From positions 2,914,001 to 2,978,000 of the forward strand of contig OZ004582.1 in NCBI GenBank assembly GCA_963924555.1: DNA of 64,000 nucleotides, in the 5' to 3' direction. The notes beneath the pieces were generated by a model that saw only the letters and a program-made list of their open reading frames with translations, searched no databases and was not told the origin of the DNA. The stretch comes from Crambe crambe. Lineage: Eukaryota > Porifera > Demospongiae > Poecilosclerida > Crambeidae. The translations under genes were made by a program, and so were the position numbers. Shown here piece after piece: positions 1 through 64,000 of this stretch (within the stretch, counting starts at the first letter, position 1; each line of letters starts with the position of its first letter).

Positions 1-115
1 GGGCATTTGTCATGTTCCTTGGTTATACTGTAAATTAGTTCTGAAGACTGTGATCTTATTAGCCAGCTATCTTTGCCGTTTTCACTGACAATAGAAATTG
101 GCAGTTTCAAACTTT

Positions 116-1159
116 TCAAGTGCCTGTCATTGATTTAGTACGTTTTGTTGACTTCCCTTTCTCAATTTTTGTTAGTCTGTCAAAATATTTATCTCTTGCA
201 TACTTCATCAATAAGTGAATGATGGAGTCCAAACGTTTGTTTACATTTCCTTTCATATATACATTGAGCACACGATGAAAGGATTCTGCATACATGTTTG
301 TATTAATCCCAGCTTTTTTCCTGTATGAATAGGCCCATAATGCATACCATGAGGCATACGTCTGCTTAAAATAATCTGAAAAACGGCTATTACTTGATTC
401 CATTTTTAAAAGAGTACTTTTTAGCAATGCATGAAACTTTGTTTGGTCAACTTCTTCCATTAAAACACGTAGTGTGTGATACATAGAAACTTATTCATCC
501 TCGTCCTTAATAAAACTGGCAATTGCTCGTCACCAGGACCTATCAACATGCCAATTGCACAACAGTTTCTTTGATTTTTGATCATAAGTATTTACCCATG
601 CAGAAAAATATTGATCAGCATCGTCCGACATAAACCACTGTGGACCAATATTTCCTGATCTGCTTTTTAAATGGGTGAAGAAGTTGACTAATAAGGTCTT
701 GTCCTCTTTATTAGAAAAACACCACCCTGCTGGGAATCCCTCACCAAATTCATCCACTACAATAAGACTAATCAGTAAGAAATTATAAGCATTTGTCCCA
801 TGTGTTGCATCAACACATATCACTTTATTGTCACCACAACTCTGTAACATTTCTGACTGTAGTGGTGTCTGAATAACTAAGGCAAAGTCATCTCCACCAA
901 GCCCATTGTTAGTGCCTACCTCTGCCTTTGTTTGACCTTGCTTCTTGTAAAAGAGAACAGGATTATCGTCTTTCTTCCCTTCCATTTCTTTCACCCATAT
1001 TTCCACACTAACGGAGTCAATGGAATGTCTTCGACATCCTCGTATGGCAAATGACCTTTCTATGTTGTATAAATCTTTTTTTACAATAAGGTGAATTCTT
1101 TGTAATTTAGTCCCAACACTGTCTCGAACTCTGTCCAATATACTTTCTGCAACACTCAT
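116..1159 (-). pseudogene. Mutator-like (MULE) transposase, dead copy
   Basis: Two stretches in one reading frame (530-1159, then 116-484) match a MULE transposase, the DDE enzyme that moves Mutator-type DNA transposons. The first holds VDATHGTNAYNFL (first catalytic Asp, about residue 117), SDDADQYFSAW (second Asp) and CNWHVDRSW. The second holds NMYAESFHRVL, where the family has its Glu. Two in-frame stops separate them: a TGA directly after DRSW and a TAA at 491-493. The residues between the stops still look like transposase, so these are recent point changes and not an intron. The gene runs towards the window edge, so any C-terminal SWIM zinc-binding part would lie outside. No terminal repeats were found. 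Positions 1160-1383 beyond its 5' end show nothing recognisable. The family call is firm; the element's ends are not visible. Confidence 0.8.
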
Positions 1160-1383
1160 ATTAATAATTTATTGATGCAGAATTTGAAACCTGGAAGTCA
1201 GATTTAGAGCGTAGCACAAACACCAGATATATCAAATCCAGTGGAGTGAAAGTAGTGGGCGGAGAAACTACTGTAGCCTGAATTACTTTCCACTTTGTGA
1301 ATGGAGGTTAGCTATGTATAATGTGAGGGTGGTACTTGAGACAAGTTAAAGCTTAATTACCACAAAATCAGGCTGTTATCTGT

Positions 1384-1707
1384 CTATTTATGAATGTAAA
1401 TGTACAACACATCAGCAAATAAATGCACCCACACTGCTTTGATGCTCACCTTTAATGCTAGAGAAAGCCTTTTTTTCTTGTTCAAAATCCATCTTGTGCA
1501 CATTGCATAGATGTTCCTGTAGAAAACTGATCCTCGTGCAGGAAAAATGACACCCTTTCTCCAAACACTCAATTGAACCAGGTTTAATGATAGACCTTTC
1601 ATGAGAACTTTTTTTGTGTTTATATAAACTAGAGTATCTGGCGGAATATTTTCTTTCCCATCATGAGGAGGCTGTGATGATGGCTGAACAGGTGGTGATT
1701 GTTGCAA
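1384..1707 (-). CDS. Unrecognised open frame beside the Pro-rich repeat
   Basis: An open frame of 107 codons starts in a Pro/Gln/Ser-rich stretch that continues the style of the neighbouring 30-bp repeat (QQSPPVQPSSQPPHDGKEN) and passes into a basic, non-repetitive part containing LNLVQLSVWRKGVIFPARG. I do not recognise the protein. It may be the last exon of a gene whose Pro-rich part is encoded by the repeat to its right, perhaps even the C-terminal end of the USP-like gene further right on the same strand. It lies in a different frame from both main repeat frames, so a break or a splice would be needed. Low certainty that it is translated. Confidence 0.3.
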   Translation of the reverse strand: MQQSPPVQPSSQPPHDGKENIPPDTLVYINTKKVLMKGLSLNLVQLSVWRKGVIFPARGSVFYRNIYAMCTRWILNKKKRLSLALKVSIKAVWVHLFADVLYIYIHK

Positions 1708-1769
1708 ATAATTATGTTGATAAAGGCCGATGACGCCGATGAAGTTGCAAACGAGTTGGTGAAGGCTGA

Positions 1770-2290
1770 AGAGGTGGTGGCTGAGTAGATGAAGGCAGAA
1801 GAAGTGGCTGGTGAGTGGAAGGCTGAAGAAGTGGCGGCTGAATGGAGGGCTGAAGAGGTGGTGGCTGAGTGGAATGTTGAAGAGGTGGCAGCTGAGTAGA
1901 TGAAGGCTGAAGAGGTGGCGGCAGAGTGGAAGGCTGTGGCTGAGTGGAATGCTGAAGTGGAGTAGATGAAGGCTGAAGAGGTGGTGGCAGAGTGGAAGGC
2001 TGAAGAGGTGGCAGCTGAGTAGATGAAGGCTGAAGAGGTGGCGGCTGAGTAAATGAAGGCTGAAGAGGTGGCAGCTGAGTAGATGAAGGCTGAAGAGGTG
2101 GCAGCTGAGTAAATGAAGGCTGAAGAGGTGGCAGCTGAGTAGATGAAGGCTGAAGAGGTGGCAGCTGAGTAGCTAAATGAAGGCTGAAGAGGTGGAAGCT
2201 GAGTAGATGAAGGCTGAAGAGGTGGTGGCGGCTGAGTAGATGGAGGTGGCAGCTGAGTAAATGAAGTCTGAAGAGGTGGCAGCTGAGTGG
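1770..2290 (-). repeat. 30-bp minisatellite encoding a Pro-rich decapeptide
   Basis: About 17 imperfect copies of a 30-bp unit (plus-strand core gaagaggtggcagctgag) lie in tandem. On the minus strand one frame reads as the decapeptide STQLPPLQPS over and over, and a second frame reads as AATSSAFIYS. An irregular unit near 2163-2180 carries about four extra bases and swaps the two frames, so whichever frame was coding is broken there. The Pro/Gln/Leu frame continues to the right into non-repetitive sequence (DVGYNGALHFVKPP near 2380) and is the more protein-like of the two. The multiple-of-three unit length suggests it grew while translated. This is inference. Confidence 0.75.
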
Positions 2291-2399
2291 AAGCAAGCAG
2301 TGGCTGAAAGGTATTAGTTACTGTAACTGGAGAGCTGCTGGGAGGTTTGACGAAATGTAATGCACCATTGTAACCTACGTCCAATCTTTTAATCGTGAA

Positions 2400-3240
2400 T
2401 GGCCTGTTAAAATATATTGGATGGCTATAACAGTATTTAAAACTAATAGCTACTTACAGAATTTCCTTATGCATGATCTCATACATCATTTCCAACCTTA
2501 TACGGGGGATATCATTCTATAAAAAAAATTGCACTGTGATAGCTGCAGAAAAATAGTGACCATTATTATAGCTACCTGTGAGTAGTCTGGTGATTTTCCA
2601 CACAAGATGTAATATGCTGGTATGTGCCAGTATTTCCAATTGAATTTTTCCCCAGTTTCTTTGCAATAGCTTTCTTCAATAAAAGAACTGTGTGGAAAGT
2701 CAGCTGCAAATTATTTCAGTATAGATTTTTTTTAAATCTCACATTATCCATGGCAAGGTCTGTGTACTGCTCATTGGACTTATCGAATCTTGATAGTAGA
2801 TAGTTTTATCCACAAAATTGACAACCTATTATAAATCTAGCTAATTATGAACAAGTACATTATGCATAGCTACCATCAGGTGAATAGGTATTATCCATGC
2901 TTGAAAAAAATGAAGTTTATTCTGTAATTTTAGAGTTGTTAGCTATAGGATACATATAATAACATTCATATAGCTAGCTATTACCCTTTTGCTGAACTTG
3001 ATGCAAGTTTTCTGAGTTCCATTTTTTTTTCAAGGTTGCAACAAAAAATGATGACAGAGGATACACTTTGATGTTCTATGCAATGATAAGCATGGCATTA
3101 GCATATCTACAAGTCATACATGCATAATATTGAACTTACATAAACCTTTTTTAAATGCATTGAAATCAATATACAGTAAGTATTGCTAACCTAAGGGTTA
3201 TAAATATAATTAATATAATTATTTTATCATTACTTTAAAC
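2400..3240. other. No gene recognised; possibly intronic
   Basis: A/T-rich sequence with homopolymer runs. No coding stretch or repeat was recognised on either strand. It lies between the Pro-rich block and the last clear exon of the USP-like gene, so it could be intron or 3' flank of that gene. Confidence 0.4.
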
Positions 3241-3243
3241 TCT

Positions 3244-5445
3244 TAACCAACCTCATCATCCAACCATAAAAATCCAAAAGCATTTGAGTGATACATCCAT
3301 TCTACCCTTAGTCTTCGGAGATTTCCCCTTGTAACTGAACATGAAATTGTACCATTAAACTCGGTTGGTTCAATGGTGAGTGTAACCAAAGTATCCTCTT
3401 CCTTTCCTGCTAAGGACTCCAAACAAATCTTCATATCTGTACACAATAATATGTAGATTGCTGTTAGTCTATTTATCATTGATTTTTACCTTCTATTGTA
3501 GGTATTTTGGCAGAAAACATGTCTGTGCACTTATTAGTCAGTGTAGAGACAAGTGTTGGCTTGGATGCACTGAGTGTGATCAATTTTTTGATGGCATCTT
3601 CCACCTTTGTAGCCCTATCAGCAACTGGTACCTGTGATGATAAAGCTACCACTCCTTCCACAAGTTCAAAGTGTGCAACCTTGTCATCGTCACCACAGAT
3701 TGACTGAAGTACATTGTGGTGGTGCTTAGCTATACTTGCTGCATGCTACTACAAATGAACTTACAGGGCTAGACTCATAAAACAAAATATATGGTTTCTG
3801 TTTCATTGCTATTTGGTGAGATACTTGAGTCACCTGTTATTATAACAATAATTATTAACAATTATAGCTACTGCTGTGTATTCTAGCATGCATGCTTACT
3901 ATGGAATCATTTATCATGAACCACTTGTTGGACACCAAAGCAAAAGCGATGTAATGACCACTATCAGCAGATGATCCTTCATGGCATACAAAGGACTTCA
4001 AAATATACTTGGGATGCTACAAAAGGTTCATACATAGTAAAGACTAAGTGGTGTGTTCTACTGCACTTATTAAAACACACTAGAGTGTAATACAGCTGTT
4101 GCCATGACAACCTTTGATGTCTTGCTATAGCAACCTTTGATGTTTAGCAACACACTGTGTTAAATTTAAAGTGCAAATGAACACACCATTTTTAACAGTG
4201 TATATGAAATCTAGGGAGTAGTATAGGGACAGTCATTTTCATAGTCTGAAACTTATTCCATGCATTTGCATTTATAATAGCTACCTCTGTCTGACTCGTC
4301 TTCAAAATAAATTCCACTGGGTAGCTAACAAATTTGTTGTTTTTTTTTCGACTTTGCAAGTTGATACACAATAGTTAAACCTGCAATGTTGATATTCATA
4401 GCTGTACTTGTTGATTATATTATCATTACCTAAGCATATGAATGATCAGTATGGATGAAGACTTTATGATTCTTGTTATCATAGTTGCTACTTGGTGACT
4501 TTTGCATCTATAATGTAGCTACATACATGCTAATTTTATATAGTTCTTCACATAGTAAGCATACGTACACTGTACAAAAGTACTTATTATCCCCATCCAG
4601 ATGTTCCGGAACTAATCTTGACTGAACACACATCTCCAGATCTTTCATCTTTTAAAATGAGCATTATAGCTTGCTACAAACATCTATTTAAGATTAAACT
4701 TACTTGCAAAGGAACTTGTAAATGCATTTCCTGAACTATTATTGGAGGATATTCACACTTGCATGCATTACATATAACTATACAAAGAGAAAAAATTGTG
4801 AGAGCTATAGCTAGTGTATATGGATGACCAACTGCATGGTGGAATTGCATGATAAAATATATAACAGACCATACAGACAATATATTTCTCACTCAGCTAG
4901 CTATACCCATACAACCACCACAGGACTGATTGGATTTTATACCTCCACTCTGAAGAGAAATACCAAAAGTATCTGCCATTGAACAATTCTGGGGTTTACT
5001 GAAGAAAAGATAGTGATTCTCCTATCAATAGTACTTGCAGGCAAGTACATAAGCAATAAGCTATACCTCTCAATTTCATCATCAAGTCTACTAAGGAGAG
5101 AAGTCAAAAATTCATGGGCATCATGTTGAGCTCCTCTTATCCATTGTGGAAAAATTACTGAGAATATATAACAAAGAAATGCTGTTACAATACTATTCAC
5201 AGGTCACACAGTGAAATGGTTTCATATCTAGTAGCTACAAAGACCTTATAAATACCTATTGTATGGTAAGTGCTGATACTTCCATATTCTTGAGAAGTAC
5301 CCCATGTGCATGCAATGTGCTAGCTACTTAACAGTATAACCTTTCAAATTATCGTGGATTTCATTAGGTGATACCACCTCCCCTTTTCTATCTTTGAGAC
5401 GAATAATAAAATTAATAACACTGAATTTACCTACAAATCAATCAT
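3244..5445 (-). CDS. Ubiquitin-specific protease (USP)-like gene, multi-exon, N-terminal part not seen
   Basis: Minus-strand exons read in order as a USP (C19) peptidase, the cysteine proteases that remove ubiquitin from proteins. About 5345-5440: RLKDRKGEVVSPNEIHDNL. About 5090-5170: RGAQHDAHEFLTSLLSRLDDEIE, matching the conserved QDAHEF box. 4704-4777: NACKCEYPP, the first CxxC zinc-ribbon pair, with AG/GT borders. About 4560-4650: EHLDGDNKYFC. About 4300-4370: KSKKNNKFVSYPVEFIL. 3900-4016: CHEGSSADSGHYIAFALVSN, the catalytic His box, followed by an Asn/Asp-type ND box. Two further exons follow, about 3487-3705 and 3244-3437, beyond the usual catalytic core. I could not find the Cys box (GNTCYxN) upstream to about 6000; it may be in an exon I missed or lost. 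Splice borders are plausible throughout and I see no internal stop in the named exons. Confidence 0.72.
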
Positions 5446-5449
5446 ACAC

Positions 5450-6190
5450 AATACACAGGCACAAATAGAAAAAAGTACAGAAAAAAATTTTTTTTTCACA
5501 AAAACACTAATGTGGCTTACAACTAGGAAGAATTTTAAAAGTCTTGAGCTTTGACAGTAACTTTGTTCCCATTAGACTAGAAAGGTCAAAGTACAATGTA
5601 AAAGGTCGACGGCAATGATTCCTGTTATTAGTCGCTTTCCTGAGTCAAACAGGCTGAACAAGAACAGACCCAGTTATATATGTAGATGGCTCATATGTCT
5701 ATAGAAAGTAATGAGCTAAGTCGCAGTGTCGCAGCTTTCTAGTTCTACAGTGCTTCAGAGCGATCTCTAATTAACGCACACCAACTCGCTGCCACGCCCA
5801 TAATGATTGGAGGCTGAAAAGAGATTTAGCAAAGGAAAAAAGGACAGTGGATTTAGCTAGCTGGATAACTAAAAAATAAAAGCTTAGTTAAGCAGGCAAA
5901 ATCATGCTTCTTAGGCCATAGCTACAGTGGAACAATTGAACCATTTTATGACTCTATAAACATTTTTATAAGAATAAAGCAGAGAAGTTAGACTTTAATG
6001 TAGAGTGGGGATGAGCACCGAATGAGAAGTCAGCATTGCAAAAAAAATAATTAATTTTCAGGCTTCAAATAATATGGCTTGCAATAAAATTTCTAGCTAA
6101 TTCATGCATGGTTTTTGCCTGACCAATGAAAATTTGCTTCCTCCACCTCTGTAGATGAACAGTGTTGAGTTCATGGCACTGGATAAGAAC
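5450..6190. other. No gene recognised upstream of the USP-like gene
   Basis: This should hold the promoter or the missing first exons of the USP-like gene. On the minus strand I could not find its catalytic Cys box. Short direct agctagct-type runs occur, as in many places in the window. Nothing else was recognised. Confidence 0.4.
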
Positions 6191-6192
6191 AT

Positions 6193-6669
6193 TCAAGCAC
6201 TCAGAAATCCCTTGTTAGTGTACAGACTACTTTGAAGATTCTTGTTGTGCTCAGAAAGTTTTTGCTGGAGAACTTCAAATGTATTATAATGCCATAGTGT
6301 TATGACTCCACCTATCATAATTATTTGTGAAGTGCTGTAAACGCCTCTTGGGATGTGAAGTCTGCATTGATACTTTGTACAGGGAAGAAGGAGGAATGTC
6401 CAAAAAATTGTCCTCAGTGCAGGAGTGAGAGGGCTTATGCTGATACTTGCTGTGTCCATGGGATAGACGAGTTTTTGAACAGTGTGATCAAGATTATTAC
6501 TACTGATGGTGCTGAGTGATAACTTCCAGTTTTTGAATTCCCAGACTATGATTTGGCCATTGCCCATCTTACGTAAATTTGTTTTGATAACTTCCAGCTT
6601 TATTGTGTGCAACAAGATTTGGCCATTGCCCATGCCCATCTTACGTAAATTTGTTTTGATCACACGCAT
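6193..6669 (-). CDS. Unrecognised open frame with an internal 65-bp duplication
   Basis: A 158-codon open frame begins with two near-copies of the same segment (about 6543-6600 and 6609-6666), giving MGNGQIIVWEFKNWKLS after an almost identical leader. The GQIIVWEF string resembles one WD40 blade strand, but no second blade is visible, so I do not call a WD40 protein. The rest is hydrophobic and unfamiliar. The duplication could be a two-copy tandem repeat in non-coding DNA. Low certainty. Confidence 0.22.
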   Translation of the reverse strand: MRVIKTNLRKMGMGNGQILLHTIKLEVIKTNLRKMGNGQIIVWEFKNWKLSLSTISSNNLDHTVQKLVYPMDTASISISPLTPALRTIFWTFLLLPCTKYQCRLHIPRGVYSTSQIIMIGGVITLWHYNTFEVLQQKLSEHNKNLQSSLYTNKGFLSA

Positions 6670-6719
6670 GGCGCGTGATACATCACGTGCAGCGAGTGAG
6701 GAGCTAGCTAGCTAGCTGG

Positions 6720-7690
6720 TGTTCAAACGTAAGTTCTTCAGTTTGTTGTTAGCTGGGTGGCTTCTGAATGTGAGGGTTTCCAGCTGGGCGTTCTAGTCAC
6801 TAGGATACAAATGGCCATACGATGATGTGGAGCTGCTGAGTCAGCATGACATGTAAGTTCTGTGTTCAGCATACATGTCTGTACTGTGTGAAGGACAGAT
6901 GACTCAAGATCTGGAATAATGCCATACCTATGTTTTGTGGTTACTCCTTGGTGGTAGCGTAGCAAGTTTGCCAAATTGTTTGCCTGCGTACAGTGGAAGG
7001 TCGTTTTCCTCACTTAAGGAGCCAAGCTATATTTGCCATTTTGGGTGACAGGTGAGAGAGTTCAGGCCAGGGCCAGGGTTAACCTTTGACCCTAAACTAT
7101 TCATCAATTGGGTGGGGCCCTGCAAAACATAATCTAATAGTCCTTTCCAGATAAGGCTGTGAGCAATACGCAAGGATACTTCTGGGGTATATTTCATTGA
7201 CTGTGAAGCCAAGATTTATATAGAAGTCAATGGAGATGACCTCACTTTTCTAACTGCAATTATAATGTAAGAAAATTTGAACTTTCTGCTACTGAATAAT
7301 ACTTGTTTCACTGATCAGGTGTGAACGGGTGAGAAGTTACAGGCTGTTAAAGTAAGCGATGCTGGACACTATTTCTGATGTTTACATGTACACTTTCAAA
7401 GGACAGGTTGGGCCTGATGTATGATGGTAGCTTAGAGAGTGATATTCCTGGATCAAGTACTTGATGAGAATGATATTCCTGGTGCATGGTAAGTGTCGGT
7501 ACTATTTAAAATTGAGGTGCAAATTGAGGTGCACTAAATGGGAAAAAAACCTACTGCTGGATGAAATATTTCAAGTTGGATGGTAGCACCTTTCTAACGT
7601 ATTATGATTGTATTGACACCGCCACTTTATCCTCATAATAAGCATTAAATTAATGGCATGAAAACTTGTTGATTTACAGTAGGTTGCTGT
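6720..7690. other. No gene recognised
   Basis: Several short open frames on both strands, none with a family signature. The sequence is less A/T-rich than its surroundings and might hold 5' exons of the SWIM/YqaJ-type gene that starts near 7700, but I cannot show this. Confidence 0.35.
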
Positions 7691-7699
7691 ATCTCTTTT

Positions 7700-7894
7700 A
7701 GGCATTCTCTATACATAAATCCATACTTCTGTCACGTTCAATGTAAGCTCACACCCTCAATGAAGCAAGGGTTGTATAAGCTATTGGGTCATGAAGGAGA
7801 ATTGGCTACGATTCGTGTTGCAACCTGTGAGTATGTCATGACTGAGTGATTGATTTAAGTTTGATTTGAATTGTTTTCCCTCCCTCCCTCCTCC

Positions 7895-7925
<31 letters not shown>

Positions 7926-8898
7926 AATACCCACAGTAAGTCCTCCTCTTGCACCCATGTGTCTGCTTTGCTTCATGCTCTGACAAGTCCAATGCCAACC
8001 ACAATTCAAAATCCTGGTCAGACTTCATCAGACGAAGAATCTGTACTCCCAATAACATCATATATATGCAAATGGAATGTGCCTAGAAAACGAAAGGAGT
8101 CCAACTTAACCGTGTCTGAATCAGTATTCCATAAACATGTTTATGGAAGAGAGCTTAAACATGAACTGAAGAGTATGGAAGATTTTGACCCCCGCCCTAA
8201 TGATGAAAGAGGAAAAGCTAAAGATAACCTTAAGATATCTTAGCAAGGTGCGTGGACAAGCATCACTACTTCTAGATGAAGAATGCAGATGTTGGTCGGG
8301 CTGTACAGAAAAGGTTGCCTACTAAAGTCAGAATGTTCTATGGCACTCTGTACATCAGTACCGATTAACTGCATCCTATTTAGGACAGGTGCAAATCAAT
8401 TTACATCAAAGGCTACTGAATGGGGCAAGCAAAATGAATTCGAGAAGTACAAGAATAGCTCTGGACATGACAGTTTGTATTATGCTCCATCAGGGTTTAT
8501 TGTATCAGAAACATACCTGATGCAGTAGTTCATGACCCCTCTGAACAAAATGCTTTTGGATTGCAGAAGTGAAGTGTCCATTTATATTTAGGTATCAATC
8601 ACCCCATGAAGCTGCCCTATCAAGTACATTTTGTCGTCAAATTGTTGAATCTAAACTCCGACTTAAGCATATCCACCCCTATTGTCAAGTCCAGAGCCAA
8701 ATGGCCATCACAGGAAGGCATTGGTGTGACTTCATAGTATACACAGAGAAGGGATTACATGTGGAAAGAATCAAGTTTGATAACATTTTCTGGGAAAAAG
8801 ATCTTCTTCCAAAACTAGTTCATTTTTATGATAACTGTTTAGCACCAGAAATAGTTTGTCCCGTACATGTATTAGGTATGCCAATACGAAAATTATAA
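7700..8898 (+). pseudogene. SWIM zinc-finger plus YqaJ-type nuclease gene, broken
   Basis: The first exon (about 7700-7834) reads CKLTPSMKQGLYKLLG, then a likely short intron with AG border near 7936, then SCTHVSALLHALTS (the C-x-H end of a SWIM zinc finger) and RKRKESNLTVSESVF and EDFDPRP. A later frame (8569-8898) reads AITGRHWCDFIVYTEKGLHV and VERIKFDNIFWEKDLLPKL, typical of the YqaJ-like exonuclease domain in many invertebrate multicopy genes. YqaJ folds belong to the PD-(D/E)xK nucleases; the CDF and VER strings fit its metal-binding part. The coding sequence is split over frames with several breaks. The gene type is common and high-copy in sponge and cnidarian genomes, often near transposons, so this is probably a fossil of a mobile or amplified gene. 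Confidence 0.65.
7893..7927. repeat. C23 A12 homopolymer block
   Basis: Twenty-three C followed by twelve A. It lies inside the predicted short intron of the SWIM/YqaJ-type gene, close to the 3' splice site, where it could act as a polypyrimidine tract. Confidence 0.9.
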
Positions 8899-8899
8899 T

Positions 8900-9640
8900 G
8901 ATATATTATGTTCATACACATTTAAATTTCTATGAATGTTTGTTCTTCATCTTCACTTGAACTTATTTCTGAGTTAGCATCGTAATCACCGTCTTCTTCT
9001 AGGGATTGAAAATACCTATGAACTTCATCAACACTGGAGTCACCTGACAAAGGAATTAGTGCAGGCTGAAAATTGGTTAACCAAGCACACACATAAACTA
9101 TTTGATTTACAAATAGAATAGTTCTTAATGCGACCAATAACTCTTTCTACGTTTAGACTATAGCTAGTCACAATCAAGGAATCTGATTTGTCCATTTGGT
9201 GAATTTTATTCGCTTAGAATCACGCCTTATGGCACTTAGAATCACGCCTTATAACACTTAGAATTCACTTGCCCTAGGTAAACTCGGTAAAGATGGTCAT
9301 TCCAATTCCTCCCTACCAATGTCACAATCTTCAGTGACAGAATTGCAGAAAGTGTATGATTCACTGTTACATCTGAATCTTCTATGGAATATTGTCAGGG
9401 GAGCTTCATGTTTGCAAAATTTCTACAGAAGCATGTTCCTCTCCAACATTTACTCAAAGAGATTTATCTTGGGCAGTATTTATTCATGGCCATAAGCTAT
9501 ATCACTGACCTGACTGGAACTGAGTCTTCAACAATTGGCCTTGGCAACCTCAAAGCTGCGCATATGATGCATCACCTAAAAAATCATTTTGATCCATCAA
9601 GATAATATTATATTAAAATCACTTTTGTGGGAGAAGCTCC
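8900..9640. other. Weak coding scraps, no firm gene
   Basis: A minus frame at 8922-9137 reads an acidic tail (SSSEDEEQTFIEI) and a plus frame at 9384-9605 reads SFMFAKFLQKHVPLQHLLKE. Neither is recognisable. They may be remnants of the same amplified families seen elsewhere in the window. Positions 9220-9265 hold a 22-bp direct duplication around cttagaatcacgcctta. Confidence 0.3.
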
Positions 9641-9649
9641 TGTGGACAG

Positions 9650-9650
<1 letters not shown>

Positions 9651-9678
<28 letters not shown>
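9651..9678. repeat. G28 homopolymer
   Basis: An uninterrupted run of 28 G between unremarkable sequences. It could form G-quadruplex structures and is liable to length error in sequencing. Confidence 0.9.
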
Positions 9679-9680
<2 letters not shown>

Positions 9681-10092
9681 TACGTGAATTTTTCAATCTT
9701 GTGGTTAAACGTGTAATGAATTCCATTTTTTGTGGACCAGAGGAGAGTCGTTGCATTTCCTATAACATGGATAAAAGGAACGCTGGACAAATACTAGGAC
9801 TATCACTAGTTTATGGTGGGGCCTGCACCAAATTTTTTTGCTCCATCTGTGGCTCTGCATAATTATAGCTTGTGGCGGATCTAGAAAATTTAAAAGGAGG
9901 GTTCCAAAAGTATCTGATAAGCGCGGAAGTTTTTTGGCCACGCCCATTGATTAAACCGCGCCCACTCGATGCTTGAACTGGACGAATAGCCTCGTATCCA
10001 GGCCTTATAAACTAACCAAACGCCAACTTAGCACTGCAACCAGTACTTAGAAAATAGCTAGGTATGAATTGAGCAATCTGATTGGTCACTTG

Positions 10093-10197
10093 CAGGGCAC
10101 TATATCCAGTAGTGACTCAGAGGAGGGCACTACATATAGATGCCCTGCCTCTCAGGGCATAGGGCATCTATATAGTGCCCTGCCTCTCAGGGCATAG
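10093..10197. repeat. Short repeated and self-complementary block
   Basis: The string tgccctgcctctcagggcata occurs twice about 36 bases apart, and each copy is partly self-complementary (gccctg...cagggc). Forms of ggcatctatatagtgccc are interspersed. It looks like a small repeat of two to three units or a degraded MITE end. A separate string, tagcctcgtatccaggcc at 9987-10004, resembles the terminal repeat of the Pack-type element at 13,006. Confidence 0.55.
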
Positions 10198-10498
10198 CGT
10201 TGTCATAGTAATTCAATATTATTTTGGCCTTTGGTGTTTATATCAAGATATTATTACTAATAAAGATGAACAAGAGTTGGAGTTTGAAGATAATGTTTCA
10301 GGTAAGCTTTTCAGTATGTATGTATAGTTGCTTGGTAAGTTACTGTTGGCTAGTCTTTAGTATTAATATTGAATGTAACAGATGAAGAGTTGAAGATAAA
10401 TGTTCCTGGTAAACTATTTTTTGTGTTTGTCTGAATATTTGTACTGCATGTAGCAAGCTGAGAGGAAAGATGTTCCTGTTGGTGTGGAAAATAGGCTG

Positions 10499-11535
10499 CT
10501 ACTGAGTTATTTTCTTGATTAGCGATAACTTCAGAATTGCACAATTTAGGCACTTTATCTTTGTTATTAAGAATGTCTGATAGTACTTCCTGCTGCTCAA
10601 CTGAAGTTCTCTTGTAGCTTCTAACCCCTTCAAAAGCTGCTCATCTACTCCATGCTGATATAGTCTTGTTGCTGTTGTGGCACGCAATGAATGATCTTAA
10701 ATCCTTCTATCCCAGCAGCTGTACATAACCTGGAGATGGTTTTCGTCAATGTGTTATGTCCAAGAGGTTTTCTTGTATACCACAGATCCATGGTAGGATT
10801 AGTAGCAGGCTGCAAATAAAATGAATTAATCTCGTCAGGACTGTCAGGGCACAACTTGATGTATTTCTTGAATAGTCGTACAAAACACCTTTCTGGATTG
10901 TCAGTGTTTGCATGATGCAATACAATTTTTGGCTTGATATTCCTTCCTTTAATTCCCCCTGGCCTGTTTTTGGATACATCTTCTGTGTACTGTAAATATG
11001 GTCTTTCTCCTTTGTTCTCTATAAGCTGTATTTGACATGGTCTTAATCGAAGCTGTCTATGTTCTCTTCCACTTCTTAGTGCAAAATAAAGACCATTACA
11101 AAAGATCATAGTGTCGAGCAAGGTCTTAGGGTTTTTATCTCCAAGAAGTCCTTTCTGTCTAGACTTGGTGGAGGAACTGGATGGCTCATTCTTAACTGGA
11201 AAATGAATGGAGCTGACAATTGAGCTGGTACTAGGTTGTGGAAGGGTGGAACTGGCCAAAGAAGAAGCTTGGGCGGGGCTGAGTTCAGGGGTGGAACTGG
11301 ATTCTAGCTGTTGGCTGAGTTCCAAGAATAAGCTGGTATATTCTTGTTCAACACCACTAACTTCCTCCTCCTCCATTGCAGCGGCACTATTTTTTGGTTC
11401 AACTGCTACGTCCTTACATATGCCCCAAGCACTGCACCAGGGTTCGCCGAGGCAGGCAGGGTTGCCGCAGAAGAGGGAGGGGCTATCGAGTTCATCCGTA
11501 ATATCTCTCTTTTCCTTGTCATAGAAGCGCAGCAT
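10499..11535 (-). pseudogene. Crypton-like tyrosine recombinase (DUF3504/KIAA1958-type), frameshifted
   Basis: The first 270 codons hold an acidic Ser-rich linker and then the recombinase-like part: LYFALRSGREHRQLRL (region of the first catalytic Arg), FYLQPATNPTMDLWY, PLGHNTLTKTISRLCTAAGI. The frame then slips by one base near 10,690; the next frame carries the conserved block LRATTATRLYQHGVDEQLL, followed by SSRKYYQTF near the expected catalytic Tyr. Together these are the features of Crypton-type DUF3504 proteins, tyrosine recombinases that move circular DNA elements in eukaryotes; some have become host proteins. With one frameshift and few other scars the copy is relatively young. It lies inside the interval assigned to the hAT element and is probably a later insertion. 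Crypton ends have no long repeats, so its borders cannot be seen. Confidence 0.7.
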
Positions 11536-11579
11536 TGCTTGAAAATTTTTTGAAAAGGTTGCTATGCAATTTTCTAAAT

Positions 11580-11723
11580 TAGTTAGACACCTCGACCAAC
11601 GGGATCTACGGTCTATAGAAACCCTCAGGCCCTTGGTAGCGCCCTCGCTGCGCTCGGGTCACTACAGCCCAAGGGCCTCGGGTTTCTATAGACCGTAGAT
11701 CCCTCGGTCTCGGTGTCTAACTA
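11580..11723. mobile_element. Palindromic MITE-like element, 144 bp
   Basis: Left arm from 11,580 starts tagttagacacc and includes gggatctacggtctatagaa. The right arm ends at 11,723 as the reverse complement. Arms of about 55 bp differ at a few positions and flank a G/C-rich loop (gcgccctcgctgcgctcggg). No open frame fits inside. The family is unknown and no convincing target duplication is visible. Confidence 0.75.
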
Positions 11724-12099
11724 TTATTTTATAATTTGAACTTATAGCAATACCAGTCAAAAACTCTGCTAGCTGTCATCCCACGGTCGTATATTGGCAC
11801 TTGCATGCTGTTAGACTTTACTTCTAACTAACACTTTCAGGTTTCCTGATTGTCATTGTCAGCTAGCATGAATGGGATCCTGGGATTAGCCTTGGCAAAT
11901 TCTGTAACCAAAGTCTTCATTTTGCAGGGAGAGACAGTTACAGCGATCATGATTGATTTTCATGAGGGAGAAAGAACTCAGCCTGGATTCACCCATTATT
12001 GAGCAGTTTTAATCAACTTGAGTTGACTAAAGCTACGTTCACTCTGGCAAAAAGTGATTGGAAGAGTGAGAGCAATTCTAATCAAGGCATGTAAATTCG

Positions 12100-14160
12100 G
12101 GTATGTCATTGCACTTCATTGCTTGAATGAATCAATCAGTCTATCAGGGATACTGCTTGAAGCACTTTTCCACTTCCTAATCCAGTCACTATACTCTATT
12201 GAGAACATTGATGGGTTTGGCAGGTTGAGGCTAACAAGCTCAGTAGAAACTACAATATCATCATCTAAGAGCTTTACACACTCACTAGGAAGAGACCTAG
12301 AGAGCTGGATTATTGACAAATCTTTCTTCTAACTCTGAAATTACGTAGAGATTGTACATCACTATCCTGTAATACTCTTCTGCATTGCCCATTGATGGGT
12401 TTCCTCGATGTGCCATATGATTGGTAACTCTGGGTTTTTGTATCTCAAAATCATCTCCATGCAACTTTTTGCCTAATGATGTCACCTCCAATAAGACCTT
12501 ATGAAATTCTCTCTGAGACTCCTCCCGCATTTTTTTCAAGGTGGATATAACAGAACTGACCATTTTGTATGCTTGCACAACATCAACAGCTAGCTGTTGA
12601 AAGCACTTGGAATATTTGAAGAAGAATGTAGAATGCAACAAGAAAGGGAGAGGACTCCAGTTATAGAGAAACCCATTTGCTTTTGTGATCGTTTCCCCAT
12701 CCCAGCTCCAATGGCATAAGACTCAATACGTTCTACCCAGCGTGTTTACATGCATCTTTCAACCTTTTACCTCGTAGTGTTGAATTGAGTTTGTCTATAC
12801 AGTAGACGTTGCCTTTTAGCTGAATAATTGAAGAAGTGAGCAATTTCTCCTGGCTGAAACAACTGCCAAGTTAAGTCGATGTGAGGCACAATGATAATAT
12901 ATTGCTAATGGGGCAGATTGCTGAACAATAGCTTTGTAGCCAAAACACCACGCAGGTCTGACAAACAGCTTATTTTTCTTCAACCAATTTAAGATAGACT
13001 CAGCTTAGCCTCGTTCCCAGGCTCTCAGGAAATGTGGGGGCGGAAAGGAGAGCCTGGTTTCTACTGCACGCACGGGCGTGTAAATTTTTGACCACATAAT
13101 AAACGTCACAATTCTTGTGTGAGCAGAGTGCAGCCATTGCCTTGTTCAGCAGTTCTGGATTATCATAGAAGTGGGCTTTTATGATCAACAAACTCCTGGA
13201 TGTCCCTGAGCTAGCTCCAGATGACCCCTTCCCATCACACATCTGTTAAGCTTGCAAGAGGAGAATAGTTTCCATTACTAGCTTCAAAGAGCTGGCCAGA
13301 TCTTCTTTGCGGAGATCCCTTGCGAGCAGGGGCACGAACATATCCTTGCCATCAAATACAGCTCGGATAGCCAGCTTCTGCTCTTCCTTCAGCAACAGTT
13401 CAGGTAAACCAAGCATTGACAGGGCATGAGAAAGCGCTTGCGGATAGTGGGAACTTGAATCGCTTGAAGAAACGCTAGAAGAAACACTCTCAGAAACGAA
13501 CTCGCCATCTTGCACAAAAAACGCTGATTAGACAAAATAATAATTATGATGAAATCAAAAACGGGAAAGTACGGAGGGAATCCAAACCCCCCGGAATGTG
13601 AGGGATCCGGTCTGCAGTAGAAACCAGGCTCTCCTTTCCGCCCCCACATTTCCCGTTTCACTGAGAGCCTGGGAACGAGGCTAGACTCAGCTACTACCTC
13701 AATACTTCTTTGACTTCATTATTGAAAACATACCTCAAGAGCTCTTCTTTGTTAGCAACATCAGTTACTTCATCAGCAATGATGGAATACAGCTTGGCTT
13801 GTTGGACTTCAGCAATGACTTCCATCAACTCATTTTGTATACCTTTTGACGTGTAACATGCATTCTTTGGAGATTCAGCTAGATGTTTTGCTAGAATAGC
13901 TAATTCCTGCTTAAGTAGGGACTCAATTACACTCTGGTTACGGTGCATTGTCTCCTGTAACTTAGTACATAGCATCACATCAACAGCTTTGGATGGATTT
14001 TCATACTGATTGAGAAACTCCTCCATTCTGGAAAGGGCAGCAAGGTGATAATCTTTCCTCGCATGAATCCCCACTTCTCAGACATCTTGGTCCAAGCATG
14101 AAATGGCTTAGTAACAAACAAACCAAGATCCTGACAGAAGGGCAAGTGCGAGGATAGCTT
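12100..14160 (-). pseudogene. hAT transposase (zf-MYM1-like/DUF4371 type), broken and interrupted
   Basis: Read leftwards: WTKMSEKWGFMRGK (zinc-finger end), HLAESPKNACYTSKGIQNEL and AKLYSIIADEVTDVANKEEL (the first catalytic Asp block of this hAT type), then after the Pack-type insertion APLAIYYHCASHRLNLAVV, and finally SLPSECVKLLDDDIV near the C-terminus. hAT enzymes move DNA by a DDE reaction with a large helical insertion domain. The pieces occupy more than one frame, so several indels are present. Removing the 678-bp inserted element and one copy of its 9-bp duplication leaves uninterrupted hAT sequence, so the insertion came after the hAT copy. Length without the insertion is about 460 codons, less than the usual 600 or more, so parts are missing. 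Confidence 0.72.
13006..13683. mobile_element. 678-bp Pack-type transposon carrying a RecQ-like helicase scrap
   Basis: Terminal inverted repeats of about 63-71 bp (13,006-13,068 and 13,613-13,683) start TAGCCTCGTTCCCAGG and match closely except for one small gap. The element is flanked by a perfect 9-bp duplication, GACTCAGCT, at 12,997-13,005 and 13,684-13,692. A 9-bp duplication with long repeats fits Mutator-like elements. Inside, on the minus strand, an open frame (13,246-13,515) reads SHALSMLGLPELLLKEEQ and AIRAVFDGKDMFV, the start of a RecQ-like DEAD helicase just before the Walker A loop, which is absent. A second short frame (13,000-13,242) reads LLNKAMAALCSHKNCDVYYV, unrecognised. 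No transposase is present, so the element would have moved by help from a full element. Confidence 0.75.
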
Positions 14161-14439
14161 GAGGCATCCTGATGAGGCTCTGTTTTGAGAACACTATACT
14201 TGTGGTCTCTAGGAAGCTGGCTTAAAACTGTGCCTGAAGAAGAGAGAAGAGTGTTGTCAGTTTATACTCACCACTGCTGTATGTCACTAGGAGTTGCAGC
14301 TCCTGTGAGACAGTGGCTGCTGAGTCTGATTCATCTACCTAGTTTGCTCAAATATATTACACTGAGAATGAGATGGCTTTTTCCTGCTCATTTTTGCAAC
14401 TAATGGTCTAACAGATTATACAACACGTAACAGTGGGAA

Positions 14440-14540
14440 ATTCCCTTTCTAGCCAACTTGCATGGGAATTTCCCTTAGGCTCGTGGGCCCCGCCCCTTCC
14501 AGAAGGGGCGCGGCGGCGGGCTCACAATCGAATGTAGTTA
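14440..14540. repeat. G/C-rich palindromic patch
   Basis: In A/T-rich surroundings, ccgccccttccagaaggggcg forms a short hairpin beside gcggcggcgggctc. It may be internal sequence of the hAT element or an old MITE. Function unknown. Confidence 0.45.
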
Positions 14541-14799
14541 CTAGAATAAAAGTCCAGAAGATCGAATAGACTCAAGTAAGTTGCTTAGAGTGCATTTTAG
14601 ATTCTGCCAGCCTTATCGTGTGAAAGGGGGGGGGGTTCCATGGAACCACCCTAAATCCGCCACTGCTTGTGAGGTATCTTCACTATCATTTCATGATATT
14701 CCAGTATTGAAGTTAAAGAGAAGTTGATGAAAATAAGTTATTATTATTACCCACTACATGTATACATACTCCCCCACTCATGCAGCTAGAAAATGTCGA

Positions 14800-15440
14800 T
14801 AATGAGGTTACCATTAGAGAGCTCTTTGACAGTGATGACTTTTCATTTCGTTTTGATATGGGCTTAGCTCAACCATCTGCTTCCATTAAGTGGCATGATA
14901 GCATCACTTCTCTAGGACAAGATACATTTTGAGCTGTAAAGTACGGATGCTTCTTGCAAATGCAAGCTTGATTCAAAGCATTTCCAACTTTATGTGATAG
15001 GCTCATAATGTACAATACGCTCTAATAGACAGATGGTTACATGTATTAACCACTTTCTTCTTGAGTTCCATGATGGTATAGGACCCAAATTTTTTGGAGT
15101 GTCCCGAAAGGACTACCTCCAGCCTACAATTTACACTGTTTGGAACTCTTCAAGCAGCTACGTCAAGAAAAAAGACCGCTGATCATAGGTGGGGATGGAA
15201 GGGCCGATAGCCGATGTTCGAAATATGTACGTACGCTCAGAGATGGAGGCACATCCATATACTTTTAGCATACGCAGCACCTTGGTAGGTAATAACCCCA
15301 AGAATAAAATTGCTGCTGATAAAAGAATGTTCCCAGAAGGAATCTGGCTGACTTTTCCACTTGAATGTGAACAAGCACTTTGGGCAATGCTGGGAGACAC
15401 TAAGAAACGTCCCTAATTCCCTGGTGGTTGTACGTGGTTT
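14800..15440 (+). pseudogene. Fragments of an uncharacterised amplified invertebrate gene (GGDGRxDS type)
   Basis: A plus-strand frame near 15,120-15,230 reads QPTIYTVWNSSSSYVKKKD and then IGGDGRADSRCSKYVRT. I recall the GGDGR.DS.G.SAKYG motif from multicopy unannotated genes in sponges, corals and Hydra that behave like transposon cargo. Surrounding codons (14,800-14,930: NVDNEVTIRELFDSDDFSF) may belong to it. The frames are interrupted by many stops. The function of the family is not known to me. Confidence 0.45.
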
Positions 15441-15689
15441 CGTCTCCACATTTCAGGCTGATTACTGAGAGTACAGGAGCTGAAGTTTTACTTTAGTCCA
15501 GTGGGCAATGGAGCCAACCATGGGTATCCTACCTATCCTACATAGGACTGTAGGATAGGATGGACATATAGGATAGAACCACATGGATAGGCAAACACAT
15601 CTATACCTATGGAAGTCCTATGGACGCCTGTTGTCCACCCCAGGTGCCTTCCCTGCCAGCAATTTCGTGTAATCATTAAGAGTCTGGCT

Positions 15690-15870
15690 TTTTCTACTGC
15701 CTTTTCCAGTGTAATGATGTCACCAGTAGCCCGAATTTTAGAGCTCACAGAATCTGATATTCCTGTCAAGAACTGGTGGAGCAATAACTGGTCACGGGCA
15801 TTTTTTTCAAGGGTAGGCATTGTTGATTGAGCATGCCCCACCTTGGAACAGGCTGAAATTGATGAAAGAG
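15690..15870 (-). mobile_element. LTR retrotransposon (Gypsy-type) gag fossil fragment
   Basis: A minus frame contains RDQLLLHQFLTGISDSVSSK and TLEKAVEKARLLM, which match the gag helix region of Ty3/Gypsy elements in which a capsid-like protein is encoded. Only this short part is recognisable. It is a broken, isolated fossil with no visible LTR, overlapped on the plus strand by an unrelated family fragment. Confidence 0.5.
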
Positions 15871-16335
15871 TAAGGATGTTCGTTATGACTGTTGATCTCC
15901 GTGAACTACATTCTGGAAAACAATCTAAGTTTGATGTGTTTTGGACTGAATGTGAAAAGTTTTTGCAAGAAAACGTTGGACTAGCTGCGGATGAGTGTTG
16001 GCATTCGCAGGTGACCCACATTGCAAGTGCTCTATCCATGTGTGATCTTCAGCAACAGGTATCAGCTCGGTGCCCACTACCGTCACTGTCTTGGCTGAGC
16101 TTGCAATTCACATGCTCACTCCAACATTATACTGGACGTTTTTCAGTTTTTCAGTCAAGTACATGGTGCAAGCTCACCAGTTTCATAAAGATCATGAGAA
16201 CTCTCATTTCGTTGCTTGTATCTTCCGTTATCAACGTGAAATGGCCGTTGATTTTTGTAAGTACATTGTCACTCCTAGGACAGAAGAAATTTTGCGCGCT
16301 CCCTTGTTTCCATTCTTTTCCTTTGTAATCTGATA
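15850..16335 (+). pseudogene. Fragment of uncharacterised amplified gene (HSQVTHxAxA type)
   Basis: One frame reads SGKQSKFDVFWTECEKFLQE, WHSQVTHIASALSMCDLQQQ and VSARCPLPSLSWLSLQF. After a frame change KYMVQAHQFHKDHENSHF and FRYQREMAVDF follow. Both halves fit a single family of large multicopy proteins that I recall from sponge and cnidarian genomes, with at least one frameshift here. Its function is unknown to me; copies lie among transposons. Minus-strand fragments at 22.8-23.1 and 50.1-50.3 kb may come from the same or related families. Confidence 0.5.
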
Positions 16336-16734
16336 GCTATACAAATTCATAACATATCTTCCTCTTATGTAAATACGTAGTGCTGATGATCAACAATTAA
16401 AGAAATTAGTGTATTGTTCAATATCAAACTTTACAATAGCTAATACCTGTGTGCATGGCAGACTCCTGTATTTTTACTTACATCTGTCTAATATAATCTG
16501 CAGTGGCGTATCTAGCGAGGTGCTCAGGGTGCTCGAGCACCCCCCTCAGCTGCTAGCTAGCTTTTTCAGTACGCTCGCTTCTATAGTTATCTATCCAATT
16601 TAGCTGATCGTCTAGCAAGCAGTTATTACACTTACAGCTCTGAATGCAGCATTGGGTCAAGTAGTTTTACCACTTAGCAACCATGTGTGGCTGGGATGTG
16701 CCACCACCCTTAAGATGTCAACATCCTGTCATCA

Positions 16735-17100
16735 GCTTTCTTGTGAGTGCAATTGAGACAAGCAGCATGTCCAGCTGGCACCACCCACGCCTGTGGAAGG
16801 TATATAGGTTTGTATTTGGTAGTAAAACAATAGCAAAGTCTTGACAGGAGGATTGAATTTCTTTAAGGGAACTTTTCTCACCAAGGCCATGAAGTCAATA
16901 ATGATGGCATGGGTTTGTGGGGAAGTTTCTGGTCCTTTTTTGTCAATAAGTGGGCACAACTTCAACAGCTCAGTCCCAAGTTGTGATTTCACATTCTTCC
17001 TCAAGTAGCCATCATTGTCGATCAAGAAGAAAGCAGAGTTGATCTCATGCTGGACAGTGAACTCTCGGTGACACCCATGTCTGCTTTTTTTGAATCCAAG
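16735..17100 (-). pseudogene. Fragment of an uncharacterised amplified gene (HGCHREFTVQHEINSAFF)
   Basis: An open minus frame reads KKSRHGCHREFTVQHEINSA and continues through NDGYLRKNVKSQLGTELLKL and IIDFMALVRKVPLKKFNPP. It looks like real protein sequence with a conserved feel, and I associate the last part with multicopy unannotated genes of early animals. No catalytic motif is visible and no start or end is defined. It could be a fragment or an exon of a host gene. Confidence 0.4.
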
Positions 17101-18470
17101 TTCGAAGTGGTTTTGGGGGGTGACCTAAACTTGATTTTGCTAATGGTTGAGTGTATTCATACTGCCAATCATCGATATACTTAGCATAAGCAGTGCTGCC
17201 CTCCTGTAAACAACACTGTGTAGGAGATACTCTTTGATGTCTTCAGTGGTTGGGTTGGAGTTGTGGTGAAGTGACAGTTCTCCATGGACATCATCATCGT
17301 CTTCATGAGGTCAACGTACTGAAGTCATAGAGCAGCGAGAACTTCTCCTTCAGTTGATAACAGTCCTGCAAGAATAATAGTGTCCATCGGCAATAGTTTG
17401 TTCTCCCAAGAAAGAAGAACAGTGAAAGTTACCCTGAGATAAAGGATCCAGTCTCCAGCGTGCAAAGAATTAGACAAATCCCTGATTATTGGGAACAAGT
17501 CTGAAACACTAAAGTATTCCAGTAATTAAACGATTGGAACGGCGATGCCCTTTCCTCAAGGCTTAGAAAGGCTGTTTTGATGGTGTTAGCATGCTCCTTT
17601 GGAGAGGAATTCTTCCAACATCATAGATGTGAGGACCTCATGTTTTTCATCAAGTTACAAGGTTTTTACTTTTATAGCTCCATTAAACATGGTAATCCTG
17701 AACATTTTGAGCACCTCAGATAGTCTGTAACTCTTAACGGTTTAGAAAATACCAGCTATTTTACCTCAAGGGGTATGGTCATTTTTGGCATGTTCGCAGC
17801 GAATACACAATTTGGCACATATGCCATGTTGTTCCTTGGGTTCATATTACCCTAAAACAGTTATGCTAAACTAAATGCATACAACTCTAAGCCAGATCCT
17901 AGACTATTGTCCAAGGCATTTTCTTCAAGCTTTATCCACACGATAACTTGATAGTGTACCCGTAAGTTTCTCTGGTTCCAGGGCTTTACTGCATGTACTT
18001 CACATGGCGCAAGGCACTCAGACTGTCTGTTTCCTTACCACCATACAAACGGATGAATAATTGAATCCCTGCACTTCCTACTTCTTCCTCTGTATTAAGA
18101 TATCTTCTGAATTTCTTGTGACTGTACTATCTTCTTTAGTAGGCTGGTTTTACCATGACCAAAAGTGGTGGAGGTTGTATCACAATCACTCTATGCATGA
18201 ATATGTATACTGAAGGGCACAGCAAACTATCATGGTGTCAGCATCTCCAGTACTATGATGGACATGTCCATCAACTTTCAAGTGATTGCTCAGCAGTGTG
18301 ATAAACTGGCTTTTTATTTTTTTTTCATTGCAGAGAAATGTTTGCTGGTTGACAAGAGCTTAACATGAACTTTGCATGAACAAAACCTACATATTGCAGT
18401 GGCTATGTCTCTGTAACTTGCTTTCTTTGCCCATTTAATTTTATGCAGACGTGCTCCTCCATCAATTACA
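17100..18470. other. No gene recognised
   Basis: Over 1.3 kb of mixed sequence without a long open frame. It may contain decayed upstream parts of the minus-strand fragment at 16.7-17.1 kb or 5' parts of the Gypsy fossil that follows. Nothing can be named. Confidence 0.4.
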
Positions 18471-18479
18471 CATACTGCC

Positions 18480-20880
18480 CTCATACTGCTGGAGACACTG
18501 AGTCGGAAACTGGAGGACTGTGAAAATGAGCTGGAATTAGTCCGAGCGAGCTGGCAGTGTGAGAGGGATTCTGTAGAGAAACTGGAAGGTGAGAAAAATG
18601 ATTTGATAAGTGAAGTAAGCAGACTTAGAGAAGAGGTAGACCGAGAGAAGGAGAGAGTGCGACTACACGAAAGCTGGATGGAGGAATCCAGATTGGTGTT
18701 CTCCGAGACATTTGAACAACATTTGGAGCACCTTCGCAGAGTACTGAAACAACTGAGGGAGGCCGGACTTAAACTGAAGCCTTCAAAGTGTCACTTCATA
18801 TGCCAGGAGGTCCAGTATCTTGGATATCTGGTCACAGCAGATGGCATTCGACCTAATGCAGAGCGGATAGGAAGGAATACAGAAGGAATACCAAGCTCCT
18901 GAGAATGTGAAAGAAGTACGACAGTTTTTGGGAATTGCATCATACTATCGACGATTTGTTCGAGGTTTCGCAAAGATTGCTCAGCCCCTCCACTCTCTAA
19001 CACAAAAAGGAACACCATTCTGCTGGTCACAACAATATCAAGAAGCATTCACAGCTTTGAAGGATTGCTTAACACAAGCTCCCATCCTTGCCTATCCAAA
19101 TTTTGTGCTAAAGGCTTGGGGTTGTGCTCTCGCAAGAACAAAATGACAAGAAGCTTCATCCTGTGGCATATGCAAGTAGAGCCCTGACACCAGCTGAGAA
19201 GCGATATGCCATCACAGAGCTGGCAGTTGTATGGGCAGTTAACCATTTTCATGCATATCTTTATGGTCATGACGTGATTATCTATACAGATCACTCAGCA
19301 GTGAAGGCTGTTCTCCGGACCCCGAACCCCAGCGGCAAGCATGCCAGGTGGTGGAGCAAGGTCTTTGGCAGTGGAGTGAGGAAGCTGGATATTGTATACC
19401 GTCCAGGAAGAGAGAATGGGAATGCAGATGCCCTATCACGAGCTCCCCATGGGGAACCTCCCTCAGAAGCAGCTGTTACCGAATCCCAAATCAATGCTAT
19501 CAGTAGTGCTGACACTGAACTGGAGCAGCTATTAGAGGTTGAACCAGTACCCTCTAAGCCAGATGACTTTTCAGTTGAGCAGAGAAAAAGACCCCAGCAT
19601 TCTGGAAATCTTCACATACCTGTCTACAGGAGAGTTGCCAGAGTGTCCGAAGAGAAGGAAGAAGATAGTGTGCCAAGCACCACTCTTTTCATTAGTTGAT
19701 GGAGTGCTGTACTTCCTTGACTCAAAGCGAGGAAGACCGGAAGAGATGGTTGTGCCAAGTCAGATGACGCAGGCCCTCATCGAAGAGAACCATAGTGGTC
19801 CAATGGGTGGTCATTTTTCAGGTGAACGGCTGTACAAGGCAATGGCTCGTCACTGGTGGTGGCAGGGAATGTATGGTGACGTTGTCGCTCATTGTTCAGC
19901 CTGTCCCCAGTGTGCAATCGTCAATTCATCGGGACGAGTGAACAGACCACCACTTCATCCTATACCTGTCCAGCGAGTGTTCCAAATCATCGGAGTAGAC
20001 ATCATGGACCTCCCGAAGACTGAAGCAGGAAACAAACATGTTGTCGTGTTCCAGGATTTCCTATCCAAGTGGCCTCTGGTTTTCCCAGTTCCGGACCAGA
20101 AGACTGTTAGGATTGCCCGTCTCCTAGCAGAGGAAGTAATACCCCTATTCGGAGTGCCGGAAGCATTACTGTCTGACAGAGGTACAAATCTTCTATCACA
20201 CCTCATGCTGGACATCATTCAAACAAGGAGAATGGGTTCTGACATATTTTCCTCAGGATGAGACTGGAGGAAACAGGAAATTGAGTCGACCCTGGCACGG
20301 ACCTTATCGTATTACCTCACTACAAGATCTGGACATCTGTATGACAACAGTCTATTTCCCTCAAGATATTGAGATTAGAGTACATCAATCTAGGGTAAAA
20401 GCTTGTCCCCCTAACTTTCCATCAGGGTTCTACTGATATGGAGGTAGGAGGCGTGGCCCTGGGCGTCCATCTAAGTGGGTGGAGACACTTCTTTGAACCA
20501 CCCTTCCTGAAGGAACTATATATCTCCTGGCGAACCTGGGACCGAGGTCACAGAATCTGAGACTGCCGATTCCGAGGAAGGACTGGAAGATTTCGACATC
20601 CCAGAACCTGAGACTGTCGATTCTGAGAAAGAACTAGAGGTTTCTCCTCCTAAACAGACTGTGACACTAACTCCCTGCAAGTACCCCCTGCAGAGTCGTT
20701 CGGGACGAACTCAATAAAGGCGGGGGTGATGTAACAATGTTATATTTCCATCCTTAATTATGTAATTTGTGACGTCATATAATCACGTGATTTTGGGGTC
20801 TTGCTAAAATTCTATAAGATTGAAACATTGAAAGTGACTCGAGTTACCATGCAAGATCTTGCCTGCTATGACACTTTATT
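18480..20880 (+). mobile_element. Ty3/Gypsy LTR retrotransposon fossil (pol part and probable 3' LTR start)
   Basis: Parts in order: a heptad-rich coiled coil (about 18,490-18,700); reverse transcriptase C-terminal part (GLKLKPSKCHF, YLGYLVTADGI); the RT-RNase H join (VRQFLGIASYYRRFVRGF); RNase H (HPVAYASRALTPAEKRYAI, VIIYTDHSAVKAVL, NADALSRAP); integrase zinc finger and core (HWWWQGMYGDVVAHCSACPQC, GVDIMDL, GVPEALLSDRGTN); and an integrase C-terminal region (WHGPYRITSLQD). A purine-rich tract (about 20,715-20,727) is followed by tgtaaca, the probable start of a 3' LTR. The copy is broken in several places and the 5' LTR and most of gag are not seen. Moderately old. The coiled coil directly ahead of RT sequence is unusual and may be a rearrangement. 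Confidence 0.85.
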
Positions 20881-21149
20881 CTGATGACCAAAGTTTTATT
20901 TTTACTATTTCGCTGTATATTTTCAATGAAAAAAAAATTCGTGGACATCGCAAATCAGACTTGAAACTTTCTCACACAATTGCCTGGGAGGATTTAAGAG
21001 GATTTTGGATATGTCACTCTACATAAAATTTGATACCAAAATTTCTGATTCAATCCTAAATCTACCATACTAATATAGACAGGAATCATAAACTGATCAA
21101 GTGAGGTAACAAATCAGTAAAGGTTTACTAGTATTGTTTGTATTATCAT

Positions 21150-21520
21150 TGCATGTGTGTTTCATAGATGGCAACTAGTAATTCATGGTGCAGTCGATGG
21201 ATTCTCGAGAGTTCCAGTATACCTGCATTGTTCTACCAACAACGAGGCTGCTACTGTGTTAGCACTGTTTAAAGAAGCTGTGTCCACCTATGGCCTACCA
21301 TCACGTGTTAGGTGTGGAGAAAATGTTGATGTATCGATGTTTATGTTGAGCCACTCCCTCTGTGGACCTGGTCGTGGTACTGTGATAGTAGGGAAGAGTG
21401 TACATAATCAAGTCTCTATCACGACTTGTTCAGTTATATGGAAAGCATTCAGTTGCTGGATCCAAACAATGAGACACACCTCTTCTGTCTGCACTATGTA
21501 TATATTCTGTGTATAAATAG
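21150..21520 (+). pseudogene. IS3EU-type transposase fragment
   Basis: The frame reads [55 protein letters not shown]. This is the same integrase-like core as the transposase of the 8.1-kb element at 31.1-39.2 kb (there [49 protein letters not shown]). The second catalytic Asp and the Glu block are altered, so this is a dead fragment of a related copy. No terminal repeats are visible nearby. Confidence 0.65.
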
Positions 21521-22810
21521 CTGATGAAGACAACTACTGAATGCCCCATTTCACAGGAAAATACGAGTGTTTTGTTTCCCCTTTGGATAACAGTACCTGT
21601 GCTATGGGATTGAATTGATTTTTTTGAGAAGACTTTGAATTATGTTCTGCAACATACTATATAATTAAATTTACGGAATTTAACCCTCTCGCACATGCGC
21701 ACTGAGGATTATAGTCAGCTGTGCCAGATTATACATGAGTGACCTCATTGACTCGAACAAGACGATCATATTACTAAATAAGTGACCTCATTAATACCTT
21801 CAGTGACCTTGTAAATTCAGAGCAATCTCTCTGACACCGATAAGTGTTCTGCCTAACTTGCTTTTTATTATACTAGACAGCTGCTGCTCTCTCTGGAAAA
21901 AAGCCATACTTACTGGGATTAGGTTGCTGCTTCCACAACTTTTAGTACCTTTTTCATTGATTTCTGTAACAACTTTCCTTGTTGAATAAATCTAAAATTG
22001 TCACTGTGGACTTAAATCTAAATCTAATTTTGCAGGTCATAGGACTGTATAAACTAAAAACTCTTCTTTCTCTTCTATCCTTACTCTACAGAAATGAAAA
22101 AATTCTGTTTTGTTTTTCTAGACTCGAAGAAAATCTCACCACTCTTTAGGGATCTTTATTTGTGAAGAAACCTTCGTTCATAACCCTTTTCCTCTTCCCT
22201 TGTATGATCTTTGATACAGTATGCTATCAAGGTAACGATCCCAAACAAAGTCATCTTTGGATGTGTCCTGCAACTGTTGCAATATGAAAGGTAGGATCCG
22301 TATAATGTGCTAGAGTATTCGAGGGCAAAAAATGGACCACAGCCGCACCATCGAATATCTTGGAATCAAAAGCTGGGCATGAAGGCTGATTGCTGGGATG
22401 AGAAGAGATTTTTTTTCAAGCCTGATCTTGTCAAGAAGGTGGAGTGATGTTAGATATGACTTCACGCAAGCTATTGACCTGTTTCATAAACAATTCCTGA
22501 GTTGAGTAGCCTTGCTCATGTTGTTGATTGCTGTGTTCTTTTGATTCAAGGAATGATCCTTCTGCATTTCAAAGGAGGATGATGGCTGGTCCTGAGCAGG
22601 CAAGAATATTGACAGAGTTTGAAGACCTCTCTATCAACCCTACCATTTTTAGCTATGGGATAATTGCCATAGCGAGTTCTTTGCCATCTGGATGCAATAA
22701 ACTTGAAGAAAATCTGCCCACCACAGGTGCTAGTCTAGATAATCACTATTTCAAGATAACTGAGCTGTGCTGAGGAGGAGTATTACAAGCAACTTTTGAA
22801 GTCCAGGTAT
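21520..22810. other. No gene recognised
   Basis: A/T-rich stretch with short open frames only, one at 22,528-22,773 reading EDLSINPTIFSYGIIAIASS. Nothing identifiable on either strand. Confidence 0.4.
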
Positions 22811-22815
22811 GGTAC

Positions 22816-23168
22816 TTACTTTTCTAAAGCTTGGAATAAACATGTTAAAATATGGTATATTTGCATGCAGATGTAGAATATGGAGTTTATGTTCTGGTAT
22901 TCCTGCTCTTTCTCCTCTTTGATATTCAGTTTGAAATCTATCCACTTGCGTAGGTACACCTGAGCCGGCATGTATGCTCCTATGCCCTGCTCTCCAAGAA
23001 CCCCAAATCCCACATGAAATTTCCTCAACCAAGGAAGCACATGCTCTTCAAGCATGTGCATCTTTGGGAGTACTGTGGCATGTGGGAACTCTTTCTGATA
23101 GCCAGTCTGGAACTTGTTCAATGAAAGTTAAGTCTATTTCTTACATGGCGCTGCGAACAGCTGACTAA
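22816..23168 (-). pseudogene. Fragment of uncharacterised amplified gene (PKMHMLEEH type)
   Basis: A minus frame reads FPHATVLPKMHMLEEHVLPW and RKFHVGFGVLGEQGIGAYM. The pattern P-K-x-H-M-L-E-[DE]-H ... G-x-G-x-x-G-E-Q-G is one I remember from multicopy sponge and cnidarian proteins of unknown function, perhaps transposase-like. Only this C-terminal-looking block remains. The downstream residues usually reading ESIHA are replaced, so the copy is probably dead. Confidence 0.5.
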
Positions 23169-23189
23169 CTGTTCAAGGAGATGGTTTTC

Positions 23190-24050
23190 GTGTTCTGACA
23201 AGGGGACTTGGTGTTTCTCTAGGGAAACCCTGACGATTGTGGATAACCTCGGGTTATCGGTAAGAGAAGCATTTGATGATTTCCTCGTGTCCCTTCGAGA
23301 ATTGGCCAAGACTTGTAAGTTTTGTTCTGAAGAGTGCACCCATAAGAACATTGAAGGTCTCCTGGATGGAGATACCGTGGAAACCCTCCTCCGTGAGAAA
23401 GACCTTTCACTCCAAGATACTATTATCAAATGTCGTGGCCAGGAGGCCGCAAAGCGACAACGTGCAGATGGTTGGAAATCAAGGTGAATTATCCCCCCAT
23501 ATTAGGAAGACACAGATTTATTCCCCTCGTGCACGTGTGTGTCCAGGTTGTGGGGCAGATTTTCATCCAGGTGGGAGGCGGCAATGCCCTGCCTACACCC
23601 TGACATGAGTTGGACATTTAGCCAAAGTCTGTAGGGGACAACGATCAACACAACCAACAAAATTAACTCAACCATCAACCAATGTTATATCTGTTCCAGA
23701 CATAAAGACAAATCTATCACCAACAAGGGCTGACAAGAGCGTTGAACATGCTCAGAAGACATGAGTATCCTGCCAGACTCGGGGGCAGATATATCTGTAG
23801 CTGGCACATCTACCCTTACCCAATTTCGGGAACACCGTGACAATTTGCTCCCTTCCAGCCTGACCCCACATGCTGTGAACAGCACATCAATGAAGTGAAA
23901 GGAACTATCCTTTCATGGAAAGCAGCTAAAGGTCTTAACATATTACCGCAATCATACCCTTATCCTGTTAGTCGTATCACTGTCAAATAACTAAACTCAG
24001 AGATTCCAACAGCAGATGAGATTATGGCTGAAATTATGCGTATTATTTAA
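23190..24050 (+). mobile_element. Gypsy-type LTR retrotransposon fossil (gag end and protease)
   Basis: Gag end (EAFDDFLVSLRELAKTCKFC, IIKCRGQEAAKRQRADG), a zinc knuckle-like stretch (CPGCGADFHPGG), a retropepsin-like block (LPDSGADISVAGTSTL) and the beginning of pol (AKGLNILPQSYPYPVS). Domain order agrees with Ty3/Gypsy elements. The copy is broken in several places and no LTR is recognised. It is distinct from the 18.5-20.9 kb fossil, although both could come from one element family. Confidence 0.75.
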
Positions 24051-24400
24051 TTTGTTTTCAGGCTCTCTGTAAAAAGGGAGAGGGAAGAACTGACTATGCA
24101 TGTGTGGATTTTTTACCCAACTTTGGGTAATTTGTATTCTTGTAATTTTCTGTTGCCTGAATGTCATCATACATCATTAGTGAAAGAGTCGAGTATAGTA
24201 TGGCTAAATCAGAAGTGCTATAGTCTCGTGGTTTCTCTGGTGCGATTTCACCCTTGAGAGGCTAGCTTTTAACAGCTCAAGTTTATTCTGACAGTCTATT
24301 AGGTTTTCGTGTGGCTAGCTGCCTACTGGCTTCAGTAAGAGTAGATTTGTTATCAGCCAATTCTTTCTCTAGACAGTAAAGTGTCCTACATAGCGTAAGT
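24050..24400. other. No gene recognised
   Basis: Short interval between the Gypsy fossil and the pogo-like element. It may hold the pogo element's left end. No inverted repeat could be paired. Confidence 0.35.
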
Positions 24401-24409
24401 CATCAATAA

Positions 24410-24475
24410 TCGTCCACCGCCATTATTCGACCACTAGAAAATCGACCACAGTTACCTGAAATCGACCACTTTAGT
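24410..24475. repeat. Four copies of an atcgaccac motif before the pogo-like gene
   Basis: Four close forms of [at]tcg[at]ccac occur within 65 bases (atcgtccac, ttcgaccac, atcgaccac, atcgaccac). They lie about 100 bases before the transposase start. Spaced subterminal motifs of this sort often bind a transposase, so this may be the left subterminal region of the pogo-like element. Inference. Confidence 0.45.
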
Positions 24476-24567
24476 ATACGGAGGTGCACGAAGATATACG
24501 TACAATTGCAACATAACACACTGTTATACGTAAATTTACAGGAAACCGCTATTTTGCCGCCACATGT

Positions 24568-26330
24568 ATGCCTAAAAGTAAAACAAAGAGAAAGAGACCT
24601 CTGGCTGAAAAAGAAATATCGAATCGTCCAAAAAAATACAGAAAATGGAACGAAGAGTCGATGCTTGGGGCAATGAGAGCAGTTACTGAAGGTATGGGAA
24701 TAAACAGGGCAGCAGTCGAATTTGGCCTTCCCAAATCTACTCTAAAAGATAGAATATCAGGGAGAGTTGAGCACGGAACCAATCTGGGGAGAGTACCATA
24801 TTTATCAGCTAGTGAAGAACAAGAGCTTGTAAATTATATTATTACATGTGCTGATATTGGCTATCCTAAAAGGCGGCATGATGTGTTAAGCATTGTATGC
24901 AAGACTCTGGAAGAGAAAAATGGTGGTCCAGTTAAGTTTAATGGGAAAGGGTGGTGGTTACGTTTCATGCAACGGTGGCCCAAGTTAGCCCTTCGAAGAG
25001 GTGATCCTCTAGCACAGCCTCGTGCAAATGCTGTTAATGCTGCAAATATAAAGCAATATTATGATCTATTAAAAGAGACACTAAAAAAGAATGGCATATT
25101 TAATTCTCCAAATCGCATTTGGAACATGGAATGCCCCTCGACCATAAGCCCCCAAAATTTATAGTTCAAAAAGGAAGAAAAAAAGTTCATTGTTGGACAT
25201 CTGGCAATAAAGCTCAAATTACAGTCTTGGCTTGTGGAATGCTGCCGGTGTATGATCCCCCCAATGGTGATTTTTGAAGGAAAACGTCTTGGACAAAGGG
25301 AGAAGTCCCTGATACCCTGTATGGGATGTCTGACAAAGGTTGGACAGATATGGAACTCTTTAGTTACTGGATGTCTGACTTATTTATTGCTCATATTCCT
25401 CCAGCCCGTCCTATAATATTGCTTCTTGATGGTCATTCATCTCATTATGAGCCATATGCAGGATAATACAGGTCGGGTTATCACTAAATATCAGTTTTCA
25501 TCACTCTTTTCAGTGGCTTGGTACAAGGCAATAAAACCAAAGAATATACTGTCGGGATTTCAGAAGGCTGGAATATGTCCTTTCAATGCTGAAGCTATTG
25601 TTGTGCCATCTTCATCGATAGCAGATACTGATACCAGCAGTACACCTGGATCATCAAATGCTATCAATGCTATCAACTGAAGATGTTACTTTCAGTCGAG
25701 AAGAGCAGGAACTATTTAGCACTCGCTATGAAAATGGGTAAGTTAGTTGTAATAATGGTGTGCTATAATTAGAAATGTTTCGTATGTACTTATTTCACCA
25801 TTGCTATTGTCCTCTTTGTACATACATGTGCATTAGGTACGACCTGTATGATGATGTGCAATATGTTGCATGGCTACAACAGAACCATCCAGAAAGTCTA
25901 CCATGTCCCAATTCTGACATCATTTTCAGTCAAGAAGAACAGGAACTATTCAGCACTCGCTATGGAAATGGGTATGTAGGTACTATCTTTTATAATGATG
26001 GTGTGCTGTAATTAGAAGTAACATATATTAGGTATGACCTGTATGATGACGCAAAATATGTTGCATGGCTACAGAAGAACTATCCAAGATGGACGGCAGA
26101 ATAATCCTGATGTAGATTCGGAGGATGACTCAGACCCCAATGCAGAATGTTACTTATATGACGATGATTTTCTTTTTGATAGATCTGATCCATATGGTCC
26201 CTTTGAGCTTTCCACTTCTTGTGGGTTCAGTACTCCTCCTAGTCATACAGCCTCTGCCCTTTCCTCTGACAGTTTCAATGCCCAATCTCGCCTCCCACTC
26301 CCATCATTGCCTATAATAATATAGCAAAGC
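24568..26330 (+). pseudogene. pogo/Tigger-like transposase (Tc1/mariner superfamily), degraded
   Basis: A basic start (PKSKTKRKRPLAEKE) leads to a psq-type helix-turn-helix (MGINRAAVEFGLPKSTLKDR), a CENP-B-like DNA-binding segment (KGWWLRFMQRWPKLALRRGD) and the first catalytic region (NGIFNSPNRIWNME), where the usual NMDETG has been shortened. Later frames carry KGRKKVHCWTSGNKAQITVL, FSYWMSDLFIAHIPPARPI followed by LLDGHSSHYEP (second Asp block), and finally KAIKPKNILSGFQKAGICPF. The reading frame changes several times, so the copy is inactive. The C-terminal exons after 25,680 are partly duplicated. The first 190 codons are uninterrupted, suggesting modest age. Possible start: ATG at 24,568. 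Confidence 0.8.
25690..26090 (+). repeat. Tandem duplication of exon-intron units in the pogo-like gene
   Basis: The exon-like text encoding EEQELFSTRYxNG occurs at 25,699-25,741 and again at 25,931-25,976. The text encoding YDLYDD(V/A)(Q/K)YVAWLQ occurs at 25,838-25,880 and 26,031-26,073. Between them lie short intron-like sequences with GT...AG borders (for example gtaagttag ... cattag). One exon-intron unit of about 200-230 bp has therefore been copied in tandem with the splice borders kept. Divergence between the copies is several percent. Confidence 0.7.
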
Positions 26331-26499
26331 TGAAATACCTAGCTTAGCATGATTAAACTACAGGCTTACATGGAGATGATTCTTAAGCATACATGCAATG
26401 TCATACAATAGATGTATTCGCATTCTTTCATTCTGTTCCTTCATTTCTTTCAACATCCAAACAGAGTAGGCCAGTCTAAATCACATGACATATATATAT

Positions 26500-26930
26500 A
26501 TATTTTTTATCACTGGAGTTTGAAATTTGTTCACCTCTCTCCATGCTTCAGGTTGATGAATCTTTTTGGGAACTCATGTCTACATGCACGACCAAAAATA
26601 GCAGTTTCATCAAGTGCTGAATATCGTCCTGATGATTTCAGTGGGTGTCCAGCAAGAAATTCATTGCATCCCATATACTGAAGTGTACACAATTTATAAA
26701 AAAATATTATAGGCCATTAGTTCGAATTCACAGAATCAGAGGAGTTGTGTTTATAGGTTGAAATAAATCGATCGACAGCTGTTTGATTACCAAACATCAA
26801 ATTCCCATGAAGGGGTTCACAAACACTTTTCTTCCTTGACAATCCAAACATGGCATCAAATGACTCAAACAAATCTCCTTCTTCCTAAAGAGACTTTTTT
26901 ATTGTAACATCCCAACTTTACAGCATTGGA
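26500..26930 (-). pseudogene. KDZ-like transposase fragment
   Basis: On the minus strand: LFESFDAMFGLSRKKSVCEP, FGNQTAVDRFISTY, then CNEFLAGHPLKSSGRYSALD and ETAIFGRACRHEFP and RFINLKHGER. The order FDA.FGL.RK ... DET..FG..CRHE.P is that of Kyakuja-Dileera-Zisupton-like (KDZ) transposases and their relatives, which are common as fragments in animal genomes. Only about 130 codons are recognisable and introns or breaks separate them. No ends are visible. Confidence 0.55.
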
Positions 26931-26999
26931 AAAGGTAAATCTCTGAAGAAAAAATTATAGAGAAAATAATCACTTCAGTAGTCATGCTGAAGTCTTTTA

Positions 27000-27330
27000 C
27001 TTGCCATCAGCTTCTATTGAAGAGATTTCAGCTGTGGGGGAGCAAGTCTTGGTTAATTCAACCACAGACTTTACCACCAACATCAGCTGCAGCGAAGTTT
27101 CACAGCCTGCGTGTTTATTACCAAATACTGTAGTGGAAAGGAACAGGGGACAGATTTTTGCCTGAAAAATGGGGTTGGAGAGAGAGTGAAAAAAGACTTA
27201 TCCCAATTACAACTGATTTAATGCCTGCTCTGCTCCTAATGATCTTTTGTGCATCATCCGCTGCAGCTGTCAAACAGATTGTGGTACTATGAGATGTACC
27301 TGCAGAAAGCATGCCATTAGATGCTCTATT
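27000..27330 (+). pseudogene. Cys-rich C-terminal block of an uncharacterised amplified gene
   Basis: Two frames read LPPTSAAAKFHSLRVYYQI, LPEKWGWRESEKRLIPITTD and NDLLCIIRCSCQTDCGTMRC followed by TCRKHAIRCS. The pattern LP.T..A...HS.RVY.Q ... P..WGW ... LL..I.C.C...C....C.CRK recurs in many invertebrate genomes in unannotated, high-copy genes. The spaced Cys residues suggest metal binding. One in-frame stop follows YYQIL here, so this copy is dead. Function unknown. Confidence 0.5.
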
Positions 27331-27451
27331 CATCTAGGCATGCCTAGATGAGAGATAACCATCATTTGTGAATTTTCAGAGGGTCTACTAGTATGGCTTT
27401 TCTCTTGACAGAGAGATGTTTCCGGTCGAGAGAGCTGGTTCCTGGGTGCCT

Positions 27452-27600
27452 GGTGGCTCATTCGGTTGGGTCCTGTGGCTATGACGGCTAAAGTCAGATG
27501 CTGCGGGTTCAAACTCAGCTGGTGGGTTGCGGGGTCACTTGGGTTGCCAGTTTTTCTTCAATCCTCCTTCACCATCTCATTACATGATAACACCTTTAAA
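27452..27600 (+). mobile_element. tRNA-derived SINE, copy 1
   Basis: The body starts ggtggctcattcggttggg, an RNA polymerase III A-box-like sequence (TGGCTCATTCGG), and about 50 bases later has GGTTCAAACTC, close to the B-box consensus GGTTCGANNCC. The spacing matches a tRNA gene, but no cloverleaf with a proper acceptor stem forms and a non-tRNA tail follows, as in tRNA-derived SINEs. The 3' end shared with copy 2 is cacctttaaa. The LINE partner is unknown. Confidence 0.65.
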
Positions 27601-27760
27601 CATGCCTAGATGAGAGATAACAGAGGGTCTAGTATGGTCTCTCTCTTGACAGAGAGATGTTTCAGGTCGATCCCTAGCGGGATTCTGACGGCACATACTA
27701 AGTGGCTTGCACTGGTGTTAGACTGCAGTATTGCAGTACCACCAATGCAGTATATAAGGT

Positions 27761-27911
27761 GGTGGCTCATTCGGTTGGGTCCTGTGGCTATGACAGCTAA
27801 AGTCAGATGCTGCGGGTTCAAACTCAGCTGGTGGGTTGCGGGGTCACTTGGGTTGCCAGTTTTTCTTCAAAATCTTCCTTCACCATCTCATTACATGATA
27901 ACACCTTTAAA
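27761..27911 (+). mobile_element. tRNA-derived SINE, copy 2
   Basis: Nearly identical to copy 1 over about 150 bases, with the same A-box- and B-box-like strings at the same spacing and the same tail. Single-base differences (for example gacggct against gacagct) show that it is a duplicate and not an assembly echo. Confidence 0.65.
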
Positions 27912-27994
27912 CTAATGATGTTGTTGAGTAAATAAATGAACCAAGGATATGATGATAACTAAGTGCATGACCCCATTTCTGCTTTCTTTTCAAC

Positions 27995-28196
27995 AGTATG
28001 TTACAAAGTACATTTTTCTGTGTAGAAAACTGTTGAGAAACCATTTGTTGCAATTATTGCCATTTTTGCATATTTTGATCAACGTGTGACCCATTTTCTG
28101 TGGTTTCCCCTCATCAGATTCCTTAAGACTCATTAGTATGTTAGTGAGCACATTTTTCTGTGTAGGAAACAGTTGAGAAACCTTGTGTTGCAATTA
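27995..28196. repeat. Direct repeat of about 63 bp, 139 bp apart
   Basis: The string tacatttttctgtgtagaaaa with flanks recurs as gcacatttttctgtgtaggaaa; both are followed by gttgagaaacc and then ttgttgcaatta or tgtgttgcaatta. Two copies only (27,995-28,058 and 28,134-28,196). Origin unclear. Confidence 0.6.
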
Positions 28197-28565
28197 CTCA
28201 TGGGTCAAACTATGTCCGGTAGACCACTTCAGAAAGTCATTAAGTTCACCATTGAATTCTGCACCAGCTAACGTGTGGGAACAGACTCCCACTGAGGACA
28301 AGTGGCATCACACAAGTATTGTCCAGTATCTTTGACGGCTGTGAATGTGATAAAACCATTTACCCTTTCTTACTTCCAGGAGCTGGAGTAACTGCATTGT
28401 CTGCACTGAGCAATTCACTTGCTTTTTCCCACATGCAGTGAAGAGTAACGAGATGCTCAAACCTACATTGAAGTTTGGCGGAACTGATGATGTGACTGGG
28501 TCTTCACTTGAGTTAGAGTAACCAACTCGAACTTGGGCAGTGGCGGCTGAGGATGGGGGCAAGAG

Positions 28566-29627
28566 CCCCCCCCCCCCCCCACTTTTTACTGGAATGGGGG
28601 GGGGTGCACTAATGATAGTTTTTAGAGAAAAAGAACAACCTCTATTCTTCATTGGTTTACAATATGGCTGATTCTTCATGTATGTATAGTTATTCAATTG
28701 ACATTCAGTCATAGTGCTTCTTAAATAGCTAAGTTTTCATTTGATGAAGGGAAGAAAAAAGTGATTAGATTATACTTGACATTTCAGCCACAACAATGCC
28801 TTTGTAATAATAAGGGGGGCCTGCCCTGCCCCCTGTCTGAAAATAATAGGGGGGCCCTGGCCCCTGTGGCCCCCCCTGTTCCTACGCCAGTGCATTATAT
28901 AATTGACTAACTGCAGCAGTAAAGTCTACTGTCTAGTCACTAATGATGTTGCATATTAGTGACTGCATTGTTTCAAGTCACAAATAATGTTGCACATGGC
29001 CACAAATGCTCCAGCCCCCCCCCCCCCCCCACCCCAATTTTTTTATGTTCATAAGGTGTAGCTATACTTTTTGATTGAAAGATATGTAATCCCCCTCCCT
29101 AATACAATATTAAAAAAAAAAAAAAAAAAAAAGTAAAAATTATCTTTCGTGCTCCGCCCGAGAGGGGACACACCCCCCTCCCCTCATCATGGCCTACAGC
29201 CACGTGATCAGTGAGCTTCCCCCCCAAAGTGAAATTCCTAGGTGAAACCCTGATTGATTAGTGACTGCATTGTTGATTTAAACCTTCATGAATATCATTA
29301 CAGCTCATCAGGAGTAGGCATTGATGTGCAATTTTGAGCCCCCCCCCCCCCCCCCCCCCCCACTTTTTGGGGTCCTCAGCCACCCCTGTTGGGTTTTCTG
29401 AAATTCACTTGCTACCTCCTCCCGTTGTCTGGGCCGCATCTTCATCCAATCTTGTGCAGATACGCCACAATGAGAATATTCTTGGGACAAGTGATATTGC
29501 CCTCCACCTGACAAAGATCTGATGATTTCCTCATGCTGAGTGTCTACAAATCTTTTTTATGCTCGATGGCTGCATTGATAGATTCTGATGGGTTGGGAGT
29601 GAAGCTGGTTGGGGGGGGGGGGGGGGG
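28566..29627. repeat. Cluster of poly(C)/poly(G) tracts in hAT-MITE-like sequence
   Basis: C15 at 28,566-28,580, G9 at 28,596-28,604, C16 at 29,015-29,030, C23 at 29,339-29,361 and G17 at 29,611-29,627 lie within 1.1 kb. Near them are strings like cagtggcggctgagga (28,545) and gttcctacgccagtg (28,870), and an inverse form ggtcctcagccacccctg (29,372). These resemble ends of short non-autonomous hAT elements. No complete pair with a target duplication could be assigned. Confidence 0.6.
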
Positions 29628-29639
29628 ACCCCAGTCCAG

Positions 29640-30362
29640 CAGCTTCACACAAATCCCTCCGCATGTGATATCTGATGATATCGAGTGAAATACTCGTGAA
29701 ATCTTGGACCACCTGAAGGAGCATAAGGACTCTCTCGTGAATTCCATATAGATTTAAACTTTGAGAACTTTTCATCAATAGATGAACTCTCTACTAGACC
29801 GATCTGGAAGGTATTGTCAACCCGCTTCCCAAAGATGTCGGCAATAAATTCACTTGCTTCTTTTGCAGGAATTCCATAATTTTTTTTAGCCTTTCTTTTA
29901 TATTTCGCTTGAAATGAATAAAACATCGTAGGTGAATAGCATATGGGAAATTGTGTGAGAAGGCTTCTTCAAGTGCTTTATCACCATCAGTACCAAAAAT
30001 CTTTTAAAAGCTCTCGTTTACAGCCGATTAAAGGCAGCAAAATCAACCTTTTGATGAACTAGGATAGGGCCTGGGTGCTTCCGTTCTTCAGCATCATAAT
30101 TATGGTGATAAGTTATAGGGTAACAAAACTGTCCCAAGGTTGTATCTACAGTCACCACACAGAATTGCCAGTTATTAGTACCAAATCGAACCAAATCTTT
30201 AAGTTGCCATTCGTTACTAAGCACAAATGGTGCAGCCTTTACATCTTGAACGTAAACTGAAGCAGAACCTTGAGCTAATTTACATTCCAACATAGCTAAT
30301 GCTAAAAAGGGTCTTTTTCTGATGCGAGTAGCTAATTTGCCTGCGATCCCGGGGAAGTACAC
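29640..30362 (-). pseudogene. Second MULE-type transposase fragment
   Basis: A minus frame at 30,018-30,362 reads LVRFGTNNWQFCVVTVDTTL and GQFCYPITYHHNYDAEERKH then PGPILVHQK; the T-V-D-T-T block fits the first catalytic Asp of a MULE transposase of a different clade from the copy at 0.1-1.2 kb. A second frame (29,645-29,926) reads KNYGIPAKEASEFIADIFGK and IWNSRESP, as in the region after the catalytic core. The middle is missing or frameshifted and no ends are visible. Moderate confidence in family. Confidence 0.55.
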
Positions 30363-30764
30363 TGGCTCCTGCAGCTATAAGCTCATGACATGGTAACCGC
30401 TTCCTTTGACTTATGTGTACTTGCTATATCTTTGTTTTGTTGTTGAAGAGGTTCGGAAATATCATGCGGCTTGATTTTTATTTCAACTTCTGGTCCAGTA
30501 AACATGTACTGCAACATAGCACGTTCATTATTTCCACCTGTAATGGGTGTCCATTTATAAGGTGCTGCATGAATTCACATCCAAGTTATTTTCTTAATGC
30601 ACATCAATACAATGGGGACGCTATATTACAATTTGATCAGTGATTGGTACAGCACACATACTTTTAATATCAATGATAAATCTATATGTTGCATGTGTAT
30701 AGTACCTTCTAGTATGGTGATCCTTCTTGAATAACAGGCTTTCCGGAAGATACACGTATTGATC

Positions 30765-31117
30765 CATTAGAGAAAAGTCGAAAGAAAGTGGTTTTAGTAC
30801 CTTTAGTTCCAATACTCCCCCGATTCCTGTTGTGCTAGCATCGGTGCTGAGTATAAACTTCTTGGTGTGATCTGGTGCTTTCAGAATAAGGTGAATCCAG
30901 TATTCTTGATTTGAGGTCCTCGAAAATGGATTGGTGTGTAGATGTCCAGTTTAGGATGTCAGGTTGGGTCTTCTTAGTCAAATCTGTGAGTTCTGCTGTC
31001 AATGTCGAGTATCCTGGCACGAATCTCCTATAGTATCCAGTGATTCCTAAGAATGAACGTAACTCCTCTTCATCGATGGTGTGGGGAAGTTCTTGATAGC
31101 TTCCAACTTAAATGGTC
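30765..31117 (-). mobile_element. Gypsy-type retrotransposon fossil, part left of the IS3EU insertion
   Basis: Minus-strand coding strings VPGYSTLTAELTDLTKKTQP, LNWTSTHQSIFEDLK and STDASTTGIGGVLE fit the RT-RNase H join and the start of RNase H of a Ty3/Gypsy or related element. It is broken. It abuts the 6-bp duplication at the left end of the 8.1-kb element, and the matching upstream RT part lies on the other side (from 39,235), in the same orientation, so the DNA transposon inserted into this fossil. Confidence 0.7.
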
Positions 31118-31123
31118 CTTCCA
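31118..31123. repeat. Target-site duplication CTTCCA, left
   Basis: Six bases immediately before the TAT of the left terminal repeat, identical to 39,229-39,234. A 6-bp duplication is the reported value for IS3EU elements. Confidence 0.85.
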
Positions 31124-31152
31124 TATGGCACGCCGTTTGTAACAAAAATCTA
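31124..31152 (+). repeat. Left terminal inverted repeat, 29 bp
   Basis: Starts TATGGCACGCCG and ends aaaaatcta. Exact reverse complement of 39,200-39,228. The next bases (aagcc...) no longer match the other end. Confidence 0.95.
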
Positions 31153-31187
31153 AAGCCACATAATAAGTATCATGCAGCGTGTGCAAG

Positions 31188-31270
31188 CCTTATTATGCAA
31201 CATTCGTTATTATTATGTAACATGCAGCGCAAACCTTATTATGTAACATTTTAAATTATTATGTAACATG
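31188..31270 (+). promoter_or_regulatory. Left subterminal motif cluster (ttattatgtaacat)
   Basis: Four forms of ttattatg[ct]aacat occur within 83 bases. The reverse complement, atgttacataataa, occurs twice plus a partial copy near the right end. This mirrored arrangement is expected for transposase binding sites. Function is inferred. Confidence 0.6.
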
Positions 31271-31299
31271 CACAAGCCTTATTGCATGTGGCATAGCGG

Positions 31300-33090
31300 T
31301 GCTATGCCAGACTAATGTATAGCTAATAACATCAGAATGAGTTATTTAGCCCAAAAACAAGGGCACAAACAAACAACAAACTCCACCACTCCTATGTCAA
31401 ATAAGAGGAGGGATGTGTGGACAATGGTCTCATCGAAGTACAGGTCATTTTCAAATCTTCTTACCAGGTAGCTATCTGCATCTGCTGTTTTTTCTGTCAG
31501 TCAGCAGACCCAGTTAATTTCTACCCTGAGTTGATTTGGTTCCTGACAGGTGCCAAGCCCTCGGGACTTGAGGCACCAACATACATTTTCAACATGACTG
31601 TGGATGAACTCCAGAGATTAATGGTTTGGGAAGTTAGAGCAGTGCAGGGAGCTGTCCTCAGTCAAGGTTACTTGGCTATAACAAAGAGGGGGATAGAATA
31701 GTTATCCCTGTGGTCCTCATCTGCTTAGGAAACTTAATAAGTAACGAGGTGTGCTTCAATTAATAACTATGGGAGTAGTGCATGTAAGGAAGATAAGCTA
31801 AAAGTAGATTTTATATGCAAAGTGAGCTTAACCAACGCCTATAGGATACAGGATAAAAAAATGGCAGTAAATCTCCATTCATTATTTTTTTGTCAGGACA
31901 AAATATTATCAGAAGCTCTGGCAGCTCAGCATCTTTTCATTAGGAGAGTGGCATTGCACTGCAGAATGCTGGAGAGGCAATGCAGTTCTCAAGAAAGATA
32001 CATATTATAGGTTTTCTCCCTCAATAGCTTAGTTGGAGGACCTCAATTTCGAGCCTTCTACTTTGGTGGTGGGTGTGACCCTTTTTTTAAAGACGATTCC
32101 TGAGGTATGCAAGTTGCTTGAGACATAAGAAATGTACATGGGCTATTATTCTAGTGAAGAGCATACTTGTACCAGGCAAAGTGTAGTCTCTATGGATGGG
32201 ACATCGAGGGACAGAGTACCAGCAGACTATATCAAATCAACACCAGATTCAAAGCTCTCAATATGGCGTGCACACCCACACCAGAAAAGCAAAGCATGTA
32301 TTAAATAGAAACTAAACAAGCAAATGCCCATTGCATACACGTATGCCATTGTCTAGTATATAATAGAATAGAGAACCATGCATTAAATCAACCATCTTTC
32401 TGAGCTCCACTGGTATTTACTGCCTCATAGTTATGCAAATGCATGTACCCTGGGTAAATCACTCTGCAGGAATGTCTTAACAGTCCTGCCAGTAAGGAAG
32501 GCGAAAAACCCACCTGAAGGGGTCCTTCATGGCTGGAAAATATCAGCTGGAGTGCTGCTCTCCCCCATCCACATCAAAGCCATTGAACACCACTGAGGAC
32601 AGTTGCTTCTGTCCTTAAAGGATTGATACCATAATGGGGGAGGGGCAGAGGAATCTATACAAGTTGGTATGGGTCGCCAGATTACTTTGGCACGCGCGCT
32701 TATGTAAGTTCTGGGCGGGGCAATGAGTCCAATGATGAGAATGACATGGTGAGTAATCTCTTTCCCCGTGCATCCTGGTGCATTATATAAATAATAACCA
32801 TAAGCTTATACCTACCTATAGCTAGTTCAGATCTTTCTAGCATATAGCTAAATCAGTGCCTCACTTCTATTCATTCTTCTTAGAGCTACCATACTTGGGG
32901 ATTACAGGTCAGGTGTGACACAAATAAAAATGACTAGACTAATGGATCTTAAACTAAAGTGATCTTAAACTAAAGTGATCTTAAACTAAAGTGAAATTGT
33001 CAATCACAATTCCATTATCTGTCTTTCTGTTGCAGTATTATAAAAGTTATGCAGACATATCAGCCACTTCAATGTTACTAGCTATTCCTG
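31300..33090. other. Left interior of the IS3EU element, no firm gene
   Basis: Short plus-strand open frames only. One at 31,417-31,701 reads LIWFLTGAKPSGLEAPTYIF and VDELQRLMVWEVRAVQGAVL and could be an exon, but I do not recognise it. The rest is A/T-rich. At 32,943-32,990 gatcttaaactaaagt is repeated three times in tandem (unit 17-18 bp). Confidence 0.4.
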
Positions 33091-33254
33091 TGGTAAGGGA
33101 ACCTTCCCTTCATCTAAAATTAGTGAGTATTTATGTGAGGTGTTCAGTACGTACAGGACATTACAGTTGGTATAGTACTTCTGGCAAACCATATCCTCTC
33201 CTCTTTGAGCTTGGTATGTTCTCTCGAGGTGTTGGTTTGGCTTATAATGTGACC

Positions 33255-33600
33255 TTTAAAAATATTGAAAAGGCCCAGAAATTTGCATTGAAGATGTGTC
33301 TGCGTCAGTGGGATTGTGGCTACAATGATCTCCTAGACAAAGCTTGACTGCCTACTCTGAGTAACTGAAGAATGTTTTTGAAGCAATTCACCCTGTTCAA
33401 AATACACACAGGTCTGCTTTATTTCCTGAGTGATGTCTGTTCGTAAAACTGATAGTGCTTAACCAGTTCTGTCAACCACATGTGAAAACTAATGCTTCCA
33501 ACATGTCTTTTACTGTCAACAGTGTTTCAACATGGAACAATCTCCTGGCAGATGCACTGCGGACTCCATACTAGTGACTAGCAAACTAAAATTGTCAAGT
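33255..33600 (+). mobile_element. LINE 3' coding fragment inside the IS3EU element
   Basis: Plus-strand text reads EKAQKFALKMCLRQWDCGYN, then LPTLSN and RMFLKQFTLFKIHTGLLYF, then VSTWNNLLADALRTPY (with frame changes). This is the typical end of a non-LTR retrotransposon protein, after the RT domain (Q+FALK......Y..LL....LP.L..RR...L..LYKI...L), closing with a WN.L motif. It is 5'-truncated and has stops. It probably inserted into the DNA transposon or was carried along. Clade not decided. Confidence 0.6.
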
Positions 33601-34139
33601 TGTGTCAAAATGGAGACAGACCCACTGAGGACAGAATTTCGGTATCTTCTTGTGCGAGTAGGAAAAGCAGGAAGACTGTGAAGCAATCATAAAATACCAG
33701 AATCTTCAAACAGCTCAGCATCAGATGTAGGACTACAGTCACTAGTTACTTTTAAGAGATTTACTCTGCCATTATTTTATGTAGTTATTATTTTTTTGTG
33801 GTTACACACTGGTGTTAGCAGTTACTGCTATTCCTGTGACCCTTGTTTTCAAACATGAATTTTAAAAAAGCGTCCTGTAAATACTTTCTGATCACTGGCA
33901 AGGAACTCTGCCATATCAATGTCCCTAAATTAATGATGATATGGAGGATGATACTCTTTTTGGTTACTTGAACATAATTATGATCGACATTGTTTCAAGC
34001 TTCAGCAGTGAAGAAATAGAAACATACAGAGACAATTTTAATGAGTATCATCTTTGGAATAATATGTGAGGATGGCCATTCATGCATACCAGGTTCCAAC
34101 TCTTTAACCACTACCTCATACAAGAGGATGGCCAAGGTA

Positions 34140-34300
34140 TTTTATATCCCATGATCAACTAGAATATCTTGGATTTACATGGAGTGAAGCAGCCACTGCA
34201 TTGTTAGGAGTATCACGAATGATGCTGTATAAACGTCGCAGGGAGTACATTGTATGGGATGCTAGAAGACAGAGACTGTACACAACTGCCATGGCCATGT
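34140..34300 (+). pseudogene. Degraded HTH of a second IS3EU-like transposase
   Basis: The frame reads QLEYLGFTWSEAATALLGVS followed by RMMLYKRRREY. It aligns with the helix-turn-helix of the intact-looking transposase at 37.8 kb ([35 protein letters not shown]). Similar organisation but clearly diverged, so this is a separate, older copy within the same element. Its DDE core is not visible after it. Confidence 0.55.
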
Positions 34301-34699
34301 GTGTTTCAGCTGGAAAATTTGGTCCTGCTTAATATGACATAGCTACCTTCACATGTAAGGAGTGATGAGTGATCAGAGTATGGTATTGAGGACAAGGGCT
34401 TAGTTCCTGAAGATGCAGAAGCAGTCACTATTCTGCAACAGAACCAATCAGTAAATAATCATGCTAGCTATTAAGATCTACCAAGATGTTGAATTTATGA
34501 AACAAAAAAACCCTGAATTACTTTAGTAGTATGATCAAATATATAATGTTGTGCCCATAATAATAATGTACATGATTACCCAGTCTCAAGGAACAAACTC
34601 TAGTGTATTTTTGATAAAGCAAGTAGACTGTTAAGCTTGTCCAAGTTGTCTCACGTCTCACTGGAATCGCTGCATGCACATCAGTGAACATCACCACAT

Positions 34700-34915
34700 G
34701 AATCACTACATGCCACCTGGCACATAATCACTGCAAATCACCACATGCTGTCACTGGAATCACTATACATTGAGGGATATAACTGAAATATTGAGATACG
34801 AGGGGTATAAGCGATCTCTACTGAAACATGAGCAATCCAAACATGAGATAAATGAAGTGATATAAGCATGAGATAAATGAGCATAAGCAAAGTAATACTG
34901 AGATGAGGGGTATAA
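34700..34915. repeat. Short interspersed direct repeats
   Basis: Forms of aatcac[ct]acatg(c) recur at 34,701-34,770 and catgagataaatga recurs at 34,840-34,880, with gaggggtata at 34,800 and 34,906. They lie directly after the stop of the HECT gene. No function can be assigned. Confidence 0.4.
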
Positions 34916-34921
34916 CCTTAG

Positions 34922-37620
34922 TTACATAGCATCCATTATCCAGGAGTTTTCATCATCACTAAGTACAGAACTGAGTTCAGCAGAAAAATCAAGATACGAG
35001 AGGTATTCTGATGATAGTTCAAGAGTGTAAGTACATGTGTGGCTGATTGGTCTACGTGCTAAACCAGACAACGTATTGAAGGTAATTTTGATGTCATTCG
35101 ATACACACACCGAACTGCCTGTAACAAACCGCAAAAACCTCTGCACTTCATCAGACCTCATATTTCCAATATACTGCTGTAGATAAGAAAATATTCTAGC
35201 CTGCGATTGATTCAATGCTGTAGGTTCTTCAATCATGCTCAATACTTTGGCTGGAGAGGCTGTCAGAGATTTATAGAGGGAATGGAACTCTGTTAAACTA
35301 AAACTTTTCCAGAATGGAAGATGGACAGACGGAATTCCCCCCTTTATCATTGATATAGCAGTCATTGGTTTTACAAGGAATTCATATTTTACCACCTAAA
35401 GTACTTGCTGTCTCAATGTAATGGGGGTAGGGAGTTGTCTGGAACCATACCGGCTAAACAGATTTATAAGCTTTTCCTGTACACCACTACTAAAAATTGA
35501 TGAAGTAATAGTGAAGCATCCTTTCAAGAATGACGATTCCACAGGACTAATACTGTTAGCAAAGGCTTCCATCAAAATAGAGTCTGAGAGATTGCTAAAA
35601 TCCAAGAGCATAGCCGACAGACAAGGGAATGCAATACGCACTGGCAAGTACCCACACTCAAGAAAACCTTGTGATAAGATGCACCCCAATAATGGATAAA
35701 CTGATATATCAGTTTGTGCATGGATTACCGGAGTCAACTGTGAACTTCCATCAAATGAAATTTGGTATGATGCTTTCCAAAAAGCTGCAAACATATCCCG
35801 ACAAAAACCACCGAAATCAATAGCTTTTTCATTCTCGAACTTGATGCGCAGTGGATGTTCTAGAAAGACTTCTTCGTTACGATAGAGTGCCAAAACTTCA
35901 TTATAAATGTTCTTCCTCTTTAATTCATGACAACTTGGATCCTTGATACCTGGCACTGATAATAGGAAGGCTTTTCTGTGAGCAGCATCTGTAAAATGCG
36001 TACATAAAAATTTTTTTTTTAAAGGTAAAGGGTAGCAGCCAAATAAACACCACACGTACACTGGATGGTTTATTGGAGTTTGAACTGATTCTGATTTTAG
36101 TGTACAAGATAAATGAATTATGAATCCCAAAAAACTGCCTCTAGATAGCTGAGCAATTTTAAGACTTGATGCCTCAGCACTTTGGTGATGAGACGCCCAT
36201 CACAGGGAGCTCACCTTGTGTCTCACACAACTTTAGACAGAGAAGGTAATGGTCGGAAGCACAGTGTGCATTATATGGAGTATAAACTGTATATCTAAAA
36301 TGCACCCACACCCTCCAGGATCAGCTCGCTAGATAAACATTACCTTCCTTGAGTATCACCTTGGACATATCCTGTTCCTGAATGCATGCATGCCAAACAA
36401 TCAGTCTAGGGAATGAAATTACACAGTCAATAAAAGCTTACTTGTGGGTCACATGCACGTACTTACCTAGCTAACGAATTATTCATGATCAGATTGCATG
36501 CACAGTATTTTTAAATGATGCACATCATCTCCAGGTTCTCCCCAGTGAAACTGATCAGAGCAGTGCTTGAATACCACTAAATACATTGTTTTAACCACAT
36601 GAAAGAAAATGGGCCCTGATGTTGCACCTCTCCAACACCTTTCGGGGGAGAACCCTGCACCTAATGTGCCAGGTTTTAAAGCAGAGATATAGGCCTATGT
36701 TTACTGTGGGACTCATTCATGCTCATTGCAATTATGAATCTACCTGCACTGATTCCTCCAATAAGAAATACTGCTCAACCTTTTCACTGTTAGGCAACCG
36801 GAATATTATCTTCATACCACTTCCTTCCTCATTCCTGAAAGCAAATTTCTCTTGCAAGGAGGCTTGCATATGCTCAATTTGCTGCATACAAAGGCAGAGA
36901 TAATTAAGTTTACTGTGGCGCAAGTATAATACATAGTTGCCTAGGCTATACACCACTTCTAGGGATACTCCTTGTTTTGTTCAGTAATGATTACCCTTGG
37001 TTCGAATGTCTTGAGGGGGTGGGGACAGGGATTGTTGGGATTGTCAAATCAGAGATGCTTTTGGATTATACCTGCTTCTTGCATTCTTGCCTCCTGTCCT
37101 TCAGTTGGTCTATATGCAGCGATTCCTGGAAAGCAGCATCCACTACTCCCCAAGGGAAGCAGGGTGAGAGTAAGTTTGCTTGGCTTGACACAAGAGCTTT
37201 TCTTTTTTCGTTTTTGTGATGCAAACACACACTCACTGCCAGGATCAAAGCTGCTTGGTAATTTGGGTAAGGATGGAGATGAAGGGAACAGCTTGCCAAG
37301 GGCAGCTGCTTCAGACTTTGTTGGCTTCGTGACCCTAGACACAGCAGTCAACGTGTGCTGGTGAAGGTTAAAAGACTCGCTCTGAAAGTTAGAAAGTAAC
37401 ACAGAGCCACAACCTCTAAATTAGCTAACCCACTCACTTTGTGGCTCAAACCAGAATTTTCTTCAAGTTTGGGCGACGAGTGTAATCTCATCCCCTCCCT
37501 TAACTTGGCTTGAGTCAGTAACATCCACATACCCCCACTTTTCTGTGCATTTCTGAAGGATGAGCCAGATTGGGATAACTTGGTGTCAACGGGAGCAATG
37601 GCTATATCTCTTCCTGGGCA
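34922..37620 (-). CDS. HECT-type E3 ubiquitin ligase with UBX-like segment, cargo of the IS3EU element
   Basis: Predicted exons on minus: about 37,438-37,620 (AIAPVDTKLSQSGSSFRNAQ), 37,072-37,381 (SSPSLPKLPSSFDPGSECVF, KRKKKSSC), 36,744-36,881 (HMQASLQEKFAFRNEEGSGM, KIIFRLPNSEKVEQYFLLEE, UBX-like), and 34,922-35,988, the HECT domain. All quoted borders have GT and AG. HECT enzymes take ubiquitin from an E2 onto a Cys and pass it to a substrate. The N-lobe shows LRIKFENEKAIDFGGFCRDM; the C-lobe shows RFLRFVTGSS and PISHTCTYTLEL with the catalytic Cys, ending NSWIMDAM. One in-frame TAG at 35,396-35,398 (VL*VVKYEF) splits the domain; a C-to-T change at a Gln codon would explain it. It lies head to head with the transposase. 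An exon between 35,988 and 36,744 may have been missed. Confidence 0.75.
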
Positions 37621-37784
37621 CCTCCTTGCCAGCTAGAGAAGAACACCGATTCCAGTTTCATCCACGTGGCACCACTAGTGGAGGCAGGCAAGAAAGAAGA
37701 AGAGAAAGAGGACATCACGCGACCAAAAAATGGCTGAATTTTAACTGCTGGGTTGGAATAGATTCTTCTCTGAACTAAGATCGT
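37620..37784. promoter_or_regulatory. Likely divergent promoter region of the IS3EU element
   Basis: About 160 bases separate the first recognisable HECT exon (minus) from the transposase frame (plus). A shared promoter here would drive both. No TATA box could be identified with confidence, so this rests on gene arrangement alone. Confidence 0.35.
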
Positions 37785-39040
37785 TGGTAGTATTTTGTGA
37801 TAGGAGACGGGGAAGAGCAGATCGCCAGCTAGCTGTCTATGTCGTTGAAAGACTGCAGATCGCAGCTCAGAATATATCTGCTTTCTTGAATCTGCTGAGG
37901 GAAGGTCAGGTGCAAGAGTTACAAGAGTATGCTCAACAAGTGTATCATTTGATGGAAACCATTCATCAACTGATTTTGGACTGGGAGAGGCATATGGAAA
38001 CTCTAGATGCCCAGATGGAAGAGGTGGCATACCATGCTCCACAAATTCACACTGGACGAAGGGGAAGGCCCAAATTTCACATCACTAGTGACCAGTTGCA
38101 GTATCTACGGTCTCTTTCGTTTTCATGGACAGCCATTAGTTCTCTGTTATGTGTTTCACGAATGACGGTATACCGGTGTAGAAAAGCATATGGTTTGCTT
38201 GGAGAGCGTAGAACTGTCCCAAGTGATTCAGAGTTGAGCGAAGTCATCAGAAGATTACACTCAGGAATGCCAGAACTTGGCCAGACATTGGCCCATGGGA
38301 GAATAAGGGCAATGGGCTATCATGTAACTAGGCAACGCCTAAGGCAGGTAATGAGAGCTCATGATCCCCTCAAGAAGGAAGTATTCATGATTGGAGGGGC
38401 CAGATTTTTGGTGTATTTTTATTAGTGTGTACTATAATTATCTTTTAGATGGGCATCATAAGCTGATTCGCTGGAAACTTGTGACCCATGCTGGCATTGA
38501 TGGGTTCAGCAGAATGGTGGTATATATAAGTTGTTCAGCTAACAACCGGTCCAGCACAGTATATGATCTTTTCATTGAAGCCGTGAGGAGATTTTCTTTA
38601 CCTTCTAGGGTTAGGTCTGACCAAGGGCAAGAAAACCGTCTAATCGCATTACATATGATTCGCTATCGTGGCATTGAACGCCGAAGTATGATCGTGGGCA
38701 GTAGTGTCCACAATCAACGAATCGAACGGTTATGGAGGGACCTGTTTCAGAGTGTGCTGAGATTATACTACAGACTTTTTATTACCTTGAGGCCAGAGGA
38801 CTTCTTGATCCTGTTAATGAACTTGATTTATATTCACTGCATTATGTATATTTGCCAAGAATAAGACGTTCATTGGTGCACTTTCAACAAGGCTGGAATC
38901 ACCATGGAATACGCACAGCTGATAACAAGTCCCCTTACCAGCTTTTCACAGCTGGTGCTTTACAACTTCAGCAGTCAGGAATGTGCGCCTTGGACTTCTT
39001 TTCAGATGCTGATGAGCAGTATGAATTAGCTAATAGCTGA
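37784..39040 (+). CDS. IS3EU-type DDE transposase, broken
   Basis: The N-terminal frame (37,784-38,425) reads [20 protein letters not shown], a helical stretch, [20 protein letters not shown], the helix-turn-helix [20 protein letters not shown], and [20 protein letters not shown]. The catalytic frame (38,391-38,864) reads [20 protein letters not shown] (first Asp), [15 protein letters not shown] (second Asp) and [18 protein letters not shown] (Glu). The end (38,732-39,040) reads [20 protein letters not shown] and [17 protein letters not shown]. The three parts overlap in different frames, so at least two frame changes are needed; a 38-base GT...AG stretch at the first join (38,410-38,447) is too short and out of phase to be a convincing intron. 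The gene ends 160 bases before the right terminal repeat, as expected for an element's own transposase. Confidence 0.75.
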
Positions 39041-39099
39041 TATCACTACAAATTGTTTTTTCTCTTTAATATGAATGCAATGTATTGGACTTACTGCAT

Positions 39100-39160
39100 T
39101 GTATGTTACATAATAAAGGATCACTGGATGTTACATAATAAGTTGCTCTGATGTTACATC
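39100..39160 (-). promoter_or_regulatory. Right subterminal motif cluster (atgttacataataa)
   Basis: Two full forms (39,102-39,116; 39,128-39,141) and one partial form (39,150-39,158), the reverse complement of the motif clustered at the left end of the element. Confidence 0.6.
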
Positions 39161-39199
39161 ACATCCTCTCTCTTGATACATTATTATTATTATTATAAG

Positions 39200-39228
39200 T
39201 AGATTTTTGTTACAAACGGCGTGCCATA
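39200..39228 (-). repeat. Right terminal inverted repeat, 29 bp
   Basis: Starts tagatttttgtt and ends CGGCGTGCCATA; exact reverse complement of the left repeat. Directly preceded by a (TTA)n run at 39,181-39,196. Confidence 0.95.
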
Positions 39229-39234
39229 CTTCCA
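39229..39234. repeat. Target-site duplication CTTCCA, right
   Basis: Six bases directly after the right terminal repeat, identical to 31,118-31,123. Confidence 0.85.
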
Positions 39235-39720
39235 AGTTCTGCTAAAAATGGCAACATCGTCAATGTAGGCTGATATACTGGGGTCTTCTTGAAATATGTG
39301 GTCCATCTCAACTGGTAAATCCTTTGCTTAAGTCGAGTGTGGTGATAAACTCTGCTCGGCTAACTTCCTCCAATAGCTTCCTCCAATAGCTGAAGTATCT
39401 GTCTCCGTCACTTCGTTTAGTCTTCTGTTATCAACACATCTCCATTGGGTTTGGGTACTGGGACAATCGGTGATGCCCAGGGAAGGTCTGATGATTCCAA
39501 TATCTGTACTTCTTCCTTTATCTTCTGCTTCCATCGTTCCGGTAATCTGTAAGGGTAGGTAGATATCGGTTTGGTTGTTCCTGTCTGTATTTTGAATGCT
39601 GTAACATCTGCTTTTCCAGATGTTGAGTCAAATCTTCTTAAAAGTGTCTTCAATTGTTTCTTCTGGTCCTCTTCTAGTTGTAGTCCAACGGTCTTCTTCT
39701 CCTAACAGTGTCTTCTATCT
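39235..39720 (-). mobile_element. Gypsy-type retrotransposon fossil, part right of the IS3EU insertion
   Basis: Minus-strand strings KPISTYPYRLPERWKQKIKE, SSDLPWASPIVPVPKPNGD, CVDNRRLNEVTETD and AYIDDVAIFSRTW are the finger and palm parts of a Ty3/Gypsy reverse transcriptase including the YIDD box. This is the upstream portion of the fossil whose RNase H side lies left of the 8.1-kb element, in the same orientation. The fossil is broken and has no recognised LTR. Confidence 0.75.
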
Positions 39721-39829
39721 TTATCTTTTTTTGAAATGGTGAATCGAAAGTGAATCGAGGTTATCTTCATCCAGGTCAGCTGTTAATGGTGGCGGTGGAT
39801 ACTTGTAGAAGGTGTCTTTTCAGCAAGTT

Positions 39830-40100
39830 CCTAAAGTGAGCTTGGCCTACATGAAAGACATCACAAAGCTTTTAAGCCTTGGTACCAACAAACTTACAAT
39901 AATAATCATGGCCCCAACAGGAGAAGACGGATTGACAGGTAAATGGAATGGACCCTACAAAGTTAAGAAGAAGATTGGACCTATTTGATCAATGCCCAAT
40001 GTAAAGGAAGACAAGGAAAGATTTGCCATTAGCTTTGAATGTCCAAGAGTCAAACTTAATCTCATCTATATCTTTCAAAATAAAATGCTTAGTAGCGAGA
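39830..40100 (+). mobile_element. Possible retroelement integrase C-terminal scrap
   Basis: A plus frame reads EDGLTGKWNGPYKVKKKIGP, which resembles the chromatin-facing end of Gypsy-type integrases (D.L..KW.GPY.V). Short and isolated; a broken fossil if real. It points opposite to the neighbouring Gypsy fossil, so it would be a separate insertion. Confidence 0.35.
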
Positions 40101-40439
40101 TCAGCTGCTGCATAAGGGGTACTGGGTTCCTTTTATGCTTGGGTATCTGGAGGCAAAAGTGGGTGTGGCTGTAGGTGTGGTTAGGAGTTTCCTAACATAT
40201 GTCCAGAGGCAAGCTTACTACTCCGGTACCTTCGTTGGAAACCATGTCCACCGTGCACTTAAGGTGTCATTTTAATATTTAATAAGTGAGTTTAATTATT
40301 ATAATTTATAGCCATCGAACCTTGATATACTTTGCCACTCTATTATCACCATGGCCGAAAACACTGTCCAGTAGCACTGCCACAGAGCAAAAGCACAAAA
40401 AAGTGCTACTTCTATTTGCACTCTCCCAATCAGAAAATC

Positions 40440-40900
40440 TTATCAAGATCTTGGCATGAAATTGTGCAAGATCCATGTAAGATATTTTTCATGGTTCTTG
40501 CTAGATTCATTCAAGATTTTGAAACAAAATCATGCCTGATCTTTCAAAGAATTAGGCATGATACATGCAAGATCTTTCCAAGTAGGCATGCAATTTCTGG
40601 ACAAAATCATACAAGATCTTTCCAAGTAGACATGTAATTTCTGGTCAGAATCATGTTAGATCTTTCCAAAGTAGATATGCTATTTCTGGACAGAATCATG
40701 TAAGATCTTTCCAATTAGGCATGATAGAATCATGTAAGATCTTTCCAAGTAGATATGCTTAACATCTTTCCAAGTAGACATGCAATTTCTTGACAGAATC
40801 ATGTAAGATCTTTCCAAGTAGATATGCTTTTCTGGACAGAATCATGTAATATCTTTCCAAGTAGACATGCAATTTCTGGGCAGAAGCATGTATGATCTTA
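40440..40900. repeat. Minisatellite, about nine units of roughly 45-50 bp
   Basis: The core catgtaagatctttccaagt recurs with the partner atgcaatttctggacagaat. Units vary through small gaps and substitutions. Many units contain a Sau3A-type gatc (agatct). Coding is unlikely, since the frame is not kept. Confidence 0.85.
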
Positions 40901-41047
40901 TGTAGTAGAAACAACGTTACAGAAAGTTCCTTGTGGATAGATCTTCTTCTATTCTTTGTGGAGATACGGATATCGTAGGAGCAGTATTAAGACTAAACCT
41001 TAGTAAGTATAGCCAGCTCAATTTAAGACAAATAACTTCACTTATAA

Positions 41048-42353
41048 ACTGCATTTATGTGTTATAGTTGATATCCATTGACTCATCTCAATCTTCTTCG
41101 AATTTTCCATCATCTCTTTGTCCATCATCTTCTGATAATACACTGACACCTTCCAGCCCTCCTCGTAGTAGTCAGTGGTCCCTTTCAAGCCCCTCACAGA
41201 GTAATCAGCCATCATTTCCTAGCCTTTCCCCTGGTGATCTGCCATTGTCTCCCAGCAGCCACTCTACTCATGATCAGCCACCCATCTTTTCTGGTAGTCA
41301 GCCATCGTCTTCCAGCTCTTCTGATGATCAGCCATTGTCTCCCACCTTTTATGGTGATCAGCCATTGTCTTCTAATGATCAGCCATCGTCTCCCACCTTT
41401 TATGGCAATCAGCCATCGTCTCCCAGTCCTTCTCCCGGTGATCAGCCGTCATCTCCCAGCCCTTCTCCCGGTGATCAGCCGTCGTCTCCCAGCCCTTCTC
41501 CCGGTGATCAGCCGTCGTCTCCCAGCCCTTCTCCCGGTGATCAGCCGTCGTCTCCCAGCCCTTCTCCCGGTGATCAGCCAGCCAGCCCTTCTCCTGGTGA
41601 TCAGCCATCGTCTTCTGGTGATCAGCGATCGTCTTCCTACCCCTCTCCTGATTATCAGCCATTGTCTTACACAATGGGGACATCAGATCCTCTGTCATAT
41701 TTGTTCCCTTATATCCAGAGGCTAACATAACACTTTGTGGAGCACTGTGTTCTATTATGCGGTTTTGTTCTACCAATAAACTTTCATACAATGCCATTGG
41801 TGAATTGCTGAAGTTGTTACACATTCTATGTCCACTATCTTCATCACGATTACCCACAACTTTTTATCAATTTAAGAAATTCTTTCAGCAGTTTAGCCAG
41901 ATTCACAGTCACCAACAAATATGCATAAAATGTAGGAGTAGTGAATGTTCATGTGAAAAGATAGCCACTGAAAACAAAGCCCATCTCATCAACTTGGAAA
42001 TACATAAACCATTGGAAATTATTATTTCACGTAAGAATATAGTGCATAATCAATATGTAGCTAAGTGTAAAGGCACTAAGGCATTACCAGAATTCTCATC
42101 CTTCCCACTATTTGAATCTTTGACATACACAACTCATGCAGGTAACATAGAATATCTACAAGCTAATAGGGAGCTCAATGATAGGCTTGAAGATATCTGG
42201 AGTGGGTCAGCTTTGAAACCTCTTTGTGCTCCAGGTCAACAAGAACATTCAAGAGCCTTGTGCAATGAGCAGACTGAAGACTTACGACTAAACTCTTCAG
42301 CCATTGAACTACGCTACACCAGGACTGCATACAAGAGAATGATGAAAATGTGA
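41048..42353 (+). CDS. Ser/Pro-repeat protein with tnp2-like N-terminal segment (CACTA-type), frame-split
   Basis: The first frame (41,068-41,730) is Ser/Pro-rich with tandem 11-residue units SPSPSPGDQPS (33 bp) at 41,424-41,590. The second frame, open from about 41,680 to 42,353, reads LYPEANITLCGALCSIMRFC, LSYNAIGELLKLLHILCP, RLPTTFYQFKKFFQQF and a Cys-rich stretch (CIKCRSSECSC). The string LYP.A.I.......L......LS..A...LL.LL....P...LP...Y..KKFF with CxxC and CxC matches the N-terminal region of tnp2-type (En/Spm, CACTA) transposases found in corals and sponges. The two frames overlap near 41,700, so one frameshift or a small intron is required. The frame ends at a stop at 42,354; the DDE part is absent, so this is a truncated copy. 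Confidence 0.5.
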
Positions 42354-42667
42354 ATAACAATGGCCTCTGCATTTCAAGTTTATATTTAGGAAGAGCAACT
42401 ATTGGAGGCACCTGTATTAAATTCTTGGTTCTTAACTAGCATTGCCATAGAAATGCCAGCCTAAACAAACACAACTATAGGCAAAGTTTGATGCATTTGG
42501 TGCCATGAAAAGGCCACACCGACATTGTTTGAACCTAAATTTGATGTAGTGAAGGAACATCCACTTAACTAAAGGTGTATTTCTCGATTCCTGCCTAAAC
42601 CCATTTGTAGGTCAAATATAAGGTCCCATTGTAGTATATTTTATTACGAAATTATTGCAAACAGTGG

Positions 42668-42738
42668 ATACCAGGCTCTCTTCTCTCCACCTCGCAAAAT
42701 TTTCTCCACCTCACAAAATAGCCTGGGCACGAGGCTAC
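42668..42738. mobile_element. Relative of the Pack-type element's terminal repeat
   Basis: accaggctctc...agcctgggcacgaggcta follows the layout of the right terminal repeat at 13,613-13,683 (accaggctctc...agcctgggaacgaggcta). The middle differs (two ttctccacctc[ag]caaaa units). It may be a minimal non-autonomous relative or one end of a larger element whose partner I did not find. Confidence 0.5.
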
Positions 42739-42829
42739 CCAAAATTGCAATAAAAAACCGTCCATCCATTAAATAAGTAGGGACCTTCCTCAAATCAGGA
42801 CATCACCAGAAAAAAAGGAGGGAACTTAC

Positions 42830-43700
42830 AGAGAGCAGAATTGAGGCAGGGAGCTGGAGAAGAGAGAATAGTGTAATTTAATAGGAGGAGGCAGCTTCCT
42901 GTACAAAACTATTAGGCTACATAAGAGGGCAGCTGCCTGTTCAGGTTGCTGGTGTTTGAAATTTTAAAATTGGTCAAGTGAGCAAGTTATCACAGATATA
43001 AGAATGGCAAGGTGAACCGCGAATAGACTTTAGCTAAGGTTGAACACTTACGTGGACAACAGAAACAAGCGGGTAGCAGGCAAACAGGACCAGGAGAGAG
43101 ACCGCAATAGCTAGATTTCGCCTAAATTGAGGAACAAAAAATATATTTCAAGGGTAGCTAGCAAAGTTAGTTGCGGTTTTTAGCTTGTATCTAGAATGCT
43201 TACGGGCCAGGAGACTGACAACAGGAAGAGAGAACAGTCCCACAGCAGGAAGAAGCGGAGGGAGACTCAGTGACAGCTACTACACAATGAAATATTCGAG
43301 AGTATCTAGCGACTGTGACAAATTTTGCCTTAGTTATGGTGTATCTAACTAAGGTTGAACACTTACGTGTCAGGAGACTGATAACAGGAACAAGCCGACA
43401 GCTATTGCACGATAAAGTAAATCTTGGTCTTGCCTAAATTGAATGTTAGTTGCGGTTTTTAGCTTGTATCTAGCTACGTTTGAATACTTACCGAGGGAAC
43501 AGTCCCACGCAGGCAAACGGGAGCAACAGCAGCTGACTATAGGAACAAGCCGACGAGGCAACAGTCCCACAGCAGGCAAAAGGGAGCGGGAGAGAGGACT
43601 GACAGCTACTACACAGTGAAATATTTCAGTAGCTAGCTAGTTAGCAAAAGTGACAGACATGTAGTTGCGGTTTTTTGCTTGCAGACAGCGAGGCCCCAAC
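42830..43700. repeat. Imperfect tandem block with units of about 280-340 bp
   Basis: gttgcggtttttagcttg recurs at 43,170, 43,449 and 43,664. cccacagcaggcaaaagggag and cccacagcaggaagaagcgga with gacagctactacaca recur at about 43,238 and 43,568. gaacacttacgtg recurs at 43,044 and 43,361. Order is kept between copies. No coding was recognised. It directly precedes the large palindrome. Confidence 0.6.
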
Positions 43701-44042
43701 TCGGGAACTGACAGAGGAAGCGAGGCCTTTTACTTTTATAGGCCCCGCTAGCCTCGCCCTTTCATTTTGGCCTGACCTTTGACCCCCATTCACTTAGCTA
43801 GTGAGTGTGTGTAATGCTGTCCAGTCGGTACAAGTGGCATGTTCCAGGTTTGTAGAGTAGTGGCACAGATGGGGCAGTATTTCATAACTGGGGTAGGCAC
43901 CATCTCTTGTGATACTCGGTTTGCAGTGTGTGGAAATGTGACTGATATTAAGCCTGTAAGATCTCAATCTGGGAACAAACCAACTCACTCACTGCTGGCT
44001 GTCTCAGAAGGGGGGAAAATGTGTTAAAAGTCCATGGTGTGA

Positions 44043-47000
44043 TATAATTACAACCTTCCAGTCCATAGCGAAGCCACATTAGTGGACTGAATAGCAAATG
44101 GACTCTCACTGAATGCTCCACTGTGGTACGTTTGAACCACTTTACTCTCTTTCAATGCCTGGGGTCGATGTTAATAAGTCGGGTTTATTCTCTCCACTAA
44201 AGCAATCACTTGACAACGATACAAGGTAAACATATTGCAGCACACTAATTAAAGCATTTCTTTTTTTACCCAACTAGTGGTGCGTAATCGGATCCAAGCT
44301 GGCAGTTCCACTCGTCTAGAGATTACCCCCTCCATAGCTTATAGCTTCGACGTCATCTGGTAAGACCCTATGAGTTGTCATTTTTGCAACTGCATATTCT
44401 TATCTCTACGTGTGGCAACCAATCCTTAGCTAGCCAGTTTGTTAGCTGATGAGCCACCTGTGTGTGGCTGTACCGTGACATGTATATTTTATTCTCGTTG
44501 CTACGGCTGACTCAAAACACTCACACAGCTTGCTGTGCAGGGGATCCCTAAGGAATACGGGTAGCCAATACCACTCAGATGGGGCCCATTGTATTTGAAT
44601 AGCCACATGAATATCAACGTTTTCACTGGCTGGCAGGAATCATCAATTGATGTGAAATTTAATACAAGTAGTTTGGTAATATGGGTGTGATTATTGAAAT
44701 TAGGTATGATAAGCAGGTCTAACGAAATCTGTGTAAACTTGAGGCCGTTCCTGAATAGATGCAGGTTTTTATTGCAGTCAAAACCGACTTGCAGACGAGA
44801 CTGACCTGTGGTAACCACTACCTTAAATTAGCGTGTGGAATGCCAAGTTGTGTGTTCGGGCCGAAATAATGTGGCCTGAACCCATCCACGGTATCGATCT
44901 AGAGCATGTTATAGGAGCAGAGTTCAACAGAGCACGAACGTACAATGTATAATTATGTCGGTATCAGAGAGAACCTACCAATGAGGACCGTTAACACGAG
45001 GTTAAAAATAATTGTGTAATAAATGCAGCTAGCTTGTAATGAGCTCTAATACTGGATAGGAAAATATTCTTCGTGTGATCAGCGATTGTAGTCCTGCATA
45101 ATTATAAGGGCGATTTAAGTAACAGCTAACAGAAAGTTAGCCATGGCTATGCAAGATTACTTTATTTGCATTGGTGGTTCCCGCTATATAGTACAGTAAA
45201 GGTCAACTAGCTTCGACCTCAACAGCTCGTCGACAGGTGGTTGACTGTTCCCATGAGGTCAACATAGTGTTGATGCTGTCGATAAGACAGTGCTTTGACT
45301 AGAAGCCTCGGGGTTGTCCAGTGTGCTGCCAACTGATTTCTAGCAAATCGTGTGAATAGCTTGGCTATGCCAGTATACTTCTAATGATTGAGTCTGTAAG
45401 ATCTTAATCTGGGAACAAACCAACTGACAGCAGTTGTTGGTATAGTAACTATGTCACTGCTAGATTATAACCATCCAGTCCACTTTAGTGAGAAGTAGTG
45501 CACGTCTGTAGAACGATAGAACTTTGTATTCCAGCTTAGACTAACACCTGATTGCTGCTGATGCCTAATTGGCCTTGCTAGTTAGGTATCAGAAGGGTCA
45601 GGTTTGCTCTCTCCACTAAAGTGATCACTTGATAACAGTACGAGATAACTTGCAGCACACTAATTGCCAATTAAAGCATTTCTTTCTTTCTTTTTACCCA
45701 ACAGTTGAAGCAAGGTGTAGAGAAGACACCGGAGATATCGTTCAGACTAGCTGACTAGTGGTGCGTAATCGGATCCAAGCTGGCAGCCCTCAACATCATC
45801 TGGTAAGACCATATGAGTTGTGTTACTTTTGGCAACCCAATCACATCTTAGCACAATAGAACAACTATGCCCAGCAATAACCCAACTTACAACAGCTGCA
45901 GTCTGACGTCCAAGTATCATAGTACAAGCCTCACACTGCAAATGGACAGCACAATCACCACAGCAGGTGTAGTCAATGGGAACGAAGTAACACCTAGCTC
46001 TTGAGAAAGCTGCAGCTTGTAACTAATAGGAGTGCTTGTACTGAATTCATTGGGAAGCTAGCAAAAGAAAGTAAATTGAGAGCATAAAGAGCTTGAAACT
46101 AGCAATATTGCATACAGCTACATAGCTATCGAGAAAACTACACACAGACAAACTTACTAGAGCAACAATTGACCTGTATCGAAGAGACAAAACAGTGTTA
46201 ACGATAATTATGAACAGGAGCTCTGGCTAAAATGTAGTGGTTTACCAAACCTGATCTTATGCATGCAATGTGTCCTCTTTCAGGGCCTGAGGTCCAATTA
46301 ATGCAATAATAATTATTATTGGCAATTTTTATTATTAAATTTTACAGAATTTGTATTTCTTGGGCTGGATGTACAGTTTTGAAAGAACGAACAATGAATA
46401 CAAACTTGGATTGACAGGGGCACTCGAAGCTAAAGCTGCAGCTTTCTCAAGAGCTAGGTGTTACTTCGTTCCCATTGACTACACTTGCTGTGGTGACTGT
46501 GCGCAGTGTGAGGCTTGTACTCTGATACTTGGACGTCAGACTGCAGCTGTTGTAAGTTGGGTTATTGCTGGGCATAGTTGTTCTATTGTGCTAAAAAGTG
46601 ACAGATGAGTCTGAACGATATCTCCCGTGTCTTCTCTACACCTTGCTTCAACTGTTGGGTAAAAAAAAATGTTTACCTCGTATCGTTATCGAGTGATCAC
46701 TTTAGTGGAGAGAGCAAACCTGACTCTTCTGATACCCAACTGGCAAGGCCAATTAGGCATCAGCAGCAATCAGGTGTTAGTCTAAGCTGGAATACAAAGT
46801 TCTATCGTTCTACAGCTATGCACTACTTTTTAACATTGACCCCAGGCATTAAAAGAGAGTAAAGTGCCATAGAGGTTGCCATTCAGTCCATCACACCATG
46901 GAGAACGTAACACTTTTAACACTTTCTCCCCTTCAGAGACAGCTAGGTCAGTTATCACTCATTACCTAACCCTGCGGCTTCTATTCAAAGCACTGTCTCG

Positions 47001-48545
47001 TCAACAGCATACAGCTAATCGACACTATCTCAGAGTGAGGTTGACCTCAAGGGAACAGTCAACCACCTGTTGACGAGCTGTTGGGGTTGCTAGTGTGCTG
47101 ACCTTCTGCCATTTCTGTGATTAGCCGACAACAATAAGATGGTCAAATTTTACCACTGGCAGACATGTAGGTTGAATTGCCTGGTCTCTAGATATCCAGT
47201 CCCTTGCACTTTCCTACCGAGTTTCTTCTGTGGATTCCTGGACAAATGGTTAATAACAAAGGGTAGATTGAATAAACATCAAAATCTTATTGTATTTACG
47301 TGGGCGTAATAATTAGGACATGGGTGGTATACCTCTTGGGTCTTAATCCTTAAACCTTAGCGGCAACCACCAATGCAAATAAAGTAATCTTGCATAGCCA
47401 GCATCCGTGCCATCCGTATGTCTACTCAGCAGATATCCCATGTGGTGTGGCTTGGGATCCATGCTGGTGGGTTTGATCCACCTGCAGGTTACCTACGCTC
47501 AAGCCCATAATTATAATGGGTGACATAATGGATGGGTTCAGGCCACATTAATTTTATTTGGCTCTAGCTCGTAATTATAATGGTACCACCTGTGCCTGAA
47601 CACACAACTTGGCATTCCACACACTAATTTAAGGTTGTGGTTACCACAGGTTATGCAATAAAAACCTGCGTCTATTCAGGACCGGCCTCAAGTTTACATA
47701 GATTTCGATTGGACAACCGACTTGTGATCCTCACTATGGGTAGACGTGCTTATCATACCTAATTTATTACCAACCAAACTAAAATTCACATCAAAGAATT
47801 AAAAGGTGCTTGAATGCCACTTTGATATCATATTGCATCTAAGACGATTACAAATCGGGATACCTGACTAAACCTTTGACCTCGAGCTCTTTGGTTTCCT
47901 CAGGGAATATACATGTCATGGTACAGCCAGGTGTTGGGTGGTTTTCATTTGCCATTCAGTCCACTGTCTTATCAACAGCATCAACACTACATTGAACAGT
48001 CAACTACCTGTCAACAAGCTGTTGGGGTTGCCAGTGTGCTGACCTCTACTATGCCATTTCCAACAACACAAATACTTTAGAAGGTGACAGTAATAAAGGT
48101 GAAGAGGCACAATAAATTTTACGATTGGCAGGGACAGCATTGGCAGACATGTTGTCTGTCTGGTCTCTAAATGTAAAGTTTGCCATGTTTGTGACTGAAT
48201 ATGCAGTTGAAAAATGACAACTCATAGGGTCTTACCAGATGACGTCGAAGCTATAAGCTATGGAGGGGGTGGTATCTCTAGACGAGTGGAACTGCCAGCT
48301 TGGATCCGATTACGCACCACTAGTCAGCTAGTCTTAACATCTCTCCTGTATCTTCTCTACACCTTGCTTCGACTGTTGGATAAAAAAAGAAATGCTTTAA
48401 TTAGTGTGCTGCAATATGTTTACCTTGTATCGTTGTCAAGTGATCGCTTTAGTGGAGAGAATAAACACGACTTATTCAGTGAGAGTCCATTTGCTATTCA
48501 GTCCACTAATGTGGCTTCGCCATGGACTGGAAGGTTGTAATTATA
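44043..48545. repeat. Large imperfect palindrome, arms of about 2 kb
   Basis: The left arm (44,043-46,015) and right arm (46,430-48,545) are reverse complements with gaps around a spacer of about 410 bases. Paired landmarks: tataattacaaccttccag (44,043) with its complement ending 48,545; ggatccaagctggcag (44,289) with 48,306; tgacatgtatattt (about 44,477) with 47,910; tgcaagattactttatttgc (45,147) with 47,398; gcttcgacc...acagctcg (45,210) with 47,080. Each arm also contains an internal direct repeat: a block with actagtggtgcgtaatcgga occurs at 44,272 and at 45,755, so one block exists in four copies, two per strand. Indels between the arms show considerable age. Whether this is a foldback transposon or a head-to-head duplication of host DNA is not decided. 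Confidence 0.75.
46351..46608 (+). CDS. Cys-rich open frame near the palindrome centre
   Basis: Reads EYKLGLTGALEAKAAAFSRA, RCYFVPIDYTCCGDCAQCEA and CTLILGRQTAAVVSWVIAGH. The mirrored arm encodes a close version on the minus strand at 45,747-45,941 (QCEACTMILGRQTAAVVSWV). Preservation of the frame in both arms hints at coding, perhaps an exon of a Cys-rich domain. No family recognised. Confidence 0.35.
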   Translation: MYFLGWMYSFERTNNEYKLGLTGALEAKAAAFSRARCYFVPIDYTCCGDCAQCEACTLILGRQTAAVVSWVIAGHSCSIVLKSDR

Positions 48546-50050
48546 GAAGATGCTAAGCAACTGGTTTTAGAAATTTGGGGCAACAGAACATCCACATCTT
48601 TTAGTGGTCCTTGCACTCAGTTCACTCTCCCCATGACTGTAAGTTTCTACGCGCCACATTTGGAGCTGATTCCTATCAACTTCACTCGGGAGAATCAGTG
48701 GTAATCATGTGCCCTAGTAGGCGCTTGGTATATAAATTTCCACTTGGTCGTAGAGCTTTTGGTGGCTTAACAAAATTTGCTATAAGCCCAGGATTGCTAC
48801 ATCTCTCCGTGGTTGGTTCGAATATGATGCCTACAGCCCCCCACTGAGTTCAAGCAATGCCAAGCAGCACTAATCGACATTGATAGAAGTTGTCCTATAA
48901 CAAACCGCCCATCTTCACCCTACGTGCTATATTCAAAGTCAGAAATGTACAAGTGCCCTACAGCTTCGTGGACTTGCGAGAACCTCGATTGGAAGCAGTT
49001 TGGAATGTTGATTCAGGAACTCGCTGGCTCTACACATGATTTCATAACAAAGCTGATACACAATGGTGAGTTACTTATTTTGTGAAAATTGAGGTATGTC
49101 ATAATAGTCTGCCACTCTTACGAAGGTCGGTATGACGAAGCTGCTCATAGAGCATGGAGTGTGGAAGAGTCGAGATGATCTATACTTCCTTGTAAACTAC
49201 CAGCATAAAAATTTTGAAAGTGTGTATTTATACATGTCATGCCTTTTCAGTATGTCAAAGTACAAGCTGGCAATCCTGTGGTTTCACTTAATTGGGGCGA
49301 AGCCCCACATTTACGAGTTCTGTGGCAATTTCGTCTGTACGTATGTATGTGTCGTATGTCCAGAGAAGCGCACATGGGCTTAGTTATGCGAGGGGCAGTC
49401 TGATTGGTCAAGTTTCAAGAAGCCAGAACTAGCAGGGCCCTGTGACTCGATCTGTCGCATTTCTTTATCTTTACAGGTGTACTATAAACATTGAACACAT
49501 GCATGGAAATATGAACTAAGGAGAAGTCATGTGCAGTGAGTTCGACTTCTTTTGGATTTAGAGGAGCCCGATCTAGCAAATTGGATCGAGATGTGCTTGC
49601 ACTGCACTATTGCTAGTGCTAGACTTGTATAGGTATCTCCCAATGACAACGAATGGTTATAACTCCTTAATAACAAAAAATTACATATATATGACATGAA
49701 ACAGGATCACCGGCGTGTTTTACGCTAGTATGTAGAATTGCTGGTCGGTGTGCATTTGTCAAAACTACTCAAATATTTGAGTATGGAATGATAATTTACC
49801 TTTAGTTAAATTTATTATTTTCTTTGGCATAAGTCATTATAATAATGAGTATAACACTTCACTGCTATAAGATATCCTTATTGATATTAGGGATATAAGT
49901 ACAGTGGAAACTGTTTGCTATAACAGAACATTGATATATGACTGATATAAGAAGCATGCTATAGCAGGGTTATGTTACAAGCAATGTTATGCTAGTGCTT
50001 ATTCTACATGAAAGTATAATCATCTCTATAGCTTTATTCTATATCAGAGT
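48546..50050 (+). other. Possible exon remnants, unrecognised
   Basis: A plus frame reads DCKFLRATFGADSYQLHSGE and LVYKFPLGRRAFGGLTKFAI and SPGLLHLSVVGSNMMPTAP at 48,611-48,847. Another frame near 48,890-49,060 reads YSKSEMYKCPTASWTCENLD and WKQFGMLIQELAGSTHDFIT. They look protein-like but I cannot name them, and stops separate them. After 49,400 the sequence is A/T-rich with nothing seen. Confidence 0.3.
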
Positions 50051-50089
50051 GTTTAGTTACATGAATAGGTGGGGGTGGGAGGTCAAGGG

Positions 50090-50350
50090 GTATATTATGA
50101 AACGTTGCTCGAATTGCAAGGCTACCGTGGTTGCACGGCGTAATGTAATAATTATGTGTAGATGTATGGTAATAGTAAGGTAGCTCTGGATCCATCCATT
50201 TCTCAAACTCCAAGTACAACTTGGCCAGTTTTGTGGTGAAATTTTTCCCCAAGGCATCACGCATCACACTAAAAAAACATTGGACATCATTTGACGTTCC
50301 TGCTCAGATCCTGTCTGGTGCCTCCTCCATTCCTTCCCTTCGATATTAGT
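50090..50350 (-). pseudogene. Fragment of uncharacterised amplified gene (FSVMRDALG type)
   Basis: Reads GTSNDVQCFFSVMRDALGKN and FTTKLAKLYLEFEKWMDPEL followed by PYYYHT. I recall the pattern T.DD.E.FFS..RD..G..FT ... EF.KR.+P.LPFYY from the same kinds of multicopy sponge genes seen at 15.9 kb. Frame-split and without borders. Confidence 0.4.
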
Positions 50351-51290
50351 GGTAACAGCAGCCAGAGTTGAGATAGGCCTAAGATTGTCAACCAATACAG
50401 TTTAGTCTAGGGCTCGCTTGCTAGCTGGCTACATGCATTGCCAGTATGGTTCTAATTTTGATGGAACTATGCCTCAAATGTCTCCCCGGACTCTTAGACC
50501 ATGAGTGGCAAGGACATCTACAGGGGAACCACAGTGACTACAGAGATGAGGTAACACCACACCCAAGTCTCAGTCCAAGAGACCCTAGACCTGTAAATCA
50601 TTTACACAATGATTACATATAGCGTATCATAAGTGGGTGCCATTTCATGCTGCGTGGATTTTTCTTTGTAGCTGCTTCCATCTGTTGAGCCCAGAAGAGC
50701 TGTCTAAAGGAGTCCTCAATATCTTTATGCACGTCTTCATCAAGAGTAATGCCGATTTTATAATTTTTTGGATCATCCTATCTGGCCTCTATGGAAATTT
50801 TTGAGCCGATCAGGAAGAGATTGATACCTGTGTGTTTATAATATGTCAATAATACTACATAATTATTATGTATACAGCTGTATACCTGTAGTTCACATGG
50901 CTGTATGACTGGCCTAGCATCTTGACTTTGCTGCAATTGTACTAAAAAGTGTACATCTATGTGTTGCACATGCAGAACATCTTTCAGCTTTTCTGGTGCC
51001 TTCTATTAGGAAATAGCAGTTGTCATGACGTATGGTGGTGACGGATATGTCGTCAATAAAACCTGCACCCTTTCCTGTCAGTATATCCATTCAGTATGCA
51101 TGGCTGAATCCTATAAATTGTGAATTATTGTGGAATTTACCTACTGTGGTATCAAGTGTTCCAGCTATTGAACCATCATTTCAAAAATTGATTCCAACAA
51201 AGTATGTACTGGAAATGCAGATACCAACCTCATCAAAATGTGGCAGCAAAGATCGATCACACTTCATAATTATTATTACAATTTTTTTCT
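50350..51290. other. No gene recognised
   Basis: Mixed sequence with short frames on both strands and nothing identifiable. Confidence 0.35.
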
Positions 51291-51625
51291 CACCTGTTGT
51301 TGGGAAATGATATGCTCCATTTCAGATCTTCAGTTATAGATAATGTTACTATATCAGATTCTTTGATTGAGGTACTCAATTTGCATAGAGTAACAGGTAT
51401 TTTGGGTGCATCAAGAATGATCCACGTTGGTGGTAAACCAAAAAATTTGAGTCTTGCATGTAGAGCAGCGGCATCAACTTCTCTTCCAAGGTACGATGTA
51501 ATGGGAAAAGAGACAAGGAGAGGTGGTAAGTGCTTTTTTGGTGGTGATATTATAAGCTGCTTCTTTCTGCACGATTTTTGAGCTGATAGAAATAAATACA
51601 TCTTATTATCCCATGCACAATGCAC
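51290..51625 (-). CDS. Unrecognised open frame, strand uncertain
   Basis: Both strands are open over nearly 300 bases here. The minus frame reads LKFFGLPPTWIILDAPKIPV and ESDIVTLSITEDLKWSISFP. The plus frame reads SVIDNVTISDSLIEVLNLHR and VTGILGASRMIHVGGKPKNL. Either could be an exon. I have no family for either and give the minus strand only as a placeholder. Confidence 0.2.
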   Translation of the reverse strand: MHCAWDNKMYLFLSAQKSCRKKQLIISPPKKHLPPLLVSFPITSYLGREVDAAALHARLKFFGLPPTWIILDAPKIPVTLCKLSTSIKESDIVTLSITEDLKWSISFPNNR

Positions 51626-51789
51626 AGCTATAGCTATAGACTAGCAAAAGTGCATCATTACATAGCAAAAGTGCATCATTACAAGAGTACACCAAGTCTT
51701 ATATTGCTCAAGCGATAATCTAGTCCTAGCTTTAGTATTTGCATGATGGGAACTTTTCTTTTAATATTGTAGTACTGATGTTCTTCCCC

Positions 51790-52090
51790 CGACCAGTTAA
51801 GACCCTATCAGTTCTTTGCATGGCGTTTGGGCTATCGGGGCAGGAACTCAGTTGGGATTGGCTGCACGCCTGGCAGACAACCTAACAGTATGAAGATCCA
51901 CACTCAAACAAGATCGAAGAAGCTAGTCATGGAAATGAATGAGCTGGGCCTTAGTGACCGAATTCTGCAGCTAGAAAACCAACTAGCTAATTCAGTTTGT
52001 CTGCATGCAAAAGAGATTAGCCTAGTGTCCCTCTCAGCTGCGGCATGGACTTTTTACTGTCGGTGCTCTAGACAACCTGGACCACAATCC
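51790..52090 (+). pseudogene. Scrap of an amplified gene (GCTPGRQPNSM)
   Basis: Reads NSVGIGCTPGRQPNSMKIHT, SKKLVMEMNELGLSDRILQ. I tentatively recall a G.+IP.QPTS..RRK type motif from multicopy sponge genes that also carry GR-rich linkers. Very short and uncertain. Confidence 0.25.
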
Positions 52091-52339
52091 TAGCACAACA
52101 GCAAAAGATTCTTTTCATGGCACTGGTATTAGTTTATTTCAGTTTTGTACTGAATCTAATGTTGGGCAACTCCAGAGCACAGAACTATCTTAATCTGCTG
52201 AAATAAAAAATTGCTATCTTCCTGAGGAGTATACTACTGTACCAGCTGTTGTCCTCAAAAAGGAAAGTGTGTCTGTTCCCAATAATTGCAATAGCGTTAC
52301 AGCAGTCAATGGGAAGCAAAGTCAAAAGAGATTGCTTGG

Positions 52340-55030
52340 TTACAACATGCAGTAAGGCTGCTGAATATGTAGTGATGCTGTGACTTGGGCTGCGTACCAT
52401 GCATTCCTTGTGTTCTTCTCCTGTTCATTTGGTTTAAGGTTTTTCTTTAGCTGTTTCACATTAAGGTCTGGGGTGTATTCTGCGACCAGAAATGTGTCAT
52501 ATTTTGTGTGGGTGTTTCCCTTATCTTTTTCTTGTAGGGTGAGGGGTCGTGATTCGAAGGGGACCGACTCTTGTACGTTCCTAATTAGGGATTGTGGGTA
52601 TCCTCTGTCTCTGAATATTTGGTGCATTTTGTCTTGTATTTTGCTGTACTCAGTTCTGCAAGAGCAGGCTCTGAGGAGTCTGGTCAGTTCCCCTTTGACC
52701 ATGCCCCTAAATATGTTTCTGGGATGGCCGGAGGAGTACTCCAAGTATTGGAATTTATTTGTCTTTTTAAAGAAGGGTTTGACATCTAGTGTGCAAACCT
52801 CTCTCCCTTGTGGATTGTGATGTCGAGGAAGTCCACACTGCTTTCAGAGCATTCGAATGTGAACTTGATCGTGGGGTGTTTTCCATTTAGATACTTGACA
52901 AAGTCTCTCAGTGATTCCGGGGAGTCTGGCCAGATGCACAGGACGTCATCTATGTATCTACTTGGTGGAACATTTTGTCCGCAAATTGGAAATAGTTTCT
53001 GTGTTTAGGAGGTCTGACATTGTACCCGGGGGTATTGGTACTTCTTGGGCTTTGGGATTATTTGTGTAGACTCCGTCTTTGATTGCCTGTATGCCCTCTT
53101 TGTGTGGGATGTTGAGGTACAGTGCTTTGACGTCTATGGTTGCTAGGGTGCAATTTCGTGGGAGGATGTTAATTAGGTGACCAGTGTTTTTAATGTGTGA
53201 TTCTATCTGGGGGACAAAATTAATGGTTGTGGGGCCTCCACATCCACTAACTATTGGTCTCACCACTATGGGGTTCTTGTGGATCTTTTTGAGGAAGTAG
53301 AGTTGTTGTGTACGTGGTGTTTCTCCTTTTTCAAATGTCAGGTATTTTCTGGTAGTCTCATCTATGATTCCCCTTTTGTACATGACACTGACGTACGTGT
53401 TGATTGCTTCCGTCAGATGTAGTGTGGGATCACTGTCAATTTGTTGGTAAATTGTGTTATCCCTGACATATCCATCCGTGTCTTCAACCACGATGCTGGA
53501 GCCTTTGTCTGCACTCTTTATGACCAGGGTTTGGTCTGTGGCCAGTTTGTGGAGGGTGTAGCGTTCCTCTGCTGTCATGTTTGGGTTGAACCTCTTGGGG
53601 GTGAGGTCTTCAATGGACCCTTCCACGCGTTGCAGGTAGTCTTCTATCTCTTTGGAGGCTCTGGGTGGGTTCCAGGTGCTCTTTCTCCTGAATGGGTGTG
53701 ATTTGGGTGTGGCTTGGTCTCTGAACCTTAAAGAGTGCGAAGGCATCTAGGAGGTTGGGAGTGTGCATCTTGTTACTGGGGACAAATGTCAGGCCTTTGG
53801 ATAAGACCTTGGTTTCTGTTTCTGTGAGTTTTCTGGAGGAGAGGTTAGTGACGTATTTCTGTGAGGCTATCACGTCATCTGCCCTCTTCCTGAGTGATCT
53901 ATTGTATCTACTCTTGTGGTTCTCAGGTACGTAGGTTGGGACAATTTTATTAATTCTGAGTTTACAGCATTTTGGTCTCTTTGAGGGTGTGTGCTTGTGA
54001 CTGTATCTGTGGTGACATGTGTAATTATCTGTGTAATTATCTATGTAATTATCTAATTGTACAGTTGTTTTACTCACCGAGAGGAAGAAACGCAAACTCT
54101 CTAATCTGGAGGACCCAAATCCCCAGAGACTGAAGAAGAGGAGAGGACAGGACCCCCCAACCTCTGCCACCTCCTCCAGCACAACCACCAACAGGACAAG
54201 GAGAGAAAGGGAAAAGGAGACCCACAAGAAAAAGGACCGCCGACCGAGACAGGAAGAGCTACCACCCACCCACTGCTCCTCCCTCGTCCAACAGGGGTAT
54301 GCACCACTCACCCCCCACCAGGTACCCCCACCAGCACCTTTGCCGTACTGCACCCCTGGTTACCCTCAGCAACCACCGCTGTGGGCCCAGGGAGTTCAGC
54401 AGGAGCAGCAATCCCCGCTGCCTCCTCTGAACACGCAGGTTTTTCGGCACACTGACAAGTAACCAGCCAGTTTTCCCTCTCCCTCATGACGTTGTCCATC
54501 ATGATGGTGTGCCTTTCCCTTTGCTGTGGGGAGACTTGGGGGAGTCTGGCATCCATGGCCTCCTGGATCTCCGCCTTTTCTCGGGAGAGTCTGAGGAAGG
54601 TTTGCTCGTAGTGGTCTATGAGCAGAGAGGTTAGTTCTTTTTGGGTGCGGTTTGTGGTTTCCTTAAACCTTTGCTGTACGTCAGTGTAGTCTGACAAGAG
54701 AGCATTGCACTTGGTCCCCACCTGCAGGCCTTTGGGGATTCTGTCATTCTCGAGGCAGTCCATGAGGAACTGCCTATGTGAGTCGACTTTTGTTAGGTTG
54801 GTAGCAGTCCTTTTGAACTTCTGGCAGAGGGCTAGTAGTGCCTTGTCGTCCGGTTGCTCTTCTTGTTCGGTTGTAGCTGGAGGGTCTGTTTGCATAAACA
54901 GCTCCTGGAGGGCTTCTTGTGCATCTTGTGCGGTGTCAGTTTGTTTGGTGGTGGTGGCGGATCGAGTCACGGGTCCAGCTCCATCGAGGGCTAGTGCATC
55001 TAATTTGGTTTTAAGCGAACCCACGCCTTG
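52340..55030 (-). mobile_element. Penelope-like retroelement (PLE), ORF1-like and RT parts, broken
   Basis: Reading leftwards: an ORF1-like frame (54,308-55,024) rich in charged helices (TATNLTKVDSHRQFLMDCLE, NDRIPKGLQVGTKCNALL); then the RT with LTETETKVLSKGLTFVP, QTLVIKSADKGSSIVVEDTD, YFLKKIHKNPIVVRPIVSGC, TIDVKALYLNIPHKEGI, YIDDVLCIWPDSPESLRDF with the catalytic Asp pair, SSVDFLDITIHKGE, and SGHPRNIFRGMVKGELTRLL in the thumb. PLEs combine a telomerase-related RT with, in many cases, a GIY-YIG nuclease after it; I see no nuclease beyond about 52,340. The element is broken in a few places, and one internal stretch (54,070-54,462) reads better in the opposite orientation. Age moderate. Confidence 0.8.
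54070..54462 (+). other. Oppositely oriented Pro/Gln-rich stretch inside the Penelope-like element
   Basis: On the plus strand the sequence reads ERKKRKLSNLEDPNPQRLKK, then a basic stretch, then PLTPHQVPPPAPLPYCTPGY and PPLNTQVFRHTDK followed by a stop. It has the composition of a protein tail, while the minus-strand frame here has only low-complexity residues. Both flanks clearly read on the minus strand. It may be an internal inversion or a separate insertion. Confidence 0.4.
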
Positions 55031-55041
55031 GTTGATACTAG

Positions 55042-55725
55042 GCCAGGGGAAGAGCTAGAGTGGGTGTGGTCTTGTGACCACTTCTAGGTGTACAGGGGTG
55101 GTTTTCTCACAGTATTGTGACAACATCTGGGTGTATGGGATGTACTTGTGTTGATCTCTTGACCACAAGGCTAGGTTTGTATGGCCAAAGGGCTTAGCTA
55201 GGGCCAGGGGAAGAGCTAGAGAGGGTGTGGTCTTGTGACCACTTCTAGGTGTACAGGGGTGGTTTTCTCACAGTGTTGTGACGACATCAAGGTGTATGGG
55301 ATGTACTTGTGTTGATTTCTTGACTCCAAAGCTAGGTTTGTATCGCCAAAGGGCTTAGCTAGGGCCAGGGAAGAGCTAGAGAGGGTCTCTAGGTGTACAG
55401 GGGTCGTTTTCTGGCAGTGTTGTGACAACATCTAGGTGTATGGGATGTACTTGTGTTTATTTCTTGGCTGCAAGGCTAGGTTTGTATGGTCAAAGGGCTT
55501 AGCTAGGGCCAGGGGAAGAGCTAGAGAGGGTGTGGTCTTGTGACAACCTCTAGGTGTACAGGGGTCGTTTTCTCACAGTGTTGTATGGGATGTACTTGTG
55601 TTGATTTCTTGACTCCAAGGCTAGGTTTGTACGGCCAAAGGGCTTAGCTAGGGCCAGGGGAAGAGCTAGAGTGGGTGTGGTCTTGTGATCACTTCTAGGT
55701 GTATGAATGCAAAAAATTTCTTCGA
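55042..55725. repeat. Satellite-like tandem repeat, about 4.5 units of 145-160 bp
   Basis: Units start near 55,042, 55,202, 55,363, 55,507 and 55,652, marked by gggccaggggaagagctaga, then tgtggtcttgtgacc, ctaggtgtacaggggt and gtatgggatgtacttgtgtt. Differences are single bases and short losses. It follows the 5' side of the Penelope-like element directly and ends at the hairpin below. A shortened relative (ggggtggttttctcagtgttg) occurs at 57,421. Confidence 0.88.
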
Positions 55726-56142
55726 AATAAAAATGTGAAGTAGGGATGCTATTATAACTGCAGCTTCATTATGAAAACCAAGTACTGCAGCATCGAAGCA
55801 GTATGGCCCAAAAATCTAGCTGGAATATGTATTATAACTGCATGCAAGAGAGTGAACTTAGTGAAGTGACCCTTACCCAACATCAAGTACAAGATACTAT
55901 TCCTACTTCACTCCCTTGGCCCTTGATCATGGGAGTGAAGTAGGAATAGTATCTTGTACTTGATGATGGGTAAGGGTCACTTCACTAAGTTCACTCTCTT
56001 GCATGCAGTTATAATACATATTCCAGCTAGATTTTTGGGCCATACTGCTTCGATGCTGCAGTACTTGGTTTTCATAATGAAGCTGCAGTTATAATAGCAT
56101 CCCTACTTCACATTTTTATTTCGAAGAAATTTTTTGCATTCA
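55704..56142. mobile_element. Nearly perfect 439-bp hairpin (foldback element)
   Basis: Two 212-base arms (55,704-55,915; 55,931-56,142) are reverse complements with, by eye, a single mismatch (acccaaca against its partner from tgatgggt), separated by the 15-base loop ttggcccttgatcat. It starts tgaatgcaaaaaattt. No open frame and no clear flanking duplication. The near identity implies recent formation or ongoing correction between the arms. Confidence 0.92.
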
Positions 56143-57590
56143 CTTGTTTGCATTCTTTTTCTTTGTGATTATGAAAATTGATAGACACTAAAGGCTTCCT
56201 TGATTGAACTAAATTTATTTAATGATCAGTATTTCATTCTGTTCAGGGAGGAGAGTTTGAAGGATGATCATCTGCAGTGTAACGGAGTACTGAAAGGAGT
56301 GAACATTTTAAAAAGTGAACAGCATTAGCTAATTGTTACATATGTGATCACTGAAATAATTATTGAGATGGTACGTATGTCTTGCTTGAGGGAGGAGTAT
56401 GGGGAGTTTATGCATTTGGTGTAGTGATCATAATAGTGGATGCCATCAAATGGCCACATCCTGTGCAGGTGTTATATGAGGAGAACTGCTATTAATTGCC
56501 CCACCCCTTTTATGAGGTAATATCACGAAGATTTTTTTCATACGAGGCTGCAGCACATTATAGATAGCCCAGCTAGATTTTAGGCTATCCCTACTTAACC
56601 TTTTTATTTGAAGAAATTTTTTATGCTCACTTGTTTCTATCCTTTTTCTTAGTGCTTGAAGTTGAATGAGGGAGGCTACAGTACAGTACTATACAAAGTC
56701 AGCTCTACATAAACCTCTTTTGTAGGTACATACAGTGTCTCTGGTTGAAGAATTTGTTTAAGTTTTGTTGATATAAAACTTTACAGCAACAGCAATGTAA
56801 ATGACATGTACACGGCATGGTGAAGTGAGCTGACTACACTACAGCCAAGTACTGGCTATAATGCTACTATAGGATGAGCATCTGTACTGTAATTCAGCAA
56901 GGAGTGACTGGAACATCATCAGATAATGAATGAAGACCTTGGCTATAGCTAAACTTAAGCTTACGTGGCTCCGCCCATAAGCCCCGCCCCCTTCAAAATG
57001 GCGTAGAAAGATTAGCAGCTGTGTTCCGAGTGCTATCGAATAGTGAAGTAGAGCCTTAGTCAAAACTAATAGCAAAAGATCAGCCTCTAGGTGCCGCTCT
57101 AACAGATGGCCAAAGCAGAATTTTGATGACTATAGCCAGTAAGTCGGTACGTCGATCTTATACATTATTATTATTATTATTATTATTATAAAGAAAAAGA
57201 ACGAAAAGTCAATTTTAGAACTCGTTTTTTTCTTATGTTGGCGAATGAATTTTTGGCTTTTGAACATTCTCCTCTCTTCTTTGTAGATATAATAATTCAC
57301 TGTAGCCTTCTGAGAACCTGTAGAGTAAGGGTAGAAGAGAAAGAAGAGTTTTTAGTTTATACTGTCCTATGGACTTTGACCTGCCATCCCTACTTAGAAA
57401 GTGCTACCGCACTCTCTGATAGGGGTGGTTTTCTCAGTGTTGTGACAACAAATATCTGCGCGTGGAAAAATTTTGCTTAGCCACACCCTTTTTGGATCAA
57501 CCGTGCCCACTTGACGCATAAACATAACACACCAATTTATTTATTATGAATATATAAATATTAATCTGATAAGATATTTGATAATTTTAG
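56143..57590. other. Mostly unassigned; older relative of the hairpin end and a (TTA)n run
   Basis: At 56,575-56,640 cagctagattttaggct...ctatccctacttaacctttttatttgaagaaattttttatgctcacttgttt copies, with changes, the outer part of the hairpin and its right flank in order, so an older shortened copy seems present. (TTA)n of about nine units lies at 57,162-57,189. At 57,480-57,510 ccacaccctttttggatcaaccgtgcccac resembles the hAT-type text at 9,940-9,965. No gene recognised. Confidence 0.5.
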
Positions 57591-57755
57591 CCTTCTGGGT
57601 TGTTTCTTAGCAAATAATACAAAAATTTTGAAATATCTTTGGCAATCATTTTTGCCACTCATGGGCTTCTACATCCACCATCCATTGTCGTGAGATGATC
57701 TCGATCTCTAAACATCTTAATGTCTGGATGGTTTTCTGGATAAGCCCCCATGCCA
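57590..57755 (-). pseudogene. Out-of-frame recombinase-like continuation of the zinc-finger gene
   Basis: In another frame just past the stop, minus reads GMGAYPENHPDIKMFRDRDH, LTTMDGGCRSP, then a stop, then AKMIAKDISKFLYYLLRNNP. P..H...K.F...L...DGG....AK.I..DISKFLYY resembles the SAM-like N-terminal helices of tyrosine-recombinase-like proteins in early animals. The zinc-finger gene may therefore be a truncated member of a recombinase-bearing family, with a frameshift near 57,755 and one stop. Confidence 0.4.
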
Positions 57756-58862
57756 CTACTTCGGTGAAGAAGGCTTAAAAATAACTTTCGGTAGCGATTT
57801 CTTGCCACCATCACTGGAGCTAGAAAAGTCTAACTTCTTCTGGCCCAAGACTTTTGGAATGTACCGCTTTGGGGCTAGGGCCGCACTTCTACAATAAAAT
57901 CTTCTCTTAGAAGGAGATAAGTGTGGGTGGTATATCTTGATATGATTTGCCAGTCTTCTTTGCGCCTTTGCCTTGCAGCCAGGAACTGGGCATATTTTGC
58001 TTTTCCTGTACTTCTCTTTCCCCCTAAATTTAGCACATTAGAATCATAAACAAAATCATAAAACGTATGACGGAAAACTTACTTTGAAGACACTTTCAAT
58101 GATATCTTTGTATCATTTTCTATTTCCGATGATTCCTCTTCTTCCGTCAAATTCTAATAGTTATAAAGAAACAAAATTAATAAATTTAAAACTTACAGCA
58201 CACTTATCTTCATCTCCGTAGCTACAGCTATATTCCCTATCAGCATCATAGCTACAACCTTTACCAGCATCATAACTACCAGCGTCATAGCTGCTACCTT
58301 CACCAGCACTATAATCACCTTTATACTTCTTAGTTGTCGAATAACCTTCATCTTCATCCTCATTCACAATTATAATTTCATCACTGCCGTCACCCTCACT
58401 CTCATCTTCATCGCTATCAAATATGATCGATTTCTTCCTCTTTCCTTTACTTTTCTTACAAATACCATCATCACAATCAAAACTTCCATAATACATATCT
58501 CCTAACTTATCATCAACAGAAACATCATCTTCAACATTCAATCCTCTCTCACATTGATCATTATAACCTTCACCACCATAATAAATATAACTCTGTTCTT
58601 CAGCACTAACTTCCTTCCTCTCATTAACTTCATCCAAATAATCACCTTCACCACCACCACAAACATCACCTTTATCATCATCCTCTATATCACTAACTTC
58701 TCGACACAACTCTTCATCAAAAGAATCAAATCCCACTTCCTCTTCACTACTCAGCAACTCACACCGTTTCACTTTCTTTGGTTCCTTCTCCAACAAATGA
58801 AGCAGGTCCTTTGATGACTCACTCAATAAACTCAATTCCTTTGACTCATCCAAAAAACTCAT
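57756..58862 (-). CDS. Acidic protein with a C2H2-like zinc finger, three exons
   Basis: Exons 58,197-58,862, 58,083-58,153 and 57,756-58,023 join in frame with GT...AG introns of 43 and 59 bases to give 334 codons from ATG to TAG. The first 222 residues are strongly acidic and Ser/Tyr/Gly-rich (IIIVNEDEDEGYSTTKKYKG; repeated SYDAG) with a basic patch KKSKGKRKK that could act as a nuclear signal. The third exon encodes CPVPGCKAKAQRRLANHIKI then YH, a C-x4-C-x10-H-x4-H finger, followed by a basic Lys/Ser tail. A nuclear DNA- or RNA-binding role is plausible but unproven. I recall similar fingers in multicopy sponge genes that continue into a tyrosine-recombinase-like part; here such a part seems to follow out of frame at 57,590-57,750. 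Confidence 0.7.
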
Positions 58863-58929
58863 TTTAGAATAAACCTACATTCATAAACTGGATAATTATT
58901 TCGTGCGCGCACGACCAACTATTAATAGC

Positions 58930-61520
58930 TGGTTCAGGAGCTAGAGTGCCTTATCTGTGAGTGGGCCCTGTCGTGATTGCTGGTGACTTCAATGCCCACC
59001 TTGGCACTCTGGGTGGCCCCAAAGGAACTGGTGATCCTAATCAACAGGGCCTCCTCGTCAAGGACCTTGTTGATCGTTGCTCTCTCCATGTAATATCACT
59101 TGCAAACAGGTCGGAAGGTCCTGGCTACACCTATTGGAGGTCTACAAAGGAGACTACGGTGGACTACATCATTGGTAATGTCGATGCAACCAGCTTGCTG
59201 CATCATTGCTTTACACACCCACAGGCCCCACTGAACTCCTCTACCAATCACCGCAGTATTAAACCTCAATTGGCACAAAGCACGGGAATCGAGTGCCCTA
59301 GGTGACTACCAAAATCGTGTGGCCACACTAGTAAACCCTCTCCTGGGTAAGCCCTATGACAATCCTGATTCTCTGGATAATGAAATCAAGGAAGTCACTA
59401 GTAAGATCCTACAAGCAGCCATAGAATGTCTCCCATGCAGGAAGCCACCAAAGAAGAGAGCTAAGTGGTATCAAGATGACACCTTGGGAAGACTTGCCAT
59501 CGAGAAAAAGGCTGCTTGGGATAGATGGAAAGCTGGAGGTAGACCCTTGTCCGGTCCACTCTTTGATGAAAAGTCGAGAAGTAGAGCAGAGTTCAGAAGA
59601 AGGTTATCCTTCTGTCTTGGAGCAGAGGAAAGAAAGAGGCTACAAATCTTTGACAAAAGATTTAAGGAGACGAACCCGTACAGATTTCGATTACCCAAGA
59701 AAAAGAGCCAAGATGGTTCGTCACTTCTGATCAATGACGAAGTTTGCAGTGACCCTGATAAAGTCCTCCATGCATGGTCATCCCACTTCAAATGCCTGTC
59801 TGCTTCGCATGAAGAGGACTTTCCAGTGATCAGTGAGTATAGGAGACTGGTTGAGGAATTCAGCAAACTCTCCTGGGAAAATGATGATGAAGAAATGATC
59901 CTGGATGTTCCTTTCACGCTAGAGGGGTAGTAGGGGGGGCCTGAAGTTGGGTAAGTCTGGAGGACTCGACCACTTACAACCAGAACACCTTCGTTTTGGG
60001 GGTCAATCATTACTGCTTTGGATCCAACAAGTCTGCAACGCTGTGATTTAGTCAGAAGTAGTCCCAGCTACATTTAGTGCTACTCAGACTCCAGCCCATC
60101 CTTACTGAACGAGGAATTCCCCATAGGAGGATTCGTGAAGAACAACTCATGTGTAGATGCCACCTTCTCCACCTTTGAAGCTGTATCCAAGTTTGCACGG
60201 GAAGGAGACACCGCATATCTGTGTTTCTTCGATCTGGGAAGACCTCTGAACCTCACACCATGGAGCGTGGCCTCCTTCAGGGCTCGGTCCTCTCCCCCAC
60301 CCTGTTCCTACAACATCTAGAGAAGAACCAGCTGGGTCCATGTGTGGCTGGGTTATATGCAGGGGGCTTTGCTCATGCAGATGATATTAGGACCTATGTA
60401 CTAGCAGGGACACCCTAGACTCCCAAATTGGAAGAGTGGAGGAGTTTGTAGCCACAAATGCTCTATCCCTGAATGCATCTAAATAGTGATTATCTCATCC
60501 CAGAGAGCTCCTGCTGAGCCAATTTGCACGATCAAGGAACAGGCCCTCCCTCCAGTTGCCTCTGCCAAGTGCCTAGGATATTGGTGGTCCTGGGACCTGT
60601 CAGCAAACAAGTCAATCGACACTGCAATTGGACGGGCAAGAAGTAGCTTCTTTGCATTTGGAGCAATGGGTGGTTTCCAGGGAAAGCTAAATCCTCTCTC
60701 TGGTAGAGCCATCTTCGAAACTTGTGTCGTCCCAGTCCTGCTATTTGGGAGTGAAAACTGGTACTTGACTGAATCTCTATTGGATAAGCTTGAATCTTTC
60801 CAAGCTGAGATCGGCCGTCGAATCTTGAAACTGCCCCGACATCACTCTGGCAGGGCTACTAGACTCACTCTGGAGTGGCCCTCAATGACAGCACGCATAC
60901 TACAGCGGAAACTCCTCTTCATCCAACGTGCATCCACAAATGAAGAGTCCCTCGGTCATCTATTTCTCACTCATCTCATGGGAGACACACCCAGTGAAGT
61001 TCCACTTCAGATCGTAGAGGGGTCCCAGTTTGGTGAAGAAGACCCTAGGGATGATGTGTTCTACAGCTGAGCTGAAGAGTGAAGTGACTAATAGAGACAT
61101 GGAACTGCTACTATCATCCTGTCAAGCACACGAGTACCAGAATAGCAGCTGCGGTTGCTAAGGAGTCTAGCTGGATAAAACTCTGGGATGCAGCCCTGGA
61201 TAGAGGCACAGCCGGCACCACTGCCTTACAGAACCTGTATAGGGAGCTGACCAGGCCCTCATATGGTTCCAGCCCTTGCCCTCGATGTGATGTGTCAGAT
61301 TTGGAGGGCAATTCGTACTTTGAACACTATATCACAACTCACTCCTCCCTCATGAATGTGGACAGGATCCTCTCTGCTCTGTCATCATCAGAACCTGACT
61401 TATCACTTGTTATAAATTTACACCTGAATAGCTTCCCTCAGTCACTTGACATTCTTTTTTCCCCATTTATTTTGCATATGCCCTTTGGGCTTTACATTGC
61501 TTGATTGATTGATTGATTAA
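58930..61520 (+). mobile_element. LINE (non-LTR retrotransposon), 5'-truncated, internally deleted
   Basis: Parts in order: end of an apurinic-type endonuclease (VVIAGDFNAHL, GYTYWRSTKETTVDYI, STNHRSI); a linker open from 59,319 to 59,930 (PCRKPPKKRAKWYQDDTLGR, FCLGAEERKRLQIFDKRF); RT fragments LKLGKSGGLDHLQPEHLRFG, GLLQGSVLSPTLF and AHADDIRT (catalytic ADD); then QALPPVASAKCLGYWW, SGRAIFETCVVPVLLFGSEN and a final finger-like CPRCD...FEHYITTH. Between about 60,060 and 60,260 part of the RT palm is missing: CFFDLG should continue to KAFDSV. The frame changes several times. The 3' end is a (TTGA)n tail at 61,499-61,519, as in some LINE clades. It starts within the AP endonuclease, so about 200 codons or more are absent. 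Clade undecided. Confidence 0.85.
61499..61519 (+). repeat. (TTGA)n LINE tail
   Basis: Four to five ttga units directly after the last LINE coding text. Short tandem tails of this type form during target-primed insertion in several LINE clades, which fixes the 3' end of the element. Confidence 0.8.
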
Positions 61521-61880
61521 TAGACCTCGAACCTTTCATCGAGATTATACTCATTACCCGCTCAATTGATAGTACAACACTAACTATACTACTTATATAA
61601 TATGTACTGCTAAATTATTTGAAGAACTGAATGCAAATACTCACCTTTCATCAGATACAACACATGCAAAGAATAGTCAACACGGACGGACTACTCTAAA
61701 TAACGCACACGCGCATGCGCATTTTACGTACGTGTTAACGAGCCAGATTCAAATCATCAAAATGAAATAGAAGTCAACAACATGAGATAACAACGAATTC
61801 CAGCCCCCATAAGCTGAGAAAAGGTGGCTATTTACCTTTTGCACATCAAAACTTTCCAAATTATCTAAAGTAAAAAAAAA
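61520..61880. other. No gene recognised
   Basis: A/T-rich stretch with acgcacacgcgcatgcgcatt at 61,700-61,722, an alternating purine/pyrimidine run, just before the satellite. Nothing else seen. Confidence 0.4.
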
Positions 61881-63120
61881 TATTTTTCAGTATTTGATAA
61901 CAAAAAGGTCACACCCCAATATTGACTATCTAAGGAAGGGTGGCTATTATGAATACCAAATAAAGCTAACATTGGAGAAAAAATATCACATCAAACAGAT
62001 CATAACAAAAAAGCCACAAAATTTCAGCCCCAATATCAACCCCCATCTAAGTAAAGGTGGCTATATTGAATCCCAAATAAAGCTACCATTGAAGAAAAAC
62101 AAACAAAAAACCAAATTAAACAGATCCTCAGTATCTGAGGATAAATAAAAGGCAACGGCAACCCAATATCAACTCCCATTCTGAGGAGAGATGGACTGAT
62201 ACAAAAAAAATTGGAGAAAAAACCACAATGAACTGATCCTCATTATGTGAGGATAACGAAAAGGCCAAAAGAATTCAATCCCAATATCAACTCCCAATCT
62301 GAGGAAAGGTGGCTATATTTAAATCCTAGAATTGGAGAAAAAAACACATCATACGTATTCCTCAGTATCTGAGGATAACAAAAAAAATCAAGCAAATTTC
62401 AACCCCAATATCAACTCCAATCTGGCTATTTTCGAAATCCCACAATTGAAAAAAACCACATCAAACCTATCCTCAGTATCTGAGGATAACAAAAAAGTCA
62501 AACAAATTTCAACCCCAATATTAACTCCAAAGGTGGTTATTTTTGAAATCCCACAATTGAAAAAAAAAAACCACATCAAACCTATCCTCAGTATCTGAGG
62601 ATAATATAAAAGTCAAACAAATTTCAAATCCAATATTAAGTCAAACAAAATTAATTTCAACCCCTATATTAACTCCAAAGGTGGCTATTTTTGAAATCCC
62701 ACAATTGAAAAAAAAAACCACATCAAACCTATCCTCAGTATCTGAGGATAACAAAAAGTCACAAATTTCAACCCCAATATTAACTCCAAAGGTGGCTATT
62801 TTTGAAATCCCACAATTGACCACGAGAATATCAGCCCCAAACTGAGGAAAGGTGGCTATTTTAAATTCTACATTTGCAGAGAAAAAAACCACATCGAACT
62901 GATCCTCAGCATCTGAGGATAACTAAAAAAGTAATTTCAATGCTAGCCCTACTGTTTAATATAAATTAGGGCCGAATCTGAGGATGATTAAACCTTTTAT
63001 AGTATGATCTGAGGACAAGTGGCTGAAAAATTAAAATTGAACTAGGGCAATCCTATTAAAAGTTTCCTCAATGTCTGAGGATAATTGTAGTAAAAACCCT
63101 AAATTTCTGAGGAAAGGTGG
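61880..63120. repeat. Satellite array, about ten units of 110-170 bp, with a palindromic box
   Basis: Each unit holds caaatttcaaccccaatat[ct]aactcc, ggtggctattt, aaatcccacaattga and accacatcaaac, then the self-complementary box CCTCAGTATCTGAGG. Box positions: 62,126, 62,238 (variant), 62,360, 62,471, 62,586, 62,732, 62,903 and 63,066 (variants). Units are most alike at 62,340-62,820 and decay towards both ends. Open frames across it are by-products of the repeat. Confidence 0.9.
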
Positions 63121-63124
63121 GTAT

Positions 63125-63440
63125 TTTTCTTCAGAAAAAAACAAGCATAACTGGAAGAAATTTTAAACTTTCGAAATTTAAATGGCAGCATCGCTATCCT
63201 CAGTACCTAATCCACCTTCCCCCAAATTTCTGTTCACATACAAAGAAATTTCCTTATATGGAAGAAAATGTTGTGTCTCCATCAATTTTCAGTCTGGCTG
63301 AGTTTGGTGCTCATGTACAGTTACTGACAGTTGGTGTGTGGATGTCAGCCCTGATTGTGTCAGGGTGGATTCCACGTAAGTGCTGTCCAGTGTATGGTGC
63401 TGGACTAGCTTGTGAGGTCTGTGTTTGGTGTGTAGGTCTT
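63125..63440 (+). other. Unassigned stretch between two satellites
   Basis: A plus frame at 63,240-63,460 reads HVQLLTVGVWMSALIVSGWI and CCPVYGAGLACEVCVWCVGL. Hydrophobic and Cys-containing, but its end runs into the next satellite, so I do not call a gene. Confidence 0.3.
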
Positions 63441-64000
63441 ACCTTGTTTGGTTTTCGGACCTAGAACCAGCCTATGATTTGGCTAAGGCTATCAGAGGGG
63501 TGTGGTTACCCTAAGGGTGTATTGAGAGGTTTGGTCCTTCTTATATGATGTTTGTTAGGACTGCTAGGGATCCGTTATTTGGATTGCTAGGTGTATAGGG
63601 CCCTTTTTGTTTGGTTTTCGGACCTAGAACCAGCATGTCTGTAAGGGTTAGCTAAGGCCGCCAGAGAGGGTGTGGTTATCCTTGGGGGTTTATGTAGCAG
63701 TATTCTGACTGCTAGGGGTCCGTTATTCGGATTGCTAGGTGTATAGGACCCTTTTTGTTTGGTTTTCGGACCTAGAACCAGCATATGTCTGTAAGGGTTT
63801 GGCTAAGGCTGCCAGAGAGGGTGTGGTTATCCTTGGGGGTTTATGTGGCAGTATTCTGACTGCTAGGGATCCGTTATTCGGATTGCTAGGTGTATAGGGC
63901 CCTGTTTGTTTGGTTTTCGGACCTAGAACCAGCAATGTAGGTAAGGGTTTGGCTAAGGCCGCCAGAGGGGATGTGGTTATCTTAGGGGCTATGTGTGGTA
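63440..64000. repeat. Satellite-like tandem repeat, unit about 150 bp, running off the window
   Basis: The string gttttcggacctagaaccag starts units at 63,451, 63,614, 63,762 and 63,913. Each continues with gtaagggtt(t)ggctaagg, gagggtgtggttatcc, gactgctaggg[ag]tccgttatt and ggattgctaggtgtataggg. Four partial or full units lie in the window and the array continues past 64,000. Parts (gctaagg...gagagggtgtggt, ctaggtgta[ct]aggg) match the 55-kb satellite in the same order. Confidence 0.88.

What the first reader, a model, noticed from the sequence alone, without database searches (positions are those of the whole stretch)
31124..39228. IS3EU-type transposon with intact ends that carries a HECT ubiquitin ligase gene
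Seen directly: 29-bp perfect inverted ends starting TAT, a 6-bp duplication CTTCCA, mirrored subterminal motifs, a DDE transposase and, head to head with it, a multi-exon HECT gene with catalytic Cys block SHTC and a UBX-like segment. Known: related integrase-type transposons (Ginger) carry accessory domains such as OTU, Ulp1 or YqaJ, so ubiquitin-pathway cargo has precedent. I do not recall a described HECT ligase in IS3EU elements. Inference: the ligase may act on host defence or on transposase turnover.
Basis: partly seen in the sequence, partly recalled or inferred. Interest (0 to 1): 0.92.

Follow-up and report, generated by a model that had tools for sequence, protein, structure and literature searches.

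The report
Transposon lineage carrying a ubiquitin ligase
A jumping gene in an unnamed eukaryotic genome carries, next to its own mobility enzyme, a gene for a ubiquitin ligase; this copy is dead, but a distant relative with the same gene pair suggests that the pairing is a lasting feature of some of these elements.

Summary
The element at 31124-39228 is real: 29-bp perfect inverted ends (TATGG...CCATA), 6-bp duplication CTTCCA, mirrored subterminal repeats, set in a decayed retroelement. It encodes an integrase-like transposase (PF24764, E 4.6e-51) and a HECT gene (PF00632, E 2.8e-6). The 'UBX-like' segment was not confirmed. Both genes are broken here.

Decisive addition: L030, an 8,233-bp contig from an unnamed bacterial genome bin, apparently host DNA, holds an unbroken HECT frame 43% identical to the window's, a related transposase 185 bp away, and the same kind of end. 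Silent sites between the two HECT genes are saturated (11 of 54 four-fold sites identical) while protein is conserved, so the gene was under selection. The head-to-head layout is not shared: L030 is tail-to-tail. HECT is seen in 1 of 4 relatives' contigs with a well-kept transposase.

Best reading: a HECT-bearing IS3EU lineage, a new variant of a known kind, not met in the papers searched (Repbase not readable). Function is inferred only.

The parts
31118..31123 (.). left copy of the 6-bp target-site duplication CTTCCA
31124..31152 (+). left terminal inverted repeat, 29 bp, TATGGCACGCC...
   Evidence: same kind of end in L001, L002, L030, L039
31190..31269 (+). left subterminal array, 4 copies of TTATTATG(T/C)AACAT
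31270..34921 (.). 3.6 kb without a confirmed gene; holds one decayed transposase fragment (next row)
   Evidence: no Pfam match at E up to 1 in six frames with X at stops
34108..34269 (+). fragment of a second IS3EU-type transposase (helix-turn-helix part), tail-to-tail with the HECT gene, the side on which L030 has its transposase
   Evidence: 44% over 59 aa to the main transposase, E 1.2e-7; 55% over 44 aa to L030, E 1.9e-8
34922..35977 (-). HECT domain, last large exon; Cys block SHTC; broken by an in-frame TAG at 35396-35398
   Evidence: against UBX:
37072..37131 (-). part of a further upstream exon (FQESLHIDQLK...), like L030 FEESLKIDKLK
   Evidence: 8 of 11 residues, E 0.14, weak by itself
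37730..39040 (+). DDE transposase gene (PF24764), broken: stop at 37742-37744, deletion with frame change near 38371, stop at 38388-38390, frame change near 38760-38785
   Evidence: the lesions are my reading of these alignments
39103..39141 (-). right subterminal array, 2 mirrored copies of the same motif
39200..39228 (-). right terminal inverted repeat, 29 bp
39229..39234 (.). right copy of the target-site duplication CTTCCA

Best explanation
A cut-and-paste DNA transposon of the IS3EU superfamily whose lineage carries, besides the transposase, a gene for a HECT-type E3 ubiquitin ligase. Shown: ends, duplication, both genes between the ends here; the same gene pair beside a matching end in a distant relative; long-term conservation of the HECT protein. 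Inferred: the transposase binds the subterminal repeat arrays by its helix-turn-helix and joins the TA ends to 6-bp staggered targets; the ligase is made from the element, works in trans, forms a ubiquitin thioester on the Cys of the HTC block, and marks a nuclear protein that limits the element. I rank as its target a host silencing or restriction factor first (about 0.4), then the transposase or the transposase-DNA complex after insertion, so that repair can proceed (about 0.3). The copy in the window is a dead member, as both genes are broken; its perfect ends suggest that it arrived late, perhaps moved in trans.
For: Perfect ends and duplication; joined flanks read ...YIDDVAIFSRT|WKDHL... 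across the junction, left flank RT_RNaseH_2 E 1.2e-5. L030: HECT and transposase frames end 185 bp apart; end TATGGCACGCC...GTAACAAAA at 5880-5903 on the transposase's 5' side; no end-like sequence between the genes above background (best 15/24; 15-16/24 also occurs elsewhere on the contig; flank TATAAG differs from CGGACC outside the known end), so the missing end should lie beyond the HECT gene. HECT was found in 1 of 311 genomes of the order, on the very contig that has the second-best transposase match. HECT window-L030: 43% identity, codon positions 51/66/32%, 11 of 54 four-fold sites. Both HECT proteins match Pfam HECT; their profile matches AREL1 E 4.4e-5 and RSP5 5e-4. Ends agree with published IS3EU ends TA..TA and usual 6-bp duplications (PMC10045372, passages) and TAYGG..CCRTA (PMC12730594, section).
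Against: Only one element has both ends in view; the other end of L030 is off the contig. Gene orientation differs between the two. L002 and L003 show no credible HECT in the downstream DNA on their contigs; no HECT in the rest of the bin that holds L001-L003 (one search had no positive control), and none around the transposase remnant at 21166-21506 (19600-24400). The Cys block aligns with solved HECT enzymes only in weak second segments. No transcript, no activity, no structure: both models were too poor to use (pLDDT 35 and 38). Source organisms of window and L030 are unnamed. No HECT tree is possible with two sequences; a 10-row transposase tree does not group the two HECT-bearing loci (2 changes; 10% of bootstrap trees).
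Confidence: 0.75

Rival explanations
1. Chance capture: one element, or two independently, picked up a member of a multi-copy host HECT family; the gene has no role for the transposon.
For: The two layouts differ (head-to-head in the window, tail-to-tail in L030); two of four transposase contigs show no HECT in view; the two HECT-bearing loci are not grouped by the transposase tree. I recall, without a call, that such HECT genes are numerous in some animal genomes.
Against: Both are of one HECT type with the same C-terminal end SWIMDA(I/M), similar upstream exons and a shared splice position; both lie beside related transposases and ends.
Confidence: 0.2
2. Mosaic: the window element is two IS3EU elements fused; the old one had transposase and HECT tail-to-tail as in L030, and a second transposase came to lie at the right end. 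This concerns layout and is compatible with the best explanation.
For: A second transposase fragment lies at 34108-34269 on the plus strand, on the side of HECT where L030 has its transposase.
Against: Only a match of about 59 residues remains; no extra ends inside the element.
Confidence: 0.4
3. The HECT ligase acts on the transposase itself: turnover, or dismantling of the strand-transfer complex, like ClpX on MuA (recalled).
For: The Ginger authors proposed that ubiquitin/SUMO enzymes take part in transposition (PMC2836005, passages).
Against: No test; the idea of recruiting p97 through a UBX domain is not supported.
Confidence: 0.3

Closest known systems
IS3EU/GingerRoot superfamily (PMC10045372, passages only)
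   Same: TA..TA ends, 6-bp duplication, integrase-like DDE transposase without an HHCC zinc-finger hit
   Different: 'HECT' occurs 0 times in the main text of PMC10045372, PMC12730594 and PMC9587614
Fungal IS3EU with TET/JBP dioxygenase and alpha-kinase genes (PMC12730594, passages and section 3.1.3)
   Same: Ends TAYGG..CCRTA, 6-bp duplications, accessory genes, one of them opposite in orientation to the transposase
   Different: Accessory enzymes are a dioxygenase and a kinase, not an E3 ligase
Ginger1 transposons with OTU or Ulp1 domains (PMC2836005, passages)
   Same: Integrase-related transposase with ubiquitin-pathway cargo
   Different: Cargo there removes ubiquitin or SUMO and is part of the transposase; here a conjugating enzyme in a separate gene; Ginger1 has 4-bp duplications (PMC10045372)
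HECT E3 ligases (RSP5, AREL1 as solved relatives)
   Same: Pfam HECT match, HTC block, N-lobe match
   Different: Distant: best PDB E 4.4e-5 with a two-row profile; upstream part matches no Pfam family

Membership tests
IS3EU | TA..TA termini | tested here: met
   TATGG...CCATA at both ends
IS3EU | 6-bp target-site duplication | tested here: met
   CTTCCA twice; one copy only
IS3EU | IS3/IS481-like DDE transposase, no HHCC zinc finger | tested here: met
   PF24764 above cut-off; rve E 1.5e-6 but below its cut-off (28.8 of 32.6 bits); no Integrase_H2C2 match on the N-terminal piece
IS3EU | position in a tree with reference IS3EU sequences | not testable with these tools
   Repbase not held
Ginger1/Ginger2 | HHCC zinc finger (Ginger1); 4-bp (Ginger1) or 4-5-bp (Ginger2) duplication | tested here: not met
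   no H2C2 match, 6-bp duplication; defining values from PMC10045372 passages
HECT E3 ligase | Pfam HECT above the curated cut-off | tested here: met
   window 27.7 and L030 28.6 bits against 23.9
HECT E3 ligase | catalytic Cys in the C-lobe HTC block | tested here: met
   SHTC lies in the Pfam-matched stretch; SHTC/AHTC line up with RSP5 and AREL1, but in segments that are weak by themselves
HECT E3 ligase | ubiquitin ligase activity | not testable with these tools
   needs biochemistry
UBX domain | detectable UBX profile or structure match | tested here: not met

The most novel reading that the evidence does not exclude
An old two-gene IS3EU lineage in animals uses its own HECT E3 ligase as a counter-defence or transposition factor, and is a source of dispersed HECT genes in some animal genomes.
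Probability: 0.35. Interest if true: 0.85.

Novelty: new variant of a known kind. Interest (0 to 1): 0.66.

Why it matters
Transposons with ubiquitin-removing cargo are known; one that carries its own ubiquitin-attaching enzyme as a separate, conserved gene would make the old guess that the ubiquitin pathway takes part in transposition directly testable, and could explain repeated HECT genes in some animal genomes as transposon passengers.

Tried and rejected
Whole-genome search of the source: no genome is held. Viral contigs: 8 of 8 scans gave no relative. Phage records with the L030 transposase core and plasmid records with L030 HECT: no match. One genome-contig scan with a degenerate transposase motif gave 3 contigs, all from one sponge-symbiont bin (contigs under 3 kb are not held there). 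HECT in that bin: none with Pfam HECT (no positive control), a poor match with the window piece (E 0.055), none with L030 HECT. Window HECT in 369 genomes of the class: one weak match (L033, E 4.5e-4) that no Pfam family supports in the frames scanned, rejected. Two-row HECT profile in 398 genomes of the phylum: 0, which shows little without a positive control. Transposase alignment in 369 genomes of the class at E up to 1e-15: 1, the known bin. Structure prediction twice, both too poor to search. A possible plus-strand HECT scrap at 31481-31579 (E 0.005) did not recur with L030 HECT as query, rejected. The 15/24 end-like match at L030 3272 was taken as background: 15-16/24 occurs elsewhere and the flanks do not match (compared by eye). 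The first L030 exon (N-terminal part) has no clear counterpart in the window, so the window gene probably also lacks a part. Remnants left out of the 4-contig count: L031 (G249 contig 103, E 3.5e-6) and L032 (G001 contig 133, E 1.7e-7); neither shows HECT.

Literature: searches (listings; in 13 I saw 30 of 53, in 86 20 of 74, in 104 5 of 9,828). Passages only of PMC10045372, PMC12730594, PMC9587614, PMC2836005, PMC6027436 and PMC12062965, plus one short section of PMC12730594. Of 35 papers that name IS3EU I looked into 3. So 'not in print' is not claimed beyond these searches, and Repbase entries could not be read.
Full report
Observation. The ends are as described. 31124-31152 and 39200-39228 are perfect inverted repeats of 29 bp, flanked by CTTCCA on both sides; the first 28 bp occur nowhere else in the window with up to 3 mismatches. 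A 14-base motif, TTATTATGTAACAT, stands four times inside the left end (once with a mismatch) and twice, mirrored, inside the right end, and nowhere else in 64 kb at up to 2 mismatches. Removing the element and one CTTCCA gives a reading frame ...SAYIDDVAIFSRT|WKDHL... across the junction; I read this as the YxDD box of a decayed Ty3/gypsy reverse transcriptase (box recalled; Pfam supports only RNase H in the left flank, RT_RNaseH_2 E 1.2e-5 and below its cut-off, and nothing of the kind in the right flank). So a 6-bp staggered insertion is well supported.

Genes. On the plus strand near the right end lies a transposase with the integrase core PF24764 (E 4.6e-51 and 6.2e-22 on two frames) and a weak helix-turn-helix match (HTH_23 E 0.001, below its cut-off). 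On the minus strand lies a HECT gene: the C-terminal piece alone passes Pfam's cut-off (27.7 bits against 23.9), the whole read-through spans profile 32-289 of 306, and phmmer against solved structures finds RSP5 (E 0.0017), mainly through the N-lobe; the line-up of SHTC with RSP5's Cys block is a second segment that is weak by itself.

State of this copy. Compared with relatives, the transposase has a stop soon after its likely start (37742-37744), a deletion with change of frame near 38371, a stop at 38388-38390 and a change of frame near 38760-38785 (my reading). In L001 and L030 a phase-1 intron precedes the first catalytic Asp; in the window the corresponding donor is unclear, so whether the Asp codon survives splicing is open (my reading). 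The HECT frame has a TAG at 35396-35398. So both genes look dead here, while ends and duplication are perfect; either the element was moved by another copy's transposase, or the assembly has errors. I cannot tell which.

Relatives. No genome is held for the window and I had no eukaryote collection, so I looked for host DNA caught in bacterial genome bins. A degenerate motif of the transposase found 3 contigs in the collection of 84,980 genomes, all in one bin, a Cycloclasticus symbiont of the sponge Poecilosclerida sp. M (L001-L003). A Pfam PF24764 search of the 311 genomes of that order gave matches at E up to 0.001 in 72; outside that bin only one was strong, G249 (E 6.7e-76), the next best being 6.7e-10, of bacterial insertion-sequence type by my reading. 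HECT was found in 1 of the same 311 genomes: G249, on the same contig.

L030 (G249 contig 78, 8,233 bp). HECT, plus strand, open frame 2123-3238; transposase, minus strand, in several open pieces, the last ending at 3424; the end TATGGCACGCCACTAGTAACAAAA at 5880-5903 (minus), about 260 bp from the likely transposase start. The HECT frame has no stop and I saw no lesion in the transposase pieces; the 5' part of the HECT gene runs off the contig. Against the window's 29-bp end, that of L030 agrees at 23 positions, L001 at 22, L002 at 26, L039 at 25. L001 and L030, like the window, have short repeat arrays just inside the end, each with its own repeat unit (by eye for L001). No end-like sequence lies between the two genes in L030 beyond background (15/24), so the far end should lie beyond the HECT gene, if the element has two ends. 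That L030 is animal DNA is inference from its GT-AG introns and its TAGCTA density, 3.0 per kb against 2.2, 3.3 and 3.6 in L001-L003; the window has only 1.0 per kb, so this says nothing for a sponge origin of the window.

Selection. Window and L030 HECT share 43% of residues over 354 columns. Identity at codon positions 1, 2, 3 is 51, 66 and 32%, and at four-fold sites 11 of 54, no better than chance; the transposase cores of the same pair show 65% of residues and 4 of 28 four-fold sites. Hence both proteins were kept by purifying selection over a long time. This does not by itself prove that the HECT gene was in the transposon all that time.

Gene structure. The upstream exon QIEHM...LPNSEKVE...EESVQ of the window resembles ELHRL...LPNSERIE...SPAK of L030 and ends at a GT donor at the same place; FQESLHIDQLK resembles FEESLKIDKLK. 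These short matches are individually weak (E 0.30 and 0.14, and among many chance matches) but lie in the right order and strand.

Layout. In L030 transposase and HECT are tail-to-tail, with the transposase start beside the end (so too in L001). In the window they are head-to-head, with the transposase tail beside the right end. Yet the window also has a scrap of a second transposase at 34108-34269, plus strand, on the tail side of HECT. The simplest account is that the window element is a mosaic: the L030-like order survives as scrap plus HECT, with a second transposase at the right end. This is inference.

How general. Of 4 contigs with a well-kept transposase, 1 shows HECT (L030); L001 stops inside the transposase; L002 and L003 show no credible HECT in what follows on the contig (one match in L002 at E 0.40, with a stop in it, lies within the transposase and was dropped). 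Two remnants, L031 and L032, were not counted. L002 has an open frame of 441 codons without introns and is the most distant from the window of the three relatives compared (54% in the core). A 10-row transposase tree does not group the two HECT-bearing loci (10% of bootstrap trees). So the HECT gene marks some, perhaps not all, of these elements.

Mechanism. Shown: what is encoded and that it was conserved. Inferred: a trans-acting E3 ligase. By analogy with fungal IS3EU elements that carry a TET dioxygenase thought to undo silencing, and an alpha-kinase opposite to the transposase (PMC12730594, passages), I put host silencing or restriction factors first; by the Ginger authors' proposal that ubiquitin and SUMO enzymes take part in transposition (PMC2836005, passages) I put the transposase complex second.

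Novelty. In the searches made I met no report of a HECT gene in an IS3EU element: no paper held 5 of 6 terms, none all 5; 53 papers hold HECT and transposase, of which I saw 30 listed and none seemed on topic by title; 4 and 9 papers for two other combinations. 'HECT' does not occur in the main text of the three IS3EU papers that I searched. Repbase could not be read, and its entries may hold such genes. I file it as a new variant of a known kind.

Noticed in passing
window 21166-21506 (+): Decayed remnant of another IS3EU-type transposase (PF24764 E 6.2e-27 and 3.5e-6 in two frames); no HECT match within 19600-24400.
   Followed up: partly
window 533-1168 (-): MULE-type transposase domain, E 4.6e-9.
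   Followed up: no
window 10648-11658 (-): DUF3504 domain, E 1e-29; often seen in tyrosine-recombinase (Crypton-type) elements, recalled.
   Followed up: no
window 29800-31116 (-): Weak Mutator-type transposase matches beyond the retroelement flank (E 0.0012, below cut-off).
   Followed up: no
L039 3667-3690: Perfect match to the end pattern, by its orientation the left end of another element that runs off the contig, in the sponge-symbiont bin.
   Followed up: partly
L002 2661-2684: An end that points away from the transposase on the same contig, as if two elements lay side by side.
   Followed up: no
L001-L003, L039 and L030: Eukaryote-like transposon contigs inside bacterial genome bins, apparently contamination by host DNA; useful as a view of transposons of sponges and other hosts.
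   Followed up: partly
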